Notes under the pieces: model-generated
The model's database searches: none
Seen by the model: only the letters and a program-made list of their open reading frames with translations
What the model was told of the DNA's origin: nothing
Shown: positions 1-64,000 of the stretch, piece by piece
How the letters are laid out: each line of letters opens with the position of its first letter
How positions within the stretch are numbered: position 1 is the stretch's first letter
NCBI GenBank assembly: GCA_030710605.1
Contig: CP092874.1
Location: 68,071,011-68,135,010 of the forward strand
Source of the DNA: Cordylochernes scorpioides
Taxonomy: Eukaryota > Arthropoda > Arachnida > Pseudoscorpiones > Chernetidae
Reading direction: 5' to 3'
DNA: 64,000 nucleotides
Translations under genes and position numbers: made by a program

Positions 1-570
1 AAACTTTGTAGGCAAAGTTTGAGGTTATTCTTGCATCATTTTTCCATGAATGAGGATATTTTTAAAATATGCTAATGTATTTGGAAGGTCTTTAGAGAAT
101 TTGTTCGATAATTCAGTTAAATTGACTTGGTGATTCTAAATGAAAGTCTGTCCATATGGTGGGGTACCTCAATGTGTGAATATTGCTTTAATTAGGTTAC
201 CCTCTTCATAAACCGGGATATGTAAGTAAGCCTTTTGAAGATCTAAACTGAAAAATATCTTGCCAAAACACAATTTGAATTATAATGATAAGGCACAATT
301 TAGATTATAGATTATATTCTTTTGTCTGAAGATGGTAACAACGCTGTTACCGAAATGTCAAACACTATTTATTTGGATTTGGTCTTATTACCTGGAATAA
401 ATTGAAAATAGTTTCCATGACGTCCATTGTTGGCTTCTTTGGTAAAACCTTTTAAATGCTATAATGGCCAATAATCAATAGCTAATGCAGTTCAAATAAT
501 TCAATAATTTTGCAATGGAAATCAGTTTTCAAAAGTTCCAAAATAAAAAAAGGATGTTGTATAAATAAAT
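1..570 (-). pseudogene. Ty3/Gypsy reverse transcriptase relic
   Basis: No open frame is left, but the minus strand of about 187-262 reads FFSLDLQKAYLHIPVYEEG, the first catalytic (motif A) region of a Gypsy reverse transcriptase. Further downstream on the same strand are frameshifted pieces. The block at 403-570 recurs at about 26180-26370, and the motif A region recurs at about 9540-9660, so this is one family of ancient Gypsy copies. A hammerhead-like repeat piece (about 297-400) lies inside it. Assignment rests on motif reading only; the exact lineage is not determined. Confidence 0.6.
326..360 (+). ncRNA. solo hammerhead-like motif, one core change
   Basis: CTGAAGA (326-332), perfect hairpin GGTAACA-ACGC-TGTTACC, GAAAT GTC. 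A single unpaired arm of the palindromic family, embedded in the Gypsy relic. Confidence 0.42.
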
Positions 571-581
571 TTTAAGAAATA

Positions 582-1841
582 CAGGGTGTACCAGGTAAAA
601 TGGGACTAACTTTGACAGTCCATAAAACAAAAACTACTTGAGATTGAAAACTTGTTTTTTTTTTTTCATCACGTATCCATATTCATGTAAAATGCAATAG
701 TACATGTGTGCGCAGTGTAGTGATGAAGAGTAACCGAGAATTTGAAAATCGAGCTGCCATCATCGTTGCTCTGCACGCCGGAAGGAGCCCCAAAGAGATA
801 GTGGATTTTCTTAAGTTGCCCAAAACCACTATTTATCGTGTCAAGAAGCAGTTTGATGAGGCCGACAGTAACAAAGAGGGGATAGCTACAAGGAAAAAGC
901 ACTCGCGTCGATCGGACAGGGTAAGAGTAGAAGAATTTGTCAAAAATGTCAAGGAGAAGATTGATGGAAACCCTGAGAAGAGCATGAGGGCCATAGCCAA
1001 GGAAATGGACGTTGGCTCTATGACAATTGTCAGAACTATCCATGAGGACCTTGGTCTCAAGTCTTATGCCCTTCGGAAAGGTCAGTTGCTGACTGAGAAT
1101 ATGAAGAATAACAGAAAAGGAAAGGCTGCTATCTCCTCAACAACCTGAAACACGACTCTTTTGGCATGCTAAGGTTCTTCTCTGACGAAAATAACTTTGA
1201 CGTGGACCAAAAGGTAAATCCCAGGAATGATCGCTGGATCTGTAAAGACCCCTCAGAGATACCTGTCGTGATGCACACGAAATTTCCTGCCTCCGTAATG
1301 GTCCTTGGCGTTATCAGCAGTGAAGGTGATGTCATGCCTCCCCATTTCTTTGAGAAGGGCCTTAGAATGAACGCTGACACCTACATCAATGTTCTGGAGA
1401 CCGTTGTGAAGCCTTGGATGGACATGGTGGCCGCAGGAAGGAAGTATGTCTTCCAACAGGACTCAGCTCCAGCCCATAAGGCAAAAAAGACACAATCGTG
1501 GCTGACACTTAACGTCCCTAGTCCCCTCGACTACTATGTATGGGGCGTTGTTGAGAGAGATGTCAACAAAGCTCCTCATACCACCATCCAGTCTGTCAAG
1601 AAAGAAGTTCACACGGTGATGACCAAAATGGACAAGGTCATCGTCGCCAAGGCCTGTGCTTCATTCCGCACTCACCTCGAGACTGTTGTAGCTAATAATG
1701 GAAACTACATTGAATAAATAAAAACTATATCCTTTTATCTACTACTGTGTCAAATTTCATTCGGATATTTTAATTTTTACTTGCAAAAAATTTCAGTTAA
1801 AATACCATTGTTGAAATTCCCAATTTACCTGGTACACCCTG
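582..1841 (+). mobile_element. mariner-family DNA transposon, full length
   Basis: The ends form terminal inverted repeats of about 20 bp: CAGGGTGTACCAGGTAAA at the left and its near-exact complement ending at 1841. Both ends are bordered by TA (580-581 and 1842-1843), the target duplication of Tc1/mariner elements. Total length is about 1.26 kb, normal for mariner. It carries one transposase gene, broken by at least one frameshift, so this copy cannot be autonomous. It inserted beside the Gypsy relic to its left. Confidence 0.9.
708..1717 (+). pseudogene. mariner transposase, frameshifted and internally deleted
   Basis: Two open frames cover the protein. The first (708-1148) holds the helix-turn-helix DNA-binding half, with motifs such as PKTTIYRVKKQF and SMRAIAKEMDV. 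The second (1166-1717) holds the catalytic half: FFSDENNFDVDQ with the first Asp, FQQDSAPAHKA with the second Asp, and SPLDYYVWG with the third. The frames differ, with a shift near 1125-1150. The stretch between the second and third Asp is shorter than usual and lacks the customary Trp-Pro-rich segment, suggesting a deletion of a dozen or so residues. Translation probably began at 708 or the Met at 723. The family is clear; the catalytic-spacing clade is not assigned. Confidence 0.88.
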
Positions 1842-2103
1842 TATAGTGTAAATTTACAATGTAAAAAACTCCCTTTGAAGTTCACTTAGTGGTGGAGCCA
1901 AAATATTCTTTTGACAGATTAAAGCCATTGGCGGGTGTGTAGCTTTTGACAATCAGGACCCTGGTTCAAATCCTGTCTTGGATACTTTTATAGAGAGGAG
2001 AGCTAAATGGTATTTTTAGGATATAAACAGCCCTTTGTAGAGAGGTGTCCTCTAGGGAGAGTGTCCTCTCAGGAGAATTTTATACTAGTTATTTTAAAAT
2101 GTT
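1842..2103. other. intergenic, possible tRNA-like and MITE scraps
   Basis: No gene is seen. A B-box-like stretch GGTTCAAATCC at about 1964 follows an A-box-like GGGTGTGTAGC, as in a decayed tRNA-derived SINE head. Around 2038-2080 there are GGTGTCCTCTAGGGAG-type repeats resembling the ends of the MITE found at 4188-4345. Both are weak. Confidence 0.3.
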
Positions 2104-2119
2104 TATATCCCTATATATA

Positions 2120-2827
2120 CAACAACAACAAAAAGCCTTTATTTAGGGTCAATGACCCTATACAGGATTCAACAGAGGTATGCACAAGAACAAAGCAGTG
2201 AGACAAAAGAAATAACGATATAGACAGAAGAAAAAGAAAAAACAAGAAAGAGAAAGAGGGAAGCAAGAAAAACAACACAAAAAGAGTAGCAGTAAGAAAG
2301 TGAGGAGTGAGTCTCACTTGGCCTTCTTCTGAGATATGGACTTGTGGAAACCATAAAAGGCCGTAGCAATATAATTATTCTGGGTCATATTGTCAATTAT
2401 TGATGGAAGTGAAGCACAGAGTTGTCCAGTTTTGAGCATAAGGGTTCATCTTTCATTTTTCAGAGCAGTGCAATCAAAAATATAGTGAGTGATTTCATTT
2501 TTTAGTTTTGAATTACAGAAGGTACAAATCAGGTCCTCACCGCAGAGCATCTTGGTGTGGTTTTCTCTAAAAAAACTTGAAAGTATTCTAACTTGTGCAA
2601 GTAGTCTTTCAACCAGGAAAGGAAAATCCCCTAAAAGGTATCCCTCCGTCATGAAAGATATGTGAATGTCTTTGTAGTGAGAGTATAGCTTAGATTTATC
2701 CATTCTTGTAAGGTCGTTTTGTATAGATTGGTCTGCCGCTGTTTTTAATAGCCCTGTAATCGCGCTCCTCACCGTTTCAGGATCATCACAGGAAACAAGT
2801 GCAGGGGATCCATTATTGTTAAGCAGA
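2120..2827 (-). mobile_element. 5'-truncated LINE 3' end
   Basis: The insert is bordered by a 16-bp direct repeat TATATCCCTATATATA (2104-2119 and 2828-2843), a target-site duplication typical of target-primed LINE insertion. Read on the minus strand it ends in a GTT-repeat tail (GTTGTTGTTGT) at 2120-2130. Its coding part (2446-2827) is the last stretch of a LINE polyprotein, related to the element at 30108-31605. The insertion sits about ten bases inside the 5' end of the Helitron, so it is younger than the Helitron. Confidence 0.8.
2446..2827 (-). pseudogene. LINE polyprotein C-terminus
   Basis: This is a truncated tail of a non-LTR retrotransposon protein. The end has the zinc-binding pattern CTFCNSKLKNEITHYIFDC that closes many LINE ORF2 proteins. 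The matching region of the other LINE here (end at 31339) reads CTLCNGEFSFDFPHYMFYC, so the two belong to one family. The reverse transcriptase and endonuclease parts are missing by 5' truncation. Reading frame upstream of 2827 is Helitron sequence and not part of it. Confidence 0.75.
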
Positions 2828-3261
2828 TATATCCCTATATATATAAAAGTCAGTGTATGTATGTATGAAGTATGTATGTGTTTGTTGGCTATATGCATCC
2901 ACAATACGTAACTAATCTGACTGAAATTTTAATAGTATATATAGTAGAATCTGGAAAAACTTATTGTGAAAATTTCAGGTCTCTATCCTGAATATTTTTT
3001 GAGTTATTTGCAAATTTGACCATTCTCTCGCAAGCATCGCCTCTAGCGGTGAAGATGAGAGGTAATATCAGTTAACCTAATGTACATGTAAAACGTGTTT
3101 TAACAAGACACAGAGAAAAATCTGGAAGAGATATTTATCGCATTTTTAGCCAAGAAAAATTAAAATTGACAAATTATGTGTAAAAATAGTTGTTTTTTAG
3201 CCAGAAAATGATAATGACAATAATAAAAGAAAATAAGACCTAATCCAAATAATTTATTAGT

Positions 3262-3301
3262 GTGTGACGTTTTGGCAACAACATTGTCACCATCATCAGA
3301 C
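3262..3301 (-). ncRNA. hammerhead-like motif, damaged core
   Basis: On the minus strand a CTGATGA box, a hairpin GGTGACAATGTTGTTGCC, then AAAAC GTC. The conserved GAAA box has become AAAA, so this arm is probably inactive. It mirrors the intact motif in the other arm. Confidence 0.45.
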
Positions 3302-3556
3302 AAAAGAATAAATACTTAAAATAGAATCTTCAAGTGATGGCTTAGCATCAACATTGATATTCACTTTGGAATTCATTTTCTTCAGCTCATAGGAAGAATA
3401 ACTTCTTAGGTCCATTGAAGTCTATCAAAATATTTTTGATAGATTTCAATGGACCTAAGAAGTTATTCTTCCTATGAGCTGAAGAAAATGAATTCCAAAG
3501 TGAATATCAATGTTGATGCTAAGCCATCACTTGAAGATTCTCATTTATTCTTTTGT

Positions 3557-3592
3557 CTGATGATGGTGACAATGTTGTTGCCGAAACGTCAC
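3557..3592 (+). ncRNA. hammerhead-ribozyme-like motif
   Basis: The order is CTGATGA (3557-3563), a hairpin whose arms GGTGACA and TGTTGCC pair apart from one A-G mismatch, then GAAAC (3583-3587) and GTC (3588-3590). These match the conserved hammerhead boxes CUGANGA, GAAA and the UH cleavage site. Helix III would be only the self-complementary ACGT, so a single copy could not close it; cleavage would need two molecules. GT before the first box can pair with AC after GTC as helix I. Family identity by motif only. Confidence 0.5.
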
Positions 3593-4187
3593 ACACTAAT
3601 AAATTATTTGGATTAGGTCTTATTTTCTTTTATTATAATCTATTATCCAAATTGTGCTTTATCATTGATAATGACAATATTTCTGTATCATGTTTGATTA
3701 TCAGATACAAAATTATATCGGGAAAATATTAGAAAAAGGAGAGAATTTACCATTTTATTTTTATATTAAAAAAAAAAAAACACAAAGTTTGGAGTGGGAA
3801 TTTCATAATTGCAACGAATAGTGTTTGAATAAAAACATTTAATCGGGTAAAACCTGGGCATTGCCTGAGTCATTCAGCTAGTATATAAAAGTTTTTATAA
3901 TAGATATGTGATGTAAATTTAAAAATGATTCAAATAATTTTAAATACTAGTTTGATCTACTAACAAAAGAAAGAACAAATTGGACATATCATTAGACCCA
4001 ATAGTAAATATATAATAAAATAGAGTAAGATAATGCTGTTAAGAAAACACAATATGAAATTTTATTGTCAAAGGGACATAAAACTAGTGTAGACTTAGAA
4101 GAAGTGAAACAACTTTTTACCAGCTTGATTTTTTTATTTAGTTTATTTGCTAGTCTTTAGACTTATCAAATATCAATTAAATACATA

Positions 4188-4345
4188 CAGTAGAACCTCC
4201 ATGAGAGGACACCTCTTTATAAAGGACAGATTTCATCTCCAAAATTACCATTTTTACTATTTAGAAACTCTTTGGAATAGGAAACAATGCCCTAAAGGAC
4301 ACTTTGGCTCAGCAATTAGGTGTCCTTTATAGGGAGTTTCTACGG
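4188..4345. mobile_element. 158-bp MITE, TA target
   Basis: Begins CAGTAGAACCTCCATGAGAG and ends with the approximate complement CTTTATAGGGAGTTTCTACGG, flanked by TA. It has no coding capacity and the size is the same in the orthologous copy at 29862-30019. CAGT-type ends with TA duplication fit a Tigger/pogo-derived MITE. Confidence 0.75.
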
Positions 4346-4586
4346 TATATGCATTAATTGGCATAATATTACCTCTCTTTTGTGTTTTTAATCTGCATCA
4401 TAATCATTATTCTTTTTATTAATATTTTATTGTGAATTTATATCCACTTTCCCTTTGCTTTAGACTTAAAGTTGATTACTTTGGGGGGAGGACTGTGTGT
4501 TATATAAATAATTCACAATTTATAAAGAAAATCCAGTTTATTTATTTTATGTAAAATACATCTATATGCATGTGAAGCAAACTGAT

Positions 4587-4610
4587 GAGAGAGAGAGAGA
4601 GAGAGAGAGA
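4587..4610. repeat. (GA)12 microsatellite
   Basis: An uninterrupted GA repeat. The duplicated copy near 31762-31779 has a shorter tract, as expected from slippage after duplication. Confidence 0.9.
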
Positions 4611-4914
4611 AATTAATAGCAATATTTATTCAATACATAATATTTTTATTCAAATGTTTTTTTATCCAATAATTTCACAAAGGTGTAGGTATTTTTGCAG
4701 TTAGTTAGCATAATAAGATCTCTGGTCTAATTTTCACTAAAAGGCTTTTTAAAAAAATGTTTACTGACTATAATTTAATTCCATCTTTATTTCACCTATA
4801 TATATATATATAAATATTTATCCTATTGGTGTTTTATTAAAGAAGTTGGACTATTTTTATTATTCACACTGGTGGGTCCTGTGTTTTTAGTGTCAAAGAT
4901 GTATTGTTTCAAAA

Positions 4915-6675
4915 TCACATTGAGGGCAACTGTGGACACTCAACAATGTGGGTTCTAATATGTTTTCCTAAGGTGCAGGAGCTTATTGCTCTGTAATCAC
5001 AATGAGGACAAAGATGAGGTTTCTCACCAGTGTGGGTTATAATGTGCTTTTTTAAATCACCAGTGTGATTTGTCCTATAATCACAGTGAGGGCAAAGGTA
5101 GGGCTTCTCACCAGTGTGGGTTCTAATATGAGTCTTTAAGCTTTCAAGATATATTGTTCTAAAATCACAATGAGGGCAAAGGTGGGGCTTCTCACCAGTG
5201 TGGGTTCTAATATGTCTCCTTAAAGTACTAGAGATCATTGCTCTGTAATCACAATGAGGACAAAGGTAAGGTTTCTCACCAGTGTGAGTTCTAATGTGCT
5301 TTTTTAAATCACTAGGGCGATTTGTCCTAAAATAACAGTGAGGGCAAAGGTGGGGCTTCTCACCAGTGTGGATTTTAATATGTCTTCTTAAAGCACTAGA
5401 GCTAATTGCTCTGTAATCACAATGAGGACAGAGATGAGGTTTCTCACCAGTGTGGGTTCTAATGTGCTTTTCTAAATCACTAGGGCGATTTGTCCTAAAA
5501 TAACAGTGAGGGCAAAGGTGGGGCTTCTCACCAGTGTGGGTTCTAATATGTCTTCTTAAAGTACTAGAGATCATTGCTCTGTAATCACAATGAGGACAAA
5601 GGTAAGGTTTCTCACCAGTGTGAGTTCTAATGTGCTTTTTTAAATCACTAGGGCGATTTGTCCTAAATTCACAGTGAGGGCAAAGGTGAGGCTTCTCACC
5701 AGTATGGGTTCTAACATGATATCTTAAGGTGCTTGGGGTTATAGCTCTGTAATCACAATGAGGACAAAGGTAAGGTTTCTCACCAGTGTGAATTCTAATG
5801 TGACATTTTAAATCACTAGGGCGATTTGTCCTATAATCACAATGAGGACAAAGGTGAGGTTTCTCACCAGTGTGAGTTCTAATATGTGTTCTTAAAGTAC
5901 TAGAGCTTATTGCTCTATAATCACAATGAGGACAAAGGTGAGGTTTCTCACCAGTGTGAGTTCTAATATGTGTTCTTAAAGTACTAGAGCTTATTGCTCT
6001 ATAATCACAATGAGGACAAAGGTGAGGTTTCTCACCAGTGTGAGTTCTAATATGTGTTCTTAAAGTAGTAGAGCTTTTTCCTCTATACATACAATGAGGA
6101 CAAAGGTAAGGTTTCTCATCAGTGTGGGTTCTAATGTGACATTTTAAATCACTAGGGTGATTTGTCCTATAATCACAGTGAGGGCAAAGGTGAGGTCTCT
6201 CACTAGTGTGGGTTCTAATATGTCTCTTTAAGCTACCAAGTAGCATTGTTCTATGATCACAATGAGGGCATTGGTGAAGCTTCTCATCAGTATGAATTTT
6301 AATAGGTCTTTTTGAATTAGAAGTGCACTTTGTACTGTATTCACAGGGGGGGCAGAATTTGAGTGTTTCACCTGCATGTTTTCTCTGGTGTATTATTGAA
6401 CATTTCTTATTAATTGTTCGGAAATTACAGATGAAAGAGGTAAAATGTTTTTCTACTGTGTTTTTGTATGCGTTGAATAAAATGCTTGATGAATCTGGTG
6501 TGATACAGGTGAGCAGCTTTGCATTTGACTGGTTCACCATTTCTGCTACAGATGTGGCCAGATTCCTCGTCCTGCTCTCAGAGGACGTACTTGATGTATT
6601 CACTGAGAGATGCTGCACCAGACTCATCATTAGTAAGGATTTCTTTTGGGTTTTAACAAATATGATTGAAATCAT
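4915..6675 (-). CDS. tandem C2H2 zinc-finger protein, 586 aa
   Basis: A single open frame with 16 canonical C2H2 fingers plus degenerate ones at the front. Each finger is CPHC, 12 residues, HIRTH, joined by the classic TGEKP linker. Fingers come mainly in two types that alternate, TNRPSDLK and AISSSTLR, so the array grew by duplication of a two-finger unit of 168 bp. The N-terminal 75 or so residues are Ser/Thr-rich with no recognised domain. The first finger has lost a Cys (SFIC where the paralogue has CFIC) and the next has Pro for the first His. Such proteins bind DNA in the nucleus; no target can be inferred. Start is the first Met of the frame; an upstream exon could exist. The paralogue is at about 32040-34860. 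Confidence 0.85.
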   Translation of the reverse strand: MISIIFVKTQKKSLLMMSLVQHLSVNTSSTSSESRTRNLATSVAEMVNQSNAKLLTCITPDSSSILFNAYKNTVEKHFTSFICNFRTINKKCSIIHQRKHAGETLKFCPPCEYSTKCTSNSKRPIKIHTDEKLHQCPHCDHRTMLLGSLKRHIRTHTSERPHLCPHCDYRTNHPSDLKCHIRTHTDEKPYLCPHCMYRGKSSTTLRTHIRTHTGEKPHLCPHCDYRAISSSTLRTHIRTHTGEKPHLCPHCDYRAISSSTLRTHIRTHTGEKPHLCPHCDYRTNRPSDLKCHIRIHTGEKPYLCPHCDYRAITPSTLRYHVRTHTGEKPHLCPHCEFRTNRPSDLKKHIRTHTGEKPYLCPHCDYRAMISSTLRRHIRTHTGEKPHLCPHCYFRTNRPSDLEKHIRTHTGEKPHLCPHCDYRAISSSALRRHIKIHTGEKPHLCPHCYFRTNRPSDLKKHIRTHTGEKPYLCPHCDYRAMISSTLRRHIRTHTGEKPHLCPHCDFRTIYLESLKTHIRTHTGEKPYLCPHCDYRTNHTGDLKKHIITHTGEKPHLCPHCDYRAISSCTLGKHIRTHIVECPQLPSM

Positions 6676-6767
6676 GTATCATAAGGCCTGCTGTGAGTTG
6701 ATAGATATATTAAGTAGTTGCTCTTCAATACATAGTGATTGTTCATTGACTACAAACAGTAATATAT

Positions 6768-7177
6768 TGAAGCAGTGCAGCAAAGAAGTGGAAAGGAAGA
6801 TGTGGGCAAAGCCAGTAAAGAAGGTATGCAGCCCCCCTTCCACAAGGAAGGTGTTTATTGACAGATTCCAGAGGAGGGGGGCGGCAACAGGACAGTCGGG
6901 GGGAGAACGGTGGGGACGACGGACGCGACAAGTTGGCTAGGGGAAGTGTCCCGAGGAGTGGGACTGTGCGGATCAACAACCAGAGGACGGGACAAAGAAG
7001 GACGAGGAGGAACCTACCCGGGGCGGACAATGGAGGCAACTACTGTATATAGTTATCAATCTACTCTTTACAGCTCTGGGAATAAATTTATAGTACTAAG
7101 CTGTATCCAAAACAAACCCACATTGTTCTCTAAGAAACCTTGAACGCAAACATCGACGACTGAGAAGAGACGTAACA
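6768..7177 (+). mobile_element. solo LTR, GC-rich
   Basis: Runs from TGAAGCAGTGCAGC to GACGTAACA, so it has TG and CA ends, and is flanked by the 4-bp repeat ATAT (6764-6767, 7178-7181). The empty site is present in the duplicated copy near 35070, where AATATATTAAGTTG is uninterrupted. It contains a TATA-like TATATAG near 7047 and AATAAA near 7081. Composition is far richer in GC than its surroundings. No second LTR or internal region is present, so it is the product of LTR-LTR recombination. Strand is inferred from TATA-then-AATAAA order. Confidence 0.8.
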
Positions 7178-7205
7178 ATATTAAGTTGAAAAAAATATTA
7201 TGGTT

Positions 7206-7600
7206 TCCAAGAGTATGATGATAAGTAGCATGTCCTAATGTTCTGTATATTCTGTTACAATAGTTATCCAACATTTAATGGGAACTTATAGGATTGTGAG
7301 CTGTGATATTTTATATACATTTTAGTTACTCATGTAGGCATGAGTCCTTCGTTGCCAGGAAGACCTGCAAAGTTGAGGCTCCTGTTTTGAGTCGAATACT
7401 CCTGAGGCTGTCTCGGGAGGTTAATTCCCATCATTGTCACCAGTATTGTGATGTCACTTTATTATTCACATAACATTGAGCTTACACCCTATCCCCAATG
7501 CTTGATTGGCTGATGCAATCTTCATGTTGATGTTTTCAAATTATTTTTAAGTTCAATGGCCTAAAATGGAATACGTATGTTGCGTTGGAGCTACATTTCA
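7206..7600. other. unassigned intergenic DNA
   Basis: Single-copy-looking sequence between the end of the duplication and the next Gypsy relic. No open frame, repeat or RNA gene is supported. Confidence 0.4.
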
Positions 7601-10470
7601 GCTGGACTTTTCCATTTTATAGAGGCAGTGCCCTCTGAAGAGTAGCTCTCTTACTTTGACATACATTGGAAATGGTTCATCCAGCATTGCATTTAATTGC
7701 CTTTTTAGAGTTTGAACAAATTGATTAGTTAATCCATTTGTGGCTATATGTCCTTGTGCAATTAACTTTATAAAATACGGTTTTGAGTAAAAAAATGATT
7801 TTAAATGATTGCTAACAAAAGTTTTGGCTGGGTCTTACACCATGACATTTAAATTATCCATGGATTCAAAATATGTTGGAAAGTAATTCGAAAGTGTAAT
7901 CAGTAGTTGGGGTGTTTTGACTATATCACATTTATATTTTGTGTCAACAACAATTAAAACAGTAATCTCCGGTTAATCAGAGATTATAGGTACCTTTGCA
8001 GGTTTTGTCTTTTTTAGCACATGATTCACAATTTCTTGAAATTTTCTCTATATCTTTGTTGATGCCTTTCCAATATATGTGTCTGAATGCTAGTTGTTTC
8101 ATTTTTGTTATGCCATCATGTGTTCATTGAATTATAGACAGAACCAATCTCAATATTTTGGGGAATTAAACTTGTTCTTTAAATAAAATGCCATCTTCTA
8201 GAGTGTATTTACAATAAATTACTAGGTCATTCTTTGTCGTGTATTCACAAAGCTTACTTTTTGAAGAGCACAAAAATGCACAGAAATTAGCCTAACAACA
8301 GGAAACTGAAGCAACAGTATTCAAAGATGCGGAACGGACAAAATAATATTCAACTTTTGGAAGCTTGGTTGAAACTGGAAGGTGGCTATATCTATGTCTA
8401 TGAATGATAACTATTGATCACCGCCAAAAAATACAATATGCGAATAAGGTGCTGAAGCAATGTATTACTTCCAAACAGTTAGCAAGTTTGATATCTCACC
8501 TTCATTTGCTGAGATGGATCAAGATGGGAAAGGTCTGATAATTCATTAGTATTTTCCATGTGGCTCAGAGTTGTCTTTATTCCAAGTTGGTCAGAGAGAG
8601 AATCCATCTGTGAAACCAGAGCTCCTTTTAGTTGGCACTGCTGTTACAATTCATTGTGGTCTCTGAAATATCTCTCCAAACCTGCTGGCAGAATTTGGTG
8701 CAGATCTGTAACCTATAGAAAAAAGAGGAAATATTAGTTTCACAAGAGACAGCTCCCAAATATCTCATCACACAAATCTTGACCAAAAAAAAAAAAAATT
8801 AACTATAAGTTCCAATAAGTTCAAAAAATCAAAAGAACATGGAATTCCACTATCTATAAAGAAATACTGCAAATAAATGGAATATATAATGTGTCTTAAA
8901 TTGAAGATTTACCATTGAAGTCGAAGATGTTGGAAATCAGCTGACCATGATCCCATACTAGCAAGAGTGAAATTTTATATTGGGCATGGTTGGCCAGAGA
9001 AAGCAGACAACATAAGCCCATATTTTTAAAAGGAAGGGGAATTGACTTTGGAGAATGAATGTATTTTAAATAAAAGCTAATTGTAAAAGCTATGAATATA
9101 TTTAAAATAAAAGATAATTCACATGTTGCTGTCCAGATGAACTTTGAATTTTTCATGAGTAATTGTCTGAGAGGATAGGTCATTGATGAATTGTTCGACA
9201 TTATCGAGACTAGTAATTGGTCATTACTAGAAATTTTCAAAGTTCTTTGACGTTTGATGGTCTTGGCATGTCAATAATTACCTTGACTTCCTGTTTTTTT
9301 AAACAATTTGGCCCAGATATTCAATTTGTACTTGAAAAAATGAACACTTTTTGAGATTTAAATGGAGATCATATTTCTAACCTTTTTAGGCAAAGTTCAA
9401 GGTTATTCTTGCATTATTTTTCTGTGAATGAGGATATTTTCAAAATATACTAATGTATTTGTAAGGTCTTAAGGAAATTTGATAGATTATTCAGTTAAAT
9501 TAACTTGATGAGGTTGTGATTCTAAATGAAAGTCTGTTCATACGGTGGGGTGACTTGATGTGTGGATATTGCTTTGATTAGGTTACCCTCTTCATAAACC
9601 TAGATAAGCAGGTAAGCCTTTTGAAGATCTAAACTGAAAAATATATCTTTCTAAAGCACAATTTGAATTATAGATTATAAACACAAGGTAATAAGACAAA
9701 GTCTAAATAATGATAAGGTACAATTTGGATTATAGATTATATACACAAGGTATATATAATAAGACCTTAATAAGACTTTAAGGTTCTTAGAAAACTATCT
9801 TTTTATCTTCTATCTTGTTTACACAGTATAGGGCTTATTTTTTAAATGAAATCTACAACGGATCAAATGAAATCTTCACAACCTGCCATAGAGTTGTTCA
9901 GCTGGTCGAGTAGCTAGGCCAAATCTATTACCTATGATCTCTATGGATGGAATTTGGCAGATTGTAAAGATCTCATTCGATACCTTTGAGATTTCATAAA
10001 ATAAAATCGGCCCTAGGCTGAAGAGGGCCATTAGCCTGAAACCATGGTCTCTAGGTGTATGCATGTCAGTTTGCTAAAGCTGGTGTCATGGTTTTGTCAC
10101 TGACCTAGATCTGCTAGTTTATGGGGACAGTCGTAAGATGGCGCTTAGTTTTATCATCTATTTTAAAGAGAGAGGAAAACCATTATTTTTATTGAGGATA
10201 TCATCGATTGGTCGATTAGAAAAATTGGCATCCACGAGAAATTCGTTTACGGCCATCTCATAATCAACACATAGTCGAACATTGCTATCGGTATTTGGAA
10301 TTACTTGCAGAGGTGACCCCCGATTACTTGTTATCTTTGATGAAAAACCTTGGTATTCTATAATGTCTAATTCTTTTTACTCTTTATCAGAGAATGTAAT
10401 TTCCTTGTGGTAAATAGGCTTGATTTCCTTTGATAATTTTGGAGAACCTTGAAATTTGGAGAATGCACTT
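7600..10470 (-). pseudogene. ancient Ty3/Gypsy relic (integrase to RT)
   Basis: The minus strand shows, in scrambled frames, integrase-like text around 7615-7870 (clearer in the related copy at 38090-38340, HIATNGLPDQFVQTLKRQL) and reverse transcriptase: FFSLDLQKAYL at about 9600-9640 and VRLCVDYEMAVNEFLVDAN at about 10220-10280. The relic continues to the right of the Copia insertion (12863-12970). Many stops and shifts mean it is long dead. The middle part (about 8260-9060) recurs at 20500-20725 and 43712-44536, and includes plus-strand Gypsy integrase-type text at 8950-9040, so two relics may be fused here. Confidence 0.55.
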
Positions 10471-10676
10471 TGTTAGGAATCAAATTCTTTCCCAGTCTAA
10501 CAATCGAGCAGAGTCAAACACTACACCTCTCAGAAAATTAACACTTTTAATTTCCTTTCATAACTAACTAATTTACATCATTAAAAACCAATTTATATAC
10601 ATGTAAAACTGTCCAGTCATCTGGTCAAAATATAAATAAACTAATCTAGGAAAAAACAACTTATAAAATCCTAACA
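10471..10676 (-). repeat. Copia 3' LTR
   Basis: Right-hand partner at 12653-12857; the two differ at a modest number of sites, mostly in the first 40 bp. Preceded on the minus strand by a G-run polypurine tract (10679-10685). Confidence 0.88.
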
Positions 10677-10701
10677 ATGCCCCCCCATTTTAAAGTTGTT
10701 T

Positions 10702-11208
10702 TCATACCCTCATCGGAGGCCTAGAGTGGTCAAGATCCTGGTTAGGTCTTCGTTTAACACCACCCGGCAAGTCAACATCCCATACTCTGTGTTCTCGAAG
10801 TGATACCATTTCACATTCTATAGACCTCAGCCGATTTTGTGCTTTGGGCATATTAAGCGCCTCCTCGTATGATGACGGCATTTCATCTTGATGGCTCTTA
10901 TGTTCAACTATCCCACGGTGGAAGGCTGATCTACAATACTCCTTCTGCCTAGCCGCAATTCTTGAAGATCTTCTTAGGATTATAGTTTCATTTTGGCCTT
11001 CGTCTTCTCTCCTCAGTGCTTCGTCTTCATAGGCCTGCTCTCCATCCTCTCTTCGTTCTAAGTTATTCAGATCTTTCTCTACCGATATTGTTTCCCCATC
11101 AGTCCCTGAATATCCTCTTGGGATCGCAGCTTCATTTTGGTATTCCCCTTCATCTTCCTTCTTTAGTTCTTCCACTGTATAGATTCTTCCTCTTCTATTA
11201 GATTTCAT
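10702..11208 (-). pseudogene. Copia pol remnant (pre-RT linker)
   Basis: 168 residues of the acidic region between integrase and reverse transcriptase in Copia polyproteins. It includes RRSSRIAARQKEY and SYEEALNMPKAQNRLRSIECEM, the typical lead-in to the RT domain (SYEEA, W/E-M pattern), then stops. The RT proper is absent. It lies two bases beyond the stop of the gag-protease ORF, in another frame, so the join is the scar of the integrase deletion or a later shift. Confidence 0.75.
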
Positions 11209-11210
11209 AA

Positions 11211-12395
11211 TTAACCCGCCATCACTTCCAAAAACAGAGGCCTTGCCATTCTGGAATAATACTTTTTTCCTCTTTCCTCAATCCTTCCAACAGACAAAAT
11301 ATTTCCGTCTAACTCAGGAACGTATAAAACGTTTTCCAAGAACAAGGTTTCACCTCCATATTCGTGACCGAGTTTGATTGTTACATCACCCATCTCTGAT
11401 ACTTTTATTTTCTCATTGTTAGCCATTTCTACTGAAGTTGAAATACTTTTTGTGTTCGTCAATTTCAGTCTGTTCGACGTCATATGTTCAGTAGCTCCAC
11501 TGTCCAGAAACCAGATATTCTGCGAATTATTGTTTTTAAAGTTGTTTGCAAATAGGACCTTATGAGTTAGGTCTAGCGTACTTTGTTTCAGCATACCTTC
11601 GCTAATTCTCCTTGAGGAGTTGGCAAATCTGCAATTTCTAGCTATGTGTCCTAATCTGCCACAACTGAAACATCTTATCTGCCTGGAATAATTATAATTT
11701 TCCCTTTTCCCTTCCGTCCACGTATTATGATAATTCCTTGGTTGATCATATTCAAATTTATTTCGCTCTTGACATGGTGATTTGCATGTATCTTCTTTTC
11801 TTCTTACCGCAAAAGCGCAATTAGGATCTTCTTGAGGAATTTGACGCTGTTTCTGTCTTTTTTCTTCTAAAAGTAACTTGGATTTAACCACACTAGTCGA
11901 TAGCTTCTCTTCTTGCTGTTCCAAACTGAGAATTAGCGGCTCGTAGCTCTTTGGCAATCCCAATAGCATAATCAAAGCTAATTCGCCATCCCCAAATCCA
12001 TGGTGGCACTTTGCTAATTTTCTATGACATTCCATTATTCTCGCGAAATATTCCTTCATGTCTTCGTCATTTCTTTTGACAATATTGAAAAACTCTCTTA
12101 GTAACTGTAATATGTGCAATAAGCCATACTTTGTGTGGATGTCCTCCAGTATCTGCCATGCATCGATCGCTCGCTTGCAATCACCGATATCATCCAGGAA
12201 TGAATCCTCAACTGCTAATAATATGACAGATAATGCCAAACTATCTTTCCGCTTCTGTTTTTCTGAAGCTTCACTAGGAAAGCCAGGTTCAATTGCATCC
12301 CATATATCCTTCTGGATCAAAATAGATTTAGTTCTTATAGCCCAGGAATAATAATTATTACCATCAAGTTTAGGTATTCTGAACTCGTCAGCCAT
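11211..12395 (-). CDS. Copia gag-protease, 394 aa
   Basis: Starts MADEFRIPKLDGNNYYSWAI, the typical N-terminus of Copia gag with the W-x-I capsid motif. A long gag domain (about 1-190) is followed by a CCHC knuckle CFSCGRLGHIARNC near residue 230 and an aspartic protease WFLDSGATEHM near 295. It ends GKKYYSRMARPLFLEVMAG just after the protease, where integrase would normally follow. Capsid and protease would package and process the element RNA in the cytoplasm. With the two LTRs and primer site this ORF may still be usable, but the element depends on other copies for reverse transcription and integration. Confidence 0.85.
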   Translation of the reverse strand: MADEFRIPKLDGNNYYSWAIRTKSILIQKDIWDAIEPGFPSEASEKQKRKDSLALSVILLAVEDSFLDDIGDCKRAIDAWQILEDIHTKYGLLHILQLLREFFNIVKRNDEDMKEYFARIMECHRKLAKCHHGFGDGELALIMLLGLPKSYEPLILSLEQQEEKLSTSVVKSKLLLEEKRQKQRQIPQEDPNCAFAVRRKEDTCKSPCQERNKFEYDQPRNYHNTWTEGKRENYNYSRQIRCFSCGRLGHIARNCRFANSSRRISEGMLKQSTLDLTHKVLFANNFKNNNSQNIWFLDSGATEHMTSNRLKLTNTKSISTSVEMANNEKIKVSEMGDVTIKLGHEYGGETLFLENVLYVPELDGNILSVGRIEERGKKYYSRMARPLFLEVMAG

Positions 12396-12652
12396 TGATA
12401 TTTCCAGTTATGCAAATCTGACAAAAAAATTATAACCCAAAGCTTTTCTTCTTCTTCTTCGTTGCACAAAGTTCAGTCTTTAAATCACTCAAATTTCTTA
12501 TAATCAAATTCTTTTCTCTATCTTAGTTAGCTTTATCTTCTTCAGTCTAGCATAAACTTTTCTTCTTGGCTTTCCCTTTTAGCTTTTTCTTCTTTAGCCT
12601 AAACTTCTAATTTCTCTCTACGGCGCAGTGGAAGCGTGCTGGGCCCATAACC

Positions 12653-12857
12653 TGTTAGGAAACCAATTCTTTCCTAGTCTACAATCGAGCAGAGTAAACT
12701 CAAACACCTCTCAGAAAATTAACACTTTTAATTTCCTTTCATAACTAACTAATTTACATCATTAAAAACCAATTTATATACATGTAAAACCGTCCAGTCA
12801 TCTGGTCAAATTATAAATAAACTAATCTAGGAAAAAACAACTTATAAAATCCTAACA
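12653..12857 (-). repeat. Copia 5' LTR
   Basis: Partner of 10471-10676; adjoins the initiator-tRNA-Met-type primer site at 12637-12652. Confidence 0.88.
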
Positions 12858-13175
12858 CACTTAATCTTTTTTTTATTTCTGAATACCTTTCGAATATATT
12901 GTCCACATCATTTATCTCGATTCCTTGAGGTAAAATGTTTTCTTGTATTTGGGACTTAATACTATGTAGCTTAAATTTTAAAATGTCCCAATATTAATTA
13001 AATATTATGCGAAGTCCTTCAATGAGAGGTTATCATTAGCAAAATACAGTCCTTCACTGCCACCTCAAACTATTTAATCCAGTGCCAGTTGAAACCTTCC
13101 ACCCTATATCAACTAGTAATCACCACAGCAAAAATCTGAGAGGCCATGGAATCATGGAAATTTAAAGGAGATATA
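12858..13175 (-). pseudogene. Gypsy relic, continuation
   Basis: Minus-strand text IEINDVDNIFERYSEIKK (about 12880-12930) joins directly to the relic on the other side of the Copia element once the CACTT duplication is discounted. A near-copy of 12885-12965 lies at 14624-14705, on the far side of the Tigger-like element. Confidence 0.5.
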
Positions 13176-14621
13176 TAGTAAAACCCCGCTAATACGAACC
13201 CTGGATATAGCGAACCTCACCCTATAACGAACCCACGGCGATTCCCAATTCCATTCCATTGAAAATACCATCGTTATAACGAACTTTGTGATTTTTTAAA
13301 AAATGAACTACCCCTATAACGAACCTATTTTCGATCCCAAAATGATAAAATCTATTAAAAATACTAGGCTTATAATGAACTTAAAATGGTGATTTAAAAA
13401 AAAAAAAATAACAAAATTTTGAGCATGTTTCAGCTCATGGATCACGATTTCAAAACAAAAAATTTTCGCCATTGTTTGTTTTCATTTCCATTCTATTTAT
13501 GCTGTATGTTGTATAAATTTTTACACATTATACTTTTATTTAATAGAATATCTTTGCATTCGACAATTTTGAAATAGAAGAAAATACAAATCGTTTCCAA
13601 AATAAAGAAAAGGAACAAAGAATGGCGTTCTAAAAAAACAGTGGCAGCATGCTCTTTTAGAAGCGTTCTATATCAAGTTTAACCTAGGCTAAATAATAAT
13701 TCCAAATAATTTTAAAGCCAGAAATGGTTGGAATAGCAGGTTAAAAAAACAAAATTGAATATACACTTCAGAAGAATGTGTGGAAAATGGAATTGGAAGA
13801 AGAAGGGGGGAAAAAAAATAGTTCCCCCCCCCCCCCCCCCCCCAAGTTCCCCGTGTCTCATGAGCCACAAACAAATCGACTTATAAATTCTCAAAAACTA
13901 CCACTACAGTTCTATTTTTAGAATGGAATTCTTGTTAGGTATATGACTCATTCAGGGTTCGCGGATATTCCTCCTGGCCGGCCGTTTTACCACCAATTTT
14001 GTGTTTGTAAATTTGCGTTTTTTATTCGCAATTTTACTGATTGCACTATCATATCAACATGTTTCACGTCCGATTTTTCTGAATTGGATACTTTTGATTC
14101 ATCCTCAATTGATTCAGAATACACAGAGCTTTATTCCTTTGAAAGAAATAACGATATTTTAAGACAATTCTGATTTTCTAATTTTTCTTTTCACTTTCAA
14201 ACAACAAGGTATTAGAGACATTTTTTCAAATAAATTTAGTATTATATTATTTGAGAAATATGTTCTAAAATACTCTTATACCTTTTAAATATATAATTAA
14301 TAATGTTTTGCCTAGGGGGTTTGGCTTAATTTTTAAATAATACATAGGTTTATATATAAACATGTATGATAATGATAAGAAGAACTTATTATCAAATGAC
14401 TTCTTTTGATATTCAGCATTACTGTAAAGAAATAGGTCAATTTAGGGAATTAAAACAAAGTGACCATTATTAAGTGGCTGCCTTTTTCTGTTTGTATGGC
14501 TGTTTTTTAATTATACGGTCTAAAAATTTTGAAAAGTTAAAAAAAAAAAAATGGCCAAACCGTGGCTATAGTGAACCAAAAGCTCCGTCCCATTGGGGTT
14601 CACTATAGAGGGGTTTTACTG
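13176..14621. mobile_element. Tigger/pogo-like element B, copy 1
   Basis: Left end TAGTAAAACCCCGCTAATAC and right end CTATAGAGGGGTTTTACTG are inverted repeats, bordered by TA (13174-13175, 14622-14623). Next to the ends are sub-terminal repeats of ATAACGAAC type. No transposase is recognised. A short open frame at 13943-14173 is preserved in the other copies (43017-43711, 49455-51469). Contains a run of about 18 C at 13827-13844. Confidence 0.8.
13943..14173 (+). other. conserved small ORF inside element B
   Basis: 76 codons ending SEYTELYSFERNNDILRQF. The part FTDCTIISTCFTSDFSELDT is kept, with substitutions, in copies at about 43620-43715 and 50900-51030. It may be the last part of a lost transposase ORF (an acidic tail) or simply shared repeat DNA. 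No domain is recognised. Confidence 0.35.
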
Positions 14622-14694
14622 TACCTTTCGAATATATTGTCCACATCATTTATCTCAATTCCTTTAGTTAAAATGTTTTCTTGTATTTGGGAGT

Positions 14695-14775
14695 GAATAA
14701 CATGGGAGGGAATCAAACCCAGGTCGTAGCAGTCGAAAACCAATGGTTTAGACCATCCTTCCACCAACCCCCCCT
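14695..14775 (-). repeat. tRNA-like SINE head
   Basis: On the minus strand GGTGGAAGGATGGTCTAAAC, then a stem-like ACCATTGGTTTTCGACT and GGGTTTGATTCCC, a B-box. The arrangement imitates a tRNA with a long variable arm but the cloverleaf is incomplete, so a tRNA-derived SINE or pseudogene is more likely than a working tRNA gene. Confidence 0.4.
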
Positions 14776-15413
14776 AATAGAAACTTCTGAAAGAAAGATC
14801 TGCATTAAGGAAAATACATTCAATATATTTCAATACATACATGGATGACTACCCTTGCCTGAAGGAATGAATCTTCATCAAGTGATACCATAACATTATT
14901 TTCAGCACATAATTTTGACACAATTTACCTTAAATCCAAAAAGTGCTGGTTTTTGTCAATAATTGGTGTGACAAAAAAGCTTTCTTTTTTCAGAGTGAAG
15001 TCAAAAAAGAAAGCAAATCTCCACATGAACTAGGTTTTAATACAAGCCTATAAAATAAAAAGTCAGCCTCCATCCTTGACCTTCCTTAACATGGCCTGAA
15101 CAGAATATACCTTGCACAGCACACCAATTGGTCACAATATATATATTTATATAACTATAAAGATAATAAATAATAAGGGTTCCATGGTATGTCAGGAGTA
15201 GTATTATTAGAAAGAATATTAAGATAGAAAAATATAAATAATATAATTATATATGGGAAGTGGTCAACTTATACAAAAATTGTAAAAAAAACTTTAAACA
15301 TAACCTTCAAAGAATCTTGCAACAAAACTACATTCAAATTCTACTGCTCTATCAACTGAGAAAAATGAAGGGAAAAACATGTGGTAAAAAAAATAATAAT
15401 AATGAATAGGGTG
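14776..15413. other. AT-rich intergenic DNA
   Basis: No gene, terminal repeat or structured RNA is recognised. The right edge is the 5-bp duplication GGGTG of the Bel-Pao element. Confidence 0.4.
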
Positions 15414-15856
15414 TGTTCGGTACACTTTTTGATTGGTACACTATGATGTAGGTTCGTTTGGATTAAAATGGTCTCAAGCAAAGGTGATAATATTTAAAGA
15501 GGATCAACTTTGTATTGGGGTGGTTCGTTTGATATTGAAAAATTGATTCAATTATTCATCCGTGGTATTTTAATTTATTAAGGATAAATATAGATATTAA
15601 TATAATGTTACAAATTAAATATTTAGTAGAAAAGAAGTTGGAAAATGTTTGATTCAAACGGATGGATGGGAAAGAACGTCCGCCCTTGATCGCCATCAGT
15701 ATTCGAACGTACCGCCGCCCGTGCTTCCCACGTGACCGCCACCGCCGCGCATGCGCGCCGACCTTGGCGTCACTGCCGTCAGGATGGTGCTCGCGCGGGC
15801 GTGCCTTGCCTCTCGCAGACCACGTGAGGCCCAGCGCAAATTACCTTTCACTAACA
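15414..15856 (-). repeat. Bel-Pao 3' LTR
   Basis: 443 bp, same length as its partner, with a GC-rich block (about 15700-15840) unlike the AT-rich remainder. Confidence 0.9.
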
Positions 15857-16152
15857 TTCCTCCCACCAATTTAATTGATATAAATTAAATTCTAATACTA
15901 TATTTTCTTGGCTATAGTAGAGGCTAATCTAAATTTGTTTTATTTCTAATGGAAAAGTCGCTGTACTGGACGAAGAAAACTCCCGATGATATCTTCACTC
16001 TTGCGACTCGAACTGTCCATCGGCCCCAGGTAGCACCTCCTCCACTTTTCTAATGGCCATGAAATCCTTCTCCTCTATTTTTTTTTTGTTGTTGAAGTGT
16101 GTGACGACTGCCTTTCTCAGTTCACTATTGACTTCTTCGATTGACTCCTTTT
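15857..16152 (-). pseudogene. Bel-Pao integrase C-terminal tail
   Basis: After the stop of the gag-protease ORF the minus strand still reads EEVNSELRKAVVTHFNNKKK and KVEEVLPGADGQFESQE, the latter matching the G-x-V-x-E-x-x-PGADG motif near the end of Bel-Pao integrases. It is in a different arrangement from a full integrase, so a second deletion removed the catalytic core. Confidence 0.6.
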
Positions 16153-17409
16153 CTACAGACTGTGTCCAAAATTGTTCTTAAGCCAAACTGGTCCCTCCCA
16201 CCATCTAGTAGTAATCAATTGCAAGATTGAAGCTCCACGTGAGGGGATGTCTGCAGGATTTTCTTTACCAGGAACGTGCCTCCAATCAGTTATGCTTGAA
16301 TTTTGTCGAATCTTCTTTACTCTTCCTGCGACAAACACTGACCAGTTCATATCACGTTTAATCCCTGCTAAAGCAGTAGTAGATTCAAGTTTCTTCTCCG
16401 AAATTAGCTTGTAATTAGGGAGTGGTGGGTGTTCTCCTATCCAAGGTAAATTGATAGAATATCGACAATCTTCATTCTGTTTCACTGTTTGGTTGAAATG
16501 TTCCAACGCTGCAACTGACAACTCTTCTTTGCTCTTTTCCTTCATGGGTTCCATGATACCGATAACATCTAATCTCCAAAGATCTTGTATTGTTGCATCA
16601 CGGACTAAGCATGACAGAACTGATTGAGATTTAGTTGTTTGAACATTTTCCAAAACCTTTCCACTAACAGTCCAGCCCAGCTTCGTTTCGAGAGCGACAG
16701 GACCAGATTCCAATTCTATTTTCTTTCCTGTTAGTAGCTTGGCGTATACGTCTGCTCCTAGTAGTAGTTCAATCTCCGTGTTCGACCAATAGACATCCAA
16801 GTCAATTCCCTTTGATCGAAGTTCCGTCATCCATTCGGTAGGTTGAGCGGAAGGCATTGCACTACAAATCGTTGAGCAGTCTTGTACTTCAAAATTGCAG
16901 TTGTACTTGGAGTCCACATCAGAAATGTAAATTCGATACCGCTTGTGCTGCTGTGGTCTCGATTTCACTCCACCAAATAGTAAGTGTACAACTTCCTTTT
17001 TTCCGAGCATAGTGAGTCCAACTTCAGAAGCAGTTTGTTCCAATACATATGAGTTCTGAGATCCACTATCTAACATTGCTCGAACAACTTTTGATTTATT
17101 TTCGCCATTAATCTTTACCATGCTTGTTTGAAGTAAGACATCTTGACACCGAACTCGATTTGACATGTCCACGGATGCATCTAGGTTCTTACTTTTCTCT
17201 TCAAACCCATCAGATTTTTGGCTGCCTTTTGAAACTGGACATACGATTGCCCAGTGTTTTCTACTACAGATGACACATTTAACTACGTTTCTGCATTTCT
17301 TGTAAATGTGTCCGGTCTTCAAGCAAGAATAACAACACCGTTTCTCTTGAATTATTTTCCTTCTTTCTTCAAGAGACATTGACATGGCTTTACAGCATTG
17401 TTCACTCAA
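16153..17409 (-). pseudogene. Bel-Pao protease joined to RNase H-side scrap
   Basis: 418 codons. A CCHC-like cluster CCYSCLKTGHIYKKC, then CVICSRKHWAIVC, is followed by the A16-type aspartic protease (AMLDSGSQNSYVL). After the start of the RT region (PWIGEHPPLPNYKLISEKKL) the frame jumps straight to WSVFVAGRVKKIRQNS, DWRHVPGKENPADIPSRG and WWEGPVWL, which normally lie several hundred residues further on. The deletion kept the frame open. A 1-bp shift near 17500 separates it from gag (17466-18227). Confidence 0.82.
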
Positions 17410-17465
17410 ATGTTTTCCATCACAAAATACACATTTATAAGCGTTATTTGACTTCCCATCAGCAA

Positions 17466-18491
17466 CTACCAGACTTGCAGCGGTGGCGACAGATGTCTTC
17501 GGCTTGAGGGCTTATCTTGATTAAATTGTGATGGATACGAACTCGAAAACGGTTGACGAGCTAAACGCATTCTTTCCCATCCCTCAACTTCGTGTTTTAG
17601 GAATTCCATAAGCTTCTCCAGGAGGACTTCACTTGATTTATGCTTTCCATCTTCATCAGGCTTGTGATAATGACGAGTCCTTTCCCACGCGACGAAGAGA
17701 TCTTCAGGTAAAGCTGATTCCACCATGGGGTAAAGAATAGCAGCACATTTATCTGTTGTGACTCCTAAAGATCCCAACGCTCGTAGTTGTGACGATAACC
17801 GAACGTATACAGTCGAAAAAGATGTCGTGTTTCTTCCATAGGCATTTTCCAAAATGATAGCAATCAAATCCCTTACGTACACTTCCACCAACATGTCTTC
17901 ACGGCCAAAACGTTCCTTAAGAGTGCTGATGGCAAGTGGATAATTTGCCGCTGAGTTTGGAAAGAATGAAACTATTTCCTCCGACACTGATCCCTCTTTC
18001 ATGCAATTTTGTAGGTATTGGAACTTGACACAGGCCGAAATGGAGTCATCATCGTGGACGCTTTGAAAGGCTGACCAGAACTGCAGCCACTCCCGTGCTT
18101 CTCCTCCAAATTTCGGTAGTTCCAACTTCGGAAGTCGATGAAGATTTGACTTTCCTTCGTTCCCCCCAGAAACTATTGATTCTCGGTCTACTGTTGGTTT
18201 TGCTAGCAATTGTTCCATTTTTTGCAAAACGCCTTCAGACCTTCCAAATAGATTCGCTTGAACGATATCGACATCTTCAATTTCTTCATCTTCTCTATCC
18301 GCCTTTATCAGTTGTTCGATGAGACAATCACTGGCAATTAAGAACGTGTCTTTACATCTGAGGAGCTATGGCCGTAGAGACATCAACATTTCCTGGCATG
18401 GTTCTTGCTTTCCAAGTTCGCCATCTGCTTCTGCAATAACGCTTTCCAACGTCCTCCTTTTCGTTTCACAAGCTTTCTTGAGTTTGTCCAT
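17466..18491 (-). pseudogene. Bel-Pao gag
   Basis: The open part (17466-18227) carries the DUF1759-type gag core: LPKLELPKFGGEAREWLQFW, then CVKFQYLQNCMK and YPLAISTLKERFGREDMLV. The same frame extends upstream to an ATG at 18491, interrupted by one TAG stop near 18366. At the other end a single-base shift near 17500 throws it into PLQVW and a stop. Thus the gag has two small lesions. It would form the particle shell. Confidence 0.82.
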
Positions 18492-18521
18492 CTTAAATCC
18501 TGTTGGTCAGGCTCGCCACAA

Positions 18522-18964
18522 TGTTCGGTACACTTTTTGATTGGTACACTATGATGTAGGTTCGTTTGGATTAAAATGGTCTCAAGCAAAGGTGATAATA
18601 TTTAAAGAGGATCAACTTTTTATTGGGGTGGTTCGTTTGATATTGAAAAAATGATTCAATTATTCATCCGTGGTATTTTAATTTTTTAAGGATAAATATA
18701 GATATTAATATAATGTTACAAATTAAATATTTAGTAAAAAAGAAGTTGGAAATTGTTTGATTCAAACGGATGGATGGGAAAGAACGTCCGCCCTTGATCG
18801 CCGTCAGTATTTGAACGTACCGCCGCCCGTGCTTCCCACGTGACCGCCACCGCTGCGCATACGCACCGACCTCGGCGTCACCGCCGGCTGGATGGTGCTC
18901 GCACGGGCGTGCCTTGCCTCTCGCAGACCACGTGAGGCCCAGCGCAAATTACCTTTCACTAACA
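18522..18964 (-). repeat. Bel-Pao 5' LTR
   Basis: Partner of 15414-15856; adjoins the primer site at about 18506-18521. Confidence 0.9.
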
Positions 18965-19184
18965 GGGTGAAATGCCCAATTCGAAAGAAAATATGGAAGC
19001 CCAGGTGTTAAGTCTTTCGTGTTATTTCTAAAAATGCCTACCAGTCATTAAAATCCTAAAGAAAGATGACCATCACCCTTCTAATAATATTGAACTTTTT
19101 ATTTACATATGTACATTTCATAATATTGCCAATCTTGCCCTATCTCTCGACCCGATCTTATCTCCTTTTTTTCTGGTTTTTACT

Positions 19185-19485
19185 TCTTTGACTTTATCTT
19201 CTTTGACTTTATCTTCTTTAACTTTATCTTCTTTGACTTTATCTTGTTTGACTTTATCTTCTTTAACTTTATCTTCTATATCTTTTTGACTTTATATTCT
19301 TTGACATTATCTTCATTGACTTTATCTTCTTTAACTTTATCTTCTATATCTTCTTTGACTTTATCTTCTATATCTTCTTTAACTTTATCTCTTTTAACTT
19401 TATCTTCTTTGACTTTATCTTCTATATCTTCTTTGACTTTATCTTCTACATCTTCTTTGACTTTAACTCTATCTTCTCTTATTTT
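19185..19485. repeat. tandem repeat, unit near CTTTGACTTTATCTT
   Basis: About 15-bp units of CTTTGACTTTATCTT with variants CTTTAACTTTATCTT and CTTCTATATCTT. All-pyrimidine bias makes both strands open (SLTLSSLTLSS on plus, VKEDIEDKVKED on minus); these are artefacts of the repeat. Confidence 0.85.
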
Positions 19486-19504
19486 TACTTTGATCCACCT
19501 TCCG

Positions 19505-19700
19505 CCACACACCTTACTCCGATCTAATACCTTCTCTTCACCTCCTTACTCCGATCTAATACCTTCTCTTCACCTCCTTACTCCGATCTAATACCTTCTC
19601 TTCACCTCCTTACTCCGATCTAATACCTTCTCTTCACCTCCTTACTCCGATCTAATACCTTCTCTTCACCTCCTTACTCCGATCTACCTTCTCCTCGCCT
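19505..19700. repeat. tandem repeat, 32-bp unit
   Basis: About six direct copies of a 32-bp unit containing CTTACTCCGATCTAATACC followed by TTCTCTTCACCTC. Nearly identical units imply recent expansion. Confidence 0.9.
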
Positions 19701-19735
19701 CCCTAGTCTGATCTACCGTTCCTTTATATAGTAAA

Positions 19736-20499
19736 AAAAAAGTCACGTGGGCGCACTCTGTGGAGTACTCTGCAGCGCACGCCATCTAGAGCCGATTTCC
19801 CAAACCATTCTTAACACCAGGATTCCATACCATAGCGCACTAAAATTTTAAATAATTGAAAATAGGTGATTAGTAAACCTGTATAAACTAATTGTAAATA
19901 TATCATGGACTAGGTTGCTGTTTTTTTGCAGCACCCAATAAAGTTTGTTTTAGACTTGAAGCCACACTATGTTGATGATGGCCAACAGCATATGAGGTTA
20001 GTTTCCTTGATTATCAACAAAAGGCTTACTTTGAAAATAAATCATCAATTTATATATTTTCAATTGATGGCAGGAAGCCACTGCAGCATTCAGTTGTACA
20101 ATCAGGAGTTTCCCTTTCTTTATTTAATGAGTTTATTTAAAACATGACTTTCTCATGAAAAGGAGGCATTGTACGGGGTCAATTTACAACATATTGGATA
20201 ACTGGTGCCAGCTGATAACTACCAAAGCTTTGATTGAAGAGCCACATCAGAGCATATGCTGTGAAAAGGTGAGTGTGCTTTTACCTCATGAGCTTACCTT
20301 CTTGTCCTGAAATATGATAAAACTTGTATTTTAAATTCACAAAAAAAAAGGACAAAAATAATTGCTCTTGTCTTGCAAGTGACTCCATCAATGACAGATT
20401 TCCTGGCAATTATTCTGTGACATATTTGGGAGTATAAAACATGGCACATGATCTGCCTTACTTTTCTTTATAATATTTTTAAGCCAAAAAGCTTAGTTG
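19736..20499. other. unassigned intergenic DNA
   Basis: No gene or repeat recognised. Confidence 0.35.
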
Positions 20500-20725
20500 G
20501 TGAAGTGCACAAAAATGTACAGAAATTAGCTCAACAACAGCAATATGAAACCACAATATTCAAAGATGCGGAACTGACAAAATAATCTGCAACTTTTGGG
20601 TGGAACTGGAAGGTGGCTATATCTATGTTTAAGAATGCTTACTATTGATCACCATGAAAAAAAATAATATGCAAATAAGGTGCTTAGCAATGTCTTACTT
20701 CCCACACAGCAAGTGTGATGTCTCA
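20500..20725. repeat. copy of a dispersed relic (see 8262-8475)
   Basis: Shares TATTCAAAGATGCGGAAC, GGTGGCTATATCTATG and ACTATTGATCACC with 8262-8475 at high similarity. Part of the degenerate Gypsy-associated family also seen at 43712-44536. Confidence 0.7.
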
Positions 20726-20730
20726 CCTAG

Positions 20731-20925
20731 GCATCCAGGTTTGTGTCATGGCCTCTACCTCTGTCCCGTGGGCTGTCCCCGATCACTCTCGGTGCTAACA
20801 TCTAGCCCTGTCTCTGCTTCTTGTTGTCAGCGTGTGGAAAGAACATCAACACTCGCCTCACGTAAACGACTGCCAGTTTATCCATACATCGACAGGATCA
20901 TTTGTAACAATATTACAGAAAGTCG
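20731..20925. repeat. 190-bp module, copy 1
   Basis: Starts GGCATCCAGGTTTGTGTCAT and ends near TTGTAACAATATTACA. It matches 25797-25988 over its whole length. Composition is richer in GC than the flanks. No protein is recognised in any frame. Copy 2 lies directly after the myosin-bearing LTR element. Confidence 0.75.
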
Positions 20926-21667
20926 ACAGGATAACTGAGGACAGCAGCATGCAGAGGATGACAGAGGTACCTGTGGTCCACAGTGCATTAGTGTGGATGG
21001 TCCTTCTACTTGCCCTCTACCTTGACGATCCAGTTACCATCTCAAAGATGCCATGTGAGGACTAGCTGTACCTTGCACCGAGGAGGTCATCATCGCCCTC
21101 TGCGCCTTGAGCACATCGGCTTGTAATTGACTAGGTCCACTCAATACTACGGCAACCACCGCAAAAAGTGATCACTTAGCCTCATTGCAAGCGACTCTAC
21201 AAGACCCATCCAAGACATCCATCTAGTAGAAGAATTTTCTCCACAGAACTCTCTTAATGTGAAACTATCCCCTTTTTATTTTTCACACTAAATATTACCT
21301 ACTAAATCGATATCCTATTTATATGGCAATAGCATTATTATTATAAATTCCTCAAATTCTTTATTTCACTTGCCCCATTACTATTTCAATTAATATAACT
21401 TTTGATGTGTATAAACATTTTAACACTAATCAATATTATATTATTCTTTATTATTATTTTGTGTGCCATTCAACCATCATTAGTAATGCCATCAACAACT
21501 AATTATATATATTTTTCTTCAATTTGTATTTTTCATTATGTCTAGGCTTATCACACACACACATATTATAACTTCTCTCAATCATCTTTCATATCAATTG
21601 AAAACTGAACATATTCACATCGTTTGTATTATTTAATAGTTAAGATATTTTTGTTTATATATTTTCT
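20926..21667. other. unassigned intergenic DNA
   Basis: AT-rich, no gene recognised; the right part has low-complexity ATTATT stretches. Confidence 0.35.
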
Positions 21668-21742
21668 ATTGCAATGATAAGGCACAATTCGGATTATTGA
21701 TTATAAACACAAGGTAATAAGACCAAATCCAAATAAAGAGTG

Positions 21743-21780
21743 TGTGACGTTTCGGTAACAGCATTGTTACCATCTTCAGA
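21743..21780 (-). ncRNA. hammerhead-ribozyme-like motif
   Basis: Minus strand: CTGAAGA, perfect hairpin GGTAACA-ATGC-TGTTACC, GAAAC, GTC. All conserved boxes present; helix III limited to ACGT. Confidence 0.5.
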
Positions 21781-21794
21781 CAAAAGTACTGAGT

Positions 21795-21830
21795 CTGAAG
21801 ATGGTAACAATGCTGCTACCGAAACGTCAC
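21795..21830 (+). ncRNA. hammerhead-ribozyme-like motif
   Basis: CTGAAGA (21795-21801), hairpin GGTAACA-ATGC-TGCTACC with one mismatch, GAAAC (21821-21825), GTC. Helix III limited to ACGT. Confidence 0.5.
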
Positions 21831-21904
21831 ACACTATTTATTTATATAGATTTGGTCTCATTACCTTGTGTTTATTTTTCTATTGTTTTTCTAATTTTAT
21901 CTCT

Positions 21905-22450
21905 GACGTCTCCAAACCACCCCTGCCCATACATTCTCATGCATTATCCCTAGAAATTCCTGCTCAGCAAACTTTTTTTTTTCATTGATTAATCCAACTG
22001 AGAAATCCTTCCTTGCTATATCATTCCCAATAGTGAGTTCAAGATACCTAGCTAATTATTTTTCCTATCACCTGGCCATCCATCACATCATTACCAATCA
22101 TCATTTTTTATTTCCTTTTTTTTTTTCATTTTTACTTTCTTTCAAGCCGGGTGTAATCATCATTGGCAACAGAACAACCCTTGCAGCTACCTTCTCTTTC
22201 CTCATTCCCCAATCTCATATATTCCCCTCAAGAGATTCTTGCTCGCCAGAATTTTTTTTAATTTGATTAATCCAACTGGAAAACATTCTTCCTCACTATA
22301 TCGCTCCCAATAGTGAGTTCTGGATACCCAGCTAGATTCTTTTTTTTTTCATTACCTGGCTCATCATTCTTATCATTACCAATAATCTTTTTTCATCATA
22401 CAAGCCGGGTACAATCATCATTGGCAGAAGTACATCTTTTGCATTTACCT
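21905..22450. repeat. diverged direct duplication, unit about 275 bp
   Basis: Shared landmarks recur in the same order: GATTAATCCAACTG, CCCAATAGTGAGTTC, CACCTGGC/TACCTGGC, ATTACCAAT, CAAGCCGGGT and ATCATCATTGGCA, first at 21985-22170 and again at 22262-22425. The copies have drifted. No coding potential. Confidence 0.75.
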
Positions 22451-23045
22451 CTCCCTTTCCACATTCCTCGACCTACTTATAGAGTAGGGAGCTACTAGTC
22501 TGAACTGACGATGCAAATGGAACATCTTGAATGTTCTGTTAATGAAAACAGCACCTTATTAACACAAGTTGGTACTGCATTGCAGAACTCATTATGTTAT
22601 TTCTTTACAGGAACATACTCAGACATCCCCTATACCCTCATCAACACTCTGCGTCAACATATAATCTTAGTGCAAATTAATAGCTTCATGCTTTTCTTTA
22701 ACCTTGTTTTATCATATTCTATATCTTATTGAGAAGTCATCATTATATTATTGTCCTATTGTATTCTCCTATTTAATAATAATTTCAACTAATTTGTTCC
22801 CAAATTATTTCTTTTGATTTTATAATAAGTTTGTTGGGTCATCATTCATGTTATTTCATTTCACCCAAACAAGACTTCATCACAGGGGCACATTCTATAG
22901 TATATTTTAAACTGTATAATAATAACACTTTTAGTATATTTCACATAGCTTCCAATTAGTTAGAGCCGATACTCTATAGGATCATACCCTTCTATTAAAA
23001 TGTCCACTGCTCCTATTTGCTACCACCCCCATATTTTGTATATAT
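22451..23045. other. unassigned AT-rich DNA
   Basis: No gene recognised. Ends in TATAT just before the LTR element. Confidence 0.35.
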
Positions 23046-23512
23046 TGTTGCGTGCTCTACCCCTCTTAACGCTTCCTTACTGTGGCTGACCCTTTGGACC
23101 GTTGGCCTTCCCTACACTACCACCTGGGAGCCACGCCGCACGTGAAACTCTCCTAACCTCTGGCAGTATCCGTCAGCCTTACCACGGGTGGGGGGACAGT
23201 CAGGACTGACCAGAGGCGCAGCGATATGTTGTCGGAAGGAGAGTCACGACCGCACAACGCCGAAGAACAAGGGGGTTTATTAAAACACTTTATCTACATT
23301 ATAAATGGTCGCAATATCATATAACAAGTACTTTACATAATACAGGTGGCAGGATGAGGCCGGAGGAGGAATCATGCACAGAACCATTTATTACAGGGGA
23401 TGGCGAAGGAACAGGACCAACAACAGAGTCAGAGCAGAGAAACGCCGCATAAATCCATGGCGCTACCTATTGGCCACTTTTAGAACTATTTTCTAACGCC
23501 ATGCATGCCACA
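23046..23512 (-). repeat. 3' LTR of the myosin-bearing element
   Basis: TGTTGCGTGC to GCATGCCACA on the plus strand. Matches 25211-25650 almost base for base (for example GTGGCAGGATGAGGCCGGAG in both), then ends in about 25 unrelated bases. High identity implies recent activity. Confidence 0.88.
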
Positions 23513-23760
23513 CTGCCCCCCAATCAAACCTGATCGTCCCGATCAGGTCCACTCTGATTGCTCTCCCTGGAAGAGTGCCAACCGGCTCAAATCGGCGACC
23601 CTTGGTTTTGCTTTCGAACTTCGCTGGATGCGGTAGACCAAGTCGTTGATTCTCCTGACGACCTTTGCATCATCATTCAACTATTTCTTTTTCTTCCGGA
23701 TCCTTGAGGTATGGGGCACTTAACTAAAATCGTCTCCAACGATTTCCCGCCCAAAAACCA

Positions 23761-25146
23761 TCAGTTGTCCATCTTCTTTTTCCAAATAAATCTGAGGTAG
23801 TCCCAATCATTGCTCTTAATGGCCATTAACCGGAAGTATCTTCTCAGGTCGGCCAAAACTCCGTACTTATTTTTCCGAAGCTCTATCCCTATCTCAGAAA
23901 TTCTCTTCAGTAGATTGGGTATCTCCCTTAAATATCGTCTCAAGGAGAGTCCGCTGTGTCTTCGACTGGAAGCGTCGTCAAATACTGGCCGTATAGGCGT
24001 AGCCCCGGACTCACACCCAAATACAGGGCGATCAGGCAACCAGTATCCCTTTCCTGCATCTAGCTTTTCTTCTTCCTTTGGATCAGTACCCTGTTCTGCA
24101 TCTAGCTTTTCTTCCACCTTTAAATCAGTACACCGTTCTACATCTAGCTTTCCTTCCACCCTTGACTCTGTACAATGTACTTCATCTATATTTTTCGCTT
24201 CATTTGCATCATGATCTTTTCCCTTGTAATGTTCTGACTGCCTGTGTCCATCCTCCAGCTGCATGGACATCTCCTTGACCTTCTTGTCCAGCTTCCTGTT
24301 AGCCTTGGCGAGAGCTTGTCTCTCCTTGCCCTCCGCCTCCAGCTGTTCCTCCAGCTGGCAGGTCTTGCTCTCTAGGCTGGCAATGGTGGCCTTGGTATGG
24401 GCTCTCTGAGAGGTCTCCCGCTCTTGCAGCTTGGCCCGCAGCTCCTTGCCCTGTCTCTCCAGCAGGGACCCGGCGTTCTCCAGCTTCTGGCAGGAGGCTC
24501 TCTCTGCTGCCACCTCTGTGGTGAGCAGGTCCACGGAGCTCTGGGCGCGATGGGCCTTCTCCGCCAGCCCCTCCGCCTTGGCCTGTTCCTCCTCCATCTC
24601 CTCCTCCAGCTGGTGGATCCGGGTCTCCAGCCTGCGCTTGTCATCCTGGAGCATGGTCACACGACTAGCCTTGCTGTTGGCCTCTTCTGCCAGGTCGTCT
24701 CTCTCTGCCTCTGCGCTGCGTCTCGCACGCTCTGCTGTGCTCAGTTCCTCCTGCAGGGCAATCACCTCGGACTCCAGGCTCTTGATCCTCTTGTCCACAT
24801 CCTTGTGCTGGCCCTGTGCTTCCACCCTTATCCCCGACAGCATTTTGGCCCATTTCTCCTCTTTTTCCTCTCTTCGCTTCAGCTTCTCTTCCTTTTCTTG
24901 TTCTCGTCTCCGCTCTTCCTCCTCCTTTTCACGCTTCAGCTTATCCTCTTTTTCTTCTCTTCGCTTCAGCTTCTCTTCCTTTTCTTGTTCTCGTCTCCGT
25001 TCTTCCTCCTCCCTTTCTTGCTCTCTTTCTTGCCTCATAAGGCCCATGAACTGCTTCAAAAGTTCTTCTGAGGCCATTTTCTGTCCTCTGGTCTCCACAG
25101 GCATACAAACAAGGTGGCAACTATCTGGTTCCTTCCAGAGCCTCAA
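23761..25146 (-). CDS. gag-like / non-muscle myosin II tail fusion, 461 aa
   Basis: Residues 15-45 (MPVETRGQKMASEELLKQF) look like a Gypsy gag start. Residues 36-100 are a charged repeat (REEEERRREQEKEEKLK unit, twice). Residues about 123-308 read as myosin heavy-chain rod: ALQEELSTAERARRSAEAER, KRRLETRIHQLEEEMEEEQA, ERASCQKLENAGSLLERQGK and MSMQLEDGHRQSEHYKG follow the order and heptad pattern of the cytoplasmic myosin II tail. Residues 316-365 hold three degenerate KLD repeats. Residues about 405-455 (GVLADLRRYFRLMAIKSNDW, DYLRFIWKKK) resemble reverse transcriptase motif A. The myosin block is intron-free and much richer in GC than the rest. Function is unknown; a coiled-coil protein is expected. 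Start could be residue 1 or Met15. Confidence 0.8.
   Translation of the reverse strand: MRLWKEPDSCHLVCMPVETRGQKMASEELLKQFMGLMRQEREQEREEEERRREQEKEEKLKRREEKEDKLKREKEEEERRREQEKEEKLKRREEKEEKWAKMLSGIRVEAQGQHKDVDKRIKSLESEVIALQEELSTAERARRSAEAERDDLAEEANSKASRVTMLQDDKRRLETRIHQLEEEMEEEQAKAEGLAEKAHRAQSSVDLLTTEVAAERASCQKLENAGSLLERQGKELRAKLQERETSQRAHTKATIASLESKTCQLEEQLEAEGKERQALAKANRKLDKKVKEMSMQLEDGHRQSEHYKGKDHDANEAKNIDEVHCTESRVEGKLDVERCTDLKVEEKLDAEQGTDPKEEEKLDAGKGYWLPDRPVFGCESGATPIRPVFDDASSRRHSGLSLRRYLREIPNLLKRISEIGIELRKNKYGVLADLRRYFRLMAIKSNDWDYLRFIWKKKMDN
24223..24780 (-). other. captured myosin II heavy-chain tail segment
   Basis: About 186 residues aligned by eye with the coiled-coil rod of non-muscle myosin II (zipper/MYH9-10 type). 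The match is collinear, with no motor domain and no intron. Composition shifts abruptly: this block is GC-rich with many CTG, GAG and GCC codons, whereas the flanking parts of the same ORF are AT-richer. That fits a piece of spliced host mRNA joined to the retroelement RNA. Boundaries are approximate. Confidence 0.78.
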
Positions 25147-25187
25147 CCCCGACTCTCCACCAGATACTGCCGGTTAGTCCACTAATA

Positions 25188-25210
25188 AGGATCCCACTTC
25201 TGACACCAAG
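25188..25210 (-). promoter_or_regulatory. tRNA-Leu-type primer binding site
   Basis: The plus strand reads ATCCCACTTCTGACACCA, the 3' end expected of a Leu tRNA; on the minus strand this is the primer site directly after the 5' LTR. The Gypsy at 60698 has the same core TGGTGTCAGAAGT. Confidence 0.75.
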
Positions 25211-25746
25211 TGTTGCGTGCTCTACCCCTCTTAACGCTTCCTTACTGTGGCTGACCCTTTGGACCGTTGGCCTTCCCTACACTACCACCTGGGAGCCACG
25301 CCGCACGTGAAACTCTCCTAACCTCTGGCAGTATCCGTCAGCCTTACCACGGGTGGGGGGACAGTCAGGACTGACCAGAGGCGCAGCGATGTGTTGTCGG
25401 AAGGAGAGTCACGACCGCACAACGCCGAAGAACAAGGGGGTTTATTAAAACACTTTATCTACATTATAAATGGTCGCAATATCATATAACAAGTACTTTA
25501 CATAATACAGGTGGCAGGATGAGGCCGGAGGAGGAATCATGCACAGAACCATTTATTACAGGGGATGGCGAAGGAACAGGACCAACAACAGAGTCAGAGC
25601 AGAGAAACGCCGCATAAATCTATGGCGCCACCTATTGGCCACTTTTAGAAGGGGAGGAAATAGCTGACGCCCCTCAAGGGCTTTTTATAGATAACCCCTG
25701 TCAACAGGACAGTTTTAGCAGGAAGAGATCGAAGAATTTATCTACA
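25211..25746 (-). repeat. 5' LTR of the myosin-bearing element
   Basis: 25211-25650 matches the 3' LTR. 25651-25746 is extra U3-like sequence; on the minus strand it begins TGTAGATAAATTC and contains CTATAAAAAGCC, a plausible TATA box. The outer end is set by TG/CA rule only and is uncertain. Confidence 0.7.
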
Positions 25747-25796
25747 GTGGGTCCATTGGCAGACCGCTTCGGTTTCTCTCTCCATGTCTCGGTGAT

Positions 25797-25990
25797 AGGC
25801 ATCCAGGTTTGTGTCATGGCCTCTACCTCTGTCCCGTGGGCTGTCTCCGATCACTCTCGGTGCTATAATCTAGAGCCCTGCCTCTGCTTCTTGTTGTCCA
25901 CGTGTGGGAAGAACATCCACACTCGCCTCACGTACATGACTGCCAGTTTATCCATATTGACAGAATCATTTGCAACAATATTACATATAT
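25797..25990. repeat. 190-bp module, copy 2
   Basis: Nearly identical to 20731-20925. Sits 50 bp beyond the 5' LTR of the myosin-bearing element. Unclassified. Confidence 0.75.
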
Positions 25991-26179
25991 ATATTAAAAA
26001 TAATAAAGGCATATCCTGACCAAGAGCACATGTGCTTTTTAGATGGCAGAGTGCCATCTAATCGAACAGAAGGTTAATTTTTTTTGGCAAGGTTTCTAAT
26101 ATATCTTGATGAGTTTCTTTACCATGGAGAAGTGGTTGTTTCATCCTGTTCATATCAATTAAAATACACACTAAGGGAA

Positions 26180-26370
26180 TAATTTGAAAATAATTCCCAT
26201 GACGTCCATTGTTGGCTTCTTTGGTAAAACCAATTAAATGCTATAATTTCCAATAATCAATAGCTAATGCAGTTCAAATAATTTAGTAATTTTGCAATGG
26301 AAATTAATTTTCAAAAGTTCCAAGTAAAAATGTGGCTGTTGCGTAAATAAATTTTAAGCCAAATATATAT
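26180..26370 (-). repeat. copy of Gypsy relic 403-570
   Basis: Shares CCATGACGTCCATTGTTGGC and CAATAATCAATAGCTAATGC with 403-570. Old, no open frame. Confidence 0.7.
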
Positions 26371-27731
26371 TATCACAGAATAATCTGTGGAGGCCTACTT
26401 AGTAAATTATCATGATGCTAGATCAGCATTTTATTTGTAAATAGTTTGTTTATATCTATCGTTGTATTCAACGATCTGGGCAATTTGTAAATACTTATCT
26501 TGTTGAAATAAAATTATTTTATGAATACCCGCTCTGGTCTTGTCTACAGTAAAGCAGTATGTATGTGTTTGTCGACATACACGTCCACAATAGGTAACTA
26601 ATCTGACTAATCTTCAGGTCTCTATCCCGAATATTTTTCGACTTATTTGCAAATTTGCCCTTTCGCTCGCAAGCAACGCCTCTAGCGGTGAAGATGGGAG
26701 GTAATATCAGCTGACCTAATGTACATGTACAATGGTTTTAACAGGACATAGAGAAAAATCTGGAAGAGATATTCATCGCATTTTTAGCCAAGAAAAATTG
26801 AAATTGACAGGTTCTGTGCAAAAATTGTTTTTTTTTAGTCAGAAAATGATGACAATATTTCTGTATCATGTTTGATTATCAAATACAAAATTATATAGGG
26901 AAAAATTTCAAAAAGCAGAGATCACGCGTGAAGTCAGTTCATTTTTAGTATTCAGGAACAAAATTCGAACAGAAAAACATTCAATCTCTCTATAAAAATA
27001 TCGCTTCTCAGACACAACGTTTGGAGGGGGACATTTCACAAGAGTGACATCCACGGCGCCAATTTACAGTGAAACCTCTTTAATTCAACACCCCAAGTGA
27101 ACAGAGCTTTCATTGAATTAAAGTTAGATGATTAGTTAATCATCTAACTCGCTAAAATAATATTTCCCATAAATAGCTTTGTAATATAAATTAAAGATAT
27201 TAATTGAAACTATTGTGTACTTTTTTGTATTAATTTTCTTTATTTTCATGACTAACTTTTAGTATTTGCGACAAAATGGCATTAATACATATTTTTGAAA
27301 CAAATAATATTTTGTATCAAATAAATTTACTGGCATTTTTTTTCAATAATATAATCAAATATTAACTCTACAAACCATATTAAAATATTAAATAATATTT
27401 TGTTCTTATTGAAGAATATAGCAATTGAAAGGAAATAAATATAGAAAATAAAAAGAAAATTTAAAAATATTATTTAAAAAGAATCATGATCTTTTAAAAA
27501 ATTCCTTTATAAATATGTTTTTGCACTGAAATCCTATTTAGGATGTATTCCAGATGGTCATTTAAAAAAAAAAAACATGCATGTCTTTCTTCCTCCCCCC
27601 TGAAATGTCTTTTAAATAACAAAGAGTTTTTATTGTATTAAAGGCATCCACTGCTGCTGCTGGCGTTATTGATTTTGTGTTTAAATCTTTTATAATAACA
27701 GGGAAATGGAATATTGAATAACCCTTATTAA

Positions 27732-28993
27732 CCCTTAAGTACTTGCACGGGATGTTTCACACCCCAAAATCTAAATCTAACATATATAATGTAACTAAAA
27801 ACGTTTTTATATTTATATTATACAGAAAAGAATGTATATTGATTAAATGACAAAAAATAATAAAATATATAATTATTCCATCAAATATAAAGTACAAAAC
27901 ATGTTGTATATAAATCCTATAGGCTTTTACAATTTTAATTCCCATACATTAATCACAAAAGAAATCTTTTTATTTTCCATTAATTTTCAAAGCATTCATC
28001 ACACATAATGATGGGATAATTATTGCAGATATTTCTTTTGCAATTTTTGCAGGTAGTCTTTGTTTTCCTATCCTTAGATCGGTCACAAAGATGGCATTGC
28101 TTTTGCTTTTTTGAAGGTGGTTCTGTTGGTGTTGGTTCCTAAAAAAAATCATAAAATTCAGCATGTTTATTTATATTTGTATATAACATTTCATATACCT
28201 TACTGTTTGTTCCCTTGCCACTCCAATTATCCTTCGAAGACCTCGTTTTATGTCTATAGGTAGTGACACAATGCAAAGTCGTTCTTTGATATGATCATCC
28301 ATCAAACTCAGTCCGATCTTTTCAAAAAGAGGCATCTTTTTATGGGCTCTTCTTGAGGGTTATTTTTTTTATAAAGAACTTGTGCATCCAAATTTCTTTG
28401 AAATGCAAATGTGATGCACGATTTTTTTCAATTATTATTATTATAAGTCCTAGCAAACAACGGATTTCATTTTCATTTGTATTGCGGCAATCTCTTTCTC
28501 TGCGATAATTTGGTCTGATGGTCTCAATAAGAATATTTGTGTATTCAACCAATTTTTTTGATTATTTCATTACTAATAAATTTCAAAAAACATATAATGG
28601 AGTGTTTTTCCTAATATATTTTTGCTATCTATTATAATATAGGATAAATGTAAGATTATATGATGGCGAAGTAAAACTAAATTCATATTAAAACAAAAGG
28701 GAAATGATTCATGGTGTAATGTTATGTGAGAATTCAGCAGCGTCGAAAACGGGCTGATTGCAAAACTTTGTTACGTTAGTACTCTCGCGGGGTGTGATAC
28801 ACCCCATTCTAACAATAAAAATAAAATACAAATATTTTCCCTTTATTAATTTTGATAAAATTTGACATGTCTGTTCACCACGTTTGAATATTATGCTATT
28901 AAAAAATTATAAGTTTTGTTTAAGGATTTAATGATTTTCCAAAAGTAAAGTGATAGATTAGGGTGTGATACACCCTGCACGAGTACTTAAGGG
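27732..28993 (-). mobile_element. piggyBac element, decayed
   Basis: Ends CCCTTAAGTACTTGCACGGG and its near complement CGAGTACTTAAGGG, flanked by TTAA on the left and TCAA on the right (one change from TTAA). Minus-strand frames show transposase pieces: RNTNENEIRCLLGLIIIII with the start of the DDE domain (28340-28552), and cysteine-rich tail text at 27970-28100. About 1.26 kb of the usual 2 kb remains, so it is internally deleted. Confidence 0.82.
27970..28552 (-). pseudogene. piggyBac transposase fragments
   Basis: The N-terminal part (28340-28552) includes YTNILIETIRPNYRRERDC followed by RNTNENEIRCLLGL, a strong piggyBac signature. The C-terminal Cys-rich zinc domain is recognisable in shifted frames at 27975-28100. 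The catalytic core with the three Asp residues is missing. Confidence 0.72.
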
Positions 28994-29861
28994 TCAATTA
29001 GCGCATGAAGCCTAAATTACAACGTAAAAAAAAACAATAACACTTGAAACATTGTGCAATGGCACTGCAAAGTGAAACTTAAACTAACAAGAAACAAAAG
29101 CACATAGACGCGATCCTATAGGCGCCCGCCGATCCTCGCCGCTGCCGTAATGCCTTTTTAGCTGTAAAGTTGTAAGTAAAAAACATTCAACTGTCGAAAT
29201 TCAAATTTTAAAATGGTCAAACTATCGGAAGTATCGTATTATCGAGAGTGTCGAATTGCGGTTTGTTATTTGACAGGCCAGAGGTCAGGACATCAGAACA
29301 TGGTCGAATTAACGTTGAGTGTCGAATTAACGAGGTTATACTGTATAATTTTAACAGAGTATTTAAAAATAAAAATAATAGAATTTTCAAATATCATTGT
29401 GAAAATTTCCCATTTCATTTTTATATTTTAAAAACACACAAAGTTTGGAGTGGAACGTTTCACAAGAGTGACTCCACGGCACCAATTTATAATTGTGACG
29501 AATAGCATTTGAATAAAAATATTTAATCGGGTAAAACCTGGGCATTGCCCAGGTCATTCGGCTAGTATATAATAGAATTGATATGCGATATTGATTTAAA
29601 AATGATTCAAATAATTTTAAATACTAGTTTGATCTACTAAAAAAAAAAGAACAGATTGCACATATCTTTGGAACCAATGGTAAATGCATAGTAACAGAGC
29701 AAGATAAAGCTGTTAAGATAATACAATATGAAATTTTATTGTCAAAGGGACATAAAACTAGTGTAGACTTAGGAGAAGTGGAACAACTTTTGACCAGCTT
29801 GATTTTTTTATTTAGTTTATTTGCTAGTATTTAGACTTATCAAATATCAATTAAACACATA

Positions 29862-30019
29862 CAGTAGAACCTCCATGAGAGGACACCTCTTTATAAAGGA
29901 CAAACTTCATCTCCAAAATTAGCATTTTTACTATTTAGAAACTCTCTGGTAAGAGGAAACAACTCCTAAAGGACACTCTGGCTCAGCAATTAGGTGTCCT
30001 TTATAGGGAGGTTCTACCG
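29862..30019. mobile_element. 158-bp MITE, duplicated copy
   Basis: Same insertion as 4188-4345, duplicated with its surroundings; ends CAGTAGAACCTCC and GGGAGGTTCTACCG with TA on both sides. It therefore predates the duplication. Confidence 0.78.
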
Positions 30020-30107
30020 TATATCCATTAATTGGCCTAATATTACCTCTTTTTGTGTATATTATCTGCATCTTAATCATTATTCTTTTTATTAATATTT
30101 TATTGTG

Positions 30108-31605
30108 GAACAATTCTATCACCGAATTCATTGAAATTCGTTCGGGGGTCCTCCAAGGTGACCCACTATCCCCATGCCTATTCCTACTCTTTATTAATGA
30201 TTTGATTAAAATATTTGATGACTCTGGGTTGTCAGGAAGATACTTACCCAATTTCGGAAACATACACCTCCTTATATGCCGACGATATTGTTTTGATCGT
30301 TGATTCTAAAATAAACCTTCAATTGAAAATCAATATACTGAAAACCTATCTAGAAACTAACTTACTAACTCTGAACGAAAATAAGTCAAGAATAATGGTT
30401 TTCCGTAATGGAGGAAAGGTGGCGCGTTCAGAAAGATGGTATTGGGGTCAAAGTCCTTTAAGTGTAACATCAAAATATACGTACCTGGGCTACCCGCTCA
30501 CCCCTTCGATTTCTTTCATTCAAGTTGCCTTAAATTATAGAGGCAGGACCATAGCCGCGATGGGTGCTGTGGGGGAGATTATTCTGAGGTCCAAGCTCAA
30601 ATCCTTCCATGCAAGTATGAGATTGTTGGATTCTATGATCTTGACAGTCCTACTCTATGAGGCTCCAATCTGGGCACATGATCAAGCCTTAATCTTAGAT
30701 AGAATCCAGGATACCTTTCTCAGACGTTTTCTGTGCCTTCCAAGCTATACTCCGGGCTATATTTTGAGGGCTGAAACAGGAAGAAACTCTCTTGATATCA
30801 CAGTGAAAAAACTAACTTTAAAATTCTGGACTAGAATTTTGAAAATGGATGGCAGCAGGCTACCTTCAATTTGTTTGGCACATTTGTGGGACATTTCAAT
30901 TTCTTCAAAACAGAATATCGGACTGGTAAAAAGTATAACAGTGCTACTCAATACCACCGGTTTCTCATGGCTTGTTGGATGTACAGACTTTAATATTCTA
31001 CAAAGATACATCCCCCAAATTATTAGAACAATAATCGATCAGTCTTTGCAGATGGATTATGTAAGAATAAGAAAATCAGTACACTACTCTCACTATAAAT
31101 ACTTTCATTCATCACTTACAATGGAACGCTATCTGAATGACAATATCCCCCTAACCTTAAAGAGAATCATTGCACAAGTAAGAAGCCTTTTTGTAGTAAA
31201 GAGAATTAATCATGTTTCACCATTGAAAACTAGGACCATAAAATGCACCTTATGCAACGGGGAATTTAGTTTTGATTTTCCACACTACATGTTCTACTGC
31301 ACGGCAATGGAAGAAGAAAGAGAAATTCTTCGTCAATAGACAGGCTATAATAGCAATTCGCCTTATGTTTTAATGGCAAAAGTCGTAAAATCCAGACCCT
31401 TTGCATTCGCTTTTTATAAATACTGGAAACCAGCTCAATCAAAATGTTTAGCAGAGATACCGGATCCAACTCAATAATTGGTCGAGGTCAATACCCAATA
31501 TTTGTAAATAACTATGATGCTAATCTGTTATTTATTTATTTTGTCCTACCGGGAGAATCCTGTATGGCACGTGTGCCCAATAAAGGCTATTGTTGTAGTT
31601 GTTGT
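30108..31605 (+). mobile_element. 5'-truncated LINE
   Basis: Flanked by a 14-bp duplication AATATTTTATTGTG (30094-30107, 31606-31619). The empty site is in copy 1 near 4425. It ends in a TTG-rich tail (ATTGTTGTAGTTGTTGT). It carries the second half of the reverse transcriptase and the C-terminus. Absent from copy 1, so it inserted after the duplication. Confidence 0.88.
30110..31339 (+). pseudogene. LINE reverse transcriptase, C-terminal half
   Basis: Begins in one frame with GVLQGDPLSPCLFLLFIND (RT motif B), then continues in another frame with YADDIVLIVDSKINLQLK (catalytic YADD) after a 1-base shift near 30215-30260. The 374-codon frame (30215-31339) covers palm, thumb and the end, finishing with CTLCNGEFSFDFPHYMFYC. 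The element would copy its own RNA at nicked target DNA. Endonuclease and RT N-terminus are missing by 5' truncation. LINE clade is not assigned. Confidence 0.85.
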
Positions 31606-32429
31606 AATATTTTATTGTGAATTTATAACCACTTTCCCTTTGATTTAGACTTCAAGTTGATCACTTTGGGGGGAGGACAGTGTCTGTTATATAAATAATT
31701 CACAATTTATAAAGAAAATCCAGTTTATTTATTTTATGTAAAATACATCTATATGCATGTGATGAGAGAGAGAGAGAGAAATTAGTAGCAATATTTATTC
31801 AATACATAATATTTTTTCTCAAATGTTTTATATCCAATTATTTCACAAAGGTGTAGGTATTTTTGCAGTTAGTTAGCATAATAAGATATCTGGTCTAATT
31901 TTCACTAAAAGGCTTTTTTTTTAAATGTTTACTGACTATAATTTAATTCCATCTTTAATTCACCTATATATATATAAAAATATTTATCCTATTGGCGTTT
32001 TATTTAAAAAGTTGGACTATTTTTATTATTCACACTGGTGGGTCCTGTGTTTTTAGTGTCAAAGATGTATTGTTTCAAAATCACATTGAGGGCAACTGTG
32101 GACACTCAACAGTGTGGGTTCTAATATGTTTTCCTAAGGCGCATGAGCTTATTGCTCTGTAATCACAATCAGGACAAAGATGAAGTCACACACCAGTGTG
32201 GGTTCTAATATGCTTTTTTAAAACACTAGGGCGATTTGTGCTAAAATAACAGTGAGGACAAAGGTGGGGCTTCTCACCTGTGTGGATTTTAATGTCTTCT
32301 TAAAGTACTAGATATTATTGCTCTGTAATCACAATGAGGACAAAGGTAGGGCTTCTCACCAGTGTGGGTTCTAATATGAGTCTTTAAGCTGTCAAGATGT
32401 ATTGTTCTAAAATCACAGTGAGGGCAAAG

Positions 32430-32792
32430 TTAGGGCTTCTCACCAGTGTGGATTTTATGTTTTCTTAAAGTACTAGAGCTTATTGCTCTGTAATCACAAT
32501 GAGAACAAAGGTAAGGTTTCTCACCAGTGTGGGTTCTAATATGTTTTTTTAAGGTGCTTGGGGTAATAGCTCTGTAATCACAATTAGGACAAAGGTGGGG
32601 CTTCTCACCAGTATGGGTTCTAATATGATATCTTAAGGCACTTGAGCCCTTTGCTCTGTAATCACAATGAGGACAAAGGTGAGGTTTCTCACCAGTATGG
32701 GTACTAATATGATATCTTAAGGCACTTGAGCTTATTGCTCTGTAATCACAGTGAGGGCAAATGTGAGGTTTCGCACCAGTGTGTGTCCACAT
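32430..32792 (-). pseudogene. detached zinc-finger block
   Basis: Four and a half fingers in frame (RAISSSALRYH, RAKGSSALRYH, RAITPSTLKKH, RAISSSTLRKH), almost the same as the end of the 33492-34820 ORF, so this is an internal duplication of the array tail. It is bounded on the right by an inverted copy. Confidence 0.7.
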
Positions 32793-33043
32793 TGTGATTA
32801 CAGAGCAAAGGGCTCAAGTGCCTTAAGATATCATATTAGAACCCATACTGGTGAGAAGCCCCACCTTTGTCCTAATTGTGATTACAGAGCTATAACCCCA
32901 AGCACCTTAAAAAAACATATTAGAACCCACACTGGTGAGAAACCTTACCTTTGTTCTCAATATACATTCTTTTCTGTATAATATAAATATAAAAACGTTT
33001 TTAGTTACATTATATATGTTAGATTTAGATTTTGGGGTGTGAA
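32784..33043 (+). repeat. inverted finger block joined to piggyBac scrap
   Basis: 32784-32961 reads plus-strand fingers (CPHCDYRAKGSSALRYH, CPNCDYRAITPSTLKKH) and is the reverse complement of about 32500-32675. It runs straight into 32961-33043, which is the reverse complement of 27762-27843 (ATATTTATATTATACAG side), an internal piece of the piggyBac without its terminal repeat. Minus-strand fingers resume at once after it. Confidence 0.8.
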
Positions 33044-33491
33044 TTGTCCTATAATCACAGTGAGGGCAAAGGTGAGGTCTCTCACCAGTGTGGGTTCTAA
33101 TATGTTTTCTTAAAGTACCAGAGCATATTGTTCTATAATCACAATAAGGACAAAGGTGAGGTCTCTCACCAGTGTGGGTTCTAATATGTTTTCTTAAAGT
33201 ACCAGAGCATATTGTTCTATAATCACAATAAGGACAAAGGTAAGGTTTCTCATCAGTGTGGGTTTTAATGTGACATTTTAAATCACTAGTGTGATTTGTC
33301 CTATAATCACAGTGAGGGCAAAGGTGAGGTGTCTCACTAGTGTGGGTTATAATATGATATCTTAAGGCACTTGAGCTTATTGCTCTGTAATCACAATGAG
33401 GACAAAGGTAGGGCTTCTCACCAGTGTGGGTTCTAATATGAGTCTTTAAGCTGTCAAGATGTATTGTTCTAAAATCACAGTGAGGGCAAAG

Positions 33492-34820
33492 TTAGGGCTT
33501 CTCACCAGTGTGGATTTTATCATGTTTTCTTAAAGTACTAGAGCTTATTGCTCTGTAATCACAATGAGAACAAAGGTAAGGTTTCTCACCAGTGTGGGTT
33601 CTAATATGTTTTTTTAAGGCACTTGAGCTTATTGCTCTGTAATCACAATTAGGACAAAGGTGGGGCTTCTCACCAGTATGGGTTCTAATATGATATCTTA
33701 AGGCACTTGAGCCCTTTGCTCTGTAATCACAATGAGGACAAAGGTGAGGTTTCTCACCAGTATGGGTATTAATATGATATCTTAAGGCACTTGAGCTTAT
33801 TGCTCTGTAATCACAGTGAGGGCAAATGTGAGGTTTCTCACCAGTGTGAGTTCTAATGTGACATTTTAAATCACTAGTGTGAATTGTCCTATAATCACAG
33901 TGAGGGCAAATGTGAGGTTTCTCACCAGTGTGAGTTCTAATGTGACATTTTAAACCACCAGTGTGATTTGTCCTATAATCACAGTGAGGGCAAAGGTGAG
34001 GTCTCTCACCAGTGTGAGTTCTAATATGTCTTCTTAAAGTACTAGAGCTTATTGCTCTATAATCACAATGAGGACAAAGGTAAGGTTTCTCATCAGTGTG
34101 GGTTCTAATGTGTTTTTTTAAATCACTAGGGTGATTTGTCCTATAATCACAGTGAGGGCAAAGGTAGGGCTTCTCACCAGTGTGGGTTCTAATATGAGTC
34201 TTTAAGCTTTCAAGATATATTGTTCTAAAATCACAATGAGGGCAAAGGTGGGGCTTCTCACCAGTGTGGGTTCTAATATGTCTTCTTAAAGTACTAGAGC
34301 TTATTGCTCTATAATCACAATGAGGACAAAGGTGAGGTTTCTCACCAGTGTGAGTTCTAATATGTGTTCTTAAAGTAGTAGAGCTTATTGCTCTATAATC
34401 ACAATGAGGACAAAGGTGAGGCTTCTCACCAGTGTGAGTTCTAATGTGAAATTTTAAATCACCAGGGTGATTTGTCCTATAATCACAGTGAGGACAAAGG
34501 TGAGGTCTCTCACTAGTGTGGGTTCTAATATGTCTCTTTAAGCTACCAAGTTGCATTGTTCTATGATCACAATGAGGGCATTGGTGAAGCTTCTCATCAG
34601 TGTGAATTTTAATAGGACTTTTTAAATTAGAAGTGCACTTTGTACTATATTCACAGAGAGGGCAGAATTTGAGTTTTTCACCTGCATGTTTTCTCTGGTG
34701 TATTATTGAATATTTCTTATATATTGTTCGGAAATCACAGATGAAACAGGTAAAATGTTTTTCTACTGTGTTTTTGTGTGTGTTGAATAAAATGTCCTTG
34801 ATGAATCTGGTGTCATACAA
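33492..34820 (-). CDS. C2H2 zinc-finger ORF, 442 aa
   Basis: About 13 canonical fingers (CPHC, 12 residues, HIRTH, TGEKP) after an intact first finger CFICDFRTIYKKYSIIHQRKH and one with a missing His. Alternating TNHPSDLK and AISSSTLR types as in the paralogue, but order and number differ, so fingers have been gained and lost since duplication. The ORF ends at GEKP followed by a stop, a point change within a linker. An alternative start or upstream exon could keep it expressed, but the loss of the N-terminal frame argues for decay. Confidence 0.65.
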   Translation of the reverse strand: MYDTRFIKDILFNTHKNTVEKHFTCFICDFRTIYKKYSIIHQRKHAGEKLKFCPLCEYSTKCTSNLKSPIKIHTDEKLHQCPHCDHRTMQLGSLKRHIRTHTSERPHLCPHCDYRTNHPGDLKFHIRTHTGEKPHLCPHCDYRAISSTTLRTHIRTHTGEKPHLCPHCDYRAISSSTLRRHIRTHTGEKPHLCPHCDFRTIYLESLKTHIRTHTGEKPYLCPHCDYRTNHPSDLKKHIRTHTDEKPYLCPHCDYRAISSSTLRRHIRTHTGERPHLCPHCDYRTNHTGGLKCHIRTHTGEKPHICPHCDYRTIHTSDLKCHIRTHTGEKPHICPHCDYRAISSSALRYHINTHTGEKPHLCPHCDYRAKGSSALRYHIRTHTGEKPHLCPNCDYRAISSSALKKHIRTHTGEKPYLCSHCDYRAISSSTLRKHDKIHTGEKP

Positions 34821-35243
34821 GTAGGAATCTTTGCATTTGACTGGTTCACCATTTCTGCTACAGATGTGGCCAGATTCCTCTTACTGCTCTCAGAGGAGTA
34901 CTTGTATTCACTGAGAGATGCTGCACCAGACTCATCATTAGTAAATATTTATTTTGGGTTGTAATAAAAATGATTGAAATCATGTATCATAAGGCCTGTT
35001 GTGAGTTGGCAGATATATTGAGTAGTTGCTCTTCAATAGATAGTGATTTTTCATTGACTACAAACAGTAATATATTAAGTTGAATAAAATATTGTGGTAA
35101 AGAAATAATTTATTATTTAATTTAATTACTCAATGGAAATATTTGGAAACAGATTTATTATTTTATCATCATTTAGTTGCCTAGCTTGCTTGCTTGATAG
35201 TTGTAGATAGCTTAGTTAATTTATTAATATTTGTCAACTGGTC

Positions 35244-38075
35244 GTGAAGGCATCAATAAATACTTTCACACCTTCAGATATACAAAGACTTGATTTCATC
35301 GCTACAACTGGTGGAGAAGCTGGACCAATATCCCTTATGAAAAAAAAAAAAAGAAAAATTGAATCTCTTCAGCAAGAAGAAACAAACATGAACATAAAGA
35401 AAGAAGCAACCACTCAGGTAGGTTCATTTTTTGCACAACAACTACCTAGAAACCCCTCGATGTTCTCTGGAGAGGGTGTTGAAGATCCCAGTAACTGGTT
35501 GAAAGAGTACGAACGTGTGGCAAAGCACAACCAATGGGATGAAACCCTTTGTCTCGCCAACGTTTACTTGTATCCGACTGGTACTGCTCTCAAATGGTTT
35601 GAGAACAATGAGGAGAGCATCCTTACCTGGACAGAGTTCATGTCCCAGTTAAAATCAGTCTTCGGAAAAAACAAAAACTTGAGGCCACGAGCTGAGAAAA
35701 CCTTAAAAGTTCCCGCACAATTAAAAGGTGAAAGCACCGAATTTTATATTCAAGACATCCTGCGCCTCTGCAAAGAGGTAAATCCGCAAATTAATGAGGA
35801 AGATAAAATATCCCATCTGATGGAAGGGAAGCTGAGGAGCTCTACCAGGTTCTCCCAAGGGATGTGCATAACACTGAGCAATTCGTCACCGAGTGTCGCC
35901 GCATTGAAGCTCTACATTGTAAGCGAGTGACCCCAACCAGGTACAAGCGACTACCAAATGTGGTATCTCTCAGTGATCATTAAGACAGGGCAGATCTTTC
36001 ATCTATGATTAGGCAAATTGTTCATGAGGAGGTACAGCAGGCATTAGGCTCAACTCGAGAGGAACCAAAAATTGCTGCCATCGAAGATATGGTGAAGGAG
36101 GATATTGGAAGAACCCTGGCGCCAATCTCAAAGTCTAGGAGAAGTCCCCCACAGAAGGAAAGACCCCAACAATTTTTTAATACTAGATATGATGCCCAAA
36201 CAATAAGACCGCACCTTGAACCTCGGAACCTAAAACAAGGAGGAAGACGCGACACAAACGAATGGCGAACCACTGAAGGAAAGCCGATTTGATTCCATTG
36301 CGGACACCCTGGTCACGTCGTCCGCTACTGCCGTGATAGACAAAGACAAAACTAGGAAAGGCGTAACGAATACTACCAAAATATACAAGAACCAAGGACG
36401 TTCTTTAACTCTCGATCCGATTTCAAGAAACAAAATGATGATGTGCAAAAAACTGCAAGCCGCTATCGAAGCCCTTCCCCGAACCCTGGTCATAAAGGAA
36501 ATTTTTCGTCGTCTGCTAGGAGATCTAGCCAGTCTCCTCGCCGTTCCTGTCAATAAAACTAGAAGATGAATCCTATTTTGGAGGTAAGGCCGCAAAATTT
36601 AGAAATCATCCCTTGTAGACTAAAATAGAATTAAAAGAAAATTACATAGACATTAAAATAGAAGGAAAAATGACGCGTGACCTTGTCGACTCAGGAGCCT
36701 CATATTATGTCATATCTGAGAGGTTCAGACTGAAGCTAAGAAAAATAATTTTTGCCGAAACTGACGTAACATTATGAGTAACCAACGGTAAAATTGTAAG
36801 ACCAAAAGGGTGATGTACGTTGAAACTGAACCTAAATGGACTACAGGAAAAGTTCGATTTTGTCGTTATGGAAGTCTGTAGTCACGATGTTATTCTTGGT
36901 TGGACTTTTTAAAGTTATCCAGAGCAGTAATTGACTCTGCAGATGATACAAATTTTTTTAGAAAAATGTCTTGTTGAGGATACCCCTAAGAACAGCTCAC
37001 CTCTCAACTCGGAATTGGAATATAGAAATATAGAATCGAGCCCGCATCTATTCAGCTAATAGAAGTAGCAAGTCGTGACATTCCTAATGACCCAATTGTG
37101 GTGGCAGAATCTTGGAAAGAGCTATTGCTGGAAAGAGAATTAACGGCTCCCTCCTCTGTCAATTCACTTACAAGTAACCAAGGTAAACTTTGGGTGGTGA
37201 ATTCGAGTCCATATCCGAAACTAATCCCACAGGGGATGTCTTTAACGATAGTGTTGTCATCGAAGATAGTCAAATATGTACTCTAACTGATTGTAACCAA
37301 GTTGAAACAGAGGCGAAACTTTCAGAAGACCCAAAAATTTCAGAATTTTTCATAGATGATTCACTTGATGAATCTCAAAAAGAAAAATTAAGAAATTTGT
37401 TAAAAATTATACAGATATTTTTGAATTTAGTAAAAGAAAGCAAATCAAGGATGTCAATTTTAAACACCGAATTAAAACTGGAGACCACCTACAGACAAAC
37501 AAAGACCTTATCGAGTTGCACCAAGAGAACGCAAAATTATTCAGAATGATGTAAACAAGATGGAAAACTTGACATCATTCAGCTCTCTGAAAGTCCATGA
37601 GCCTCACCGATAGTATCGATAAGAAAAAAAGATGGAAGCTGGAGATTATACGTCGATTACCGCCGCCTGAACAAAATAACAAAGAAGGATGTCTACCCTC
37701 TCCCAAGGATCGACGACACTTTAGACTGCTTATGGGGAGCTAAATTTTATTCCTCCATGGACCTCCAATCAGGGTACTGGCAGATCGACGTAGAAAAATA
37801 GGACCGTGAGAAAACAGCTTTTATAACTCCAGATGGACTGTATGAGTTCAAAGTAATGCCATTTGGGTTATGTAATGCTCCAGCTACCTTCTAACAAATG
37901 ATATATAATCTTCTGAAGGGTCTTAAGAGGACCATTTGTTTGTTTTTACCTCGACGACATTGTTTTTTCAGATGATTTTGAAGAATATCTAAGACGCCTT
38001 CAACTTGTATTAAATTGCCTTAAGAAAACCGGATTATGTCTCAATTCCAAGAAATGCAAGTTTGGTGAACTATCA
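35244..38075 (+). pseudogene. Ty3/Gypsy relic (gag-PR-RT)
   Basis: Same lineage as the element at 55432-60330. Gag: WLKEYERVAKHNQWDETLCL (35500). Zinc knuckle FHCGHPGHVVRYC (36293-36335) with a stop where the first position should be. Protease LVDSGASYYVISERF (36680). RT: WRLYVDYRRLNKITKKDVYP (37640) and [17 protein letters not shown] (37850). Stops and shifts throughout. It ends abruptly at about 38075, where a minus-strand Gypsy relic begins. No LTRs seen. Confidence 0.85.
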
Positions 38076-38587
38076 CGGTCCTTGGTCTTTTTATAGAGGC
38101 AGGGCACTCTGAAGAGTAGCTCTCTTACTTTGACATACGTTGGAAATGGTTCATCCATCATTGCATATAATTGCCTTTTTAGAGTTTGAACAAATTGATC
38201 AGGTAATCCATTTGTGGCTATATGTGCTGGTGCAATTACCTTTAGAAAATACCGTTTTGAGTACAAAATGATTTTAACTGATGCTAACAAAACTTTTGGC
38301 TGGGTCTTACACCATGACATGTAAATTATCCATGGGCTCAAAATATGTTGGAAAGTAATTCTATAGTGTAATTAGTAGTTGGGGTGTTTTGACTATATCA
38401 CATTTATATTTTGTGTCAACAACAATTAAAACAGTAATCTCCTAATGGTCTTGCATAATCTATATGTGAATAGTCCCATTTTTTGTTCGGTTAATCACAG
38501 AGATTATAGTTACCTTTGCAGGCTTTGTCTTATTTTTATCACATGATTCACAATTTATTGAAATTTTCTCAATATCTTTGTTGATGC
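38076..38587 (-). pseudogene. Gypsy integrase relic
   Basis: Minus strand text HIATNGLPDQFVQTLKRQL and MMDEPFPTYVKVRELLFRV is the last part of a Gypsy integrase core and the stretch beyond it. The same segment occurs at 7615-8070. It resumes at 39547 after a nested LTR element. Confidence 0.7.
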
Positions 38588-39541
38588 TGATATATAGCTA
38601 GCAATAAATATGTATATATATAGCAATAAATATGTATATATATATGTTTCTATGAAAATGTTAATCTGCAAGACGCAGGTTATCATCATCCCTTTTTGAT
38701 TTGTTTTTGTCACTTTTTGGCGTTCCGAAAATAAACAATAAAAGGCTGTATCAGAGCTCTTTATTGGGCGTGCGCTTCGAACCAGAGTATCGTTGATACA
38801 TCCCAGCTTGGCATCTAGAGTTAGGGACCAGCAAGCCAGGCAAATGAAGTATGATCGGCGAACCCATTTGGAAGAATTCCAGATAGATGATTTAGTGTGG
38901 TGTAAAAACTTTAGAGGTGGTGATAAATGGATCCCAGGAAAAATTGTGGGCAAGAAGGGAACTAGAGTCTACACCATTTTGATCCACAGACAGGTAAAGG
39001 CCTATCACAGGGATCAAATTAGAAAAAGGTGGAGGAATGGTGAGGAAGATGAGAGTGGAGAGCGTCAACCCGAGCACTCAAGAGGAGCAGGTCCCAGTGC
39101 CATAATCTCGGAGGTTGTACGAGACAGAGGTTATATGGAGTCGCTGTCGCCAGGACTAACTAGCCAGCGGTCGGATCAAGATTCAGAGGTTCAGAGTGAT
39201 ACAGACGATGGAAAGTCATTGGAGCCTTTTCGCTCGCTGGACCCCGAGGCCTTGAAAGAGGAGGGTCCTGTCCTGAGGCGGAACCCACCTCGAGCGAGGA
39301 GACCGCCTGTGAGATTTCGTGTTTGAAGAGAGAAGATGGTGATATATAGCTAGCAATAAATATGTATATATATATATGTTTCTATGAAAATGTTAATCTG
39401 CAAGACGCAGGTTATCATCATCCCTTTTTGATTTGTTTTTGTCCCTTTTTGGCGTTCCGAAAATAAACAATAAAAGGCTGTATCAGACTTTACTAAGACA
39501 ATAAAGATTTGCTAAAAATAAATGTGTACGAAGATGTTGCA
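38588..39541 (+). mobile_element. mini-Gypsy: LTRs plus integrase tail
   Basis: Flanked by GATGC (38583-38587, 39542-39546); the empty site TTGATGCCTTTCCAATATA is present at 8056-8074. The right LTR (39340-39541) is full (202 bp). The left LTR stops after about 170 bp at GGCTGTATCAG and joins directly to the end of the integrase gene, so one deletion removed the LTR edge, primer site, gag and most of pol. A purine tract GAAGAGAGAAGATGG precedes the right LTR. Confidence 0.85.
38761..39326 (+). pseudogene. Gypsy integrase C-terminal domain
   Basis: Frame reads LFIGRALRTRVSLIHPSLAS, then QIDDLVWCKNFRGGDKWIPG and VYTILIHRQVKAYHRDQIRK: the end of the catalytic core region and the small beta-barrel (GPY/F-like) domain of Gypsy integrases. 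A Ser/Pro/acidic tail of about 110 residues follows to RPPVRFRV. There is no start codon of its own; expression is not expected. Confidence 0.75.
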
Positions 39542-39546
39542 GATGC

Positions 39547-39720
39547 CTTTCCAATATATGTGCCTGAAAGCTAATTGTCTCATTTTTGTTATGCCAACAT
39601 GTGTTCATTGAATTTCAGACAGAACTAATCTCAATATTTTGGGGAATATAACTTGTTCTTTAAATAAAATGCCATCTTCTAGATGTATTTAAAATAAATT
39701 ACTAGGTCATTCTGAATATG
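39547..39720 (-). pseudogene. Gypsy relic, continuation
   Basis: Matches 8070-8240 (CCTTTCCAATATATGTG, TTATGCCAACATGTGTTCATTG). It is the right half of the relic split by the mini-Gypsy. Confidence 0.65.
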
Positions 39721-39960
39721 CTGTATGAGCTTTCAAAGTCTTCATCAGATTGAGTTGTGCAAGTATTTAGTATTTCTTTTGATATTACCTGAAATATACT
39801 TCCCAAATTATGGGAATGTTCATCTTGTGCTATATGTCGACGACATTGTCCTGATTGGTGAATCTATGATTGGTTTTGGGGTGAGCGGCAGCTGTTTGTT
39901 ATTACAAAATATCAATACTTAGGATACCCACTTACAACTGCAAACTCACTAAACAAAGTA

Positions 39961-42369
39961 CAGTCGAACCTCTTTAATTCAACACCCCAAGGGATCAGAG
40001 CTTTTGGTTGAATTAAAGGAAGTGTTGAATTAAGATTAGATGATTAGATAATCATCTAACTAGCTAAAATAATATATATATATTTTTATAAATCGCTTTG
40101 TAATATAAATAAATGATATTAATTGAAACCATTGGGTGTGTACTTTTTTATATTTATTTTTTTATTTTCATGATTAACTTTTAGTATCTGGGACAAAATG
40201 GCAATAATACATATTTTCGAAACAAATAATATTTTATTCCAATTGTGTGTGAATAATAGTTTAAAGAAAATAAATATGGAAAATAAAAAGAAAATAAAAA
40301 AATATTATTTGAAAAGAATCAAGATTAAAAAAAAAAATATTTTATAGATGTCTGTTTTTTCTCTGAAATCCTATTCAGGATGTATTCCAGATAGTCTATT
40401 TTTAAAAGACATGCATGCCTTTCTTCTTCAGAAATGTCTTTTAAATAACAAAGAGTTTTTTATTGTATTAAAGGCATCCACTGCTACTGCAGGTGTTATT
40501 GATGTTTTGTTTAAATCTTTTTCTGTTGGCTCTACCTCTTATCTTCTTCTTTTCCCATTACCTCCATTACAATTTCTTCAATGGACTGTTTCCCAGCAAC
40601 TTGCACATCTTTATCAACTTCCAAGAAGTCAATATAGTTGACATCAATGGCTTGATGTTTTTTTAAAGCCTCAAAAAATCTGTTCATTTCTTCTTCAACA
40701 ACTTCTTCCATTGCTTCATCCATCACAAATCCTGAATGAGAAAAACAATTTTTTATTGTGGAAGAACTAACCCCAACCCATGCAGCCTCTAGCCAGCTAA
40801 TTGCAAAGAGTAAATGTACTTGAGCATTTTTTTTTCTTCCATGCAAGTGAGAAGATACGTTATCATTCGTTTCCATTATTGGTCTTTTAGGGCTTTAATG
40901 ATACCCATATCACAGGGTTGTAATGCACTTGTAGTTAGGGCGGGCAAAAATCTTATTTCAATGTTCTGTAACCCTTCAGGTATTTGGTGGGCTGGGCAAT
41001 TATCTAAAATTAATAAAATTTTTCTTTCTCCTCTTTTGAATATTTGGTCCAATTTTTTCAGCCAATCCGTAAAAATTGCCCCAGTCATCCAGGCTTTTTT
41101 ATTAAAATGATAATTTGAGGGAATATTCATGCCATGGAAGCATCGTGGTCTTCTATATTTCCCAATATAAAGTAAAGGCAGTTTTTCACTTCCATCCATA
41201 TTACAGCATACCAACACTGTAATTCTCTCTTTAGACTTCTTACCCCCTTCACATTTCTCACCTCTGATAGTCATTGTTTGATTAGGCAAAAGTTTATAAA
41301 ATAACCCTGTTTCATCAGCATTGAAAATGTCCTGTGGGCTGTATTTAGCTAAAAGTGAAGGAATAATCCCACCTTTCCAAGTGGCTACACTATTGGCATC
41401 CACACTTCCAGCTTCTCCATGAAGTCATTTAAAAGCAATATTCCTTCTGGCCTTAAACTTTTCTAGCCAGCCATTGCTAGCTTCAAAATTATCTTGACCC
41501 ATTTTCAAGGCCAAGAGTATAGCCTTTTCTTTCAAGATATTGCCATTTATGGCAAGTTTCATGGCATTTGCCTGCCTTATCCACCTAAACAGGGCTTCTT
41601 CAATCTCTGGGAATTCCCCGTCACGATCACGTTTCAAGGTAGAGCTAAAATTAGATTTTAAAAAGGCAGATTTTATGGTGAATTTATTTTTTAAAATTGT
41701 GCTAATGGTGGACCGTGGAATATTTCTCTCTCTGGAAACTTGACTATGTGATTTTCCTTGTTCTATTTCTTCTATAAGTGAGCTGGTGATACTGACTACG
41801 TTTCCAATTTTTTTTGGCAGAACCTGACATTCTTGCCCTACTCATTTATTCAAATTAACACAGAATATTGAATTAAAATGTTATCATAATCATTGTTGGA
41901 TCATTTTATAAATATTTATTTATTTAAAAATAAATTATTTATAAATTTAAAATAGCTAAAATATTTCAATGTTAAAAATAAAAAAATAAAAATTATTATT
42001 AGTTAGCGCATGATGCCGAAATTCCCGCGTAAAAAAAACAACAATGACATCCGTGAAATTGCGCAACGGCACTGCAAAGTGAAACTTAAACTAACCAGAA
42101 ACCAAAAGTGCGCAGGCGCGATCCTATCGGCGCCCGCCGATTCCGATAGTCGCCGCTGTAATACCGTTTAGCGGTAAAGTTGCATGTAAAATAACATTCA
42201 ACTGTCGAAATTCAAATTTTAAAATGGTCGAACTATCGGAACTGTCGTATTATCGATACTGTCGAATTACGGTTTGTTATTTGATAGGCGGGAGGTCGGG
42301 ACATCGGAACATGGTCGAATTATCGCCGAGTGTCGAATTGGGGTGTGTCGAATTAACGAGGTTATACTG
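39961..42369 (-). mobile_element. Tigger/pogo-like element A, near complete
   Basis: Ends CAGTCGAACCTCTTTAATTC and CGAATTAACGAGGTTATACTG are imperfect inverted repeats of about 25 bp, flanked by TA (39959-39960, 42370-42371). The 2.4-kb length and a single transposase gene on the minus strand are normal for Tigger. Other copies of the family: 27067-29343 (deleted) and 42778-43016 (end only). Confidence 0.9.
40532..41850 (-). pseudogene. Tigger transposase (CENP-B HTH and DDE)
   Basis: In order: a pogo-type HTH with IEEALFRWIRQANAMK and NFEASNGWLEKFKARRNIAF (CENP-B-type DNA-binding, 41425-41637). Then the DDE domain (40876-41403): first Asp in IFNADETGLFYKLLP, second in ILLILDNCPAH, third in LQPCDMGIIKALK. 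An in-frame TGA near 41425 separates the two. A frameshift near 40870 throws the C-terminus (40532-40876: ISWLEAAWVGVSSSTIKNCF) into another frame. The protein would bind its ends and cut and paste the element in the nucleus. This copy is inactive as it stands. Confidence 0.88.
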
Positions 42370-42777
42370 TATCTGCATATTACAAGAGGAAAGCCCTGGC
42401 AGCAATTGGTGCTATATGAGAGGTCTTGACAAAATCCAAGATGAACTCTTTAAATGCGGTTTTGAAATTATTCGATTCGACAATCTTGCCTCAAGTGTTA
42501 TACACGGCACCCTTTTGAGCACTTGAAAAATTTCAGAACAACTTTCTAAGACGCTACCTGAATTTACCAAAATATACTCTGGGCTTTATGCTGAGAATGG
42601 AGTGCGGACGATAATCACTAGAAGTTGTCATTATTAAACAGATTTCGAATTTTTAGGGATTATGAAAGTGTGAAAGAGAGCAGGTTTCTTCGCATTTGTT
42701 TGGTACACCTCTGAACACTCTACAACCCCCAAAGTGCAGGCAAAAATTTTTGAAAACCTGTTAAGTACAGTTCGAAC

Positions 42778-43016
42778 CTCTTTAATTCAACACCCCAAGT
42801 GATCAGAGCTTTCTGTTGAATTGAAGGAAGTGTTGTTTTAAGGTTAGATGATTAACTAATCATCTAACTCCCAGAAATAATATATTTTTTAAATTGCTTT
42901 ATAATATCAATTAATGATATTAAATGAAACCATTGTATGTACTTTTTTGTATTTTTTTTTTTTATTATTTTCATGATTAACTTTAAGTATCAGGGACAAA
43001 ATGGCAATAATACATA
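42778..43016 (-). mobile_element. Tigger element A fragment
   Basis: Starts CAGTTCGAACCTCTTTAATTC after TA and matches the first 240 bp of 39961-42369, through GGGACAAAATGGCAATAATACAT. It is then cut by element B copy 2, which inserted at a TA. Confidence 0.82.
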
Positions 43017-43711
43017 CAGTAAAACCCCGCTAATACGAACCCTGGATATAGCGAACCTTCCCTTATAACGAACCCACGGCGATTCCCGATTCCATTCCAT
43101 TGAAAATACCATCGTTATAACGAACTTTGCGATTTTTTAAATAACGAACTACACCTATAACGAACCTATTTTCCGTCCCAAAAAGATAAAATCTATTAAA
43201 AATACTAGGCTTATAACGAACTTGAAATTGTGATTTAAAAAATTTTTAAAACAACAAAATTTAGAGCCTGTTTCAGCTCACAGATCGCGATTTCAAAACA
43301 AAAAATTAGCAGCATTTTTGTTTTCATTTCCATTTTATTTTTGCTGTATGTTGTATAAATTTTTACATGTTGTACTCTTTCATTTAATAGCATATCTTTG
43401 CATTCGACAATTTTGAAATAGAAGAAAAATACAAATGGCTTCCAAAATAAAGAAAAGAAAAAAGAATGGCGTTCTAAAAAAAAAAAAAACAACAGTGGCA
43501 GCATGCCCTTTTAGAAGCGTTCTATATCAAGTTTAACCTAGTCTAAAACATAAAAGCCAGAAATGGCCGGCCGTTTTACCACCAATTTTGTGTTTGCAAA
43601 TAGCGTTTTTTATTCGCAATTTTACCGATCGTGCTATGGTATCAACATGTTTCGCGTCCGATTTTTCTGAATTGGATACTTTTAATTCATCTTCAATTGA
43701 TTCAGAATACA
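43017..43711. mobile_element. Tigger/pogo-like element B, copy 2, truncated
   Basis: Left end CAGTAAAACCCCGCTAATAC after TA. Follows copy 1 (13176-14621) up to TTGATTCAGAATAC, with one internal deletion, then breaks off into the dispersed relic. The right terminal repeat is missing. Confidence 0.8.
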
Positions 43712-44042
43712 AAGTTGGCAGGTTTAATATCTCACCTTCATTTGCTGAGATGAATCAAGATGGGAAAGGTCTGATAATTCATTAGTATTTTCCATGTGGC
43801 TCGGAGTTGTCTTTATTCCAAGTTGGTCAGAATCCATCTGTGAAACCAGAGCTCCTTTTAGTTGGAACTGCTGTTACAATTCATTGTGGTCTCTGAAATA
43901 TCTCTCCAAACCTACTGGCAGAATTTGGTGCAGATCTGTACCATATAGAAAAAAGAGGAAATATTAGTTTCACAAGAGACAGCTCCCAAATATCTCATCA
44001 CACAATCTTGATCAAAAAAAAATTAACTAGAAATTACAATTT
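43712..44042. repeat. copy of dispersed relic 8478-8810
   Basis: Shares GATAATTCATTAGTATTTTC and CAGAATTTGGTGCAGATCTG with 8478-8810. No usable frame. Confidence 0.7.
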
Positions 44043-44125
44043 TAAATCAAATTGATAAAGTACAATTTGGATTATAGATTATAAACACAAGGTAATAAGA
44101 CCAAATCCAAATAAATAAATAGAGT

Positions 44126-44162
44126 GTGACATTTCGGTAACAGCGTTGTTACCATCTTCAGA
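44126..44162 (-). ncRNA. hammerhead-like motif, one core change
   Basis: Minus strand CTGAAGA, hairpin GGTAACA-ACGC-TGTTACC, GAAAT GTC. The C after GAAA is T, so helix III pairing is weakened. Confidence 0.42.
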
Positions 44163-44193
44163 CAAAAGTACTGAATGACAAAAGTATTTTTGT

Positions 44194-44229
44194 CTGAAGA
44201 TGGTAACAACGCTGTTACCGAAACGTCAC
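44194..44229 (+). ncRNA. hammerhead-ribozyme-like motif
   Basis: CTGAAGA (44194-44200), perfect hairpin GGTAACA-ACGC-TGTTACC, GAAAC (44220-44224), GTC. All boxes match. Confidence 0.5.
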
Positions 44230-44275
44230 ACACTATTTTTTTATTTGGATTTGGTCTTATTACCTTGTGTTTATA

Positions 44276-44555
44276 ATTTTAAATCAAGTTTAAAAAAATC
44301 ACAGGAAAATGGAATTCCACTATCTATGAAGAAATACTCCAAATAAGTGAAATATATATTGTGTCTTAAATAGAAGATTTACCATTGAAGTCGAAGATGT
44401 TGCCAATCAGCTGACCATGATCCCATACTAGCAAGAGTGAAATTTTATATTGGGCATGGATGGCTAGAGAAAGCAGACAACATAAGCCGATATTTTCAAA
44501 ATGAATTGACTTTGGAGGATGAATGTTTTTTTAAGGGGCACAAGAATGGTAATTC
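44276..44555 (+). pseudogene. older Gypsy integrase N-terminal part
   Basis: Plus strand reads DPILARVKFYIGHGWLEKAD then NELTLEDECFFKGHK: the linker between RNase H and integrase zinc finger in Gypsy pol. It continues at 48789 beyond the nested Gypsy. Confidence 0.7.
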
Positions 44556-44646
44556 CAAGGGCTGCAAGGAAAAACATGGTGGCAGCGGCGGGATCGTGAA
44601 GAGCCCAAGTAAGTGCCTTTTTAATTAATTCCACCCTTGCACAATC

Positions 44647-45769
44647 AAACCTGACATGGAATCAAATTCCTTCCTTCCGCCTCCTAACTTCAGTTTCGAC
44701 ACCAAGGATTGGCCAAGCTGGAAACAGAGATTTTCTCGATACTGACTTCTCTCAAACTTGAACGCCAAGGAACAAGAATATCAGATCACAGCTTTGATAT
44801 ATCTTATGGGGGAGAGGGCTGAGGAAATACACTCTGCATTCAATTTCTCAGCAGATGAGGCAAAGAACTTCGACAAAGTCATTGAAGCATTCAACAACCA
44901 CTTTATTGGCAAACGCAATGTGGTGTAATGAGCGGGCTTTGTTCGGATTAAGGAGTCAACCGCCGGAAGAAACCATTGAGGAATTTGTAACAGTTTTGCA
45001 CAGAATATCTGAGCACTGCGAATACGCTAATCTGCGCGAGGAGCTTATTCGTGATCGTATAGTGCTTGGAGTAAATGATAGGAAGTTGTCGGAGAAACTG
45101 ATGCTAAATGAAAACCTGACCTTAGCCAAAGCAGTCGAGATCGCCCGTCAGTGGGAAGCTGTGATGCGTGAACAACAGGATCTTAACCCTTCTACATCGC
45201 AGGTCGACACAACGAAGAAAGTGGCCAAGCAGAAACCTAAAGCATCAGGTCAAGGCAAGGACAATGGCAGATCAACGTCTAGACAAACAGACAGCGCCAA
45301 GGAAACAGACGAAAGAAAAAAATTCCTAACTTGCTTCAACTGTGGGACTACCAAACATCATTATCGTTACAGAGATAAGTGCCCAGCTAAGGACAAGGTC
45401 TGTGGAAAGTGCGCGAAAAAGGGCCATTACACTAATCTCTGTCGAAGAAAAAACAATGAGGTGAACGCCATATCCTCGGAGGAAACCCCAGCGTGGGAGA
45501 AGGCCTCATTTGTATATGCTGTCCGCGAACCTACGCTGGGAAGCAGAAAGACCAGGTGGAAGTCAACAGTAAGAGTCAACGGCACTGCAATCCACTTCAA
45601 GTTGGATCCGGGCTCGGATGTGACACTGATACCATTTTCCTTGTACAAGCGGTATTTCAGCAACGTCCAACTGACGCCTACCGACGGCCAACTGATGGCG
45701 GCCGCGAACCAAAGATTGAGAATGCTGGGACCTTCGTGGCGAAGCTCCGAGCTAACACACGTGAAATGA
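44647..45769 (+). pseudogene. Gypsy gag and protease start
   Basis: Gag with a stop near 44742 and another break near 44928. The intact stretch (44855-45769) has EEFVTVLHRISEHCEYANLR and LIRDRIVLGVNDRKLSEKL, typical of this gag. Two zinc knuckles follow (CFNCGTTKHHYRYRDKC, CGKCAKKGHYTNLC). The protease reads KLDPGSDVTLIP, with Pro in place of the Thr/Ser of the D-T/S-G catalytic triad, which should abolish activity. Continues in another frame at 45770. Confidence 0.82.
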
Positions 45770-47339
45770 AGGATACCGTGTACGTGGTCCACCATTTGGA
45801 GCAACCTCTGCTGGGTTTCGGGGCCTGTGAAGACCTCCAACTCGTCAGACGAAATGATCTTGTCATCAACGGAACAACGGATGTCAATCCAGAACGAGAG
45901 TTCCCTAAGCTATTTGACGGACTGGGGCTTCTTGAACAGCCCTATCACATCAAGTTGAAGGAAGGTGCCAAGCCCTTCTCCATACCAGTCCCAAGACGAG
46001 AACCTCTTCCGCTCATGCCGAAGTTAAAAGAGCAACTGGATGCCATGGTGGCTCAAGAAGTCATCAAACCAGTTGATGAGCCAACGGAGTGGTGCGCACC
46101 GATCGTCCTAGCTGGAAAGCCAAACGGGAAAACCAGGATCTGTGTAGACTTGTCCCGGCTTAACCTGAGTGTGGAACGTGAGCTTCACCCACTTCTTGTC
46201 CTTTAACATGAACTAGCTCAACTCAACGGGGCCAAAATCTTTTCCAAGCTGGATGCTAACAGCGGATTTTGGCAGATTAAACTCTCTGAAGAAAGATTCA
46301 AACGCTGACGACTTTCATTACGCCCTTTGGCAGATATAAATTTAAAAGGCTTCCCTTTGGGATTTCCAGCGCTCCAGAACACTTCCAGAAACGTATGTCT
46401 GCTATCCTACGCGGAATCAAAGGGGTAATCTGTCACATGGATGACATCTCAATTTTCGCAAAGAGAAAGGAAGTGCATGACGAGACACTACGCGAAGTTT
46501 TGAGACGCCTGAAGAACTCAGGGATTACTCTTAACAAAGAAAAGTGCCAGTTCGGTGTAAGCAACGTCACATTCCTGGGACATTACATCGACGAACACAG
46601 TATCAAGGCAGAAGAAAAGAAAGCCAAAGCCATCACCGAGATGAAAGCGCCAACTAACTTGCAAGGGGTGCAACGTTTAATGGGCATGGTCAATTTCCTA
46701 GGCCGCTTTGTTCCAAATCTAGCAGAAATCACAAAGCCACTTAATAACCTAAGAAAGAAAGATGTGAGTTTCATCTGGGGCTCACCACAGAAAAAAGCGT
46801 TCGAGAAAGTCAAAGACCTGGCCAGTGAACGAGTTCTGGCAAGCTTTGACATCTCTAAGAAGACCATGATCTCAGCTGATGCATCATCGTATGGCCTGGG
46901 AGCTGTCCTTAAGCAAGAGCATGAAGCCAACGAGTGGCGCCCAGTGGCCTTTGCATCACGGACATTGACGAAGACGGAGCAGGGATATGCTCAAATAGAG
47001 AAGGAAGCTCTTGCAATTACATGGGCGTGTGAGCGCTTCAAGGACTTTGTGGTGGGAAAAAACTTTTTCATCGAAACAGATCACAAACCCTTAGTCCCCA
47101 TCTTCACCACTAAATATCTGAACGATCTAACGCGAAGGCTTCAACGGTACCGTATGAGGATGCTACAGTTCTCGTTTCATATCTTTCATACACCAGGAAA
47201 GGACCTAATCACCACTGATGCCCTATCAAGACAACCACTTCCAGGTCATCTTCCTGAAGATGAAGAGCTCCAGGAAGAAGTTGAACATTTTGTGCTTAGC
47301 ATCGTCCTGCATCAATCCACGACAGACTTGCCAAAATAG
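45770..47339 (+). pseudogene. Gypsy RT and RNase H
   Basis: RT begins in the frame ending 46206 (EWCAPIVLAGKPNGKTRICV, VDLSRLNLSVERELHP), then shifts. The frame 46395-47339 holds the palm with HMDD (ICHMDDISIFAKR), thumb and connection (QRLMGMVNFLGRFVPNLAEI), and RNase H with MISADASSYGLGAVL, QIEKEALAITWAC and ETDHKPL. Breaks lie at about 46200 and 46300. The enzyme copies element RNA into DNA; this copy is dead. Confidence 0.85.
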
Positions 47340-48630
47340 TCCTCAACCAGAAGCTGGAGCCTACCATTCAAAATGTGGCATTTTATTCCAAAAACGGTTG
47401 GCCTGCCAAATGTCAGCTCTCTCCCTTAAAACACTCGTTCTACGATGTTCGCGACAAGATAGGGGAAGAGAATGGCTTACTAATGAGAAGACTGCAAGTG
47501 ATCATCCCCTCTAACATGTGAAAAGATGTTTTGAACCGCATCCACGCAGGTCATCAAGGAATAACAAAATGTCGAGCAAGAGCAAAGGATCATGATTGGT
47601 GGCTAGGAATAGGTCAAGAAATCCAAGATATGGTAAAAACCTGGGAGAAATGCATCGAGAATCAACCCCTAAAGCACGAACCACTCATCCTCAACGACTT
47701 CCGGAACGACCGTGGCAAAAAGTCGGGATGATCTCTTACATTACGAAGGAAGAGAGTATTTAGTCGTCGTAGACTATTTTTCTCGTTTTATCGAGGTCGT
47801 ACGACTTACTAAACTTTCGTCGGAATCTGTGGCAGATCACTGCAAAGCCAGCTTTGCTCGTCATGGCATCCCTGACATTGTAATCAGTGATAATGGACCA
47901 CAATTTCACCCATCAACAACTTCAGCCTTTACGAAGTTTGCCTCTGAAGTTGGGTTTCGACACATCACTTCCAGCCCAAAGCATCCACAATAAATGGTCA
48001 AGCAGAAGCTGCTGTCAAAATTGTATAAAACCTGATGAAAAAGAATAAAGATCCGGTCCTAGCACTCATGGAGTATCGGGCAACACCCCTGGCAAACAGA
48101 CTCTCCCCTGCAGAACTTTTATTTGGAAGGAAAATTCGCACTATGGTTCCCTGCAGTTCATCATCACTAACCCCTAAAACGGTGGATCAATCCAAACTCA
48201 GGGGAGAAGAGGAGCAGCGGAAGATGGTGCAGAAAACAGCTTTTGACAGACGCCATGAGGTCACGAAAAAGGCGGAACAAATTTTCAGGAGAGAAAGTTT
48301 GGGTGAAGGATCTTCGAGCGTGGGGAAGTGTCATCGAAAAGGCTTCAGCGCCCCGCTCATACATCGTGGAAACTTCTGTAGGGACCTACAGGCAAAACTC
48401 TCTTCTTCTGGCTTCTTCCCAACAACAGGTCGACCCAAGTGAGACATCTCCTGACAGTGAACTCCCGCTGAAATGGAGGAAACTCCGGGAAATGAACTGC
48501 CTGCAGAGGAGCTACAACAGCTGCCAGCAATCGCTCCAGAGATGAAGCAGCTGTCTCCCTCACCTGGAAAAGTGTCGCGGTATGGGAGAAGATACAAGCG
48601 GGTCCAGCGATAACCTCCTCTAAACTTTTT
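47340..48630 (+). pseudogene. Gypsy integrase
   Basis: Pieces in three frames: LNRIHAGHQGITKCRARAKD with the zinc-finger His pair and CIENQP (47531-47731, one Cys lost), YLVVVDYFSRFIEVVRLTKL with the first catalytic Asp and IVISDNGPQFHPS with the second (47712-47993), and VLALMEYRATPLANRLSPAE (48035-48200). A stop at about 47993 falls just before the third catalytic residue. The C-terminal domain follows in another frame (FSGEKVWVKDLRAWGS). Confidence 0.82.
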
Positions 48631-48638
48631 GGGGGAGA

Positions 48639-48788
48639 TGTTGAGGGTTCGGGCGAGAATCCTCACGCCACCTCGCGCCGGGTGCTGTTCGACTTGTGAT
48701 CCTGGACTGGATATAAATAAAACCGGTACCTAGGAAGCTCCGACGACTCAGAGTGGATTATTGACAAATCAACAGGCAAAACGCAACA
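48639..48788 (+). repeat. Gypsy 3' LTR
   Basis: 150 bp, TG to CA, with TATAAATAAA at about 48711. No partner LTR. Confidence 0.7.
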
Positions 48789-49452
48789 GCTTCCATGAGA
48801 CCCATAGTGGAATGTGCAAAATTAAAGCTGTGGCTAGAAGCTATGTCTGGTGGCCTAATATTGATAAGGATTTTGAATAAGTTGCAAGAAATTGTAAAAT
48901 GGTTCAGGCCAATCCATCAAAAACTTTTTTTCAACCTTGGGAATAGGCAAAAAGTCCTTGGGAAAGAATCCACATAGAATTTTCTCATTTAAATGGGTTG
49001 AACCTCTTCATTGTAGTAGACAGCAATTCAAAATGGGAAGAAGTTATCCCAATCAAAGATATTACAACAAAGAAAATAATAGAACAAATTAGAAGGCTAT
49101 GTGCACTCTATGAACTTCCAAAATAATTTAGAAATGCAAACATTTTTTATAGAGAGGAATGGAGTTGAAAACTGACATTAAATCCGGCTTACCATCCTCA
49201 AAGGACTTGGAAAAAGGGTATTAAAAAATGAAATAGAGAAGAGGTTGAGTGAATAGAAGCAAAATTCATGGAACAGGCTAAACCACTGACAAATTATTTT
49301 ATAAAACTCCTTTAGAACCAAACTAACCTTATTGAAACCATGCCTGAAAGTTAAGGTTAAAAAGTTAAACAGCAGAAATGGAATTAGAAAAGCCATGGTA
49401 CAATCATTTAGAAGCTTTGACATAAATGACCAAGTATCGTTGAAAAACTATG
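48789..49452 (+). pseudogene. older Gypsy integrase, continuation
   Basis: Reads KAVARSYVWWPNIDKDFE (zinc finger end, 48828) and later LNGLNLFIVVDSNSKWEEVI (49000) with the first catalytic Asp, in several frames. Belongs with 44276-44555. Confidence 0.75.
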
Positions 49453-49454
49453 TA

Positions 49455-51469
49455 CAGTAAAACCCTGCTAATACGAACCCTGGATATAGCGAACCTTCCC
49501 TTATAAAAAACCCACGGCGATTCCCAATTCCATTCCATTGAAAATACCATCGTTATAACAAACTTTGCGATTTTTAAAATAACGAACTACCCCTATAACG
49601 AACCTATTTTCGGCCCCAAAATGATAAAATCTATTAAAAATACTATGCTTCTAACGAACTTAAAATTGTGATTTAAAAAAATTTTAAAACAAAATTTTGA
49701 GCATGTTTCAGCTCATGGATCGCGATTTCAAAACAAAAAATAGCGGTATTGTTTGTTTTCATTTCCATTCTATTTTTGCTGTATGTTGTATAAATTTTTA
49801 CACATTATACTTTTATTTAATAGAATATCTTTGCATTCGACAATTTTAAAATAGAAGAAAATACAAATGGCTTCCAAAATAAATGTGTGCGTCCTTTATG
49901 CCTGACCAAACCACTCATTGGAACGCCATGAAACTTTGGGAAGTTATTTAGTATAGTACTGGGAAGGTTTCTGAAAAATAATTTCTTGAATATCTTGAAT
50001 ATCCTTAGAGTTATTTGCAGATTTGTAGATTTAACTCGCAAGCAGCGCCCAATTGCGACGATGATAACAAGTTTTTTTTTATCTATAAGTTTTATTATCA
50101 CTAAGTTTATTATCTTAAAGATTATTTATCAAAAGTAAGATTTTCTACCTATTAATTGCACACAAGTCAAAGTTAGTTATCAAGTATTTTTCAAGGGACC
50201 GGGAAAAAATATTCACTAGATAAAACGATGATTTTGTAATATAGAAAATTAGGAAAGACAAAATTCTGGATGACACGGCAATTTATTTGAGACAAGAATA
50301 ATGATACAATTCTAAGGCAAGATACTATTCCTTTAACTTCCAATTCCCGAGGGAACCAATTAATATTGATTTTATTCAACTTAACGAGTATTTTTCAAGG
50401 GACCGGGAAAAAATATTCACTTTATCGAGAGATTCAAATTTGCGAGTTTCAAATTATCAAAATATATCTATTATTTTTTTTTATAGGTTTATAGAGAATT
50501 GTTTTAACAAATGTTCGTTAGACAAACCTTTACTCGGGTAAAACCCGGGCGAAGCCGGGTACGTCCGCTAGTTTTAAATAATTTTAAAGCCAGAAATGGT
50601 TTGAATAACAGGTTAAAAACAAAATTTAATATACAATTCAGAAGAATATGAGGAAACTGGAATTGGAAGAAGAAAAGAAAAAAAAAAAAAAAACAGTTCC
50701 CCCAAGTTCCTTGTGTCTCATGAGCCCCAAACAAATCGACTTATAAATTCTCAAAAACTACCACTACTGTTTTATTTTTAGAATGGAATTCTTGTTAGGT
50801 ATATGACTCATTCAGGGTTCGCGGATATTCCCCCTGGCCGGCCATTTTACCACCGATTTTGTATTTGCAAATTGGCATTTTTTATTGCAATTTTACCGAT
50901 CGCGTTATAGTATCAACATGTTTTGCGTCCGATTTTTCTGAATTGGATACTTTTAATTCATCTTCAATTGATTCAGAATACACGGTGCTTCATTCCTTTG
51001 ATGGAAATAACGATATTTTAAAACAATTCTGATTCTCAAATTTCACTTTTCAAACAACAAGGTATTAGAGGCTTTTTTCAAATAAATATAGTATTATATT
51101 AATTGAGAAATATGTTCTAAAATACTCTTATACCTTTTAAATATATAATTAATAATGTTTTGCCTAGGGGATTTGGCTTAATTTTTAAATAATACATAGG
51201 TTTATATATAAACATGTATGCTAATGATAAGAAGAACTTATTAACAAATGACTTCTTTTGATATTCAGCATTACTGTAAAGAAATATGTCAATTTAGGGA
51301 ATTAAAACAAAGTGACCATTATTAAGTGGCTGCCTTTTCCTGTTTGTATGGCTGTTTTTTAATTATACGGTCTAAAAATTTAGAAAAGTTCCAAGAAAAT
51401 GGCCAAAACGTGGCTATAGTGAACCATAAGCTCTGTCCCATTGGGGTTCACTATAGAGGGGTTTTACTG
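49455..51469. mobile_element. Tigger/pogo-like element B, copy 3
   Basis: Ends CAGTAAAACCCTGCTAATAC and CTATAGAGGGGTTTTACTG, flanked by TA (49453-49454, 51470-51471). Matches copy 1 on both sides of a nested Helitron (49884-50571). Relative to copy 1, about 130 bp are also missing at the Helitron site. The small conserved ORF region is at about 50800-51030. Confidence 0.82.
49884..50571 (+). mobile_element. Helitron-like fragment
   Basis: 3' end AAACCCGGGCGAAGCCGGGT hairpin, then ACGTCCGCTAG with CTAG at 50568-50571 followed by T. This is a different and better preserved Helitron tail than those at 3881 and 29565. The 5' terminus is not clear. No coding sequence. Confidence 0.72.
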
Positions 51470-51471
51470 TA

Positions 51472-52813
51472 TATAATGCAGAAAATGTGAATACCAGGTA
51501 TAATTCTTAGGTGGCAGTGTTACTAAGTAGAGATAAATGGTTATGTGAAACTAATTCATATAGACCACTCAGGAAAATTATAAAGAAATAAAGGGAGTGT
51601 GTAGATTGAATTAAGAGGGTTAGGAATTGTTCCAAGTCAGATCAAGATAGAAGAACAAAGGAAGGAGAGAAAATAAAAGCCTGATATTTGCACACCATCT
51701 GTTATAAGATATTGGATGTATTTCAGTCACATAGGATTATTTTTTATATTAAACACTTTTCTACGGCCCTTACTGCAATGAAAAATTAATGGCACGGCGT
51801 GGCCCTTCAGTGGTGAACCCCTCTAGTGGTTTCACCAGTTTAATCTACCATACTGCTGGAATATTGCAGCTTTACTTTTATAATGATACTGGCCTCTTGG
51901 GATAGGTATTTTAAATGAAATATGGACATATGCTTCGAGGAAAGTAGAAATATATATTATTATAAATATATAATATGCTTTGAAGAATTTCTCTTCCACA
52001 AACATCAAGTATTCTTTTTAAAACAATTATAATATGATGAATTGGCACAAAATCTGTAATAAGAAATTTAAATTATTTGTATGATTTTTTAAAACTTATT
52101 TTTTAATTGCCCTTACAGCAAATAAAGATGCTATCTTCAGTATCAGTATAAAAGGAAAACAGTAAAATGTAATTTTACAGTCGTGTAGTAGATTAAACTG
52201 CTGGGAGGGTTTTATTGTACCAGACCAAGGTAGCAAGATCAAGGGAGGCCAATAAAGTGCAAACAAGTATTGAGATACAAGAAGAGAGAGATACTGCTGG
52301 AGAAAATTCTCACTATGTGTGTCCAGCTCATGACGGGATCTTGCCCAGAAGGAACCCACCTAGGAACAATGTCCACCAGCAAGATTAACAACAGAAAATA
52401 AATGAATACTAAGTGAAATGTATTTTGCATTCTGATATCTATCATCCATTCCCCTCAGTTGACTATGGATATCACGTATTAGATTTGGAATGTAAATAAA
52501 TATAATATTATTGTATGATTGGGGAGGCTTAATTGTACTGATAGAAAATTTATTTAGGATATATTATTGTTAAAATTTATAATTTGATGTTCTCTATTTT
52601 ACAAGAATTCAAATTATCAACTTTTTTTTTCTCGTTTTTGAAGTATTCTGCTTATTTTCTACAATAAAATCAATACCTTTTAACTATCATGTTTTAAATG
52701 ACCCAATAATATGTATTTAGTAATAAATATTAATTTTGAATCTCCAATAATTATCGAGCTTTATACTTACTACCTTAATCCATAAATTTCTCTATTAGCG
52801 AGTAAAATAATTA
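51472..52813. other. AT-rich intergenic DNA
   Basis: No gene recognised. Short open frames (for example 52096-52359 minus) have no recognisable motif. Confidence 0.35.
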
Positions 52814-52953
52814 GTTAAAATTGTACACAAATAAATTTACTGGCAATGCGTTTCTTTTTAAATCTCTACAGACCTTACTGCAATTGCAGTAAGGTCTGTA
52901 GAGATTTAAAAAGAAACGCATTGCCAGTAAATTTATTTGTGTACAATTTTAAC
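52814..52953. repeat. perfect 140-bp palindrome without loop
   Basis: Left arm 52814-52883 and right arm 52884-52953 are exact reverse complements over 70 bases, meeting at CTGCAATTGCAG with no spacer. It has no TA flank or known transposon end. Confidence 0.9.
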
Positions 52954-53396
52954 GATAGAGGGCAATAAAATTTAATTTACTAAAATAATTAGTTGAGAAA
53001 ATGGGTGTTCTTTAGAGTTTAATTTTATAATATATAATAAAAAGATGTAAAACATATACAGGATGTTTTATACTTTCTATTGTCATTCGATCAAATATCT
53101 CAATTTCAAAATAAAAAAAAAAAAATAAAAATAAGCGGCAAAAGCGAGTGCAAAATTCTTTTTAAAAATAATAAATAATGTCATTCATAGAAGCTTCTTC
53201 CAATAATTATTAATTTTTGAATATTAAAATAAATACACGTTTAGAAATATGTGTGTATTATTTAATGCGTATCTAGAATAAAATATATAACTTTTGAAAA
53301 TCACAATAATCAAATCCTGGAATCATAGGAAGTAAACTAATTTCAAAAGAGTTATTATTATATATTTTTTATTATATTACACAAGAATATCATATA
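52954..53396. other. AT-rich intergenic DNA
   Basis: No gene or repeat recognised. Confidence 0.35.
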
Positions 53397-53487
53397 CAGT
53401 AAACTCTCCTATAACGCGATCAATGTGTTCCATGTTGTATGAAATCGCGTTATAGGATTTTATACAATGCATTTTTATATGATACAG
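53397..53487. mobile_element. Tigger-like terminal fragment
   Basis: CAGTAAACTCTCCTATAACG after TA resembles a pogo/Tigger end, with an inner inverted repeat CTATAACGCGAT / ATCGCGTTATAG. The opposite end is not found; a solo MITE half is likely. Confidence 0.5.
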
Positions 53488-54334
53488 TATATCTCCTTTT
53501 CAATTTTTCTTTTTTTCCAACTTTATTCATCATGCCTGGGGAGCAAGTTTCGTAAATTTTTATATTTGCAAAATATTTATATGTAAATTCGATATGAATA
53601 CCTTATATGCATTAAAAATATTATTTTAAGCCTTAAAACTCAATTTAACACTATTTAAAAAATTTTACTTACAGAAACACATGTGATATTAAATTGACAA
53701 AGTATACAACACTACTTCGTTCAAAAACAAAAAAAAAATGAAAAACGCGTGTGCATAAAAATTAAATGTATTGTACAGTTATCAATATGGAAATTGACGC
53801 GAAAATAGGTACTTTTGGGCCAACCGACGCTGGCAAGACTGCCCCCCCCCCCGCGCATGCGCGAGCAGAAAAGGATTAACCCTCAAAAATTCCGGTAAAC
53901 AAACTGTCTCGATGCTAACGTTTGGTTTTGACAGGCCTGAAAAACAACTATCTCTCATAAATTTTAATAATTGTTTTGAATAATATTTGTATTAATATTA
54001 ATTTGTGTGATTTTTAAATAAATATTTCTTTCAATAAGTATAAAATTATTCAACACTGTTTTCTAATTTAGGCCTCGCCATCCAGCGGTTGTGATTCAAG
54101 GCTACTGATCTCTGCAACAAAGGTATTGATTTATCAATTTATAATTTTCAAGTCAGTTTCCAGCATTACTGTAAAGCTAGGAGCTTGTAGTTCAGGTTAA
54201 GCCATCGGGACCTTGTATTGTCTTTTTTGTCAAATTTAAGACAAGATAACATTTTGGCGCAGCCGACAGTATACAGATTGAAGAATTACTGATTACACAA
54301 AGGTGCAACTTTGAACCAGTGATTACTTCTCAGG
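53488..54334 (+). other. possible 5' LTR/leader of a Bel-like element
   Basis: AT-rich stretch, then a C-run with CGCGCATGCGCGAG (53854), and AACATTTTGGCGCAGCCGAC at 54248-54267, which looks like the LTR end plus primer site of an LTR element placed just before the gag-like ORF at 54335. The left edge of an LTR is not visible. Confidence 0.4.
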
Positions 54335-54769
54335 ATGGCTGACCAACCAGTTAGTAGTGCTGAACTGAAAAAGCTTAGGACGCCAGTTCGTGCAAGGTTC
54401 ACCAAGGCGTTCAATGAGCTCGAAACAGAGATCAAGAAGAATGAAGTCAATAAAGCAGATGTAGAGAAAATCCTCCGCCGATTCCAGACCCACCATGAAA
54501 AGCTTTCAATATTGAACATGAGGATGGAAGAAGCTCTGCTACAAGAAGCAGCGTCTGAAGACATTTTCACTGCTGAGTACGAATCCGTTTGTGAGTACGA
54601 AGATAATTTCAGTAACTTTATGACTGATTACGAGGCTCTTGCGGAAAAGAATGACGTTACAGAAATCCCTCGTTATCACGAACTCGGATTATATGAACTC
54701 TCGGTTTGCGCGAACCGTTTCTTTTCCCCCTTAAATTTCAATGCTCTCCAAAGAGATTTTGCCAGTTAA
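54335..54769 (+). pseudogene. Bel-Pao-like gag N-terminus, 144 aa
   Basis: MADQPVSSAELKKLRTPVRA then RFTKAFNELETEIKK and a coiled-coil-like middle (VEKILRRFQTHHEKLSIL) match the start of Bel-Pao gag proteins, before the DUF1759 core. The frame then runs into unrelated residues (ELSVCANRFFSPLNF) and a stop, so the element is cut off soon after the gag start. Upstream lies a likely primer site. No pol follows. Confidence 0.6.
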
Positions 54770-55078
54770 GACGAAATATTCAGTTATGACGAAATACGAA
54801 TTAAATTTAGCCCCCAGCAGAACTAATCAATCGGTTAAACGGATTCTAATATGTTTTTAAAGGCGAGTTATAAGTAAAACAATAAACTATTAAAACAACA
54901 AAAACGCCGTTGATATCAAGTATTGGCTCTCTTTGTCTTTTGTGTAAACATTCGTCCTTTGTTTGTTATGATGACTCATTTTCTATGAAACCATCCCCTT
55001 GGGGTCGTTCCATGTACTCAATCAGTGGAAAATTTCGACTCTATTGTGCCAGTATTGCTGTTTTTCTCGACTGATAAA
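54770..55078. other. intergenic DNA
   Basis: No feature recognised between the gag scrap and the Gypsy LTR. Confidence 0.4.
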
Positions 55079-55396
55079 TGTAGGGGCCATGGTGACCCCT
55101 GCCAGCCAGCAGCCAAGGAGCGCACGCTTTCACGGAATATTGTCGCGGAGATAAATAAAGCAAGGACAAGTTTGGGGATAATTAATTTATTATAAGGGGT
55201 ATTTATAGGGAGAGAGAGAGAAAGTACCACTTACCCTCAGTTAAAACTAATCCTTAATGAACGGCGTTAGCCACCGTCCCGTTTTCCTTATTTACAGATC
55301 AGCTTCCCAGAAGCCCTCACACCTGTGGTCCCCCCCCCCCCCCCCGGGGTCCAGGGATGATTGACAGTTGTCCCATCTGGATGGAGCTACTTGACA
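55079..55396 (-). repeat. probable Gypsy 3' LTR
   Basis: On plus TGTAGGGGCCATGG to GAGCTACTTGACA. Contains on the minus strand a TATAAATA box near 55205 and a C15 run. Unsupported by a partner, so ends rest on TG/CA and the adjacent purine tract. Confidence 0.6.
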
Positions 55397-55431
55397 TTAC
55401 CCCCTCTTTAGAAAAAACAGCGACCCGCTGA

Positions 55432-58062
55432 TTAGCTTGTCTCAGCCCTTGTTCTGGAAGGAAATCTATCACGGCCTGTGTTCCCTAGCAGAATGGAATG
55501 TTGTTCTTCAGGGTCCAGGTAGGGCTTCATCCGAATGACATGAATGATATCCTTGGATTTCCGTGATCGGGGAGACGGGTCCACGGGCTCTACTTCATAC
55601 GTAACTTCTGAAAGCTTCTTGGTCACCTTGTAGGGACCGAAGTATCTCTTCAGTAGCTTTTCTGAGAGCCCTACTTTTCGGATGGGAGTAAAAACCCACA
55701 CAAGATCATCCTTCTGGTAATAGACTGGAGTATGTTTCTGGTCGTAAAGTCTACGGTCTTTCGCCTGTGATTGTAGAAGGCGTGATCGGGAGAGTTGACG
55801 CGCTTCCTCAGCTCTGGTCACAAGTTCCCCAACGTAGTCGTCAGAGATCTCATCTGGTAGGTAGGGTAGTACGGCATCGATGTAGGTCTCGGCCTCGCGG
55901 GCGTGGACAAGAAAGAACGGAGTGTAGCCGGTCGCCTCCTGTTTAGCAGTGTTGTAAGCAAAAGTCACGTAGGGTAAAACTTGGTCCCAGTCCTTCTGCT
56001 CGACACCTGTGTACATGGACAACATGTCTCCCAGAGTTTTGTTGAACCTTTCAGTCAGGCCGTTGGTCTGGGGATGGTAGGCCGTTGTAAATCTGTGCAC
56101 AATTCCGCACAGAGCATTGATCTCTTTCATTACTTGAGAAATGAAATTTCTTCCGCGATCTGTTATCATTTCTCTAGGAGCTCCATGCTTCAAGATAACA
56201 TCTTCAACCAGGAACTTAGCTGTTTCGATTGCTCCTCCGTCTGGGATCGCTTTCGTTATGGCATACCTTGTCATATAATCGGTGCACACAATGATCCAAC
56301 GGTTTCCATCTTTAGAAACTGGAAATCTTCCAAGGAGATCGACCCCGACCTTATAGAATGGCTTTTCTACGGGCAGTATGGATACAAGTTGTCCAGCCGG
56401 ACGTCGAGGTAATTTCTTCCTTCGTTGACACTCCCAACAAAGGCTTACATATTGGCGAACAGTTCTATAAAGGCCAGGCCAATAGAATCGTTTCTTGACT
56501 TTGTCATACGTTCGGGCGAAACCCAAATGCCCAGCTGTAGGAGCGTCATGTAAATCTGCCATAACTTCCGATCTTAAGTGCTTAGGGATCATCATAAGCC
56601 AGGGTCTTCCAGTTGTGCTATAGTTTTTCTTGTATAAGATGCCGTCGATAATGCTGAATTCCTTTCTGGTGTAGCCCGAGTTTAAATTATCGATTATTTT
56701 AGCTAAATCCGGGTCTTTAGTCTGCTCTATATCGACGTTGGTTAGTGATATCACAGCACTTGGTGGATCGTTCTCAAGCGGGCTCCTTGACAGACAATCG
56801 GCATCCTTATGTTTGCGTCCGCTCTTGTAGATAACGGTCACGTCAAATTCTTGCAACTTCAGCGCCCATCTTGCCAAACGGCCAGAAGGATCTTTCTGCC
56901 CTACCAACCAACATAGAGAATGATGGTCAGTGACAACCGTGAATGGTCGACCAAACAAATATGGGCGGAATTTGCTAATAGACCAGACTACAGCAAGGCA
57001 TTCTTTTTCCGTTGTAGAATAGTTATTTTCAGCCTTTGTCAAGCTTCTAGATGCATAAGCTATAGGCCGCTCCTTTTCACCTTGTATTTGTAGAAGAACA
57101 GCTCCAATACCATGTCCGCTTGCATCCTTGTGTAGATGGGTATCAGCGGATTCATCAAAGTGTCCTAAGACAGGCTCTGAAATTAGAGTGGTTTTAAGGA
57201 CTTCAAACGCTTTCTCTTGAGCTGCATCCCAATAAAATTGTTTTTCAGTCTTCAGTAGGTCATGCAAAGATCTAGCTTTGTCGGCAAAGTTCTCAATAAA
57301 TCTTCGGTAATAGGAACATAATCCAAGAAAGCTCCTCAGTTCAGAGATATTCCTTGGCCTCGGAAATTTAGAGACGGCTTCAACTTTATCTGGATCTGGA
57401 TGAATTCCATTGGCGTCAACAAGGTGTCCCAAAATCTTAATCCTCCTTGATCCAAAAAGACACTTTTTGTGGTTCAAGCTTAGTCCAGCTTTCTGGATGC
57501 AGCTTAATACAAGTTGTAGACGACGTAGATGTTCCTCAAAGGTAGGTGCGTAAACTACGATGTCGTCCAGGTAGCAAAGGCACATGTTCCATTTAAGACT
57601 GCCCAGAACACTATCTATCATCCTTTCAAACGTTACTGGAGCGTTACAAAGACCGAAAGGCATTACTTGGAATTCATACAACCCATCTGGAGTGATGAAA
57701 GCAGTTTTCTCCCTGTCTTTTTCGTCCACTTCAATCTGCCAATACCCGGACCGAAGATCCATCGTGGAGAAGTAACTAGAGCCGGCTAAACTATCCAAGG
57801 CATCGTCAATACGTGGAAGCGGGTAAACATCTTTTTTTGTTATCTTATTTAATCGACGGTAATCTACGCAGAATCTCCAGGTCCCGTCTTTCTTTCGAAC
57901 TAGAATAACTGGAGATGACCAAGGACTTTCAGAGGGCTTCACGATGTGATTTTCAATCATCTTGTTCACTTCATCTTGAATTAGTCGTCGTTCACTTGGT
58001 GCTACTCTATAGGGCCTCTGTTTGATAGGAGAGTGGTCTCCTGTGTTTATCTTGTGCTTCAC
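55432..58062 (-). CDS. Gypsy pol (RT, RNase H, integrase), 876 aa
   Basis: One open frame. RT (about 1-240): WRFCVDYRRLNKITKKDVYP, MDLRSGYWQIEVDEKDREKT and catalytic CYLDDIVVYA (residues 164-167). RNase H (about 300-420): KDASGHGIGAVLLQ, with Lys before the first Asp where Thr is usual, and TEKECLAVVW. Integrase: zinc finger DAPTAGHLGF ... CWECQRRK (about 510-555), catalytic Asp in VGVDLLGRF, Asp in MITDRGRNF and Glu in NGLTERFNKT, then FGPYKVTKKLSEVTYEV, the GPY/F module. Coding text goes on upstream of the first Met to 58252, so this ORF start is not the natural one; it is fused to protease in the intact family. Confidence 0.93.
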   Translation of the reverse strand: MKHKINTGDHSPIKQRPYRVAPSERRLIQDEVNKMIENHIVKPSESPWSSPVILVRKKDGTWRFCVDYRRLNKITKKDVYPLPRIDDALDSLAGSSYFSTMDLRSGYWQIEVDEKDREKTAFITPDGLYEFQVMPFGLCNAPVTFERMIDSVLGSLKWNMCLCYLDDIVVYAPTFEEHLRRLQLVLSCIQKAGLSLNHKKCLFGSRRIKILGHLVDANGIHPDPDKVEAVSKFPRPRNISELRSFLGLCSYYRRFIENFADKARSLHDLLKTEKQFYWDAAQEKAFEVLKTTLISEPVLGHFDESADTHLHKDASGHGIGAVLLQIQGEKERPIAYASRSLTKAENNYSTTEKECLAVVWSISKFRPYLFGRPFTVVTDHHSLCWLVGQKDPSGRLARWALKLQEFDVTVIYKSGRKHKDADCLSRSPLENDPPSAVISLTNVDIEQTKDPDLAKIIDNLNSGYTRKEFSIIDGILYKKNYSTTGRPWLMMIPKHLRSEVMADLHDAPTAGHLGFARTYDKVKKRFYWPGLYRTVRQYVSLCWECQRRKKLPRRPAGQLVSILPVEKPFYKVGVDLLGRFPVSKDGNRWIIVCTDYMTRYAITKAIPDGGAIETAKFLVEDVILKHGAPREMITDRGRNFISQVMKEINALCGIVHRFTTAYHPQTNGLTERFNKTLGDMLSMYTGVEQKDWDQVLPYVTFAYNTAKQEATGYTPFFLVHAREAETYIDAVLPYLPDEISDDYVGELVTRAEEARQLSRSRLLQSQAKDRRLYDQKHTPVYYQKDDLVWVFTPIRKVGLSEKLLKRYFGPYKVTKKLSEVTYEVEPVDPSPRSRKSKDIIHVIRMKPYLDPEEQHSILLGNTGRDRFPSRTRAETS

Positions 58063-58252
58063 AGTACTGGTGGGCTTAATAGGTGTACTCCCAAAGTCAA
58101 ATACGTCGATAAACTCGTCAAGGCATGAAACAAGCTGTAACCTTTGAATTTCAGACAGCCCTGGATCTAGAGTAAGGTTTATCTTCTGTGACCATTCACG
58201 TGACTTTAGCTGCGTTTCTTGTAACTTATCGCTGGATTCAATAAGACTGCAG

Positions 58253-58383
58253 ATATTCCCATTCTAAATAGTTATAAAACGAAGAGAATTTTTTTTATTA
58301 AAATGCATGGGCTACATTCGTTTTATAACTATTTACAATTCTATAAGATAAATTTTCATGATTCATGTTAATATTCCCATTCT
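58253..58383. repeat. 105-bp insert with 13-bp target duplication
   Basis: ATATTCCCATTCT stands at both sides (58253-58265, 58371-58383). The insert 58266-58370 starts with AAATAGTTATAAAACGAA, whose exact complement occurs at 58317-58334. It breaks the protease-pol frame: removing 118 bp would bring the two ORFs into one phase. Its class is unknown. Confidence 0.85.
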
Positions 58384-58993
58384 CATAACTTTCCATGGTG
58401 CACATATTCATTCCTGATGGAATCAGTTGCGGCCAAGACGCTCCATTCGCCACCCAAATGCTACCTCGGCCGTGTCGAAATGTAACCAATGAGTTTGGTA
58501 TAAGAACTTCCTTTCTTAATAATAAGTCCTTAGAAGTTGAGACTAAAACATCTCTAACACCACATATTTCTTCGTTTATCACACTGATCTTCTTTATTGA
58601 TTTAGGCGGGATGACAAAGTCTTCGGAGGCAAACAATCTCTGGTTTTCCTCCTCTCGAGATTCCAGGACGGAGGTTTCCCCGAGATGGAGTTCATTTCTG
58701 CCACAATCAATGACGGCCTCGGTGGCCTTGAAGAAGTCCCATCCAAATATGATATCATGGCTGCATTCCACCATAACAACGAATTCAAATGAGATATTCA
58801 GACCATTAACTTCTATGTTCAGGACACATTTTCCTAGGGTCTCTATTAAATTTTTGTTTGCGGCTTTAAGAATGGGACCTGGTTCTTTGAAGAGAGGTGT
58901 CTTTAGTTCGCGTCGAAATTTGTCTGAAATAACAGAAAAGTCGGCTCCTGAATCCACCAATGCTTTAATTTTGCGTCCGTTTATTTCGACCAT
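58298..58993 (-). CDS. Gypsy protease, 231 aa
   Basis: Retropepsin-type aspartic protease. VDSGADFSVISDKFRREL near residue 15 carries the D-S-G catalytic triad; VVMVECSHDIIFGWDFFKAT near 75 is the hydrophobic-G strand that closes the active site (I-F-G). The residues after ESYENGN come from the 105-bp insert and are not part of the protease. It cleaves gag and pol in the particle. Its frame differs from gag, so a frameshift is used or has occurred around 59000-59080. Confidence 0.85.
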   Translation of the reverse strand: MVEINGRKIKALVDSGADFSVISDKFRRELKTPLFKEPGPILKAANKNLIETLGKCVLNIEVNGLNISFEFVVMVECSHDIIFGWDFFKATEAVIDCGRNELHLGETSVLESREEENQRLFASEDFVIPPKSIKKISVINEEICGVRDVLVSTSKDLLLRKEVLIPNSLVTFRHGRGSIWVANGASWPQLIPSGMNMCTMESYENGNINMNHENLSYRIVNSYKTNVAHAF

Positions 58994-59079
58994 AACAAAA
59001 TTTTCTTTTAATTTAGCGGCGATATACCCTGGAGGATTTTCCTCAATGGCGACCTCACCCCCGTTAGAAGCCGCTCCAC

Positions 59080-60330
59080 TTAGTTTTTCACATTCTGAGG
59101 ATTGGGAGAACGGCTGAAACGACGGGCTGGCGACTGGGATTGTCTTCGGGCTGGCGACCTTGCACGGCTTGGATGTGGGGAAGAGCTCCGGTAGAAGTAC
59201 GTCGAGGTTTGGGGCGTTACATAGTCGCCGTCGGCGTCATATCTCGGGGGTCGACTCGAAAATCCAACATTTCTTCCTTCTCCGCCATTCCTTGACCTGG
59301 CTTCAGCGAAGACCTGCCGTCGTTCCCTACAATAGCGGACGACATGTCCGGGTCGTCCGCAGTGGAAGCAGATAGGTTTGTCGTCATAGGTTCTCCAATG
59401 TTCCGTCTTCCTGGGTTGGGTTGGTAGGTCGATATTATAATAGGGCGTTCGTGGTTGTTGTTGTACCACGTTGACTTGTGGTCTGGTAGGTTGTAGAGCA
59501 CGGCTGACCTCTTCCCTCACAGTCTGTTCCAGGGCGTTCACCTCTCGGAGAGGATTGATCACTTCAGGTGCTGAGAAAACCTTTTGCATCTCTTCTCTAA
59601 CGATGCGGCGAATTAAGCCGGCTAAGTCGTCTGAGTCGTCAACACACGAAATGGGCATTACGTTTGACAACCTGGCGAATTTCGTACGGCCGATCCGGCG
59701 CTGCTTGACGGTTGTCAGATGACGGCAGAACTTCAGGATCTCATCTACCGTCTGTATGTCTTTCGCCACCAATACCTGGTATGTGTCCTCCGAAATTCCC
59801 TTTATAATGTGAGCAACTATCTCACCTTCTTCCATGCGAGGGTTCACCTGGTGGCAGAGACTAAGAATCTCCTGGATGTATGACTCGCTGGATTCTTCGG
59901 CCTTCTGTGCTCTTGACCTCAGAACTTCCTCGGCGCGTCGAGCAGAATCCTCCTGCAGTCCGAACACACCGCGGAATGCGTCTTCAAAGCTTCTCCACGA
60001 GTTGAGTGATTCTTCGTTATTATCAAACCACCTTCCAGCAGTTCCGTTCAAGTAAAATACGACGTTGGCAAGCTTCATGGTCTCGTCCCATCTGTTGTAC
60101 TTCGAAACTCTCTCGTACTCTTTCAACCACTGTCCAGGGTTTATATTTCCATCTCCAGAAAAGGTAGAAGGATCTCGTTGGCGCTGATAAGGGAGGTAGG
60201 ATCCGTTAACAGTAGGTCTGTGGTCGTCTTCCATTTCTATTCGTTGTGGCAAAGGTTGAAGAATTGGTTCACGTCCCTGTAGACGTCGACTTCTTCGAAG
60301 TTCCGTCACGCTACCCAGCATCTCCAACAA
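59080..60330 (-). CDS. Gypsy gag, 416 aa
   Basis: Capsid-like core with GQWLKEYERVSKYNRWDETM (about 85-105) and AEEVLRSRAQKAEESSESYI, the retrotransposon gag pattern. A single zinc knuckle CFHCGRPGHVVRYC is near residue 335. The last 70 residues are Arg/Ser-rich (SPARRQSQSPARRFSRSP) and probably bind RNA. The start MLEMLGSVTELRRSRRLQGR is the first Met. Forms the cytoplasmic particle that packages element RNA. The related dead gag is at 35244-35930. Confidence 0.9.
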   Translation of the reverse strand: MLEMLGSVTELRRSRRLQGREPILQPLPQRIEMEDDHRPTVNGSYLPYQRQRDPSTFSGDGNINPGQWLKEYERVSKYNRWDETMKLANVVFYLNGTAGRWFDNNEESLNSWRSFEDAFRGVFGLQEDSARRAEEVLRSRAQKAEESSESYIQEILSLCHQVNPRMEEGEIVAHIIKGISEDTYQVLVAKDIQTVDEILKFCRHLTTVKQRRIGRTKFARLSNVMPISCVDDSDDLAGLIRRIVREEMQKVFSAPEVINPLREVNALEQTVREEVSRALQPTRPQVNVVQQQPRTPYYNIDLPTQPRKTEHWRTYDDKPICFHCGRPGHVVRYCRERRQVFAEARSRNGGEGRNVGFSSRPPRYDADGDYVTPQTSTYFYRSSSPHPSRARSPARRQSQSPARRFSRSPNPQNVKN

Positions 60331-60697
60331 AATGCCACGTGAAAATTAGGGAGGACAAAAACTTCAGGAGGAAACAAAATTTATTTCAGGGAAGGACAAA
60401 CTATCAAAGGTAAACAAAAGATAAGCCACGAGGGAAATTTACAGAGTCGCAAGATATAAAACATAAAAATGACCACTCTGTTAAATAAAAAATAATAAAA
60501 TTAAGAAATACTATGTGTAATATAGTTAATATCGTACTTGGCAACACAGTTGAGTTCGATATAGAATGTAAACAAAAGAACTAACGCTATCTAATACTAA
60601 CGACAATCCTGTAAGTAAATAAATATATCTAATACCCCAATATAAATAAATCTTATAATACGTTTGCTAATTATATTACGTAAACAAAGATTTTACA
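60331..60697 (+). repeat. probable 5' LTR region of the next Gypsy
   Basis: The stretch ends ATTTTACA immediately before a primer site. No second copy is present within the window, so length and left edge are open. It contains the AATAAATATATC and AATAAATCTT poly(A)-type signals expected of an LTR. Confidence 0.45.
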
Positions 60698-60712
60698 TGG
60701 TGTCAGAAGTTA
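60698..60712 (+). promoter_or_regulatory. tRNA-Leu-type primer binding site
   Basis: TGGTGTCAGAAGT directly after an LTR-like CA end, the same core as in the myosin-bearing element. Confidence 0.6.
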
Positions 60713-60841
60713 AATTTTAAAATAAATAAAAGTAGCGTATTTCGCTAACCCTAGTTCTAAACTGAAAGGCTTAACAAAAGTTCCAAACTTAAAAATAAGC
60801 GGAAATAAATAGCTTTGAGAATAATATTTAAATAACTAACC

Positions 60842-62938
60842 ATGGAGGCACCAAAACATTTTGATCCTAATAGAGAAAGGTGGGAAGATTGGCTTCAACA
60901 ATATTCTTGGTATGAAACTGCTATGGAGATGAAAAAGAAAGAACCAGAAGTTCAAGTCGCGTCGTTCATGACAATAATAGGAAGCGATGCCCAAAAAATT
61001 TACCGTACATTTGTACTATCTCCAGAAGAAACTAAAAAAGTTGAAGAAATCAAAAAATGTTTCACCAACTACTTTTTGCCAAAAAAGAATTATACCATGG
61101 AACGTTATAACTTTAATAAATTACAACAAAGCATGGTTGAAACAATTACAGAATTTATCACAAGATTGCGCCTACAAGCATCAAAGTGCAAGTTTGAAAG
61201 TTTGGAAGATGAACTAATCAAAGACAGGGTTGTTGTTGGTATTCATGATGACCACACAAGAGAAAAACTTCTAAGTGACCCTGATTTGGACCTGGATAAG
61301 GCAATACAAATATGTATGGCTGCAGAAAGGACAAACAAAGAAATAAAGGTCATGCAACAGCGTTCGGATCAAGAAGTATCAGTCATTAAAAAGAACTTCA
61401 GGCCAAAAAAGAATGTAACAATGGAAGAAGTTCCAAAATTAATAGACAATTGCAAAAAATGTGGCGGCACACATCCAATTAGAAGATGTCCCGCATATGG
61501 AAAAATTTGCAAAAAATGTAGAAAAGCAAATCATTTTGCAAAATGTTGCAGATCAAATTTCAGGTATAAAAATAAAATCAATACCTTAGAAGAAGAAGGA
61601 ACAGAAAAGGATGAATTTAGTCTCCAAATTAATTCATTGTCGGAATTCACTAGTGAACCAATGGAAAAAATCCAAATAAACAACACTGAGCCTTTCAAAA
61701 TAAAATTGGACACTGGAGCTCAGTGCAATGTCTTGCCTTGGAACATTTTCAAGAAAATAAATTCAAAACTTAACAGAAGTTCAGTGAAAAGTTTAAAATC
61801 ATTCTCAGGCCACAGAATTAAGGTGGAAGGAGAAATTATTGCCTCATGCATAATAAACAACATCAAGGCAGACATTAAGTTCATTGTCACCAAAACAGGG
61901 ACCACACCAATACTGGGCAGTGAATCTTGCTTTATGCTAGGACTACTCAAGAGAATAAATAAAATAAAACCAGTAGAACAAGAGATTCACCAGCTGTTCA
62001 ACGGAGATGGTTGCTTAAAGAATTTTGAATACAGAGCAGAATTCACAAAAGGGGACCACAAGTTGGAAATAAAACCACCCAGGAGAATACCCCTTAAAAT
62101 AAAAGATGAGGTCAAGAAACAACTAGACTTAATGGAGAAAAGTAAGGTGATAAAAAGAATGGAAGAACCGACACCTGTCTCAAGCCACATGGTGGTAGTG
62201 AAACAAGGCGGGAAATATAGAATTTGCATTGATCCATCAGATCTAAACAAGATCCTGCTAAGAAGACACTACCCACTAAGAACGATAGAGGACATAGCTT
62301 CCAATATCAAAAATTCAAAATACTTCACAAAGCTTGACTTCTTAAAAGGCTTTTGGCAATTGAAGGTCGCTGCGGAAACACAACCTTACATGACCTTCAG
62401 CACACCTTGGGGGCGTTATGCTTTCCTTAGAGTCCCATTTGGAATTAAAACTGCCCCGGAGATTTTCCAGAATACCATATCCAAGATTGTAGAGAATATA
62501 CCTGGTGTAGAAAACTCAATGGACGACATACTCATCCATGCTGAAGACATCCAAACACTGAGAGAAAGAACTAAAATAGTCATGACTACTCTTCAGGAAG
62601 CTGGAGCAAGACTCAATAAGGACAAGTGTGAATTTGAAAAAACAAAAATAAAGTTCTTGGGACATATCTTCACCAGTGATGGAATAAAAACAGATGAAGA
62701 AAAAGTCAAAGCCATTGACAATATCAAGTCACCATCAAACAAAAAAGAACTACAAAGACTTTTGGGAATGGTTCAATACTTACATAAATTCATCCCAAAT
62801 CTCTCAGAGATAACATACAGAATGAGATTGCTTCTGAAGAAAAACACAGAATGGCAATGGGACAGCTTGATCCTTGGACAAGGATATGGAAAGAATAAAA
62901 GACTTATTAAAACAAGCGCCAACCCTAAAGTATTATGA
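60842..62938 (+). CDS. Gypsy gag-protease-RT polyprotein, 698 aa
   Basis: Gag and pol in one frame. Gag 1-200 (MEAPKHFDPNRERWEDWLQQ; ITEFITRLRLQASKCKFESL). Two zinc knuckles at about 204-236 (CKKCGGTHPIRRC, CKKCRKANHFAKC). Protease KLDTGAQCNVLP with D-T-G at 290-292. RT from about 400: YRICIDPSDLNKILLRRHYP, FTKLDFLKGFWQLKV, VPFGIKTAPEIFQ and catalytic SMDD at 559-562 (Ser in place of the usual Tyr). A frameshift near 62866 ends it in unrelated residues after NTEWQWDS. Same lineage as 44647-47339 but far better preserved. Confidence 0.92.
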   Translation: MEAPKHFDPNRERWEDWLQQYSWYETAMEMKKKEPEVQVASFMTIIGSDAQKIYRTFVLSPEETKKVEEIKKCFTNYFLPKKNYTMERYNFNKLQQSMVETITEFITRLRLQASKCKFESLEDELIKDRVVVGIHDDHTREKLLSDPDLDLDKAIQICMAAERTNKEIKVMQQRSDQEVSVIKKNFRPKKNVTMEEVPKLIDNCKKCGGTHPIRRCPAYGKICKKCRKANHFAKCCRSNFRYKNKINTLEEEGTEKDEFSLQINSLSEFTSEPMEKIQINNTEPFKIKLDTGAQCNVLPWNIFKKINSKLNRSSVKSLKSFSGHRIKVEGEIIASCIINNIKADIKFIVTKTGTTPILGSESCFMLGLLKRINKIKPVEQEIHQLFNGDGCLKNFEYRAEFTKGDHKLEIKPPRRIPLKIKDEVKKQLDLMEKSKVIKRMEEPTPVSSHMVVVKQGGKYRICIDPSDLNKILLRRHYPLRTIEDIASNIKNSKYFTKLDFLKGFWQLKVAAETQPYMTFSTPWGRYAFLRVPFGIKTAPEIFQNTISKIVENIPGVENSMDDILIHAEDIQTLRERTKIVMTTLQEAGARLNKDKCEFEKTKIKFLGHIFTSDGIKTDEEKVKAIDNIKSPSNKKELQRLLGMVQYLHKFIPNLSEITYRMRLLLKKNTEWQWDSLILGQGYGKNKRLIKTSANPKVL

Positions 62939-63370
62939 TCCTAACAAAGATGTTGTACTTTCGGTTGATGCAAGCCAACATGCCATTGGAGCAGTCTTAC
63001 TCCAAGAAGATCGACCAATTGCGTATGCTTCTTCTGCATTAAATGATGCTCAGAGGCATTTCCCTCAAATAGAGAAAGAAGCTCTGGCAATTAAATTTGG
63101 TTGTAAGAAATTCCATACCTATATATATGGTAAATCTCTCTTAATAGAAACAGACCATCGACCGTTAGAATCCATTTACAAAAAACCAATGGATAAAATG
63201 CCACCAAGACTTCAAAAAATATTCATGGAAATTAATCAATATGGAACAAATATTAAATACAAGAGTGGAAAGGAGCTCTTGATTGCAGACTTACTGAGTC
63301 GAGATTGCAAATCATATGAGATTCTAGAAGAAAATCCAATAGAAATCCTTTTAATTACTGCATTTGACAA
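62874..63370 (+). pseudogene. Gypsy RNase H, shifted frame
   Basis: Continues the polyprotein in a different frame: DVVLSVDASQHAIGAVLLQE (first catalytic Asp), FPQIEKEALAIKFGCKKFH (Glu), LIETDHRPLESIYKK (Asp) and KELLIADLLSR at the end of the domain. The open frame runs to 63506, but from about 63371 (VGTCFYLFYCP) the residues no longer resemble pol, so the integrase has been lost or displaced there. Confidence 0.85.
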
Positions 63371-64000
63371 TGTTGGGACGTGTTTTTATCTATTTTATTG
63401 CCCGGCTGTCCCCCTTTTTTTAGACTGCAGAAAGCCAACCTTTGAAGCTAATTGTCACAATATTTATTACATTTTGTACCCATTAGGTGTCAAGGTTGTG
63501 CATTGAATAGGCTAGCATTTATTTCATCTGACAAAATTTATTAACAAAATTGATGTAAGAAAAAAAAAGGGGAATAATATTGAAATATATTCAATAAAAA
63601 AAATAATATATATATATATTCATACATAAAACCTATGATGGACTATTTCTGGTGGTTAAACAAATTAAAAATGCAATAGAAAGGATGACTTACTGTAGGG
63701 GGAAAACCACCAACCAAAAAAAAAAAAAGATGGCCGGCGGTACGGTCAGCTGCCTCGTTCCTCTTTTTTAATTTTTTTGGCGCCATCTACCGTTCAAACT
63801 ATGCTGCCCCCTATGAGCGAACTCTGAGAGCCTTTTAATAAAATAAAAAAATGCTTAATATTATTACGGTTTTACAATGAATATATATTACGTTCATTTT
63901 TTTTAACTCTAAATATTTAATAAAAAAAAACAAAGAGCAAAAGACAATTTCATGCCTGTCTCCATGGGTGATGGGATCTGGGTCCTCTTCTCAGTTGAAG
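63371..64000. other. unassigned flank, possible other LTR
   Basis: TGTTGGGACG at 63371 could open an LTR or other insert that replaces the integrase, but the matching end is not seen. AT-rich with simple A runs; a GC-richer patch at 63730-63830 has no gene. Window ends here. Confidence 0.35.

What the first reader, a model, noticed from the sequence alone, without database searches (positions are those of the whole stretch)
23761..25146. LTR retroelement with a captured non-muscle myosin II tail
Between two highly similar LTRs, after a tRNA-Leu-type primer site, the only ORF joins a gag-like N-terminus to about 186 residues that read collinearly as cytoplasmic myosin II rod, then to an RT-like scrap; a Gypsy integrase tail remains before the polypurine tract. 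The myosin block has no introns and a sharply higher GC content. This is the layout expected if a Gypsy element transduced a spliced host mRNA, as acute retroviruses did with host genes. Seen: ORF, LTRs, primer site, composition. Known: heptad pattern and family signature of myosin tails. Inferred: the capture event.
Basis: partly seen in the sequence, partly recalled or inferred. Interest (0 to 1): 0.88.

Follow-up and report, generated by a model that had tools for sequence, protein, structure and literature searches.

The report
Jumping element carrying stolen myosin tail
A small virus-like jumping element, most likely from a pseudoscorpion genome, carries in place of its own capsid part a stretch copied from an arachnid cell-motor (myosin) gene, and its relatives show forms with and without the stolen piece.

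Summary
The finding holds. On the minus strand lies a 2.6 kb LTR element: LTRs alike over 440 bp with 3 mismatches, primer site and polypurine tract in place, one 438-codon ORF. Its middle 199 codons (24819-24223) are collinear, uninterrupted non-muscle myosin II (NMII) rod that groups with chelicerate NMIIs. Of 17 related proteins found, all Cordylochernes scorpioides, 6 carry the myosin. Myosin-less relatives give breakpoints: P0011 is identical at 57 of 57 aligned residues up to ...MLSGIRVE, then continues into its own gag; a second element type reads ...SDYAE|NKDDKYNK|GKDHD without...SDYAE|325 residues|GKDHD with myosin. The second type holds the longer piece, so capture there, then transfer to the Gypsy-type element and spread, is most likely. 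Corrections: the 'RT scrap' is not confirmed as RT; the 5' LTR lacks 27 outer bp; the Gypsy-type element probably got the myosin second-hand. The block ends just before the NMII assembly domain, so a coiled coil that pairs but does not build filaments is predicted. Host gene, introns, expression and selection could not be tested.

The parts
25211..25650 (-). 5' LTR, lacking about 27 bp at its outer end
   Evidence: 440 bp, 3 mismatches to the 3' LTR; tip absent
25189..25208 (-). primer-binding-site-like stretch, 2 nt inside the 5' LTR
   Evidence: sequence read; tRNA-Leu assignment is recalled
24820..25077 (-). gag N-terminus (charged repeats), ATG at 25077-25075
   Evidence: 57 of 57 aligned residues identical to the PNMA-type gag protein P0011
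24223..24819 (-). captured non-muscle myosin II rod, 199 codons
24004..24222 (-). acidic repeats, native to the second element type (GKDHD...)
23761..24003 (-).
   Evidence: shared by C. scorpioides proteins; for the failed RT tests
23546..23680 (-). remnant of a Gypsy integrase C-terminus
   Evidence: PF22938, 27.0 bits at cut-off 27
23513..23525 (-). polypurine-tract-like G-rich stretch
23046..23512 (-). 3' LTR, 467 bp, TG...CA

Best explanation
A non-autonomous, Gypsy-type LTR retrotransposon in which the gag capsid part and nearly all of pol have been replaced by a piece of the host lineage's NMII rod plus a C-terminal module from a second element type. Likely course: (1) in the second element type, reverse transcriptase switched onto a co-packaged myosin mRNA and back, leaving about 325 residues of rod (two pieces, with an internal loss) in the acidic region (copies with and without: shown as proteins; mechanism: inferred). 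(2) The last 199 of these residues, with the module behind them, were joined in frame to the gag N-terminus of a Gypsy-type element, by template switching or recombination (shared 3' junction and nested 5' end: shown; mechanism: inferred). (3) The chimera kept LTRs, primer site and polypurine tract and spread, using the pol of intact relatives in trans (several copies: shown; trans-mobilisation: inferred). The protein should be a gag-coiled-coil fusion that can pair but not build myosin filaments, because the block stops just before the assembly competence domain (inferred).
For: Myosin identity and controls. Arachnid origin: captured rows inside a fork with the chelicerate NMIIs, support 97/93. 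Breakpoints: P0011 57 of 57 and P0004 62 of 81 aligned residues identical upstream, then own gag instead of myosin; P0002, P0017, P0018 share the window's junction; P0012 87 of 107 and P0015 51 of 93 upstream of the empty site in the second type. Nested insert: P0016 325 residues, window 199. Copies: 6 of 17 related C. scorpioides proteins carry the myosin tail, on five contigs by the contig lengths; P0002 and P0005 share a rearranged block, 145 of 148 residues. LTR pair 0.7% apart. GC3 contrast. Assembly domain 1875-1903 in MHC-IIB (passages of PMC2204051) against block end at 1869.
Against: No DNA of any other copy, so LTRs, introns and exact DNA junctions of the relatives are unseen; several relatives are merged gene models. 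The myosin-less second-type copies could in principle be deletion products rather than the before-state. The host's own NMII was not found. The block is 58-60% identical to three spider NMIIs, less than insects are to them (65-71%), so the source was fast-evolving or the block changed after capture. Core (a/d) positions are not more conserved than others against the spider protein (0.54 of 56 against 0.61 of 140), and four copies (P0002, P0005, P0017, P0018) have a proline in the block, which speaks against strong selection for the coiled coil.
Confidence: 0.72

Rival explanations
1. Direct capture: the Gypsy-type element itself took a spliced myosin mRNA, and the second element type got the block from it.
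For: Gypsy-type copies with intact PNMA-type gag (P0004, P0011) break exactly where the window turns into myosin.
Against: The second type has 126 further residues of rod upstream of the window's block, which a Gypsy-type donor with the shared junction does not have, and the sequence behind the block (GKDHD...) is that of myosin-less second-type copies P0012 and P0015.
Confidence: 0.12
2. DNA route: a processed myosin pseudogene or a piece of genomic myosin DNA was joined to an element by DNA repair, without template switching.
For: Pieces missing inside the longer block (about 141 residues) and the divergence of the block would fit a pseudogene.
Against: Both junctions keep the frame in the window, and the 199 codons have no stop and no proline.
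Confidence: 0.14
3. Two unrelated LTR insertions on either side of a myosin pseudogene.
For: The 5' LTR lacks its outer 27 bp and no target-site duplication can be read.
Against: LTRs 440 bp with 3 mismatches, primer site and polypurine tract at the right ends, and the same gag-myosin unit in P0002, P0017 and P0018.
Confidence: 0.01

Closest known systems
Bs1 retroelement of maize (passages of PMC13317346)
   Same: Host gene segments carried within an LTR element, fused into a hybrid reading frame
   Different: Plant element with pieces of three host genes (per the passage); here one cytoskeletal gene in an arachnid, present in two element types with myosin-less copies of each
LTR-mediated retroposition in metazoans (Tan et al. 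2016, not held; known here only as cited in PMC8232201)
   Same: RNA copy of a host gene flanked by LTRs in animals
   Different: Here the copy sits in frame inside a gag-like ORF and the chimera is found in several copies
Burro giant Gypsy-like elements of planarians (PMC6431247 section 7)
   Same: Animal Gypsy-like elements with extra host-like domains in the gag-containing polyprotein
   Different: Burro is over 30 kb with pol and many extra domains; this element is 2.6 kb, without pol, with one captured rod
Acute transforming retroviruses (recalled, no call)
   Same: Host coding sequence fused to gag, replication in trans
   Different: No env seen, no sign of infection or transformation

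Membership tests
Gypsy-type LTR retrotransposon, non-autonomous | paired LTRs, TG...CA | tested here: met
   440 bp, 3 mismatches; 3' LTR TG...CA; 5' LTR lacks 27 outer bp
Gypsy-type LTR retrotransposon, non-autonomous | primer-binding site and polypurine tract next to the LTRs | tested here: met
   position and letters; tRNA identity not tested
Gypsy-type LTR retrotransposon, non-autonomous | Gypsy gag/pol remains or relatives | tested here: met
   integrase tail at the cut-off; gag N-terminus identical to PNMA-type P0011; P0004 PNMA 4.9e-07, RVT_1 8.5e-06 below its cut-off
Autonomous Gypsy element | gag capsid, protease, RT, RNase H, integrase | tested here: not met
   one ORF without these domains
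Gypsy-type LTR retrotransposon, non-autonomous | target-site duplication | tested here: inconclusive
   outer end of the 5' LTR missing
Retroelement with transduced host gene | host coding segment inside the LTRs, fused to element ORF | tested here: met
Retroelement with transduced host gene | same element without the host segment | tested here: met
   protein level only: P0004, P0011, P0012, P0015
Retroelement with transduced host gene | spliced (intron-less) relative to the parent gene | not testable with these tools
   window block uninterrupted; parent gene not reached (genome search did not complete)
Retroelement with transduced host gene | host segment moves with the element | tested here: met
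   6 further predicted proteins with the block, on five contigs; their LTRs unseen
BEL/Pao origin of the second element type | BEL-type gag and RT | tested here: inconclusive
   N-terminus 24% over 66 aa to a window ORF at 54365-54562 that has no Pfam match; module behind DUF5641 in P0014; no RT by Pfam; resemblance to BEL recalled
Functional non-muscle myosin II gene | motor domain and full rod | tested here: not met
   199 residues of rod only

The most novel reading that the evidence does not exclude
The myosin rod is not a mere passenger: it is kept because it gives a capsid-less element a ready-made pairing domain that does not build filaments, and non-autonomous elements in this genome trade such host-derived domains between element types by template switching.
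Probability: 0.2. Interest if true: 0.85.

Novelty: new variant of a known kind. Interest (0 to 1): 0.62.

Why it matters
Capture of host genes by LTR elements is known from plants and retroviruses and has been reported in animals. Here forms with and without the captured piece, their breakpoints, a move to a second element type and later spread can all be read from one arachnid genome. That makes the route of capture (mRNA and template switching, or DNA repair) directly testable on a public assembly, and gives a case of a gag whose capsid part has been replaced by a cytoskeletal coiled coil.

Tried and rejected
Two insertions around a pseudogene, and chance coiled-coil similarity: rejected. 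RT nature of the C-terminal module: Pfam at E up to 10 found none; profile comparison with window Gypsy RTs and P0004 gave E 0.038, probability 1.4 (six shuffles: E 0.066 to 0.55), not significant; the fold model is poor (mean pLDDT 52.5, helices only), so no fold search was run. Labels that looked like more captured host genes: P0015 'MAP4K1' has no kinase domain; P0012 'MDM4' has a RING domain behind the module that may be a merged gene model; left open. Rfam: no match in the window at gathering score. Literature, 10 searches, judged from titles and starts of abstracts: the listed papers for C. scorpioides (15 of 17), pseudoscorpion with retrotransposon (3) and chelicerate with retrotransposon and captured host gene (2) do not announce this element; retrotransposon with myosin heavy chain and four more terms gave no paper. 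This covers those searches and that library only.

Full report
What is there. On the minus strand of 23046-25650 lies one LTR element. The LTRs agree over 440 bp with 3 mismatches and no gap. The 3' LTR (23046-23512) is TG...CA; the 5' LTR (25211-25650) lacks the outer 27 bp, and what follows is unrelated; part of it (25796-25985) is a repeat also found from 20728 on. So no target-site duplication can be read. A primer-site-like stretch follows the 5' LTR by 2 nt and a G-rich tract abuts the 3' LTR; that the primer is tRNA-Leu is recalled. The one long ORF on this strand is open from 25173 and has its likely start at 25077, 438 aa.

The ORF has four segments of different composition: gag N-terminus (25077-24820, GC3 0.52), myosin (24819-24223, GC3 0.80), acidic repeats (24222-24004, GC3 0.29), C-terminal module with stop (24003-23761, GC3 0.52). 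Beyond the stop, 23680-23546 reads as the C-terminus of a Gypsy integrase (PF22938, 27.0 bits at a cut-off of 27); a stretch overlapping it is read in another frame in P0004 (31 residues, 90%).

The myosin block is real. Pfam Myosin_tail_1 2.2e-48; 186 of 186 residues collinear with Myosin-10 1684-1869. It matches 114 of 114 NMIIs over 191 or more of 199 residues; gag N-terminus alone, C-terminal part alone and 20 shuffles of the block match none. The 114 had been found by myosin similarity, so the number shows collinearity, not discovery. The block has no proline; the best heptad phase is the same as in the spider protein P0021, with similar hydrophobic core content (0.54 and 0.52), but core positions are not better conserved than the rest (identity 0.54 of 56 against 0.61 of 140).

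Origin of the block. In a tree of 39 rows (36 myosins chosen from 117, and 3 captured rows) the captured rows lie within a 13-row fork, support 97/93, with all 6 named chelicerates and 4 unnamed rows; their stem is long (0.56 changes per site) and their own branches are 0.003 to 0.014. Identity to three spiders is 58-60%, below that of the horseshoe crab (68-69%) or of the insects and centipede in the same table (65-71%). So the source is probably arachnid, but was fast-evolving or changed after capture; a long branch leaves its exact place unsure.

Relatives. Searches with the whole ORF (10 hits), its C-terminal part (12 hits) and the longer myosin region (644 hits, 120 listed) gave 17 proteins named as C. 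scorpioides (P0002-P0018): 10 of 10, 12 of 12 and 3 of the 120 listed. Searches scored only the candidates sharing most words. Of the 17, 6 carry Myosin_tail_1 (P0002, P0003, P0005; P0016, P0017, P0018); P0009-P0011 were judged by the precomputed column, the rest. By the contig lengths the six lie on five contigs. That the window is C. scorpioides is inferred from these matches. Several of the proteins are gene models that run into neighbours (Tc5/CENP-B-type domains in P0016, DDE_3 in P0002, cullin in P0018), so they show the coding part of the elements, not their ends.

With and without. Gypsy type: P0011 (PNMA by the precomputed column) is identical to the window at 57 of 57 aligned residues, with one 29-residue gap in the charged repeats, up to MLSGIRVE, and then continues as its own gag; P0004 (PNMA) does the same with 62 of 81. 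P0002, P0017 and P0018 share the window's junction (48 of 52, 50 of 55, 45 of 54 residues across it). Second type: P0012, without myosin, matches P0016 at 87 of 107 residues up to SDYAE, then has NKDDKYNK, then GKDHD; P0016 has 325 residues of myosin there. P0015 is a second myosin-less copy (51 of 93 upstream; NKDDKCNK). Downstream the two match P0016 at 89 of 132 and 91 of 152. P0016's insert holds two pieces of rod, roughly 1412-1453 and 1595-1875 of P0021, so about 141 residues are missing between them; its 5' limit is unsure. The Gypsy-type copies hold only the last 199 residues, and behind them the second type's own sequence. Capture in the second type first, transfer to the Gypsy type second, is therefore the simplest order. 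That the myosin-less second-type copies are the before-state, not deletions, is inferred; for the Gypsy type the intact gag makes it firm.

Spread. P0002 and P0005 share a rearranged block with tandem duplication (145 of 148 residues); P0017 and P0018 show the same first rearrangement by eye. The window copy and the second-type copies do not have it. These four rearranged copies also have a proline in the block. The window block differs from P0016's at 7 of 199 residues.

How it probably works. Shown: anatomy, copies and junctions (as DNA in the window, as predicted proteins elsewhere). Inferred: template switching onto a co-packaged mRNA, mobilisation in trans, and the protein's behaviour. 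In MHC-IIB the assembly competence domain is 1875-1903, and a rod lacking the last 116 residues is virtually unable to assemble (passages of PMC2204051). The block ends at the residue matching 1869, so the fusion should pair but not form filaments. Whether this was selected or is chance is open; the prolines and the core-position result do not favour strong selection.

Limits. The genome search was unanswered 10 times, so no DNA of other copies or of the host gene was seen: introns, LTRs of the relatives, dN/dS and copy number are open. The C-terminal module is shared by 11 of the 12 proteins by my alignment or motif cut (14 rows with the window, P0002 not among them), and to my eye recalls a BEL-type RT start, but Pfam and profile comparison did not confirm RT.

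Known context. Host gene pieces in LTR elements are known from plants (passages of PMC13317346), LTR-mediated retroposition in animals is cited in PMC8232201 (passages), and planarian Burro elements carry host-like domains (PMC6431247, section 7). This is a new variant of that kind.

Noticed in passing
25651-25795, 25796-25985 and 20728-20917: Outside the 5' LTR lies a GC-richer stretch with a TATA-box-like run (25651-25795, by eye), then a repeat also present near 20728 (94% over the best 103 bp); it may be part of another element into which the 5' end fell.
   Followed up: partly
P0012 (C. scorpioides protein, not in the window): A second-type protein is followed by an MDM-labelled RING domain (PF13920); possibly another captured or merged host gene.
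   Followed up: partly
P0018 (C. scorpioides protein, not in the window): The gag-myosin chimera is annotated as one protein with a cullin C-terminus: either a merged gene model or an insertion that became part of a cullin-like gene.
   Followed up: no
4915-6678 and 32430-34880, minus strand: Two long arrays of C2H2 zinc-finger repeats (by eye, one search list) among transposons.
   Followed up: no
55435-60345 minus, 60836-62935 plus, 11214-12407 minus, 17469-18365 minus, 40879-41424 minus: Other transposon genes with Pfam matches: Gypsy-type pol and gag, a further RT, copia-type gag, DUF1759, DDE_1.
   Followed up: partly
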